In this document: piece by piece, positions 1 to 21,778 of the stretch
Layout: the number at the start of each line of letters is the position of its first letter
Position numbering within the stretch: the stretch's first letter is position 1
Virus record (IMG/VR): IMGVR_UViG_3300025687_000378
Span: 1 to 21,778 of that record
Length of the DNA: 21,778 bases
Direction: 5' to 3' (one strand)
Source of the DNA: a virus
Position numbers and translations under genes: made by a program
The notes under the pieces: generated by a model
What the model was told of the DNA's origin: nothing
Seen by the model: the letters and a program-made list of their open reading frames with translations, nothing else
Databases searched by the model: none

Positions 1-632
1 GGTATCGCTGTGTCATCGCCGAGCAGTGTATTGAACTGCTCCAGCGACATTGGCTTAACGAGGTAGTCACCAATAATCTCAACGGGTACTGGTGTGCCAC
101 GCTTATGGTTGTGCGTACCCGGAACACGTAGTACACGCGCAGGATCTGCAGGAATAGCAGGGTCAGACCCACGTAGATTATGCCTCTCCGTGAGTGCCTT
201 AAATTTATATGCTACTGGCTGCCATTCCGCACGAGATACTGGCTCAGTCAAATGCCAATACGCATGAATACCGTAACCGGAGTTGACGGTCGTTGGTTTC
301 GGCAGATTAAGTTCTTTACAGAAGCGGCGTAAGTCAACTAACGCCTCGCTCTGGTTGGCGTACTCCTTGGATGGTCCACAGTCTAAGTCAAGGAAAAATG
401 CCCTGAGTTCTTTTACATTGTCGGCTCTGCGACTGTCGTCAGTATTAAAGCGTGCCAGTGCAAAGAATGCGTTTCGTCCTTCGTTATCAAACTTGTGTGC
501 CGTTTGTATTGCGTCTTCTAAGGTTTCAAAGAATTCTTGTTTTACATACCCTTCGTGGCTTATGCCTGTGATGCAAACATATCCTTCGTTCCCTAGTGTC
601 AGCCGCAGAAATTCGTTCGTTGTAATTGTCAT
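1..632 (-). CDS. DNA primase, archaeo-eukaryotic primase (AEP) type, N-terminal part (cut by left edge)
   Basis: The first 210 residues of a leftward gene are visible; the 3' end lies beyond position 1. Seen: FFLDLDCG near residue 83 (the hhhDhD metal-binding motif of AEP/PrimPol folds), SGYGIHAYW near residue 123 (the sxH nucleotide-binding motif) and DPARVLRVPGTHNHK near residue 175. This order is typical of phage and plasmid replicative primases of the AEP superfamily, which make primers and are often fused to an SF3 helicase; the fused part, if any, is out of view. The ATG at 632 is used because the protein begins in good register from there, although its Shine-Dalgarno is weak. It follows a strong terminator (663-699), so it may depend on readthrough or on an unseen promoter. 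The family assignment is from motifs only. Confidence 0.85.
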   Translation of the reverse strand, partial: MTITTNEFLRLTLGNEGYVCITGISHEGYVKQEFFETLEDAIQTAHKFDNEGRNAFFALARFNTDDSRRADNVKELRAFFLDLDCGPSKEYANQSEALVDLRRFCKELNLPKPTTVNSGYGIHAYWHLTEPVSRAEWQPVAYKFKALTERHNLRGSDPAIPADPARVLRVPGTHNHKRGTPVPVEIIGDYLVKPMSLEQFNTLLGDDTAI

Positions 633-662
633 AGCTGCACTTCTAGTAATGGAGACTAGGGG

Positions 663-699
663 AAAAAGGGGGCTGGGTCGTGTTACCGACGCCAGCCCC
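663..699 (-). terminator. Rho-independent terminator after the SSB-like gene
   Basis: Reading leftward, GGGGCTGG pairs with CCAGCCCC. The stem is extended by an inner CGTCG/CGAC pairing with one bulge, closes on a GTAACA loop, and is followed by C-TTTTT. It lies 10 nt after the stop codon of the leftward gene ending at 710. Confidence 0.85.
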
Positions 700-709
700 A
701 ACGACACAA

Positions 710-1609
710 TTAGTCGTCCCAGTCTTCCAATACAGAAGAGAGTTCAGCCTTTTCCTCTACGGGTACTGCGGATTTCTTAACAACCTTCTTAGGCTCTTCG
801 ATTTCCTCAGCCTCTTCCAGAACCACCGTCTGCTTAGCTGGTGTTGCGAGAGATTCCGCAAACAACTCAGGCTGCTTCTCGGTGTCCGGTTGGTAGACGG
901 AAAGAGTAACAACACGCTGTGCCTCTTCGCTACCCCTTACCTGCATAACAGTCTTTAATTCAGCTTCTTCTAATGCACGAATAGGCTTGAATATCAGGCG
1001 TGGGGTTGCACTGTTTGGATCAAAGCTAATAGCGGTGATGACCGCCGCTGCTGGGGTGTTGTGCGCCTTCAGGTAACGTGCATAGCCCTGCAGTCCCATA
1101 CCACTCTTGTCATCCTTAAATACGCTCTGCCCCGGAAGATCAATTTGGTACAACTCACCCTTGGCAATACGGCCTTCCGGAATTACTGCGATCTTCTGGC
1201 GACGCTTACATGCTGCGGAACCACCACTACCATCAGAACCTTTGATGTTCTGCGGGCAGTCCATACAACGCTCGGCCTGACGATTTTCTGCAGGTACGTC
1301 AGCATCTGGCATTCCAGAGTTTGTGTCCGATGACCAGCAGGTTGGGGCGACTTTCTTGTCTGCCGAATAGGCTTCAGCGTAGAACATCCGGTAAATTGGT
1401 GCTGCCTGCGCGATCACTACGTTGATGGAGGAACCATCGAACGCATCGCCTTCCTTACCGTTGATTACTGGACGGAACCGATTGCCACGGATGCTAATGC
1501 GGCGGCTAGTAGCCCCACTTGATACGGTCTCAGTCAGGTCGCCCTTGCTGAGTTCGGCCAACATTGCACTGTTCTGGCCTTCAAACAATGTCATTTCGCT
1601 CATTTTCAT
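710..1609 (-). CDS. Putative single-stranded DNA-binding protein with Cys cluster and acidic tail
   Basis: 299 residues. Seen: a central cluster of cysteines (TCWSSD, CMDCPQN, ACKRRQK, about residues 90-136) that could bind zinc; a stretch of regular, probably beta-rich sequence; then a charged linker and a very acidic C-terminus ending LSSVLEDWDD. Acidic tips with an aromatic residue are typical of phage and bacterial SSBs, where they recruit polymerase and nucleases. This Cys-containing type is common beside phage replication genes. The start at 1609 has AAGGAG six bases upstream. It follows an HTH gene and is closed by a terminator at 663-699. It belongs to the operon led by the promoter at 2319-2347. 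The SSB role is inferred from tail, Cys cluster and context, not from a recognised OB-fold motif. Confidence 0.55.
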   Translation of the reverse strand: MKMSEMTLFEGQNSAMLAELSKGDLTETVSSGATSRRISIRGNRFRPVINGKEGDAFDGSSINVVIAQAAPIYRMFYAEAYSADKKVAPTCWSSDTNSGMPDADVPAENRQAERCMDCPQNIKGSDGSGGSAACKRRQKIAVIPEGRIAKGELYQIDLPGQSVFKDDKSGMGLQGYARYLKAHNTPAAAVITAISFDPNSATPRLIFKPIRALEEAELKTVMQVRGSEEAQRVVTLSVYQPDTEKQPELFAESLATPAKQTVVLEEAEEIEEPKKVVKKSAVPVEEKAELSSVLEDWDD

Positions 1610-1614
1610 ACTCC

Positions 1615-1887
1615 TTAGAAGTCTTCGTCACTATTAAAATCAAATTCCATCTGCTCCATTTCTGGGGTTTCTTCGATGGATGTAGTCTGCTCTACGTCAC
1701 CTTCCTTACCTACGGTCGTTGCAGTCAATGCAGCGATCACGGCAGGGACGTCGAATCGGTATGTGTTCCCAATCTTGAGGTAGGTGTTCTTGGGGATGTA
1801 CCCCTTGCGCAGCCACGCTCTAACGGTTGAGACAGATACCGTCACCTTCTTTGCCAATTCTTCAATCGGCACCAGTGTGTCGGTCAT
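1615..1887 (-). CDS. Small MerR/excisionase-like helix-turn-helix protein
   Basis: 90 residues from the ATG at 1887 (a GTG at 1890 is also in frame). Seen: VPIEELAKKVTVSVSTVRAWLRKGYIP at residues 5-32, the recognition helices of the excisionase/MerR-like winged HTH family, followed by the usual hydrophobic wing (LKIGNTYRFD). The second half is acidic and ends EFDFNSDEDF, which resembles the acidic tip of an SSB. The start shares its A with the stop of the preceding gene (TGATG) and has AAGGAG six bases away, so translation is coupled. Lying inside the helicase/SSB operon, it may be a DNA-binding accessory or regulator of early genes. The DNA target is unknown. Confidence 0.75.
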   Translation of the reverse strand: MTDTLVPIEELAKKVTVSVSTVRAWLRKGYIPKNTYLKIGNTYRFDVPAVIAALTATTVGKEGDVEQTTSIEETPEMEQMEFDFNSDEDF

Positions 1888-2288
1888 CACTTTCTCCTTA
1901 CGGTTATTGCATACTCAGAATCCACATTTAGCCCCGGTGGAATCAGGTCGGGGTTTTCCTCCAGAAACTGCTTCATGTTGCTCTGGTTAATACGCTTGGC
2001 GTACAGATCAGGTACTTCATGCTCAAGAACAAATTTGTTGAATGAGTCCCAATCGTTAGTCCAGTAGTTGCTTTTAACCGTGCGGAAAAACAGTCCTTCG
2101 GACGTGCGAACACTCTCAACGTCATGCTCTTTGCAGTAGTCGAGAAGTTCACCCTTCACCAGTGCCATCTGGTCTTTCAGCTTGGCACGCTTTTCTTTGT
2201 ATTCGGCGTACAGTTCGGCGTCTTTAGCCGCCATCTTGAGGTAGACGCGGACAAGTTTGTCCACGCCAGTCTTGGCTTCATCAGTCAT
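1887..2288 (-). CDS. Conserved phage protein of unknown function
   Basis: 133 residues. The first half (about residues 10-50) is charged and helical with coiled-coil character (YAEYKEKRAKLKDQMALVK). The second half holds EGLFFRTVKSNYW and NQSNMKQFLEENPDLIPPG before a short strand-like end (EYAITVRRK). A long amphipathic helix followed by a compact domain recalls host-nuclease inhibitors of the Gam type, but no diagnostic residue supports that, so no function is given. The start at 2288 has AAGGAG. It is the first gene after the promoter at 2319-2347 and is translationally coupled to the HTH gene (TGATG). Conserved-looking and expressed with the SSB-like gene, it probably serves replication or recombination. 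Confidence 0.8.
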   Translation of the reverse strand: MTDEAKTGVDKLVRVYLKMAAKDAELYAEYKEKRAKLKDQMALVKGELLDYCKEHDVESVRTSEGLFFRTVKSNYWTNDWDSFNKFVLEHEVPDLYAKRINQSNMKQFLEENPDLIPPGLNVDSEYAITVRRK

Positions 2289-2318
2289 TTCGTTCTCCTT
2301 TTATTTATCGGAGGTTGT

Positions 2319-2347
2319 ATTATAGTGGCACTTAGTGCCTTACGCAA
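2319..2347 (-). promoter_or_regulatory. Sigma-70-type promoter with palindromic operator in the spacer
   Basis: Leftward: TTGCGT (2342-2347), 17-nt spacer, TATAAT (2319-2324). The spacer contains the perfect 13-bp palindrome GGCACTAAGTGCC (2327-2339), placed where a repressor would block polymerase. The -35 overlaps the helicase stop codon. It would drive the genes at 2288, 1887 and 1609. Confidence 0.65.
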
Positions 2348-3878
2348 GTAGTTCAGTGTAAAGATCGACAATCTTTGTGTGAACGTCCTTTTTATTATCT
2401 AACATGTTGTAAATGTGTCTTTCAACGCCAGATCCTTGTAGCTGTACGACAGTTGAAGGATGGCGCTGCCCCGAACGATGGACACGCGCATTGGCCTGTT
2501 CATACGTCTCTAATGATGAGGTCGGCCCCCACCACACCACGGTGTTCGCAGCGGTCAGAGTTACCCCGTGCGCTGCTGACTGAGGCTGGATCACCAGCAC
2601 TCGTGGATCATGCTGCTCCTGAAACCGCTTGAAGATGTCCGTACGGTCAGTCGCCTTTACGTCACCTCGGATGATTTCAGTAGTGATTCCGTCCGAACGT
2701 AACTTATCCGTCAGGATGTCGATCACGTGCTTGAACGGTACGAAGACCAGAACCTTCTGGCTACTCTCATCAATAACTTCTTTCAATGCGGCATAACGAT
2801 GCTTGATGTCGAATTCCAGTGTCTGGCCGGAATCGGAGTACACCGCACCGCAGGAAATCTGCAGTAGCTTGTTCATGTTCACCGCCGCATTTGCCGCCGT
2901 GATTTCCTCGCCCGATGCCTGCATCAGCATTTGGCTCTTGAGGATGTTGTAGTACTTCTCCTGCTGCTTGGTCATGGCCGCTGTACGCTTAACGTAGGTC
3001 ATTTCTGGCAGGTCGAGGCATTCGTCCTTGGTGTAGCGGATGGCTGGCTGGAGCGCCCTGAACACGACGTCCGTGGCTTCCGGCTTGGGACGCCATTTGA
3101 ATTGCGTCACCTTGTACATCACCATGTCGCGGAACGACGAGAAGAACTGAGGCACGGCACGGGGATTGACAAGTTTTGCCAGCCCGTAGGCGTCCAACGG
3201 GGACTGCGCTGCTGGGGTGCCGGTCAGCATCCACAGCCATGTGTCAGGAGTTATCAGGGAATTTAGGGTCTTCCAGCGTTTGGTCTGGGCGTTCTTGTAG
3301 GCATTCGCCTCGTCCACCACGATCAGGTCAAATCGGCCTTGTGCGATCTCGTCAGCCACGATCTCCACACCATCGTAGTTGATGATGACAAATTCAGAGG
3401 TACCACGAATGACCGCCCTGCGCTTGTCCTTGGCCCCGTGGGCTACGTCCACCGTGCGGTGCATTGCGAATTTGAACAGGTCGGCCCGCCATGCGGAATC
3501 CATGATGGACAGGGGGCAAATCACCAGCACGCGGCGGATTCGGCGTGCCTTCATCAGGTAGTCCGCTGCCCAAATCACTGAGCCTGTTTTACCTGTACCC
3601 TGCTCGTTCAGGCACAGGGCTTTGCGGTTCATGGTCAGGAACGCAGCCGTAATCTTTTGGTGGTCGAATGGTTTGTACTGTCCCGGCCAGTCGTACTGCC
3701 CCAGAATCGGCGACGGTACGTTTTTAATCTTTAGGTTGCGCAGCACCTGCGCTTCATCCAGTCCCCAATTAACAAGTACTTTGTTATTGTCCAGTTCCTT
3801 GCTCTTCGGTATCACCGTGGTCACCTTGTTCGGGTTCCGCAGGGTCAGTAAAAGAGCCTTGTTCTCTACGATTTCCAT
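2340..3878 (-). CDS. SNF2-like superfamily 2 DNA helicase
   Basis: 512 residues. Motifs seen in order: FDHQK near residue 71 (Q-like), NEQGTGKT at 91-98 (Walker A), VLVICPLSIMDSAW (Ia region), VVDEANAYKN at 187-196 (DEAN, Walker B), LTGTPAAQ at 218-225 (III), VLVFVPFKHV opening the second RecA lobe, then GVTLTAANTVVWWGP and QANARVHRSGQ (V and VI). This is the SWI2/SNF2-like group common in phages. It uses ATP to move along double-stranded DNA and is thought to help fork remodelling or recombination. The length fits a compact phage version without extra domains. The start at 3878 has GGAGA. It follows the HNH-like gene after a 117-nt gap that may carry its own promoter. Confidence 0.93.
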   Translation of the reverse strand: MEIVENKALLLTLRNPNKVTTVIPKSKELDNNKVLVNWGLDEAQVLRNLKIKNVPSPILGQYDWPGQYKPFDHQKITAAFLTMNRKALCLNEQGTGKTGSVIWAADYLMKARRIRRVLVICPLSIMDSAWRADLFKFAMHRTVDVAHGAKDKRRAVIRGTSEFVIINYDGVEIVADEIAQGRFDLIVVDEANAYKNAQTKRWKTLNSLITPDTWLWMLTGTPAAQSPLDAYGLAKLVNPRAVPQFFSSFRDMVMYKVTQFKWRPKPEATDVVFRALQPAIRYTKDECLDLPEMTYVKRTAAMTKQQEKYYNILKSQMLMQASGEEITAANAAVNMNKLLQISCGAVYSDSGQTLEFDIKHRYAALKEVIDESSQKVLVFVPFKHVIDILTDKLRSDGITTEIIRGDVKATDRTDIFKRFQEQHDPRVLVIQPQSAAHGVTLTAANTVVWWGPTSSLETYEQANARVHRSGQRHPSTVVQLQGSGVERHIYNMLDNKKDVHTKIVDLYTELLA

Positions 3879-3892
3879 TCGTTCTCCAATGA

Positions 3893-3919
3893 GTTATAGA
3901 CCGAAAGCGGTCTTCGCAA
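3893..3919 (-). promoter_or_regulatory. Possible promoter with inverted repeat before the helicase gene
   Basis: Leftward: TTGCGA (3914-3919), 15-nt spacer, TATAAC (3893-3898). The inverted repeat GACCG-CTTT-CGGTC (3899-3912) fills the spacer and abuts the -10. The layout copies the promoter at 2319-2347, but the 15-nt spacer is short, so activity is uncertain. Confidence 0.35.
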
Positions 3920-3934
3920 TCGGTCACTTATATC

Positions 3935-3988
3935 GGCACCCTTATTGTGGGTACCGTTTGAATCTAGCGGACGCGCACAGGGCGCGTC
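3935..3988. repeat. Two inverted repeats in the gap before the helicase gene
   Basis: GGCACCC (3935-3941) faces GGGTACC (3949-3955) with one mismatch. GACGCGC (3970-3976) faces GCGCGTC (3982-3988) across a 5-nt loop. The second lies 7 nt after the stop at 3996. It has no T-run on the leftward strand, so it is more likely a processing or attenuating hairpin than a full terminator. Confidence 0.45.
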
Positions 3989-3995
3989 AACCCCT

Positions 3996-4286
3996 TTATT
4001 TCTTTTTCTTCGGGGGCTTGCTCATCGCACCGCCTGCGGCACGATTTTTCTTCTGGCTTTGTACGGTGTATCCGTCTTTGTTACTGCCACCACGAGACAA
4101 CGGCTTCTTGTGGGCGATGTCTTTACCTTCCCGCTTGTCGGCCTTACCGTTACCGTTTGCGTCTTTACCCGTCTTGTCTACGGCTCGGCGGGCACGCTGG
4201 CGCTCCATCCGATCACCGTGCTCACCACGGGCTTTCTGCTGCTGGTATTCCTTCTTGTAAGGGCGTGGCTTGTTCTTATAAGGCAT
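3996..4286 (-). CDS. Small, very basic HNH-like protein
   Basis: 96 residues, rich in Lys and Arg. Seen: GKDIAHKKPLSRGGSNKDGY at about residues 54-73, then VQSQKKNRAAGG. This matches the core of HNH-type nucleases (DH..PLs.GG...N....s..NR), but the first catalytic position reads AH instead of DH and no zinc-binding CxxC pairs are present. It may be a degenerate HNH used as a DNA-binding protein, or a small nuclease of divergent type. The start at 4286 has GGGAGA and overlaps the end of the Cas4-like nuclease gene by 11 nt, so it is in the replication operon. The C-terminus ends in PPKKKK. Function uncertain. Confidence 0.7.
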   Translation of the reverse strand: MPYKNKPRPYKKEYQQQKARGEHGDRMERQRARRAVDKTGKDANGNGKADKREGKDIAHKKPLSRGGSNKDGYTVQSQKKNRAAGGAMSKPPKKKK

Positions 4287-4953
4287 ATCCGTTTCTCCCG
4301 TTGTGTGGGCACTCCATCACAACGCAGTGGGCTTTACACAATCCAGACGTACGGGGGTTCCAAACATCCTGCTCATACGCCGATTTAAGCCGATTGTAAT
4401 CGGTCAGCCATTTTTCCCATAGCCTCGGCTCGTCGTCCTTGCTGTACTCCGCCTTGACAAAATCCTGCGAGATTACGAACGCCAGCCCTGCTTTCACGTG
4501 GGTCACCTGCGGGAAGTGTTTGAAGGTGGCAAGTGCCATCAACTCAAGCTGCCCTCGGTCGGCGTACTTGGCCGATTTCCCAGTCTTGTAATCAATAACT
4601 TTCGCCTTGTCCCCGTTCAGAATCAGCAGGTCGACAATACCCCGCCACCACACATCAGGGGATTTGAATCCGCACGGCTCCAGATTCTCGGTCAACCCTA
4701 ACTCGTACTCACACAGCTTCTCCCCCTCCATCGCATTAAGTTTTTCTAATGCGGTTTGGGCGAACTTGAACTGCGGTGGAATCGGCGTGCCGTCCCGTAC
4801 GTACTCCTCGGCAGCCTTGTGGAAAGCCGTGCCATAGAGCATGGCTTCGGTCTCCTTCTCTCTGTAGTCCCGTGCTACTTTCAGGTGGTAGTACTTCTTC
4901 GGGCACTGCTCAAAGGTCTTAATGCTACTGAACGACCACGCTGGGATTTTCAT
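4276..4953 (-). CDS. Cas4/RecB-like PD-(D/E)XK exonuclease with predicted iron-sulfur cluster
   Basis: 225 residues. Seen: SFSSIKTFEQCPKKYYHLKV at residues 8-27 (first cluster cysteine), GTAFHKAAEEY near 42 (catalytic His), RGIVDLLIL near 104 (Asp), VIDYKTGK near 118 (DxK), QLELMAL near 135, and GLCKAHCVVMECPHNGR near the end (three more cysteines). This is the complete plan of Cas4/AddB-type nucleases: four cysteines clamping a 4Fe-4S cluster around a RecB nuclease core. The phage form probably processes DNA ends in replication or recombination. There is no CRISPR context, so a role in spacer acquisition is not indicated. The start overlaps the polymerase stop (ATGA), showing translational coupling. 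Confidence 0.88.
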   Translation of the reverse strand: MKIPAWSFSSIKTFEQCPKKYYHLKVARDYREKETEAMLYGTAFHKAAEEYVRDGTPIPPQFKFAQTALEKLNAMEGEKLCEYELGLTENLEPCGFKSPDVWWRGIVDLLILNGDKAKVIDYKTGKSAKYADRGQLELMALATFKHFPQVTHVKAGLAFVISQDFVKAEYSKDDEPRLWEKWLTDYNRLKSAYEQDVWNPRTSGLCKAHCVVMECPHNGRNGYAL

Positions 4954-7619
4954 TCACAATCTCCGTAACTATCACCAACACCAGACTCACAATTTACAGG
5001 TAAACCCGCTGCCCAATCGGGCACCCAACGCATGCACTCTTCAATGTACGCACGGGCTTCATCAACGTCAGCCTCACGAACACAACATGTGATCGCATCG
5101 TGTACGGTCAATACCACTCGGTACTTCTTGGCAATCTTCAACATCTGCTCACCGATAATACACCGCGCGATTGCCTGACAAGCATTTTCAATACACTTAC
5201 CTCCGTATATGCGAGTGCGACCACGCCGTGTCTTATAACTGTACTCCAGCCCACGTTCACCTTGTTCGGCAACGAGATCGTCGTAGCGCATAAACAAGCC
5301 GGACGGTAACCTAATACCCGACTCCGAAGGAACAACGTCAAGCACTCCCGCACGCCCGAGATACGTAGCGTCCCCACGGGCTAGGTTCTCGATCATAAAC
5401 TGCGCGTCCTTCCACAGTCCCGTGATCTGGTTGTTTGTTCTACGGTAGATGTCGATAACACGACGGGCTTCATCCAACTCCATATCAAACCCAAACGTCT
5501 TTAGCTGCGCTTGGAATTTAATTGCGCCCATGCCATAGCCACAGTTATGGGCTATAACAGGACCACTATCGGTTAAGATCGTGAAGCGATTCCTCGGCCC
5601 TGCGTAAGCGATGTCGTAAGTCGGCAATAGTCTTTTCGAGGTTACTAACACGCCGTTTGTTACGTAAGTTTTCACTTCTCGATACAAATCGTATATTACC
5701 CGGCGTATATCCACCGTCGACGTCGATCCTGTCCATTTCAAATTCTGGGTTATCCCACCCATCAAGTGTCTGGACGAATTTGAGGAAGGAGATGCGATCG
5801 TTTCTCCACTGCTCATGTACATATATCCCGCGTTCCCCATAGTGCTTGTAAGCTCTATTCTTTTGGTTATGGCACCGGGAGATAGCAGAAGATAATCTAT
5901 TAAGTAGTCTAGTTCGGTGCGTATCGTCTGGCATCGCTTCTGAGTAAATCCAGTAACGCTTTTGGTGAGATGCTTCTTTAGCACATACAGGGCATCTAGT
6001 AGACTTGAAACTTTTGAAGTTGTGTTGGTCAACCGTGTATTCGTCACACCCGCAATCGCATTTAACAATGATTGCTTTAACTCCACCCCGCATGCCACGT
6101 ATGTAGCCTGTAACGGTAAGTTTTCCGCTCCGCGTTCCAATGCTAGGGATAGGGTATTTACGTCTTGCACCGCTGATCCGCTCTCCTCCCATTTTGTCCC
6201 GCACAATATCTTGTGATCCGGCGTTAACCAACTCCCGCAAACGCTCAATGTTTCTTTGATGCCCTTCGGCACTAATCCTTGATGGCATACAAACTCCTCC
6301 CCGTCCCAAACCATGTCATCAACAGAAACCTTTTCTATTGGTTTCCACCCTGAGTCACACAGTACAGGAGTTCCCTCGGCAATACAACCCAAGATAGTCG
6401 TCTTACCTACGAATCGTTGGTCCTTGGTTATTTCATCTTCTGGTACGCCGTAGATAGCTGATGCCATCTTCTTGTATACGTCTTTACCCTCGGAGAACGC
6501 TTCAACCAAATCATCCTGCCCTGCAAGCCACGCGAGTACACGTGCTTCGATCTGTGCTGAGTCAGCGTCAATAATTTTGAATCCTTTTGGCGCGATGATT
6601 GACTGCTTCAGCTTCTTTGCATTCGGTCCACGGCTCGGTAAGTTCTGCATATTGATCTTGTCATCACCACCCCAGCGACCCGTATGTGCTGCGTAATAAC
6701 GTACAGGTACCGGCAACTTGCCACGCTTCGCAATATCGATAAACCGCTGCGTACGTGTTTCTTCTAGCGTGGATTTCGTACCGAGACGCGCTGCTACTAA
6801 AGACTGCACGCGGTCATCGTCGTGGTCAGCTAATGCTTTGAATCCCTCATCGCTCTTCGCTAATGCCAGCGTTTCTTTGCCAGTGGTCGGACTGATCTTA
6901 ACCGGCGGTTCTACGCCCAAATCTTTCAGCAGTTCAGCAAACTTGGGATTACTCATCAGGTCATCTTTCGATACGCCTGCATCCTCAAGCAAATCGTCCT
7001 TGCGATCTTTAACTGCCTGCAAGTGTGCTTCTAGTAACGGTAAGTTCAGTTCCAGAATCGGGTCGATAAACATACGCAGAGTCAGGTCGATCAACTTCAA
7101 CTCTTGCTTCGGGAATCCACGTGACATCTTCTTGAACAACTTATAGGTCAACTCCACGTCATTCACGCAGTAGTCCCCGTAGCGGCTCAGTTCTTCTTCG
7201 TTGAAATCGGCACGGCGCTTACCCAAAGCGTTAAGTACTTCGGTACCCTTCTCACCAAGACCGTAGCGTTCCGTCAGTGCTTTAAGTGATCCACCAACTT
7301 CGACACCATGAATAGCACGGCCCATACAGAGAGTGTCAGCCCAAACGCGGGGATGAACATCAAACAACCAGCTAAGTATGGCCCCGTCGAACATGGTGTT
7401 GTGCGCCAGTACCATTGAGTTGGCCCAGTCGAATGTGTGTAGCCATTTCTTAATCTGTTCATGTGTACCACTCGCCCACTGTGTCGGTTCGTCATTTACC
7501 TTGATCGCAAGGCCGATTACTTCAAACTGATCCGAGCGTACGTATTCCTCGGTGGTCATCTTCGATAACGAAAACTCTTTAGAGTAAAACGTCTCGAAGT
7601 CAACTGTTATTAAATTCAT
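4950..7619 (-). CDS. Family A DNA polymerase (3'-5' exonuclease plus polymerase) interrupted by an intein
   Basis: 889 residues before splicing, 608 after. Exonuclease domain: DFET at 7-10, LAHNTMFDGA at 71-80, YCVNDVELT at 150-158. Polymerase domain: motif A DADSAQIEAR at 351-360; motif B R402...K406...L410, completed after splicing by CGYGMG; motif C TVHDAI at 838-843. There is no 5'-3' exonuclease domain. The residue equivalent to E. coli Phe762 is Leu410. The intein (residues 412-692) sits inside motif B, so the polymerase can only work after splicing. The start at 7619 overlaps the upstream stop (ATGA) and has GGAGG. This is the replicative polymerase, flanked by nuclease and helicase genes. 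A second gene is nested in the intein in another frame (see 5566-6288). Confidence 0.96.
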   Translation of the reverse strand: MNLITVDFETFYSKEFSLSKMTTEEYVRSDQFEVIGLAIKVNDEPTQWASGTHEQIKKWLHTFDWANSMVLAHNTMFDGAILSWLFDVHPRVWADTLCMGRAIHGVEVGGSLKALTERYGLGEKGTEVLNALGKRRADFNEEELSRYGDYCVNDVELTYKLFKKMSRGFPKQELKLIDLTLRMFIDPILELNLPLLEAHLQAVKDRKDDLLEDAGVSKDDLMSNPKFAELLKDLGVEPPVKISPTTGKETLALAKSDEGFKALADHDDDRVQSLVAARLGTKSTLEETRTQRFIDIAKRGKLPVPVRYYAAHTGRWGGDDKINMQNLPSRGPNAKKLKQSIIAPKGFKIIDADSAQIEARVLAWLAGQDDLVEAFSEGKDVYKKMASAIYGVPEDEITKDQRFVGKTTILGCIAEGTPVLCDSGWKPIEKVSVDDMVWDGEEFVCHQGLVPKGIKETLSVCGSWLTPDHKILCGTKWEESGSAVQDVNTLSLALERGAENLPLQATYVACGVELKQSLLNAIAGVTNTRLTNTTSKVSSLLDALYVLKKHLTKSVTGFTQKRCQTIRTELDYLIDYLLLSPGAITKRIELTSTMGNAGYMYMSSGETIASPSSNSSRHLMGGITQNLKWTGSTSTVDIRRVIYDLYREVKTYVTNGVLVTSKRLLPTYDIAYAGPRNRFTILTDSGPVIAHNCGYGMGAIKFQAQLKTFGFDMELDEARRVIDIYRRTNNQITGLWKDAQFMIENLARGDATYLGRAGVLDVVPSESGIRLPSGLFMRYDDLVAEQGERGLEYSYKTRRGRTRIYGGKCIENACQAIARCIIGEQMLKIAKKYRVVLTVHDAITCCVREADVDEARAYIEECMRWVPDWAAGLPVNCESGVGDSYGDCE
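5544..6386 (-). mobile_element. Intein in motif B of the DNA polymerase (281 residues)
   Basis: The intein starts at Cys412 (CIAEGTPVL, block A), has GSWLTPDHKIL (block B with T466 and H469), PTYDIAYAGPRNRF (block F) and ends PVIAHN, with Cys693 as the first residue of the C-extein. All residues needed for standard Cys-Asn splicing are present. Removing it joins KTTILG to CGYGMG and restores a normal polymerase O-helix. In the polymerase frame there is no LAGLIDADG or HNH domain between blocks B and F; the connecting part is Ser/Thr-rich and low in recognisable structure. The homing nuclease is instead encoded out of frame within the same DNA. Confidence 0.93.
5566..6288 (-). CDS. HNH homing-type endonuclease nested out of frame inside the intein
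   Basis: 240 residues from the ATG at 6288, which has a perfect GGAGGAG five bases upstream; an in-frame TTG at 6309 is less likely. Seen: GKLTVTGYIRG near 55; a zinc-type cluster KCDCGC (77-81) with CPVC (99-102); and the HNH core YKHYGERGIYVHEQW (137-151), MDRIDVDGGYTPGNIRF (175-191) and SENLRNKR (195-202). This is the phage homing HNH family that cuts an intein- or intron-less copy of a gene. The whole gene lies inside the intein, on the same strand as the polymerase but in another frame, ending 22 nt before the intein's last base. Its core overlaps the intein linker; its less constrained ends overlap splicing blocks B and F. It probably promotes homing of the intein. Confidence 0.88.
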   Translation of the reverse strand: MPSRISAEGHQRNIERLRELVNAGSQDIVRDKMGGERISGARRKYPIPSIGTRSGKLTVTGYIRGMRGGVKAIIVKCDCGCDEYTVDQHNFKSFKSTRCPVCAKEASHQKRYWIYSEAMPDDTHRTRLLNRLSSAISRCHNQKNRAYKHYGERGIYVHEQWRNDRISFLKFVQTLDGWDNPEFEMDRIDVDGGYTPGNIRFVSRSENLRNKRRVSNLEKTIADLRHRLRRAEESLHDLNR

Positions 7620-7813
7620 TCTTCACATCCTCCGGTTGGGCATCGGTTATACGCTACTTCCGGCAGCATACGAAACCCACACATATCATCTTTCATGTGC
7701 TTGAGTCGCACAGGGGACGGCCCTCCTACAGGGTCATTCATGTCGTACCAATACTGGCAATCCTCGTTCATACAAATGTTGACTGCGGTACACATCACTG
7801 CTGGTTCGTTCAT
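7616..7813 (-). CDS. Small cysteine-rich protein of unknown function
   Basis: 65 residues with six cysteines: C8, C14, C19, C45, C58 and C63, the last two as CPTGGC. The spacing could hold one zinc ion, but it matches no zinc-finger family I can name. Both ends overlap neighbours by ATGA: its start overlaps the VRR-NUC stop and its stop overlaps the polymerase start. It has GGAG five bases before the ATG. The coupling shows it is a real expressed gene made together with polymerase and nuclease. A role as a small polymerase or nuclease partner is only a guess from position. Confidence 0.7.
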   Translation of the reverse strand: MNEPAVMCTAVNICMNEDCQYWYDMNDPVGGPSPVRLKHMKDDMCGFRMLPEVAYNRCPTGGCEE

Positions 7814-8106
7814 ATCAACTCCAATACGTCTTTCAAATCGTCGAGATTGTTGGCATCAATCACCAACGCGATCCCGCCAGATTCTGCAATTAAGCGTAAG
7901 TTCTTTTTCTGTAGTTCGGTCGGCCCACGTTTTTTCAAATCGGCTTTGACCTCGATACCTATAAAGTGTCCGTTCAGACAGGCCACAATGTCAGGCACAC
8001 CGCTACTACCGTAGCCGCCTGTAACGGGGTAAAAGTAGTACGCGTTACGCTGTTTTAGCATCTCCACTACTTTCTTCTTTACCTTGCTCTCCGGTGTCGC
8101 TGCCAT
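7810..8106 (-). CDS. VRR-NUC domain nuclease
   Basis: 98 residues from the ATG at 8106, which has GGAGAG upstream; the frame is open further upstream, but that part reads as non-family sequence. Seen: TGGYGSSGVPDIVACLNGHFIGIEVKA at about 29-55, giving the catalytic Asp (PD) and ExK of the PD-(D/E)XK fold; then LQKKNLRLIAESGGIALVID. This is a stand-alone VRR-NUC, related to the nuclease domain of FAN1 and to phage Holliday-junction resolvase-like enzymes. Phages often carry it near SNF2 helicases and polymerases, so a role in resolving branched replication or recombination intermediates is likely. Its start lies inside the previous gene (62-nt overlap). Confidence 0.9.
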   Translation of the reverse strand: MAATPESKVKKKVVEMLKQRNAYYFYPVTGGYGSSGVPDIVACLNGHFIGIEVKADLKKRGPTELQKKNLRLIAESGGIALVIDANNLDDLKDVLELI

Positions 8107-8281
8107 CCTGCATCTCTCCAATGATCTGTAAGTATTTATGTTCAACCACACGTGCCAGCGATACAGCGGCAACTGTCAGCACCATGCTGAAATCGGCTTT
8201 GTCCACGTGCTCATCTTCTTTTACTTTCTCCAGAATTTGATTCAGGAGGTTGTACATTTCTTGGTCATCAATCCTATCCAT
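8045..8281 (-). CDS. Small acidic helical protein, unknown function
   Basis: 78 residues from the ATG at 8281 (AAGGAG upstream). Seen: DDQEMYNLLNQILEKVKEDEHVDKADFSMVL and a second helix ending HKYLQIIGEM, then a polar acidic tail (EQGKEESSGDAKTA). No catalytic motif is visible. It overlaps the gene before by 8 nt and the VRR-NUC gene after by 62 nt. The long overlap covers only its disordered-looking tail, which fits two real genes sharing DNA. Function unknown. Confidence 0.65.
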   Translation of the reverse strand: MDRIDDQEMYNLLNQILEKVKEDEHVDKADFSMVLTVAAVSLARVVEHKYLQIIGEMQDGSDTGEQGKEESSGDAKTA

Positions 8282-8498
8282 TACCGGACTCCTTCTTCTT
8301 TGCTTTGTGGAACGCATCCCGTAGCTGCCTTGCAATCTCATCTCGCTCTGCTGCTTTCGCTTGGTACTGCTCAGATGAGTGGTCGTACGCAACCTTCCCA
8401 TGCTTGTCTATCTTCTTACTGATAAACAAACATTGCGTAGCTACGCGCTTTAATTTTTCCTGTAATTGGTTTACGTACAAATCTTTGAACGGGTCCAT
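8274..8498 (-). CDS. Small coiled-coil protein, unknown function
   Basis: 74 residues, highly charged and almost wholly helical: VNQLQEKLKRVATQC early, then SSEQYQAKAAERDEIARQLRDAFHKAKKKE. The heptad-like spacing of Leu, Ala and Ile suggests a coiled coil. Its ATG follows directly on the stop of the preceding gene (TAAATG) with GGAGAAG upstream, so it is translated by coupling. No enzymatic residue pattern is visible. It is part of the run of tiny genes before the replication core. Confidence 0.65.
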   Translation of the reverse strand: MDPFKDLYVNQLQEKLKRVATQCLFISKKIDKHGKVAYDHSSEQYQAKAAERDEIARQLRDAFHKAKKKESGNG

Positions 8499-8723
8499 TT
8501 AGTTCTTCTCCGCTGGTATGTATAGGTAGCATGCACCGTTCTTAAACTTCGGCGCGTAGATTACTGAGTACGTCTTTGATGGGTGTGCCTTTTGGTATTC
8601 ACGATCTCTCACTATTTGTAGATGCCTTGCGCAGGTTTGGCACAGTGGTAACACCGCCCCACCTGCTTCATTATCGATTGTTGGTGCGCTGCACCGATCA
8701 ATGCTCTTCCCGAGTTTCTTCAC
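8499..8723 (-). CDS. Small protein with CxxC motif, unknown function
   Basis: 74 residues starting at GTG 8723, which overlaps the upstream stop as GTGA; a purine-rich AAAGGAA lies before it. Seen: RCSAP (C11) and LCQTCARH (C28, C31), then a beta-like second half (YSVIYAPKFKNGACYLYIPAE). Three or four cysteines could bind zinc, as in many tiny phage proteins. No family is recognised. Direct coupling to the genes on both sides supports that it is real. Confidence 0.6.
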   Translation of the reverse strand: MKKLGKSIDRCSAPTIDNEAGGAVLPLCQTCARHLQIVRDREYQKAHPSKTYSVIYAPKFKNGACYLYIPAEKN

Positions 8724-8827
8724 AGTAGATTTCCTTTACTGAAAACTTCATATAGTGCGTAGGCAATCAACCCCCACATCGCTGCTGGTAACGCAGTCAG
8801 TAGCAGTAATTCCCAGTCATGTTTCAT
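8720..8827 (-). CDS. 35-residue predicted membrane peptide
   Basis: Small gene: ATG at 8827 with GGAGG seven bases upstream, stop at 8720-8722. The peptide has a short charged start (MKHDWE), a hydrophobic stretch LLLLTALPAAMWGLIAYALY (residues 7-26) able to cross the membrane once, and a short basic end (EVFSKGNLL). It overlaps the next gene by GTGA and starts 2 nt after the stop of the previous one. Position and ribosome site argue it is translated. A membrane or superinfection-related role is possible, but nothing in the sequence proves it. Confidence 0.6.
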   Translation of the reverse strand: MKHDWELLLLTALPAAMWGLIAYALYEVFSKGNLL

Positions 8828-8829
8828 TC

Positions 8830-8985
8830 TTACGCCTCCGCTAGTTTTTCAAAAAGTCTTTTGTTGATGTTTTCGTTTATTGCGTTTATCTCCCAGACGA
8901 TCTCGCCCCTGCGATCATCGTCCGTCACATGGTGCAACTCATCACGCAGACACCTCACGCGCTCAAGCATTTCTTTGGTGGTCAT
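8830..8985 (-). CDS. 51-residue helical protein, unknown function
   Basis: ATG at 8985 overlaps the stop of the preceding gene (ATGA). The peptide starts MTTKEMLERVRCLRDELHH and ends with two amphipathic helices (GEIVWEINAINENINKRLF). It is fully open between tightly packed neighbours and ends 2 nt before the membrane-peptide start. No family is recognised; the pattern is that of a small helical dimer. Confidence 0.6.
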   Translation of the reverse strand: MTTKEMLERVRCLRDELHHVTDDDRRGEIVWEINAINENINKRLFEKLAEA

Positions 8986-9272
8986 TCTTCTACCTCCACC
9001 CATTTATCTTCGGAGGGGATGCGCTTAGAGTGATTTGCACCAACTACCATCTTATCTTCACGATGCCACTGCAACTCCCCATCCACTAACCAAGCCTCTA
9101 GCTTGATCTTCTTGGTGGTTTTCTTGATGCGGAAAGTCCTCCATGAACTCCAGTCCCAGTTTGGATTAAAGTTTGTAGACCATGCGCCACGCACATATTC
9201 TCTTTCAACCTCACCACCATCAGCGTAGTGCTGCATGACCTTGATGGCTTCTAGTGTTTCTTCTCTAGTCAT
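8982..9272 (-). CDS. Conserved small phage protein (YADGGEVE type)
   Basis: 96 residues from the ATG at 9272; a GTG at 9281 is possible. Seen: EAIKVMQHYADGGEVEREYVRG, then NWDWSSWRTFRIKK and a strand-rich second half. The pattern 'helix, YxxGGExE, W..P.W.W...R.I' is widespread among small phage and prophage proteins of unknown function. The start lies inside the end of the previous gene. It could modulate host or phage proteins, but no activity can be deduced. Confidence 0.75.
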   Translation of the reverse strand: MTREETLEAIKVMQHYADGGEVEREYVRGAWSTNFNPNWDWSSWRTFRIKKTTKKIKLEAWLVDGELQWHREDKMVVGANHSKRIPSEDKWVEVEE

Positions 9273-9441
9273 CCTCGTCACTCCAGTATTCGTTCAATTC
9301 AGGCGGCTTGCGCTTCAGCTTCTTGAACTTCATCGGCACCCACTTGGTGCTGCCTTCGTACATTACTTGGAAGTCCCAACGCTCTCCTTTTGACCAGCCA
9401 CGGCCCTCTGTCCACTCAACTCTTCGGATGTCTTTAATCAT
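9265..9441 (-). CDS. Small basic/acidic two-part protein, unknown function
   Basis: 58 residues from the ATG at 9441, preceded by GAGGATAAGAGAA; an upstream in-frame extension to 9504 has no good ribosome site. Seen: DIRRVEWTEGRGWSKGERWDFQVMYEGS, a compact Trp-rich beta-like part, then a basic KFKKLKRKPP stretch and an acidic tail EYWSDEDD. It overlaps the gene before by 8 nt and the gene after by 8 nt. No family is recognised. Confidence 0.6.
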   Translation of the reverse strand: MIKDIRRVEWTEGRGWSKGERWDFQVMYEGSTKWVPMKFKKLKRKPPELNEYWSDEDD

Positions 9442-9607
9442 TTCTCTTATCCTCGATTTCACGTGTTTCAAACTCAACGTATCCACACTCGGCAACGATG
9501 TCATCCCAATCTTCGTCGGGCATATCTTTACGGGATCTTGCGTAGGCTAGAATCTTTTTTGCTATGCAGCGTGCTTTCTTTAATGTCTCTATAGGTGCGT
9601 GCATCAT
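9434..9607 (-). CDS. Small helical protein, unknown function
   Basis: 57 residues from the ATG at 9607, which has GAGGA seven bases upstream; the frame extends further but without a ribosome site. Seen: ETLKKARCIAKKILAYARSRKD, a basic amphipathic helix, then an acidic half PDEDWDDIVAECGYVEFETREIED. Its start lies inside the end of the preceding gene (80-nt overlap). No family is recognised. Confidence 0.5.
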   Translation of the reverse strand: MMHAPIETLKKARCIAKKILAYARSRKDMPDEDWDDIVAECGYVEFETREIEDKRND

Positions 9608-9782
9608 TTGGGAATCCTCTTGGTTTTTCTTTTGTTCCGATTTCATTTCGCAAGAATGCAATGGTGTATTGAACGAACTCCATCTCGTCAAGCCATACTC
9701 TTCTATGTGTATGTTTGTACCGATCCAAACAATACGCCATGCGCATCTTAGCTTTACTTAGTGCGTCTCTTAAATCATTCAT
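9528..9782 (-). CDS. Small helical protein, unknown function
   Basis: 84 residues. Seen: MNDLRDALSKAKMRMAYCLDRYKHTHRRVWLDEMEFVQYTIAFLRNEI arranged as two helices, then a polar basic tail that overlaps the next gene. It has a weak ribosome site and is the first of the run of tiny overlapping genes. It follows a 56-nt gap after the membrane-anchored HTH gene, with short inverted repeats but no clear terminator. Function unknown. Confidence 0.55.
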   Translation of the reverse strand: MNDLRDALSKAKMRMAYCLDRYKHTHRRVWLDEMEFVQYTIAFLRNEIGTKEKPRGFPNDARTYRDIKESTLHSKKDSSLRKIP

Positions 9783-9838
9783 AGGAATAGCCCGTTTATT
9801 CCCACAGGTGGGCTAAGCCTGCTCGACTGTCGGGGGAA

Positions 9839-10231
9839 TTACAAAGACCAGAACAGTGCGACAAGCGCAATAACGAGACCGACGCCGATGAATACACCAA
9901 CACCATCTACCTTGCGCTTAGCTTCACTGCTAATGGGTGGCTCATCAACGTGTACAAAGCCGCCAGCTTCTACTCCAGACACCAAAACATTCTCGGAACT
10001 GGTATCAGGTTTCTCAGCAGCCATCGGGTTTGTAACCTTCGGCAACTCGGCTTTCTTGGATTCAGCCTTCTTCGGAATAGAACCGATACCTTTCTTCTTG
10101 TTCATTTGGTAGCGTGTGGTGTAAACCATCTGCGGATTAACACCCAGCTTCTTAACAATCGCCTTGGTATCAGCGCCAGCTTCCAACATCTTGCGCACCT
10201 TTGCGCTCTTACTTTCTACTTTCTTAGCCAT
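9839..10231 (-). CDS. Membrane-anchored helix-turn-helix DNA-binding protein
   Basis: 130 residues from the ATG at 10231 (GGAGA upstream). Seen: a basic start, then VRKMLEAGADTKAIVKKLGVNPQMVYTTRYQMNKKKG at about 12-48, a clear helix-turn-helix of the type found in small phage DNA-binding proteins; a long Pro/Ala/Lys-rich linker (about 50-105); and a C-terminal hydrophobic segment GVGVFIGVGLVIALVALFWSL (110-130) that can span the membrane. The predicted topology puts the DNA-binding part in the cytoplasm. This could tether phage DNA or a promoter to the membrane. Palindrome copy 1 lies 24 nt before its start, after a terminator, which suggests its own control. Confidence 0.75.
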   Translation of the reverse strand: MAKKVESKSAKVRKMLEAGADTKAIVKKLGVNPQMVYTTRYQMNKKKGIGSIPKKAESKKAELPKVTNPMAAEKPDTSSENVLVSGVEAGGFVHVDEPPISSEAKRKVDGVGVFIGVGLVIALVALFWSL

Positions 10232-10255
10232 CTCGTTCTCCGTTTTTAATGTTGT

Positions 10256-10272
10256 GTTATACGCCGTATAAC
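10256..10272. repeat. 17-bp palindrome, copy 1
   Basis: GTTATACGCCGTATAAC, 24 nt upstream of the membrane-anchored HTH gene start and 5 nt beyond the terminator T-run of the gene before. Confidence 0.9.
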
Positions 10273-10277
10273 ACGTT

Positions 10278-10304
10278 AAAAGGTCGGGGGTGTTACCCCC
10301 CGAC
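10278..10304 (-). terminator. Rho-independent terminator
   Basis: Leftward GTCGGGGG (10297-10304) pairs with CCCCCGAC (10283-10290) around the loop GTAACA, followed by C-TTTT. It ends the operon of the genes from 14914 to 10320. The loop is the same hexamer as in the terminator at 663-699. Confidence 0.85.
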
Positions 10305-10319
10305 AAGCCCTCTCACTAC

Positions 10320-10583
10320 TCACACCATAGGTCGGTAGACCCAAAATGTACTTGCATCAACACGCATCCCAATGCCATCTACCTCATCACGAGGCGGGGG
10401 AATCTTGGTCATCATCAATAAGGCCAGACGTTCTTGTACCCAGTCGGGTAGAGCGTCCACTGAAGAATACTCACCCTCTATATCATGGTCAAGAACATTC
10501 ATACCCAGACACATAACTTCTACAGTATTAGTATCACGTGATATATGGATGCGGTAGATGTCATCATCTTTTACGTCGCTCAT
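10320..10583 (-). CDS. Conserved small phage protein, unknown function
   Basis: 87 residues. Seen: DIYRIHISRDTNTVEVMCLGMNVLDHDIEGEYSSVDALPDWVQERLALLMM, then IGMRVDASTFWVYRP. It looks like one alpha/beta domain and belongs to a small conserved phage family with a 'VEVMCLG-DHDIEGEY-LPxWVQERLA' core; no function is known to me. It overlaps the preceding gene by ATGA and is followed by a terminator. It seems to accompany the preceding 324-residue protein. Confidence 0.8.
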   Translation of the reverse strand: MSDVKDDDIYRIHISRDTNTVEVMCLGMNVLDHDIEGEYSSVDALPDWVQERLALLMMTKIPPPRDEVDGIGMRVDASTFWVYRPMV

Positions 10584-11554
10584 ACATGTAGCCAGTAAGT
10601 TGTTTCGTTGTGTTTGTATCCAACACCCTCGACGTACTCGTCGTTACCCAGTATGGACAGCACTGATACTTTCTCCACAACATCTTCCGGTACGTCATCT
10701 GACTGAAAGGACTGCACGATCGGCGCACTACCATCCTTGAATGACATATAGACATCACCATTCCTGTACTCAGTGTCCACCGTGTGAACTACCTGCCGAC
10801 CAAATCGCTGTGCGATATTGACGAATTTCACAGGAAACTGTAGGTCGTGTTCACTCAGTATCTTCTCAGCATCTACCCATTCCGCAATTAGGTCACGGAA
10901 CGTAGGATCAGCGAACTCATACCCAGTGTTGAGCATGTGCCGAAACTCCTTGAAGATTGGTCTGTCTTTACTCACGTAGATGGAACCCACCAGCTTCTCC
11001 CGTGCGTCGGACTCGGCACGCTCGAACTTGCGTAAGTACTGGCGCATCCTATCGCCTGCTTCGCTACGCGACAGTGCTGCAACCTCGGTCGGATTCCAGC
11101 GGCGCAGATTCTTCTTCGCCTCACGCAGCATACGCTTCATGTCGTTACCTGCACGTGTGTGGTACGCATGGTTGTGTCGGGAATACCGCTCGTTGCTAAT
11201 CAGTCGGCTCTGCACTATGTACTTGTTTACCCCTGAGTTGTCAGGGCCATAGGCAATCTGACCGAGGATGAACTCGTCCTCCTCGTAGTACACGGACAAC
11301 ACGTCATAGTTTCTAGTCACGTAGTGGCCGAACGCAGGGCCGAACTTGATACCCCGCATCTGGCTGCGCAACTCACAAGCGAAGTCATACAACTCAATGC
11401 TGGTGATGTTCACACCATCCACGTCTGGTAACTCCGCGTATTGTAGAGGGGGCACCAACTGCTCTGCTAGTTTCTGCTGCATGTCAGCATGTAGCTTCCG
11501 GATATGCGCGACGGTTGTTTTTGTCGCTGAATTGTTTATTCCTACATTCATCAT
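10580..11554 (-). CDS. Conserved phage protein of unknown function (324 residues)
   Basis: Seen: a helical N-terminus (VAHIRKLHADMQQKLAEQL), an alpha/beta middle (GHYVTRNYDVLSVYYEEDEFILGQI), and a strongly basic helical stretch MKRMLREAKKNLRRWNPTEVAALSRSEAGDRM (about 138-169) that could contact DNA or RNA. The C-terminal half is mixed and ends in beta-like sequence. No catalytic motif is recognised. Palindrome copy 2 sits 12 nt before its ATG with AAGGAGA between them. It is coupled to the 87-residue gene and follows the VWA gene, so it may belong to the MoxR-VWA module. Confidence 0.75.
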   Translation of the reverse strand: MMNVGINNSATKTTVAHIRKLHADMQQKLAEQLVPPLQYAELPDVDGVNITSIELYDFACELRSQMRGIKFGPAFGHYVTRNYDVLSVYYEEDEFILGQIAYGPDNSGVNKYIVQSRLISNERYSRHNHAYHTRAGNDMKRMLREAKKNLRRWNPTEVAALSRSEAGDRMRQYLRKFERAESDAREKLVGSIYVSKDRPIFKEFRHMLNTGYEFADPTFRDLIAEWVDAEKILSEHDLQFPVKFVNIAQRFGRQVVHTVDTEYRNGDVYMSFKDGSAPIVQSFQSDDVPEDVVEKVSVLSILGNDEYVEGVGYKHNETTYWLHV

Positions 11555-11566
11555 CTCATTCTCCTT

Positions 11567-11583
11567 GTTATACGCCGTATAAC
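11567..11583. repeat. 17-bp palindrome, copy 2
   Basis: GTTATACGCCGTATAAC. It directly abuts the stop codon of the VWA gene (11584) and lies 12 nt before the next start, with AAGGAGA immediately after it on the leftward strand. Confidence 0.95.
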
Positions 11584-12762
11584 TTATCCGTTAATGTGTA
11601 CGTACTTACCCACAGTCGGCTTGGCGTGGGGATTACCTGCAACACACCACAGTAGTGGCTGCGTCCACTTACCCCATGTCGGCACGTAGCCATCAGTCAG
11701 CACCACCACAGCCTGCGCATTGATCTTGTGCTCAGTCATGTAGTCAGGTACGCACTGCGGGTGAGTGCCACCACCACCCCTCGGCTTAGTCGACTGGATC
11801 AACTTGTCCATGTTGGACGCGTCGTATGTCTCATCACCGGATACGCGGGTACCCCAATACAAGAGTCGCACTCGATTCGGCTTGACTGCATCGACGACAC
11901 CCTTCACCTCGGACAGAAACGTAGTCAACTCACGCTGTGCAATCGAGCCGGATGTATCGACAGCGATCACCAACTCGTCAACGGTCTCACTGATACCGGA
12001 TGGCATGTACACACCTGCACCTATGTATCTACGGTTGGGTCGTGCCCACGTAGAGTAATCACCACCTGTACATGTGCTGGTAATAAACTCACGTAGTGCT
12101 GCACGCCAGTCAACTTGTGGCTTGAGTAATGCGTCGATGTCACGTGTGGTCGCACCGTTGATCTTGCCTGCGGCCAGCGCACCTTGTCGGATGGCCTCGT
12201 CGATCTCACGCTCTAGTGCCTGTGCATCCTCGGCGCTCATCTCCTTGGCATCTTCCCAGCCGTGCTCGTCCATACCATCACCAACTGCTGTGTTGGATGA
12301 CCCATTGGTACTCTGTCCATCATCACGCAGTATCTTAAACACCTGTGCTGCAGTCATACCACGGAACCGCTCGTCCAGTAGTCCACCGTCAGGCATCTTG
12401 GCGAAGCCATCGGCGCAGTCGTCAGCGATCTTCTGGTTGATAACGTAGTCGCACGCCATGTTCGCAAGCTGGTTGTCCTCATCCCACAGCGCACGCCATG
12501 TGGTCAGGTGCTTGTACAGTTTGTGGTACGTCTCGTGCAACACAAGAAAGCGCAGTTCAGGATCTGTCAAATTATCGACAAACCCACGCCCAAACTTGTC
12601 ATCACGTCCGTTTGTATACGCGGTCTGCACGTCATCTGCGACAGTCTTCTCGCCGATCATCATCACACCGGCAAGTGCTACGTAGCGTGGGTCGCCCATG
12701 ATCTTGACCACAGCCTTACTCAGTCGCTGCTCAGCGGTCAGTTGTTTACCTATCATTAACAT
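11584..12762 (-). CDS. DUF2201-type predicted metallopeptidase with VWA domain
   Basis: 392 residues. Seen: HETYH at 76-80 inside LRFLVLHETYHKLYKH, followed by NMACDYVIN, the putative zinc-peptidase signature of the DUF2201 N-terminal family; an acidic, polar linker (about 145-200); and a VWA domain with the MIDAS motif DTSGS at 269-273, a Thr in GGGGTHPQ near 337 and LTDGY near 358. Such proteins pair with MoxR AAA+ ATPases, with the VWA part acting as adaptor or substrate binder. Here the MoxR gene is directly upstream (copy 3 of the palindrome between). The start at 12762 has AGGAGA. It may remodel or cleave a phage or host protein. Both the peptidase and MIDAS residues look intact. Confidence 0.87.
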   Translation of the reverse strand: MLMIGKQLTAEQRLSKAVVKIMGDPRYVALAGVMMIGEKTVADDVQTAYTNGRDDKFGRGFVDNLTDPELRFLVLHETYHKLYKHLTTWRALWDEDNQLANMACDYVINQKIADDCADGFAKMPDGGLLDERFRGMTAAQVFKILRDDGQSTNGSSNTAVGDGMDEHGWEDAKEMSAEDAQALEREIDEAIRQGALAAGKINGATTRDIDALLKPQVDWRAALREFITSTCTGGDYSTWARPNRRYIGAGVYMPSGISETVDELVIAVDTSGSIAQRELTTFLSEVKGVVDAVKPNRVRLLYWGTRVSGDETYDASNMDKLIQSTKPRGGGGTHPQCVPDYMTEHKINAQAVVVLTDGYVPTWGKWTQPLLWCVAGNPHAKPTVGKYVHING

Positions 12763-12773
12763 AACGATCTCCT

Positions 12774-12790
12774 GTTATACGGCGTATAAC
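12774..12790. repeat. 17-bp palindrome, copy 3
   Basis: GTTATACGGCGTATAAC. It directly abuts the stop codon of the MoxR gene (12791) and lies 11 nt before the VWA gene start. Confidence 0.95.
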
Positions 12791-13882
12791 TCACACCTTG
12801 TCGGCTGCGAACATGTAGTTGTTCTGGCGTGCCCAATCCGTGAACTTGCGGTTGTTCATCACCATCGCGCGTTTGCTGTACTTCTCATCCTTCACGCCGT
12901 TGGCGAACATACCCTGTGCCTCTGCATCGAGACGTGGCATGTAGTCCATCCACGCATCAACCCATGAGTTGTCAAGCGCACCCATCGTGCGGTACACCAC
13001 CATGCACACAGCAGCGGGAGACGTCGGCACCTTCGCACCCATCGGGTCGGTCTTGATTGACTCAAGTGTGGGTAGCTGGTCGAGCATGCGCACGTATGCC
13101 ATCAGGTCAGTCGCACCACGTTCACCGATTGTTCCGATCAGCGCAGCAGTCAGCGTCATGTCGTCCATGTGCTCACGCATCCACAACAGGTCAGACGCGG
13201 CGTGCATTGATCTCGGCGTAGTGCACGCGAGACGGTCGGCTGCCCGTGGGTGGTTGATGTACGGATTCTCGTCAGGGTCAGACACCTCCTCGTATGACTG
13301 GAATATCTGCGGGTAATCCTTGGAGAATGACAACACAGCAGGGTGCAGGTTGTGGTTGATGCCGTACTCGATGAACTCACGGCTACTCACATTGCGCAGC
13401 TTGACCACAATAATGCGGTTGCGTGCGTGTGGTGGCACCACGTCGCCCAGTCCCTCACTGCCGAGGTTAGTGGTCGCAAAGATTACGCTGTCAGGGTGCA
13501 GTGTGTAGCTACCGATCTTGCGCTCCAACATCAGACGCAGCAGGGCGTTCTTCACCGCAGGGTTGGCCTTGCCGTACTCGTCGATCATCAGCGCAATCGG
13601 CTTGTCGATGTGCACACCCAACTCCTCGTTGGTCAGGTAGGTCACGAACCCAGTGCCATCATCTAACTTGCTAATGTTTGGGATCGTGATGTCACCCAAG
13701 TCCTTGGTTGTCGCGTCGAAATACACGGGGGTCAGCCCAGTCTCCTCGGCAATGTCCCACAGCATGGATGATTTGCCGTTACCCATCGGGCCTTGCACGA
13801 GCACCGTGCGCTTGTGGCCTACGGATTGAATCAGGTTCTTGCACTGGTCGAGGTTAAGTGCATACATGTCGGTCGTTTTCAT
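12791..13882 (-). CDS. MoxR-type AAA+ ATPase
   Basis: 363 residues. Seen: GPMGNGKSS at 31-39 (Walker A), LMIDEYGKA at 98-106 (Walker B), ATTNLGSEGLGD from 136 (sensor 1 region), PPHARNR (arginine finger area) and a C-terminal helical lid region. The order and the DEYGKANPAVKNALLRLMLE stretch match MoxR/CobS-like ATPases. These act with VWA proteins to load metals or mature protein complexes. Here the next gene downstream is a VWA protein and the gene before is DUF3150-like, a known kind of three-gene neighbourhood. The start at 13882 follows copy 4 of the palindrome and AAGGAGA. Energy-driven remodelling of an unknown target is the likely role. Confidence 0.92.
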   Translation of the reverse strand: MKTTDMYALNLDQCKNLIQSVGHKRTVLVQGPMGNGKSSMLWDIAEETGLTPVYFDATTKDLGDITIPNISKLDDGTGFVTYLTNEELGVHIDKPIALMIDEYGKANPAVKNALLRLMLERKIGSYTLHPDSVIFATTNLGSEGLGDVVPPHARNRIIVVKLRNVSSREFIEYGINHNLHPAVLSFSKDYPQIFQSYEEVSDPDENPYINHPRAADRLACTTPRSMHAASDLLWMREHMDDMTLTAALIGTIGERGATDLMAYVRMLDQLPTLESIKTDPMGAKVPTSPAAVCMVVYRTMGALDNSWVDAWMDYMPRLDAEAQGMFANGVKDEKYSKRAMVMNNRKFTDWARQNNYMFAADKV

Positions 13883-13894
13883 ATCAATCTCCTT

Positions 13895-13911
13895 GTTATA
13901 CTGTGTATAAC
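13895..13911. repeat. 17-bp palindrome, copy 4
   Basis: GTTATACTGTGTATAAC, 12 nt before the MoxR start. Its centre TGT is the most divergent, but both 7-nt arms are intact. Confidence 0.95.
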
Positions 13912-13942
13912 ATCTGGTTGTAAGTAAGTGAGTTTTGTGGTT

Positions 13943-14914
13943 TTACATATCAAGTGATGGCAGCGCAGCGATGGCCTCATCGACTGCACGCTTAGTTGTC
14001 GCACGCAGGTATGAGTCCTCACGTAGTGCTTCTGGTGTTACACCGCGCAGGGTATCCTCCAACTTGGCACGCATGGCTTCCATCTGGGTGTCGTGCGTCA
14101 CGTTACACACCGACAACAACTCCACGATGTCGAGCACGTTGTCCACCAGTGAGTCACGGAAAATCTTTTTGTTCTCGTCGGTCTGGTAGTCGAGTCGCTC
14201 GGACATTTTTGCCAGTGCTGTATGTGCACGTTTCCACACGTCACCCATCGCGTTCGCTAATTGATCCGCGTAGTACGACTGATAGTGCGTGGTGAGTTGT
14301 TCTGCTGCGTCATTGCCCACGTCCACGCGGAAGTCTCCAGCTTCTGGCAGCGGCATGTAATTCATCCGGAACTTGAACTTGTGCTCCAGCGAATCACGCG
14401 ACGGGTACTCGTCAGGATTAAATAACCCCCCAAGTTTTGTGTGTACCTGCGCGATCGACCAGTCGTATGAGTCGAGGAACTGCGCAACTAAGTCCTCGTA
14501 CTCCTGCTGCAACGCGGTCATCTGCTCTTGGTACTTGAAGAACTGCGCTGTCGGTAGTAGTCGCAACCCCGTGTCAGACCACGGCATTGTCATCGCATAG
14601 TGCACGTTGCGTGCGTTGGCCGTGAACTTCTGCACTGCGCTCAATTCGGCACTGTCGCCAAGCAGTTTCTTGTTCACCGTGGCAATGCCTGCGTCTGCGT
14701 GGTTACTTGCCACCACATCTTTACTCGCGCGCTTGTCCAGCTTGCGCCCTGTCCACGTCGAGATGGACAACTCCACCAGCATGGCCGCACTGCTGATCGA
14801 TGGCACACTGATCTCTGGTGCCTGTGCGGTTGGGTTCACACTCGGTTGCGTGTGGTTGATGTCGTATACGTTGTTCACGTGTGTGTTGTTACTCAATGAA
14901 ACAGTAGTGTTCAT
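13943..14914 (-). CDS. DUF3150-like protein accompanying MoxR/VWA
   Basis: 323 residues. Seen: ISSAAMLVELSISTWTGRKLDKRASKDV at about 40-67, followed by a helical region (ARNVHYAMTMPWSDTGLRLLP) and MNYMPLPEAGDFRVDVGNDA near 190, then long helices to the end. The start and order match my memory of DUF3150-type proteins, found next to MoxR ATPases and VWA proteins in proteobacteria and phages. No enzymatic motif is known. The start at 14914 follows copy 5 of the palindrome and AAGGAGA. It is the first gene after the consensus promoter at 15008-15036. It probably forms one complex with the MoxR and VWA proteins; that link is inferred from position. Confidence 0.7.
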   Translation of the reverse strand: MNTTVSLSNNTHVNNVYDINHTQPSVNPTAQAPEISVPSISSAAMLVELSISTWTGRKLDKRASKDVVASNHADAGIATVNKKLLGDSAELSAVQKFTANARNVHYAMTMPWSDTGLRLLPTAQFFKYQEQMTALQQEYEDLVAQFLDSYDWSIAQVHTKLGGLFNPDEYPSRDSLEHKFKFRMNYMPLPEAGDFRVDVGNDAAEQLTTHYQSYYADQLANAMGDVWKRAHTALAKMSERLDYQTDENKKIFRDSLVDNVLDIVELLSVCNVTHDTQMEAMRAKLEDTLRGVTPEALREDSYLRATTKRAVDEAIAALPSLDM

Positions 14915-14926
14915 GTCGTTCTCCTT

Positions 14927-14943
14927 GTTATACGGCGTATAAC
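14927..14943. repeat. 17-bp palindrome, copy 5
   Basis: GTTATACGGCGTATAAC, 12 nt before the DUF3150-like gene start. It lies inside the leader of the transcript from the promoter at 15008-15036. Confidence 0.95.
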
Positions 14944-14977
14944 GTAGTTTCTGGGTGTGCCGATGGCACTGGCGTAT

Positions 14978-14999
14978 GTGTGAGAGGGTTCTCTCAGCA
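14978..14999 (-). other. Hairpin at the 5' end of the transcript
   Basis: Leftward TGAGAG-AACC-CTCTCA with flanking GTG/CAC. It begins within a few bases of the start expected from the promoter at 15008-15036. It could protect the mRNA 5' end. Confidence 0.6.
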
Positions 15000-15007
15000 C
15001 TGTGTAT

Positions 15008-15036
15008 ATTATACTAAACGTAGTATCTAATGTCAA
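15008..15036 (-). promoter_or_regulatory. Consensus sigma-70 promoter, leftward
   Basis: TTGACA (15031-15036), 17-nt spacer, TATAAT (15008-15013): a perfect match. The bases before the -35 (ACTAC) also precede the promoter at 16394-16422. It drives the DUF3150-like, MoxR, VWA and following genes down to the terminator at 10278-10304. Confidence 0.92.
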
Positions 15037-15063
15037 GTAGTTATATCTGGTGGTACTCTGCGT

Positions 15064-15414
15064 TCACGCGTCCATCACCACGGGCACGATGTTCAGTGCG
15101 TACGCAGTCCGGTCGATGCCGCATATTGTCACGCCCATCACATCAGTCCGTTCTAGGATCAACGCCTCTATCTGCTCCACCGTCGGGTTGTATGTGAACT
15201 CTAAGTCGCACTCCCCTGTGTATCCGTCGGACAGAATGTACGGTGCGAACTCATGGTGCCTGTCGTGTGGCACGAGGTACTCCTGTGCCAGCAGCTTCTC
15301 GCTCACGGCATACGCAGCCCACTCGGGTCGCGAATACGCACCCAGTATTGCCACGTTCTGCATCAATACCCACACGATCGGGTTCTTGTCTGTTGTGTTC
15401 ATCTCGTTTGTCAT
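15064..15414 (-). CDS. Hypothetical phage protein
   Basis: 116 residues. Seen: a beta-like start (NPIVWVLMQNVAILGAYS), a helix EWAAYAVSEKLLAQEYLVP, then TVEQIEALILERTDVMGV and a short final strand region. It looks like a small alpha/beta fold; no family or active site is recognised. The start at 15414 follows copy 6 of the palindrome with AAGGAGA. It ends shortly before the strong promoter at 15008-15036, so it belongs to the earlier short operon from the promoter at 16394-16422. Confidence 0.7.
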   Translation of the reverse strand: MTNEMNTTDKNPIVWVLMQNVAILGAYSRPEWAAYAVSEKLLAQEYLVPHDRHHEFAPYILSDGYTGECDLEFTYNPTVEQIEALILERTDVMGVTICGIDRTAYALNIVPVVMDA

Positions 15415-15426
15415 CTCAGTCTCCTT

Positions 15427-15443
15427 GTTATACGGCGTATAAC
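15427..15443. repeat. 17-bp palindrome, copy 6
   Basis: GTTATACGGCGTATAAC. Read leftward, TTATACGCCGTATAA encodes Leu-Tyr-Ala-Val-stop, the end of the 188-residue gene. The next start is 12 nt on. Confidence 0.95.
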
Positions 15444-15994
15444 ATCTCGGTTAGCCACTCAGGGCGGGGGCGTTTTGTGTAGAACAAGATGTTGGCCTTG
15501 TCATTCACGTAGTACCTGCGGTAGCTGGTCACGGCATCCTCCACCGCCGCGTCGAGCGAGTCGCCCTCCATGCGCACGCAGTGCCCGACCTTGTACTCAT
15601 CTGGCATAGCCAGTGCGAACGGTGTCATACCGTGTCTGTCTTTGAGTTTTTCTGGTGTTTTAGCCACGATTTTGTGCAGCTTCTGGAACGTCAAGTGCTC
15701 CTTGTTGTAGCGGTATGTGTACTCACCCGCTAAGGCATAAAAGTGTCGCACCAGCCATCCGTAGTTTTCGGCACTGCGTCCAGCCCACAATGTGCACGGG
15801 TGGTGTATGTGCGTGGGTCGGTATAAGAGTGCATCGAGTGCTTGGTCTGCTGGGTTGTTTTTGTCGAACATACTGTACGCACGCTGGATGGTACTCAGCA
15901 TCTGTCCGGTTTCTAACGTCATTTTCACTACGTGCTTATCGCACTGCATCTGGGCAGCACGCACGGGGTCACGGTCAAGTGCAAAGATATTCAC
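15428..15994 (-). CDS. Conserved phage protein (MNIFxLDxDPxxAAQxxCDKHVVKM family)
   Basis: 188 residues from a GTG at 15994 with AGGAGA upstream. Seen: MNIFALDRDPVRAAQMQCDKHVVKMTLETGQMLS at the start, HIHHPCTLWAGRSAENYGWL near 61-81, and TPFALAMPDEYKV then YRRYYVNDKANILFYTKR near the end. The conserved Asp, Cys, His, Lys and HHPC residues look like an active or metal site. This family is widespread in phages and I know no proven function; a DNA-repair glycosylase has been suggested by some annotations but I cannot support it here. Its last codons and stop lie within palindrome copy 6, and copy 7 lies before its start. Confidence 0.8.
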   Translation of the reverse strand: MNIFALDRDPVRAAQMQCDKHVVKMTLETGQMLSTIQRAYSMFDKNNPADQALDALLYRPTHIHHPCTLWAGRSAENYGWLVRHFYALAGEYTYRYNKEHLTFQKLHKIVAKTPEKLKDRHGMTPFALAMPDEYKVGHCVRMEGDSLDAAVEDAVTSYRRYYVNDKANILFYTKRPRPEWLTEMLYAV

Positions 15995-16013
15995 GTTGTT
16001 CTCCTGTTATCTT

Positions 16014-16030
16014 GTTATACGCTGTATAAC
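16014..16030. repeat. 17-bp palindrome, copy 7
   Basis: GTTATACGCTGTATAAC, 19 nt before the GTG start of the 188-residue gene and 6 nt after the stop of the previous gene. Confidence 0.92.
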
Positions 16031-16036
16031 TGCAAT

Positions 16037-16273
16037 TTAGATGTTGGCACCCATCGCACGCAGTCGAGAGCGCGTGGTGCGCGTCGGCCAGTCGGCGAGT
16101 GTGGTGTGATTCACGGTGGGTTGTCCGGTGTAGCTGTGCACATCGGCAATGTGATTACCGAATAAATACACAGCGACGCGTTCGGCATCAATCGGCTTTA
16201 CCTCGGTGTTGTCTTTACGCCATGCGGTGTGTGCATGGATGGCTTGCATCATGTCGCGTTCGATCTTTCTCAT
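16037..16273 (-). CDS. Conserved small phage protein, unknown function
   Basis: 78 residues. Seen: RKIERDMMQAIHAHTAWRKDNTEV (helix), RVAVYLFGNHIADV (strands), and TLADWPTRTTRSRLRAMGA near the end. This small family ('W..gNTeV....v.lhGn.Ia......tlagWpT.tTrsRLnAlg') recurs in phages and plasmids with unknown function. The start at 16273 has AGGAGA; palindrome copy 8 lies 39 nt upstream. It is the first gene after the promoter at 16394-16422, so it is likely an early gene. Confidence 0.8.
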   Translation of the reverse strand: MRKIERDMMQAIHAHTAWRKDNTEVKPIDAERVAVYLFGNHIADVHSYTGQPTVNHTTLADWPTRTTRSRLRAMGANI

Positions 16274-16312
16274 GTCGTTCTCCTGTTGTGTGTGGTGTTG
16301 GCAGGAGACGGT

Positions 16313-16329
16313 GTTATACGGCGTATAAC
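16313..16329. repeat. 17-bp palindrome, copy 8
   Basis: GTTATACGGCGTATAAC, in the leader of the transcript from the promoter at 16394-16422 and 39 nt before the first gene of that operon. Confidence 0.95.
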
Positions 16330-16344
16330 AGAGCGGGGACTAGG

Positions 16345-16360
16345 ACGCTCCACAGAGCGT
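16345..16360 (-). other. Leader hairpin after the first leftward promoter
   Basis: ACGCTC-TGTG-GAGCGT, a perfect 6-bp stem about 27 nt into the predicted transcript. Confidence 0.5.
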
Positions 16361-16393
16361 ACACGCCGAGCCCATCTCCCACCAACAAGATAT

Positions 16394-16422
16394 ATTATAC
16401 GGTATTTTGAGTTCTGTGTCAA
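16394..16422 (-). promoter_or_regulatory. Consensus sigma-70 promoter, first leftward promoter
   Basis: TTGACA (16417-16422), 17-nt spacer, TATAAT (16394-16399). The -10 context CCGTATAA matches one half-site of the 17-bp palindrome. It shares ACTACTTGACA with the promoter at 15008-15036. Confidence 0.92.
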
Positions 16423-16429
16423 GTAGTGA

Positions 16430-16960
16430 AGTTTCGTGTTACTGGGTGTGGAGAAGTGTAATGTTCCGCAAAGTTCTGTAATGTACCGCAAATGTTCCGT
16501 TACGTGGGTCTGTAAGTGCATGAAATTAAAACTTTGTTCTAATGTTCGCTTTCAAAAACCGAGGGGGGGTCTACGGAAATCTGCGGGGCGAAAAACGCGA
16601 AAAGGTACAAACGTCGGGGGCCGCGCAGCGACTGAAAATTATGTCTCTACCCTTTTTTTCCAAGAAAAGGAACATTAGGTAAGTATGTAAAGAATAGATA
16701 TAAATAGATAATATATGATAGATAAATAAATACATAATTCTAAACAATCGCTGGCTGCAGATCACCAAACTGCACGAAACTGCAATGTACCTTTTGTGAT
16801 TTTGAAAACGGAACATTAGGAACATTACACCTGTGCATAAATACGAAAACATGTAGAACTATCAATGACTTAGTGTAAAACAGGGTCTGAACCAAAAAGG
16901 AACAAAAGAAAGGTACATTAGACGCCACGCTGCTCGTGATAACTGGCATCAGTGTGCAAA
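16430..16960. other. Candidate replication origin: GGWACATTA repeats around an AT-rich tract
   Basis: No convincing gene is present. TAATGTTCC-like copies at 16459, 16479, 16491 (partial) and 16540 face GGAACATTA-like copies at 16669, 16810, 16819 (the last two in direct tandem) and 16912; another AATGTACC is at 16784. The first two copies sit in a 16-base direct repeat with a 20-nt step (16457-16472, 16477-16492). Between them, 16678-16745 is nearly all A and T, suitable for strand opening. Iterons plus an AT-rich element at the divergence of leftward and rightward arms fit an origin. No binding protein is identified. Confidence 0.5.
16928..16951 (+). repeat. 24-bp direct repeat, left copy (flanks HNH gene)
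   Basis: Begins CGCTGCTCGTG and ends AACTGGCATCA. It matches 17425-17448 at 23 of 24 positions; the difference is A versus G at position 12. Confidence 0.85.
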
Positions 16961-16967
16961 TTAGGGG

Positions 16968-16996
16968 TTGACAGGGGTGATTTTTTAGTTTAATCT
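16968..16996 (+). promoter_or_regulatory. Probable promoter for the HNH gene
   Basis: TTGACA (16968-16973), 17-nt spacer, TAATCT (16991-16996); TTTAAT at 15 nt is an alternative -10. It is the only rightward TTGACA-type promoter before the HNH start. Confidence 0.55.
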
Positions 16997-17013
16997 GCGG
17001 TCTTCCCGCAGAT
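16993..17013 (+). other. Hairpin in the HNH leader
   Basis: ATCTGCGG (16993-17000) pairs with CCGCAGAT (17006-17013) around TCTTC. It sits at or next to the expected transcript start and just before the GGAGAG ribosome site. Confidence 0.65.
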
Positions 17014-17026
17014 CGCGGAGAGAGCG

Positions 17027-17332
17027 ATGCGATTCAAGTTATCTCAACATTGGTATACAAAGCACCGTGCGTTGGTGCTAGAACGTGATGGGCGGGTTTG
17101 CCATTACTGTGGTAAGGCATTACCACTTAAAAGTTCGGCTTGTTTGGATCATGTTGTGCCTAGGTCGAAAGGTGGTAGCGACGATCCGGATAATTTAGTA
17201 GTGGCCTGCAAACGGTGTAATACACAGAAAGGTAACGCCGATTTGGGTGTGTATATCGCCAGACGTTTGGCGCATATAGATCGGGAGCGCAAGCGATTAC
17301 TAGAACTCGCCGAGTGCTTACCTGAAGATTGA
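17027..17332 (+). CDS. HNH endonuclease next to the terminase genes
   Basis: 101 residues. Seen: VCHYCGKALP near 24-33, CLDHVVPRSKGGSDDPDNLVVACKRCNTQKGN at about 39-70: two CxxC pairs for structural zinc, the DH catalytic pair and the final N of the HNH motif. This is the McrA-like free-standing HNH type. Phages with this kind of HNH near terminase genes may use it to help cut DNA for packaging; alternatively it is a homing or selfish nuclease. The start at 17027 has GGAGAG. It is bracketed by 24-bp direct repeats (16928, 17425) and has palindrome copies 9 and 10 downstream, so it might be a separate insertion. Confidence 0.9.
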   Translation: MRFKLSQHWYTKHRALVLERDGRVCHYCGKALPLKSSACLDHVVPRSKGGSDDPDNLVVACKRCNTQKGNADLGVYIARRLAHIDRERKRLLELAECLPED

Positions 17333-17335
17333 CTT

Positions 17336-17352
17336 GTTATACGCTGTATAAC
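17336..17352. repeat. 17-bp palindrome, copy 9
   Basis: GTTATACGCTGTATAAC, 3 nt after the HNH stop codon. No start codon follows on either strand at the usual distance. Confidence 0.92.
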
Positions 17353-17424
17353 AACGCAATAGCTCGTCCCACTTCACTTTCATCCTTGCCCGAGTCCGTG
17401 CCGATTCCTGTGCGTTTCGCCCGC

Positions 17425-17448
17425 CGCTGCTCGTGGTAACTGGCATCA
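17425..17448 (+). repeat. 24-bp direct repeat, right copy
   Basis: 23 of 24 bases match 16928-16951. Together they enclose the HNH gene, its promoter and palindrome copy 9. Confidence 0.85.
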
Positions 17449-17470
17449 TCTCCCACTTGCGTGGGATCGT

Positions 17471-17487
17471 GTTATACGCGGTATAAC
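17471..17487. repeat. 17-bp palindrome, copy 10
   Basis: GTTATACGCGGTATAAC, intergenic between the HNH gene and the terminator of the opposing gene. It is not next to a start codon. Confidence 0.92.
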
Positions 17488-17502
17488 TTACTTTCTCAGG
17501 GC

Positions 17503-17529
17503 AAAAAAAAGCCCCGCCGAAGCGGGGCT
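17503..17529 (-). terminator. Strong rho-independent terminator
   Basis: Leftward AGCCCCGC-TTCG-GCGGGGCT followed by eight T (the last stem T included). The UUCG-type tetraloop and long U-run are textbook. It lies 7 nt after the stop of the gene at 17537. Confidence 0.95.
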
Positions 17530-17536
17530 GTTGTGG

Positions 17537-18022
17537 TTACAGATCAGCGATCAATTCGCGGAGCGTCTTGACCACAACGTCGGCGTCGAATGCAAGATCG
17601 CCTTCACTCTTTTGCGCCTTGTTGATTGCTTCGATCTGCGCTTTCCATTCATCACGCAGGCGCTCTTCGATACTGCGGCGATGGCTCGCGCCTTTCGGGC
17701 TCTTCGGCCGTAGATGCTGCTGAATCAGGGCAAGGTATCGACCGATGCGCTGCTGCAATTCGCGGCGCTCAGCCTTCTCACCTTCACTCAGAGTAGCTGG
17801 CGCCTTCGCCAGCAATTCTTGCTGCGCCTTGTTGAATGCGCCGATCACGACGAGCTTCATCGGTTCACGATGTTGGCCTTTCGGCGCCAGCGTGTCCGCA
17901 GTGATGCCTTCGACCTTACAGGCGTCGGACACCTTGACCCATTGTTTATCCGCAGCGCTTACTGCTTTGAGTGCACCGATTACTGCGCTAGTTGTGGTCG
18001 CGCTGATAGTTACGTTTTCCAT
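17537..18022 (-). CDS. Hypothetical helical phage protein
   Basis: 161 residues from the ATG at 18022, which has AGGAGA eight bases upstream; the open frame extends to 18097 but without a ribosome site. Seen: ISATTTSAVIGALKAVSAADKQWVKVSDACKVEGITADTLAPKG, then MKLVVIGAFNKAQQELL, EGEKAERRELQQRIGRYLALIQQHLRP, a basic PKSPKGASHRRS linker and a helical end. It is largely helical and may oligomerise. Similar proteins occur near terminase genes in some short-tailed phages; no function is known. It is a single-gene leftward unit with its own leader hairpin and terminator. Confidence 0.75.
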   Translation of the reverse strand: MENVTISATTTSAVIGALKAVSAADKQWVKVSDACKVEGITADTLAPKGQHREPMKLVVIGAFNKAQQELLAKAPATLSEGEKAERRELQQRIGRYLALIQQHLRPKSPKGASHRRSIEERLRDEWKAQIEAINKAQKSEGDLAFDADVVVKTLRELIADL

Positions 18023-18053
18023 TGTCGTTTCTCCTAGTATTGAAACGTTGCAC

Positions 18054-18085
18054 CGAAGCGGGATTGCTTCGATGGACACATGATA
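18054..18085 (-). promoter_or_regulatory. Possible leftward promoter -10 and leader hairpin
   Basis: TATCAT (18080-18085) is a plausible -10 and is followed about 9 nt on by the hairpin CGAAGC-AATCCC-GCTTCG (18054-18071). The matching -35 is poor. GTTATCATG occurs twice here, 26 nt apart. Confidence 0.4.
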
Positions 18086-18152
18086 ACAAAACAGCACAAA
18101 AAAGCATGATAACTCACCCCTAAATAGACCCCGATAGACTAGGCGCTGCTAT

Positions 18153-18169
18153 GTTATACGGCGTATAAC
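18153..18169. repeat. 17-bp palindrome, copy 11
   Basis: GTTATACGGCGTATAAC, in the gap between the divergent leftward gene at 18022 and the rightward terminase operon. It is not next to a start codon. Confidence 0.95.
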
Positions 18170-18335
18170 AGACCCCACCGGCCCCCATCCCCCCCTTTTT
18201 CGACTAGGTACCATCGCGCGTATATGTGTTAATAATTTGCGTGAACAACGTACAACTAAATGAAAACCGGGACCCCCTACCCCCCGCTTTATGGGAACAC
18301 CCCCCTTAAGGGGACCCAAAAGGTACCCCTTGCAA
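18170..18335. other. C-run-rich gap before the terminase genes (possible packaging site)
   Basis: No gene seen. Runs of 4-7 C occur at 18173, 18182, 18189, 18273, 18280, 18300 and 18326, giving G-run clusters on the other strand that could form quadruplexes. The perfect palindrome CCCCTTAAGGGG lies at 18302-18313 and a second stem pairs AAGGGG (18308-18313) with CCCCTT (18326-18331). The place beside TerS is where cos or pac sites are often found. Confidence 0.35.
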
Positions 18336-18359
18336 AAAAATTTTGTTGCTGCATATAAT
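18330..18359 (+). promoter_or_regulatory. Promoter for the terminase-portal operon
   Basis: TTGCAA (18330-18335), 18-nt spacer, TATAAT (18354-18359). The A/T-rich element just after the -35 adds to its likely strength. It reads into TerS with a leader of about 20 nt. Confidence 0.75.
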
Positions 18360-18388
18360 TCGGCAACGGTCACTACTGACTTGCGAAT

Positions 18389-19036
18389 ATGAATATGATG
18401 CTCAGTCCTGATATTGGGGTGCCTCTTTCCCCCGATGTGGATTTCGACGATCTGCGGAAGTACGCAGAGGCGGCGTGTAACACTGCGTTCGAGCTAAGTG
18501 AACACGGGTTAAACATTACGCCTGATGTAGGCGATCAAGATGTTGCCGCTAAAGTTGTTACTGCGTATGCAGAAAACGAGAAGCTGACCAACCAAAAGGT
18601 GACATTGCAGCGGGCGTCAAAGATGACTCCGGCTTCTCTCGTGCTGGTCCGTGGGATTCTCGACGAGTTCGGCACTGCAGTTGCCAACAATGCTGCAGAA
18701 ATCCGTCACCTCGTCACCAATAAACTCCTCACTGAAACCGAAAACCCAGACCCACGGATACGCATTCGTGCCTTGGAGCTGCTGGGTAAAATCTCGGATG
18801 TTGGACTGTTTGCCGAGAAGACTGAAGTCACGATTACTCATCAGAGTACGGATGACCTGCGGAAAAGGCTGCGAGAGAAATTCGACCGGTTACGGCAGTT
18901 GGACGACGAGATCACCGACGTCACCTTGGATGGGGAGGTGCTGAACCTTGACGAGCTTACCGGTGTTGAGCTTGAAGGGGAGGTAGAAGAGGTGCACTAC
19001 GACGACGAGGAAGAGGCTGCGGATGAACGCAGTTGA
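18389..19036 (+). CDS. Terminase small subunit
   Basis: 215 residues. Seen: an acidic start (DVDFDDLRKYAEAACN), a helical middle (KMTPASLVLVRGILDEFGTAVANNAAEIRHLVTN), RIRALELLGKISDVGLFAEKTEVTITHQSTDDLRKRLREKFDRL near 125-168, and a very acidic tail (EEVHYDDEEEAADE). The 'LELLGKISDVGLF-EKTEVTITHQ' block is characteristic of small terminases in phages of this kind. The protein would bind the packaging site and pass DNA to the large subunit. ATG 18389 lacks a good ribosome site; ATG 18395 is an alternative. It overlaps TerL by 14 nt. Confidence 0.85.
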   Translation: MNMMLSPDIGVPLSPDVDFDDLRKYAEAACNTAFELSEHGLNITPDVGDQDVAAKVVTAYAENEKLTNQKVTLQRASKMTPASLVLVRGILDEFGTAVANNAAEIRHLVTNKLLTETENPDPRIRIRALELLGKISDVGLFAEKTEVTITHQSTDDLRKRLREKFDRLRQLDDEITDVTLDGEVLNLDELTGVELEGEVEEVHYDDEEEAADERS

Positions 19037-20585
19037 GGCGGTCGTTGAAGACTTTACGGATGCTGAGATCGAGGAGATCCTCGAAAATCTGGACGCTTTT
19101 ACCCCTGATGAGCAGCGCGAAATTCTCGATATTGCCGAGACGCTGGAACAGCGGAAGCGTGCGACAGCCTGCTACAACGATTTAATCGCCTTTTGTAAAC
19201 ACATCCAGCCGGATTATAAGGTGGGTAAACACCACCGCATTCTGGCAAATCTGCTGATGGACGTGGCGGAGGGTAAAAAAGACCGTATTTGCGTCAATAT
19301 CCCACCTCGTCACGGTAAATCCCAGCTTGTTTCCATCTATTTTCCAGCGTGGTTTCTGGGTAGGCACCCCGATAAAAAGGTAATGATGGTCTCCCACACC
19401 ACCGATTTGGCTGTGGATTTCGGTCGAAAGGTGCGTAATTTGATCGCATCCGAGGCGTATAAGGACATATTCCCGACAGTGACGCTGGCGGCTGACTCTA
19501 AATCTGCTGGTCGGTGGAACACGAACTCAGCCGGTGAGTACTACGCGTGTGGTATTGGCTCGGCGCTCGCTGGTCGCGGTGCGGATCTCCTCCTCGTGGA
19601 CGACCCCCACTCGGAACAGGACGTCATCAACGGGAATTTTGAGGTGTTCGAGAAGGCGTACGAGTGGTTCACATTCGGTGCGCGTACACGTCTCATGCCG
19701 GGAGGGCGCGTAGCGATTATCCAGACCCGATGGCATCTCGATGACCTGACTGGGCGTGTTGTTCGGGACATGGCGAAGAATGATCTGGCCGACCAGTACG
19801 AGGTTGTTGAGTTTCCGGCGATCTTGACAGTAGAGGACAAGCAGACCCACAAGATGGTGGAGAAACCGCTGTGGCCTGAGTTCTTCGACCTCCCCGCCCT
19901 GCAGCGTACAAAAGCGTCCATGCCGGTGTTCCAGTGGAACGCCCAGTATCAGCAGCAACCGACCGCAGAAGAAGCGGCGATTGTGAAGCGGGAATGGTGG
20001 AATATCTGGGGGAACGACAATCCGCCCCCGTGTGAGTACATCATAATGAGTCTCGACGCCGCAGCAGAAACCCACAACCGTGCCGACTTCACAGCACTCA
20101 CGACGTGGGGGGTGTTCCTCAACGAGGAGACCGAGGCGTACAACATCATCTTACTTAATAGTGTGAAGGACCGGTTTGAGTTCCCCGAATTAAAGGCGAT
20201 GGCGCTCCGCCAATGGCAGGAGTGGGAGCCTGATGCGTTTATCGTGGAAAAGAAATCAGCGGGTACGGCGCTGTATCAAGAAATGCGTAGGACGGGCATG
20301 CCGGTGCAAGAATATACGCCACATAGGGGTTCCGGCGATAAATTGGCGCGGTTAAACTCTGTTTCTGACATCGTTGCATCTGGGTTATGCTGGGTGCCTC
20401 AGACCCGTTGGGCTGAAGAAGTCGTCGAGGAAATCGCAGGATTTCCGTTTATGAGCCATGATGACTTGGTGGATAGCACCGTCATGGCGTTGATGCGGTT
20501 CCGTCAAGGCGGATTTATTCGACTGCCAACGGATGAACCCGAGGAAATTCGCTACTTTAAGCAGCGCCGAGGCGGGTACTACTAA
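19023..20585 (+). CDS. terL: Terminase large subunit (packaging ATPase and nuclease)
   Basis: 520 residues. Seen: acidic N-terminus; PPRHGKSQ at 94-101 (Walker A); LLLVDDPHS from 189 (Walker B); QTRWHLDDLTGR from 234 (coupling motif); then the nuclease domain with IIMSLDAAAETHNRADFTA (Asp at 345 and 355), DAFIVEKKSAGTALYQEM and a final SHDDLVDS near 485. The ATPase pushes DNA into the head and the RNase H-like nuclease cuts concatemers. Length and motif set are complete and normal. Its start overlaps the TerS stop and both are read from the promoter at 18330-18359. The family resemblance is to the GpA/Gp17-type superfamily; the exact cutting mode (headful or cos) cannot be read from this. Confidence 0.96.
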   Translation: MNAVEAVVEDFTDAEIEEILENLDAFTPDEQREILDIAETLEQRKRATACYNDLIAFCKHIQPDYKVGKHHRILANLLMDVAEGKKDRICVNIPPRHGKSQLVSIYFPAWFLGRHPDKKVMMVSHTTDLAVDFGRKVRNLIASEAYKDIFPTVTLAADSKSAGRWNTNSAGEYYACGIGSALAGRGADLLLVDDPHSEQDVINGNFEVFEKAYEWFTFGARTRLMPGGRVAIIQTRWHLDDLTGRVVRDMAKNDLADQYEVVEFPAILTVEDKQTHKMVEKPLWPEFFDLPALQRTKASMPVFQWNAQYQQQPTAEEAAIVKREWWNIWGNDNPPPCEYIIMSLDAAAETHNRADFTALTTWGVFLNEETEAYNIILLNSVKDRFEFPELKAMALRQWQEWEPDAFIVEKKSAGTALYQEMRRTGMPVQEYTPHRGSGDKLARLNSVSDIVASGLCWVPQTRWAEEVVEEIAGFPFMSHDDLVDSTVMALMRFRQGGFIRLPTDEPEEIRYFKQRRGGYY

Positions 20586-20597
20586 GGAAAACAAATT

Positions 20598-21778
20598 ATG
20601 GCGATTGAGAAAAGTATTTACAGCGCACCGATGGGTCTGGACGAAGAAGTCGAGATGATTGAGCCGATGGCGTCTGAGATTGATGTCGAGATTATTGAGG
20701 ATGTCCTCGCTCCAGAAGAAATGCCGATGGAGGAGTTAGAGGATGGCTCTGTAGAAATTACGTTGGGTATTGGGATTGAAGAGAATGTAGAAGGTCCGTT
20801 TGATGCGAACTTGGTGGAATACCTTGATGAAAACGCATTAACTTCTCTTTCTGAAGAATTAAGTTCTCAGGTCGATGCCGATGTCGCCTCTCGTAAAGAT
20901 TGGGCAGATACATTTGTAAAAGGGCTTGAGGTTCTTGGGTTTAAGTACGAGGAGCGTACTGAGCCTTGGGAAGATGCCTGCGGGGTTTACTCCACAATTC
21001 TGGCAGAAGCAGCAATTCGCTTCCAAGCAGAAACGATGTCCGAAACCTTCCCTGCCGCTGGGCCTGTGAAGGTCAAGATTCTCGGCAAGGAGTCAAAGGA
21101 GAAGGAAGAAGCCGCGCAACGTGTGAAAGCGGACATGAACTATGAGCTGACCGAGCGCATGGTTGAATACCGTCCGGAGCATGAACGTCTTCTGTATAGC
21201 CTTGGATTGGCAGGATCTGCGTTCAAAAAGGTTTATTTCGACCCGAATATCGGTCGTCAGACGGCTGTGTATATCCCGGCTGAAGATGTGGTGGTGCCTT
21301 ATGGCGCAAGCCATATTGAATCTGCTGAGCGCGTTACGCACATCATGCGTAAAACTAAAAACGAGATTCGCAAGCTACAGGACAGTGGGTTTTATGCAGA
21401 TGTTGAGCTTGGCGAACCGGGTTCATTCCACACCGATATTGAGAAGAAAAAGGCCGAAGAAGGTGGGTACGAGCTGAATAACGACGAGCGGTATGCGCTG
21501 TACGAAGTGCATGCTGATTTGGTTATTGAGGGTATCGACGAGGAAGACGATCTCGCTAAACCGTATGTCGTGACAATCGAAGCGGGTAGTGGCGAAGTAT
21601 TGGCAATTCGTCGTAACTGGGAAGAAGGTGATTCACTGCACCTGAAACGCCAGCATTTCGTTCATTATGTTTATGTGCCGGGATTTGGCTTCTACGGTCT
21701 TGGTCTGATCCACATTATTGGTGGTTATGCCCGCGCAGGCACTTCACTGATCCGTCAGTTGGTTGATGCAGGTACGCT
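20598..21778 (+). CDS. Portal protein, P22-like (cut by right edge)
   Basis: 393 residues visible, starting at ATG 20598 with AAGGA ten to fifteen bases upstream. Seen: an acidic N-terminus (about 1-80), then KDWADTFVKGLEVLGFKYEERTEPWEDACGVYSTILAEA, ERVTHIMRKTKNEIRKLQDSG and VHYVYVPGFGFYGLGLIHIIGGYARAGTSLIRQLVDAG near the end of view. This pattern is that of P22-like portals of short-tailed phages. Twelve copies form the ring through which DNA enters the head. It follows TerL by 12 nt in the same operon, the usual order. The N-terminal extension is longer and more acidic than needed for the portal core. The stop codon lies outside. Confidence 0.9.
   Translation, partial: MAIEKSIYSAPMGLDEEVEMIEPMASEIDVEIIEDVLAPEEMPMEELEDGSVEITLGIGIEENVEGPFDANLVEYLDENALTSLSEELSSQVDADVASRKDWADTFVKGLEVLGFKYEERTEPWEDACGVYSTILAEAAIRFQAETMSETFPAAGPVKVKILGKESKEKEEAAQRVKADMNYELTERMVEYRPEHERLLYSLGLAGSAFKKVYFDPNIGRQTAVYIPAEDVVVPYGASHIESAERVTHIMRKTKNEIRKLQDSGFYADVELGEPGSFHTDIEKKKAEEGGYELNNDERYALYEVHADLVIEGIDEEDDLAKPYVVTIEAGSGEVLAIRRNWEEGDSLHLKRQHFVHYVYVPGFGFYGLGLIHIIGGYARAGTSLIRQLVDAGT

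Follow-up and report, generated by a model that had tools for sequence, protein, structure and literature searches.

An HNH-type nuclease gene nested out of frame within the intein of a phage family A DNA polymerase

The polymerase gene and its intein

The window analysed is a 21,778-base IMG/VR virus record. All features of the locus described here lie on its minus strand, where an open reading frame at positions 4950-7619 encodes the precursor of a family A DNA polymerase, 889 aa long with its intein included (PF00476, E = 7.8e-32; PHROG 17). A continuous intein of 281 aa (polymerase residues 412-692; 5544-6386) occupies the site GKTTILG↓CGYGMG, where the arrow marks the junction; its limits are based on sequence blocks, a 30-member alignment (A6), a HINT-like model and empty-site alleles. 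The N-terminal splicing half (residues 1-96; 6099-6386) contains Cys1 and the block B residues T55-P-D-H58 (6213-6224). The C-terminal half (5544-5642) contains block F (D258, R267, F268), G275 and H280-N281, and is followed by the Cys+1 of the C-extein (5541-5543). The two are joined by a Ser/Thr-rich linker of 152 residues (97-248; 5643-6098), which is predicted to be unfolded and which, read out of frame, is the nuclease core.

In polymerase numbering, Cys1 is C412, and T55 and H58 are T466 and H469. C1, T55, D57, H58 and the terminal H280-N281 are invariant in alignment A6, and the block F residues and G275 are conserved. The features expected of a class-1-type intein, namely Cys or Ser at position 1, a TxxH motif in block B and His-Asn followed by Cys, Ser or Thr, are all present. 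The full set of canonical blocks read in the polymerase frame by the preliminary description (Cys1, T466/H469, block F, His-Asn and Cys+1) was confirmed.

The nested nuclease gene

A second gene, of 240 codons plus a stop, lies wholly inside the intein (5566-6288), in the -1 (= +2) frame of the polymerase. Profile searches on both frames, suggested earlier as a check, assign the nested frame to PHROG 374 'HNH endonuclease' (E = 3.5e-35), with further matches to PHROG 3377 and 2081, and the intein frame to PHROG 93 (E = 3e-15). No match of the nested protein to a Pfam HNH family was found. Its putative zinc cluster is formed by C77, C79, C99 and C102 (5983-6060), invariant in alignments A5 and A7, and a beta-beta-alpha core with D186-R187, N198, N207 and N210 (5653-5742) was placed by AF2 and by the residues invariant in A7. 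AF2 models were built from the window and IMG/VR sequences only. The nuclease model has a mean pLDDT of 85.8, with strands at 183-187 and 199-203 and a helix starting at 204; D186-R187 occupies the position expected for the canonical first HNH His.

The closest predicted viral structures (BFVD) include phage HNH endonucleases, while no solid match was obtained among solved structures, searched by sequence in the PDB, by Foldseek and by VIA-align. The HNH label rests on profile and predicted topology, and catalysis is inferred. The gene had been described as a full 240-residue HNH nuclease with zinc cluster and HNH core: the reading frame, the PHROG 374 match and the four cysteines bear this out, but the first His is not evident, the residue there being R187.

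The zinc region (residues 48-103; 5980-6147, minus strand) unexpectedly matches the Pfam CapR homology domain PF21817 (E = 2.6e-6), as do 8 of 29 members of the nuclease family at E<=0.1. On the plus strand of the window, at 17027-17332, there is another small HNH endonuclease gene (PF01844, E = 4.6e-15), which seems to have no relation to the nested gene.

The intein model reaches a pLDDT of about 95 for residues 1-96 and of 87-95 for the C-terminal half (250-281), and stays below 50 over linker residues 97-248. When the splicing domain model was compared by Foldseek, the top matches were Mtu RecA and other mini-inteins, with a probability of 1.00 although at E = 4e-3, and a HINT-like fold is assigned to it on the strength of the model. 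Since both the intein halves and the nuclease are predicted to fold and the linker is not, the folded part of one protein covers the unfolded part of the other. The essential parts of each product are placed opposite dispensable parts of the other, with the splicing blocks at the ends and the nuclease core over the linker; the earlier statement that the HNH core faces only the flexible linker agrees with both models. The Ser/Thr-rich linker (TGSTSTVDI) proposed as a search signature is a by-product: it reflects, in the other frame, a motif that is conserved in the nuclease.

Selection on both frames

In order to evaluate the overlap, each nuclease protein was kept fixed and its synonymous codons were redrawn with the codon usage of the flanking polymerase, in 76 non-redundant nested units. 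The intein frame contains no stop, against about 511 expected. In the third frame, used as a control on the same units, 1252 stops were observed and 890 expected; there is, therefore, no general avoidance of stops. For the window alone, recoded with the gene's own codon usage, 9.1 stops were expected in the polymerase frame and none is present, and none of 2000 recodings was open, so that the reported openness of this frame across the nested gene holds. Chance overlap is ruled out by the recoding null together with the third-frame control.

The position of substitutions was analysed in 24 pairs. Position 3 of the polymerase codons takes 63% of the substitutions in the extein, 61% in the first 33 intein codons and 61% in the last 20; in the core of the overlap, polymerase position 2, equivalent to nuclease position 3, takes 61%. 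One pair (L056/L075) duplicates another (L058/L078) and was dropped for the dN/dS estimates, the pattern being unchanged. These were obtained by the Nei-Gojobori method, pooled over 17 pairs, a naive procedure which is biased in overlapping genes. In the polymerase frame, dN/dS is 0.15 for block A (codons 1-30), 0.25 where block B is overlapped and 0.16 for the last 25 codons. In the overlap core it is 0.15 for the nuclease frame, 1.39 for the intein frame and 1.77 for the third frame. The N-terminus of the nuclease, over block B, is weakly constrained (0.72). The regional contrast does not come from overlap bias alone: constraint switches frame along the element, and both frames have been preserved by evolution in the window phage and in many relatives.

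These results also bear on a self-splicing intron of group I type, carrying an HNH gene and leaving the polymerase frame open only incidentally. HNH genes are frequent in phage introns, and the record of Sodalis phage SO-1, whose gp38/gp39 are family members (the HNH frame is 46.6% identical) and where both ORFs are annotated, invokes in GenBank a 'type I self-splicing intron'. The present evidence does not support that annotation, as an intron needs neither an open frame, nor Cys1, TxxH, HN and Cys+1, nor purifying selection in the polymerase frame, all of which were found. Moreover, AF2 yields an intein-like splicing domain, and Rfam gave no match at the gathering threshold in the window or in four relatives, nor any in the insert up to E=1. 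An intron is regarded as scarcely tenable.

Start and probable expression of the nuclease

The nuclease starts at an ATG (6286-6288) whose A is the third base of an intein Val codon, GTA. Five nt before it, within the codons for intein D-G-E-E-F, lies a ribosome-binding-like motif, GGAGGAG (6294-6300), with a predicted anti-SD energy of -11.0, against a recoding mean of -7.5. Across the family the start is located at either of two fixed places. GTA is found in all 17 non-redundant members of the window's subclade, where 4.3 were expected, and the required A in 27 of 36 members of the larger clade, where 9.4 were expected (z = 7.5 and 7.2 for selection on the start codon). The strong GGAGGAG-like motif is common only in the window's subclade, which also drives the modest overall SD enrichment (Wilcoxon p = 9e-4). 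The preliminary description was thus right about the motif and its spacing from ATG 6288, and the start it proposed is strongly biased among relatives, but a strong SD is a trait of one subclade. A universal Shine-Dalgarno was considered and rejected, a strong one having no support outside that subclade. At intein offset 77, a second possible ATG is seen in many loci, with an A as third base in 34 of 53 (8.6 expected); no SD enrichment accompanies this alternative start. A sigma-70 promoter scan gave nothing above shuffled sequences.

Relative to the polymerase, the nuclease is read at -1, and many relatives lack a strong SD, as could be expected if programmed ribosomal frameshifting produced a fusion of polymerase, N-intein and nuclease, without a start of its own. 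The fixed position of the start codon and the strong selection on its third base speak against such a fusion, as do stops just upstream of the nuclease start in Jerseyviruses and others, and the use of both alternative frames by related classes. Frameshifting is accordingly held to be improbable, without being formally excluded, and internal initiation at ATG 6288, which is inferred, remains the best guess.

Distribution of nested units

A first survey, based on profiles for the splicing blocks and for the nuclease in every frame, gathered loci through the nuclease, the best 80 per scan being retained. It returned, among the matches listed, 103 complete nested units (76 non-redundant), with the nuclease at -1 in 93, at +1 in 10 and in frame in none; the intein frame has no stop in any of them. 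As this set had been collected through the nuclease, the survey was repeated from the splicing domain alone, again with the best 80 loci per scan. Among the 78 complete inteins listed, 72 have a nuclease at -1, four at +1, two have none, and none has it in frame. The intein frame is open in 77 of them; the remaining one (L268, +1 class) contains stops, and its C-terminal end is uncertain. The in-frame nuclease of bifunctional inteins is, therefore, absent from both sets of listed units. In IMG/VR, the nuclease profile found 191 loci, of which the best 80 were kept; 9 were found in bacterial genome contigs.

Annotated relatives include Salmonella Jerseyvirus, Escherichia Kagunavirus, Dhillonvirus (Sodalis SO-1, Shigella EP23), Vibrio 97.13, EBPR siphovirus 2 and Pseudomonas MR14; their identity to the window is about 43-53% in the nested frame and about 27-33% in the intein frame. 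The record of Jerseyvirus Ent1 describes the homologous element as an intein 'encoding splicing domains' and leaves the nested HNH gene unannotated.

Other arrangements were encountered as well. At another polymerase site (...↓CEN), the nuclease is at +1 in L013 (APSE-4), in L014 (Caulobacter RLK) and in the second inteins of L057 and L071; the APSE-4 and Caulobacter RLK records annotate the polymerase alone. On reading of the sequences, three of the 78 inteins lie outside the polymerase, in phage SNF2/DEAD-type helicases (L260, L262 and, for the intein at 3001, L276), and also contain nested out-of-frame nucleases, two at +1 and one at -1. In the old record of Salmonella phage SS3e (L018), apparent frameshifts break up both frames into several ORFs, through either sequencing error or real decay.

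Empty sites, decay and origin

The same polymerase occurs without the 897-nt insert in Salmonella phage S119 and others (95% identity), and the junction is exact; the comparison of S119 with Ent1 shows a clean 897-nt insertion with identical junction residues. For the window's own site, at least 80 IMG/VR polymerases are contiguous through GKTTILG↓(A/C)GYG, at up to 84% identity. Insertion is thus precise with respect to intein-less homologues, and nested units are found at several sites around polymerase motifs. Among the matches listed, the residue at +1 is Ala in 76 of 80 intein-less alleles, and Cys or Ser in all 92 inteins of the -1 class with a clear HN end. Splicing needs a residue of this kind at this position, and insertion may therefore bring the +1 residue along.

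It was also considered that the element might be an ordinary intein with a dead nuclease relic that earlier indels had shifted out of register, the frame remaining open by inertia. Nuclease remnants do occur: five shortened inteins of 135-182 aa (L202, L204, L216, L220, L223) retain them with an intact splicing frame, apparently as stages of loss, and one full-length unit (L032) has a truncated nuclease core within an open intein. The other 102 of the 103 cores listed are intact, the nuclease-frame dN/dS of 0.15 spans deep divergence, start codons are under selection and the -1 class is one clade. Decay of the HNH frame in relatives, which the preliminary description had named as grounds for refutation, was thus not encountered in these 103 units beyond that single core, and a relic is very unlikely. 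Decay is one-directional, as expected with splicing essential and the nuclease dispensable.

In the nuclease tree the -1 class forms one group (support 95/83), and 96% of bootstrap trees show a single change. The +1 class is divided between two positions, near free-standing phage genes, and the backbone is weak. At least two origins of nesting are likely on this phylogeny, but not proven.

Dual coding could be real and the nuclease still serve another role than homing, such as DNA processing or competition with co-infecting phages. The evidence on this point consists of conservation and of presence or absence only, and the Jerseyvirus pattern could include precise loss. On the other hand, the nuclease always lies within an intein at conserved motifs, its presence is sporadic with precise empty sites, and the several insertion sites and host genes form the pattern of a homing element. 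A role other than homing is considered unlikely, though it cannot be dismissed.

Discussion

The observation of the first reading is confirmed, and its main interpretation is supported: a dual-coding mobile intein is considered highly probable, splicing, internal initiation, cleavage and homing being inferred. The polymerase mRNA would be translated straight through a class-1-type intein (Cys1, TxxH, His-Asn, Cys+1), whose self-excision would restore motif B of the family A polymerase. Ribosomes would also initiate at ATG 6288 and, decoding the same DNA in the -1 frame, make a zinc-ribbon nuclease of HNH type as a distinct protein. This nuclease probably cleaves polymerase alleles that lack the intein, at GKTTILG↓(A/C)GYG, and repair of the cut would copy the whole element.

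Canonical mobile inteins (Mtu RecA, PI-SceI; with in-frame LAGLIDADG or HNH nucleases) share with the present element the HINT-like domain, the nuclease between blocks B and F and a sporadic occurrence in essential replication genes. Here, however, the nuclease is a separate polypeptide from another frame, and the in-frame linker is unfolded.

Fractured genes, reportedly described by Dassa et al. in 2009, are said to contain split inteins whose two halves are separated by a free-standing nuclease. The nuclease is likewise translated separately and lies between blocks B and F, but the host gene is there cut in two, whereas the polymerase frame is here continuous, so that the element does not qualify as a fractured split intein. 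Four loci (L001, L031, L032, L059) have in the same polymerase genes a second, upstream, fractured intein, laid out as an ORF for N-polymerase and N-intein, a separate HNH gene and an ORF for C-intein and C-polymerase. In these loci, one gene holds two solutions for housing a nuclease.

The nearest published idea is that of ShiLan (PMC11855218), where an out-of-frame HNH gene lies in an insertion kept open in the host-gene frame, with a homing-like distribution. That insertion lacks the motifs and the fold of an intein and is believed to be retained in the protein, and its HNH gene has a GTG start and no detectable RBS. In the present case a splicing domain surrounds the nuclease and all intein blocks are present, so the lack of splicing motifs that marks a ShiLan-type insertion does not apply. 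An out-of-frame HNH gene in a putative intein is briefly mentioned for a brucellaphage terminase (PMC4422536); the available part of that account reports neither splicing blocks nor an analysis of the frames, nor selection estimated with the overlap taken into account.

In the open-access papers searched, no account was found of a splicing intein in which a nested nuclease is under selection, or of how widespread this is, subscription papers and preprints being outside the search. The claim that the arrangement is undescribed can therefore be kept only in part, given the partial precedents in the brucellaphage terminase, ShiLan and the SO-1 annotation.

A further possibility, entertained only tentatively and regarded as somewhat doubtful, is that nesting is an evolved strategy, by which the nuclease became entangled with the intein of an essential gene, with at least two origins, both alternative frames and at least two kinds of host genes (polymerase, helicases). 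A frameshifting indel in the nuclease would also kill the replicative polymerase, and the nuclease would therefore be protected from the decay that homing genes usually undergo. If true, this would be a natural counterpart of engineered gene entanglement.

The element, with its out-of-frame nested nuclease, is widespread among phage relatives and would work like a homing intein, but without the usual in-frame layout. Beside in-frame fusion and split genes, overprinting across an unfolded linker would be a third means of combining a homing nuclease and a splicing element, and would account for the odd, long Ser/Thr-rich linkers of phage polymerase inteins. It would also correct annotations such as the SO-1 'intron' and the Jerseyvirus inteins without an annotated nuclease. 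A long overlap between two unrelated folds, both strongly selected, is valuable for studying shared coding constraint, and Salmonella Jerseyvirus, with and without the intein, provides a laboratory-tractable system for homing and for the evolution of overlapping genes.

Follow-up and report, generated by a model that had tools for sequence, protein, structure and literature searches.

Related aquatic viruses most likely each carry their own version of a set of palindromic sites together with its regulator, like a lock and key that have been changed together. Our reference for this comparison is a window of 21,778 nt (the whole stretch of DNA that was analysed; IMG/VR record IMGVR_UViG_3300025687_000378), in which an array of palindromes spans positions 10256-18169. 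Across the group, the positions of the sites are kept, their type switches from phage to phage, and the type is linked to one gene, c10, and to one helix of its product. Judging from these sequence comparisons, we consider it probable that the palindromes are DNA operators of the phage-encoded regulator c10 and provide stoperator-like control of the early operon.

The palindrome array of the window

The window holds 11 copies of the 17-bp palindrome GTTATAC-N3-GTATAAC, with both 7-nt arms invariant (Table 1). A preliminary description of this DNA had listed these eleven copies, and all of them were confirmed; 100 shuffles produced none by chance. It had also confined the array to the stretch between 10.2 and 18.2 kb, and these limits hold because a search allowing three mismatches added no copy anywhere in the window. 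The palindrome-bearing genes lie on the minus strand. As had been described, copies 2-6 precede an ATG by 11-12 nt with (A)AGGAGA; copies 1, 7 and 8 likewise precede starts that bear a Shine-Dalgarno (SD) sequence, so that 8 of the 11 copies are start-associated. The rightmost three have no start within 60 nt. Copies 5 and 8 each begin 65 nt past the -10 element of a consensus promoter, and the centres of the window copies are unoriented (12 same vs. 10 reverse pairs). Searches of the window gave no Rfam match and no tRNA. The 130-aa gene after copy 1, which has a weak HTH match, was considered as the regulator and set aside, its family lying outside the clusters common to at least 12 loci.

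Table 1. Palindromes, genes and signals in the window
Feature	Positions	Strand	Remarks
Palindrome copy 1	10256..10272		24 nt before small gene with weak HTH match
Palindrome copy 2	11567..11583		12 nt before ATG of ORF 10580-11554
DUF2201 metallopeptidase plus VWA-like gene	11584..12762	-	
Palindrome copy 3	12774..12790		11 nt before ATG of DUF2201/VWA-like gene
AAA (MoxR-like) ATPase, phrog_1297	12791..13882	-	
Palindrome copy 4	13895..13911		12 nt before ATG of AAA (MoxR-like) ATPase
DUF3150 gene	13943..14914	-	
Palindrome copy 5	14927..14943		12 nt before ATG of DUF3150 gene
Consensus promoter TTGACA-17-TATAAT	15008..15036	-	
Palindrome copy 6	15427..15443		12 nt before ATG of ORF 15064-15414
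Pyr_excise (pyrimidine dimer glycosylase family)	15428..15994	-	
Palindrome copy 7	16014..16030		19 nt before GTG of ORF 15428-15994
Small gene, Kyano_Gp96 family	16037..16273	-	
Palindrome copy 8	16313..16329		39 nt before ATG of ORF 16037-16273
Consensus promoter TTGACA-17-TATAAT	16394..16422	-	
Palindrome copy 9	17336..17352		Intergenic
Palindrome copy 10	17471..17487		Just beyond c10 terminator
Intrinsic terminator after c10	17510..17529	-	
c10	17537..18022	-	161 aa; proposed cognate palindrome-binding regulator
Palindrome copy 11	18153..18169		Upstream of c10, in gap before divergent terS
Gene directly before terL, called terS by position	18389..19036	+	Begins palindrome-free late operon
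terL	19023..20585	+	

Palindrome types and c10 in related phages

The array belongs to a large, apparently uncultured and mostly marine group of phages. Among 80 relatives fetched by their AAA ATPase, 79 had a palindrome family of at least three copies in the corresponding operon, as against 0 of 80 shuffles, and on both sets of shuffles we reject a chance origin of the palindromes. A recurrent palindrome was found in 4 of 63 control viral loci, three of which were themselves relatives found by motif. The palindromes of the group are symmetric and 13-19 bp long. The preliminary description had tied its motif to presence at the same places in relatives; a palindrome is indeed kept at those positions, but usually in different letters. 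Within one phage the type is uniform, and it changes at many positions whose flanks are almost the same. De-duplication by flanks left 416 sites in one set and 379 in the set used for location. None of the 379 fell in 221,155 bases (~221 kb) of late-gene DNA, and 298 lay outside conserved ORFs, though those ORFs cover 71% of the span; the other 81 were within conserved ORFs as called.

Beyond the group, a pattern search of prokaryote genomes gave 33 matches to the palindrome, none with a MoxR relative. Named phages yielded no megablast match to the window and no tblastn match to the c10 of one relative (L279), and the nearest named-phage TerL is 45-46% identical. HTVC023P, HTVC027P and 023Pt_psg01, which are among the nearest by TerL, lack c10 and any array of this kind: the only palindrome family among them is a short one of 3 copies in the structural genes of HTVC023P. 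No precedent for the array of this phage group was found in the openly licensed PMC literature.

Near-identical phages that differ in palindrome share TerL at 99-100% and MoxR at 98-99% identity, whereas their c10 proteins are 20-23% identical, and in these close pairs no large segment other than c10 is unalignable. We compared c10 identity between same- and different-type pairs in 29 distinct loci (drawn from 39 c10-bearing loci among 65 of at least 9 kb) and obtained an AUC of 0.91, which climbed to 0.99 in the 25 pairs with MoxR identity of at least 85%; label permutations matched the association in 0 of 500 cases. Other genes reached 0.59-0.83 over the 29 loci and at most 0.70 at that MoxR threshold, in a comparison for which the small ORFs between c10 and the DUF3150 gene were not common enough across loci. 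Other operon genes were rejected as the type determinant because their association is weaker than that of c10, although the DUF3150 gene, c10's neighbour, also correlates with type in the broad set (AUC 0.83). Used alone as a query, the window palindrome retrieved 120 stretches, 23 of which encode c10, compared with 0 of 120 for a scrambled palindrome. The palindrome type of L125, a relative that itself stops short of the c10 region, retrieved 14 stretches, none with c10. Some same-type pairs have c10 proteins only 19-29% identical, and in 6 of the 72 TerL relatives whose upstream DNA is long enough, palindromes are present and no c10 was detected. On this evidence we strongly infer that c10 and the palindrome are linked.

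The c10 protein of the window has 161 aa, a pI of 9.2 and an all-helical predicted model with a pTM of only 0.59. The members share no common Pfam or PHROG family, and no DNA-binding domain was recognised in them; fold searches of the model gave no match at E<=0.001, the best VIA Z of 5.3 not being meaningful for a helical model. Mutual information with palindrome type peaks in helix 80-104. Within it, residue 99 follows the innermost arm base in a clustered set of 80 c10 sequences of assigned palindrome type: it is D in 21 of 23 clusters whose half-sites end in G and in 0 of 12 ending in C, and K or R in 9 of the 12 ending in C and in 0 of the 23 ending in G (p=1e-7; next best column, p=6e-4). 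The window c10 itself has L at this residue, not K/R. That site type goes with c10 and with residues of a single helix lends support to an operator for an unseen repressor, as had been suggested from the window alone.

Proposed mode of action and alternative readings

In the explanation that we favour, each operator would pair two half-sites of 7 bp, spaced by roughly one helical turn, and be bound directly by a dimer of c10, a small basic protein whose gene stands first in the palindrome-bearing operon. Once bound, c10 probably exerts its effect 50-200 nt past the promoters and at gene junctions rather than at the promoters themselves, and there it would serve as a timed roadblock that stops or weakens RNA polymerase crossing the early/replication operon. 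It would also damp its own gene and spare the late operon, which is free of sites, and silencing of superinfecting phages of the same type may be the force behind diversification. Among 49 strong operon-strand promoters (rows that were not de-duplicated, so that overlapping or near-identical contigs such as L264/L268 and L279/L288 count repeatedly), 42 are followed by a site whose centre lies 52-216 nt further down, and no site overlaps any of the 49. A classic promoter operator was rejected because strong promoters never overlap sites.

The distance of the sites from promoters would also suit some other DNA role of c10, such as activation or antitermination in the early operon, genome organisation, replication or segregation. 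Lysogeny is not evident, since 13 relatives had no integrase, resolvase or ParA family match (PF00589, PF00239, PF13614) in records that, like the window, are possibly incomplete, and the authors of the Cluster O study likewise doubted a role in transcription initiation for their repeats in the text drawn on here (PMC4351075). However, the sites follow one another from gene to gene along a single operon, leave the late operon empty and keep a conserved spacing to promoters (at two places in the window, exactly 65 nt), and we believe that such a role is unlikely.

It is quite unlikely that c10 is an RNA-binding translational repressor and the palindrome an mRNA hairpin adjoining the SD, a version of which, with a triloop, had been raised in the preliminary description. 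The palindrome can fold as a hairpin (-5.3 kcal/mol), many sites touch the SD, and the sites are transcribed because they lie downstream of promoters. The centre trinucleotides are also orientation-biased in some phages (257 same vs. 160 reverse pairs overall), and a symmetric dimer leaves this bias unaccounted for. Yet the deviating copies do not preserve pairing: a check for compensated arm changes found that 41 of 47 single changes break it and just 6 keep a G-U wobble (4 of 28 with the outermost base excluded), no more than the chance expectation of about 1/6 to 1/4. Among the even-length types, several have centres that are self-complementary (AATT in 11/11 for L241 and 8/8 for L236), as expected for a DNA dyad, and window copies 9-11 are not close to a start.

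Operators of a host regulator that were captured by phages are very improbable: the window does have two perfect host-type promoters, but site type differs, along with c10, between phages with 99-100% identical TerL. We can hardly credit that recombination maintains the sites as mosaic-junction or repeat elements with no binding protein; this would fit sites at gene boundaries but not types that are uniform per phage and change over many near-identically flanked positions, nor c10 residues that follow half-site bases.

Relation to known phage repeat systems

The array had been likened to the start-associated and stoperator repeats of mycobacteriophages, and the likeness is apt. The nearest counterpart in shape is a 17-bp palindromic repeat found in Cluster O mycobacteriophages (Corndog) and built as 7-3-7, TGTTCGG-N3-CCGAACA, which in the available account occurs in 34 copies genome-wide, a third of them within genes and not tied to starts, as one type in five close phages and with no known binding protein or function (PMC4351075). 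As far as that account goes, the window shares with it the 7-3-7 design, invariant arms, a variable centre, many copies, and intergenic copies mostly in one leftward operon; Cluster O has no integrase, and none was matched in the possibly incomplete records of 13 relatives of the window. Unlike those of Cluster O, the copies in the window's group are restricted to the operon, often at starts, of many types and accompanied by a candidate cognate gene, and the arms, GTTATAC in the window, differ from TGTTCGG, as do the listed arm types of relatives.

For Cluster A (L5 and relatives), the parts of two papers used here describe a site motif and repressor that diverge together (PMC6550527) and, in temperate phages, stoperators that are 13-bp, asymmetric and oriented and whose repressor is monomeric (PMC9283540). 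The window's group resembles them in having numerous sites that keep clear of promoters and are chiefly intergenic, and a site motif that appears to covary with a phage-encoded candidate binding protein, c10. It differs in its symmetric sites; no HTH match was obtained for c10, and the possibly incomplete records of 13 relatives gave no sign of lysogeny. Stoperator-bound Cluster A repressor ends transcript elongation and gives immunity, two effects that c10 may have as well. The SAS/ESAS repeats of Cluster K, as presented in part of PMC3203893, lie beside translation starts with a consensus that varies by subcluster, and comprise a 13-bp asymmetric SAS and imperfect 17-bp repeats with 4-13 bp spacers, no cognate protein being given there. 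They are similar to the window palindromes as start-associated inverted repeats; the 13-bp SAS, GGGATAGGAGCCC, is absent from the sequences inspected beside window starts. The temperate Streptomyces phage phiC31 has many dispersed conserved inverted repeats that are bound by its repressor c, differing from the present system in site sequence and protein family.

Unlike the Cluster O repeats, the many natural type switches described here point to a specific gene, helix and residue. More tentatively, c10 might found a new all-helical family of phage DNA-binding regulators with a residue-to-base code, with heterotypic immunity-like classes in apparently virulent aquatic phages whose regulator is exchanged along with its sites under selection by same-type superinfection. 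If the operator explanation is true, stoperator-like control, and possibly immunity typing, would exist in a widespread and apparently non-temperate phage group, and natural pairs such as L230/L235 and L233/L236 would make the co-evolution of a regulator and about ten dispersed sites directly testable.

The palindrome array and its phage group

All eleven GTTATAC-N3-GTATAAC copies listed in the preliminary description were recovered at their positions, and its limits for the array also held, with no extra copy in the 21,778-base virus record even when three mismatches were allowed. As had been noticed, five copies precede an ATG with (A)AGGAGA by 11-12 nt. Three additional copies are 19-39 nt ahead of a start with a Shine-Dalgarno sequence, and three are intergenic, without a start nearby. 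The genes around them are on the minus strand, and the two perfect TTGACA-17-TATAAT promoters on this strand are each followed by a palindrome after 65 nt.

A megablast search of the window against 50,697 named phages gave no match. The closest named TerL proteins, among them those of Pelagibacter phages, are 45-46% identical, and TerL relatives occur in at least 600 stretches of IMG/VR; sample context and the named relatives suggest that the group is mostly marine. The leftward operon of the window encodes a DUF3150 protein, a MoxR-like AAA ATPase, and a DUF2201/VWA protein, past which lie nuclease and DNA polymerase genes, and terS/terL are oriented opposite to it. Integrase, resolvase, and ParA family matches were absent from 13 relatives, and a single scan covering 84,980 prokaryote genomes gave no MoxR relative; lysogeny is therefore not evident.

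Related phages had been proposed as a place to look for the motif, and palindromes are indeed present there, but their letters mostly differ from those of the window. Families of at least three copies were detected in 79 of 80 loci fetched by ATPase alignment (the exception being L242) versus 0 of 80 shuffles, and in 35 of 100 loci related via TerL, VWA, or the motif, many of which end before the operon, versus 0 of 200 shuffles. Four of 63 control viral loci had such a family, three of them relatives. The arms vary between phages and hardly within one phage, with types such as GTTAGTG-N3, GTTAGTC-CACG, GTTATGC-CACG, TTTACGG-AATT, TTTAGGG-AATC, TCTATAC-AGT, TGTAGTG-ACT, and GTTGGTC, among others. 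Eight records searched whole for GTTAGTG-N3-CACTAAC hold 4-9 exact copies each, in one region only. After de-duplication, 298 of 379 sites fall outside conserved ORFs, although those ORFs make up 71% of the span. The 221,155 bases of late DNA contain none of the 379.

Features of the window and unalignable stretches in relatives
Feature	Position	Strand	Remarks
DNA polymerase ORF	4950-7619	minus	889 aa vs median about 608 in relatives; looks intein-interrupted
247-aa ORF	5566-6309	minus	CapR-domain match; overlaps polymerase insert in another frame
Small protein	9839-10231	minus	Just past leftmost palindrome; weak HTH match at N-terminus; hydrophobic, membrane-like C-terminus
DUF2201 metallopeptidase + VWA-like (Pfam)	11584-12762	minus	PHROG 1314 label, HNH endonuclease, looks wrong for this family
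GA[AT][AG]CCAGTT element	17447, 16950	minus	
HNH gene	17027-17332	plus	Between two element copies (16930-17460), resembling a mobile gene inserted into a repeated leader
c10	17537-18022	minus	Beside terS; own terminator; palindromes on both flanks
Unalignable stretch, L230 vs L235	L230 7094-8242		Holds c10 (20% identity)
Unalignable stretch, L233 vs L236	L233 7051-7999		Holds c10 (23% identity)

Palindrome type and the c10 gene

Two pairs of nearly identical phages nevertheless have unlike palindromes, namely L230 and L235 (MoxR, TerL, and TerS each 99% identical) and L233 and L236 (98%, 100%, and 99%). Flanks at several corresponding sites are near-identical (those at some other positions could not be anchored); site positions stay while the letters switch. 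Each pair has one large unalignable stretch (L230 and L235 also show lesser gaps, none above about 200 bases), and the one shared gene that this stretch holds in both pairs is c10, the proposed palindrome-binding regulator.

An iterated profile detected c10 in 118 loci. Of the 72 TerL relatives whose upstream DNA spans at least 4 kb, c10 occurs together with palindromes in 57, palindromes alone in six, c10 alone in four, and neither in five; the four with c10 alone stem from the motif scan, each with one or two GTTATAC copies. In L155, L160, L192, L205, L239, and L127, where arrays were observed without detectable c10, the corresponding place may be occupied by a regulator that is unrelated or has diverged further. 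Across 29 distinct loci, c10 identity separated same-type from different-type pairs (94 vs 312) with an AUC of 0.91, which was 0.95 at MoxR identity of at least 75% and 0.99 at 85% or more (13 vs 12 pairs). Other genes gave 0.59-0.83 in the whole set, the highest being DUF3150 (0.83, and 0.85 at MoxR of at least 75%); in the closest set (MoxR at least 85%) none exceeded 0.70.

When viral contigs were scanned for the exact window palindrome, c10 was present in 23 of the 120 stretches listed and at least two sites in 18, compared with 0 of 120 listed and one for a scrambled control. In 22 of these 23 (L046, one of the 23, is a near-copy of the window itself), the c10 ORF has an exact site no more than 236 nt away, and in the remaining one, L069, the copy adjoining c10 has one mismatch. 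The c10 proteins closest to that of the window come from the motif-found phages, plus L286 and L289 of another type, while the MoxR proteins of motif-found phages (61% in L045) are less like the window's than those of several other-type phages. A further phage, represented by L039 and L102 (two stretches of one contig), has the core palindrome five times, each within a longer palindrome of about AGGTTATACG...CGTATAACCT; c10 was not found in either stretch.

The c10 protein has a basic pI, 9.2 in the window and a median of 9.4 across 118 homologues, and is predicted to be all-helical (pLDDT 91.4, pTM 0.59), with no family match and no significant fold match for the model. Mutual information with palindrome type, computed for its columns, is highest in helix 80-104, at residues 99, 95, 93, 100, and 103. 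Counted as clusters at 60% identity, residue 99 is Asp in 21/23 with half-sites ending in G and 0/12 ending in C, and Lys or Arg in 9/12 ending in C and 0/23 ending in G. The next-best column trails far behind (p 6e-4 vs 1e-7, values that shared ancestry makes optimistic). Ordinary base contacts would result if Lys/Arg faced G and Asp faced C on the opposite strand. The window c10 has Leu here, outside this rule.

Probable DNA site, promoters, and proposed mechanism

An RNA hairpin had been put forward as one reading of the palindrome, and its formation in RNA is possible, but arm changes, whose compensation was to be checked, rarely keep the pairing: among 47 copies with a single arm change, only six do so, as G-U (4/28 without the outermost base). 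This is no more than chance, so the half-sites vary independently. As a DNA site, the 17-bp form places half-site centres 10 bp apart. Same-orientation centre pairs outnumber reverse pairs overall (257 vs 160; 12 vs 10 in the window), and the centre is oriented in some phages, which counts against a simple symmetric dimer.

Among operon-strand promoters matching at least 11/12 consensus bases, the site centre is 52-216 nt downstream of the -10 at 42 of 49, and none of the 49 overlaps a site; the opposite strand has eight such promoters, with a site following closely at none. This layout speaks for an effect on elongation or the leader, and against repressed initiation. A second element, GA[AT][AG]CCAGTT, also occurs in many loci between L211 and L290, often extended to about 30 bp with the end GCGNNGAGCC. 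In relatives it was found 215 times on the operon strand versus 13 on the other (control, 7 matches in 1.0 Mb), often starting 4-9 nt past a palindrome.

Known phage systems offer partial parallels. The Cluster O repeat has the same shape, and no function or binding protein is assigned to it in the relevant portion of its report (PMC4351075). The logic here is like that of Cluster A stoperators (PMC6550527), but the two systems are unlike in symmetry, in protein family, and apparently in lifestyle, and with SAS/ESAS (PMC3203893) only start association is in common. We infer that c10 would bind the palindromes and dimerise, and we favour a model in which bound c10 would act as a roadblock at every junction between early-operon genes, would regulate its own expression, would spare the late operon, and may also have an effect on superinfection.
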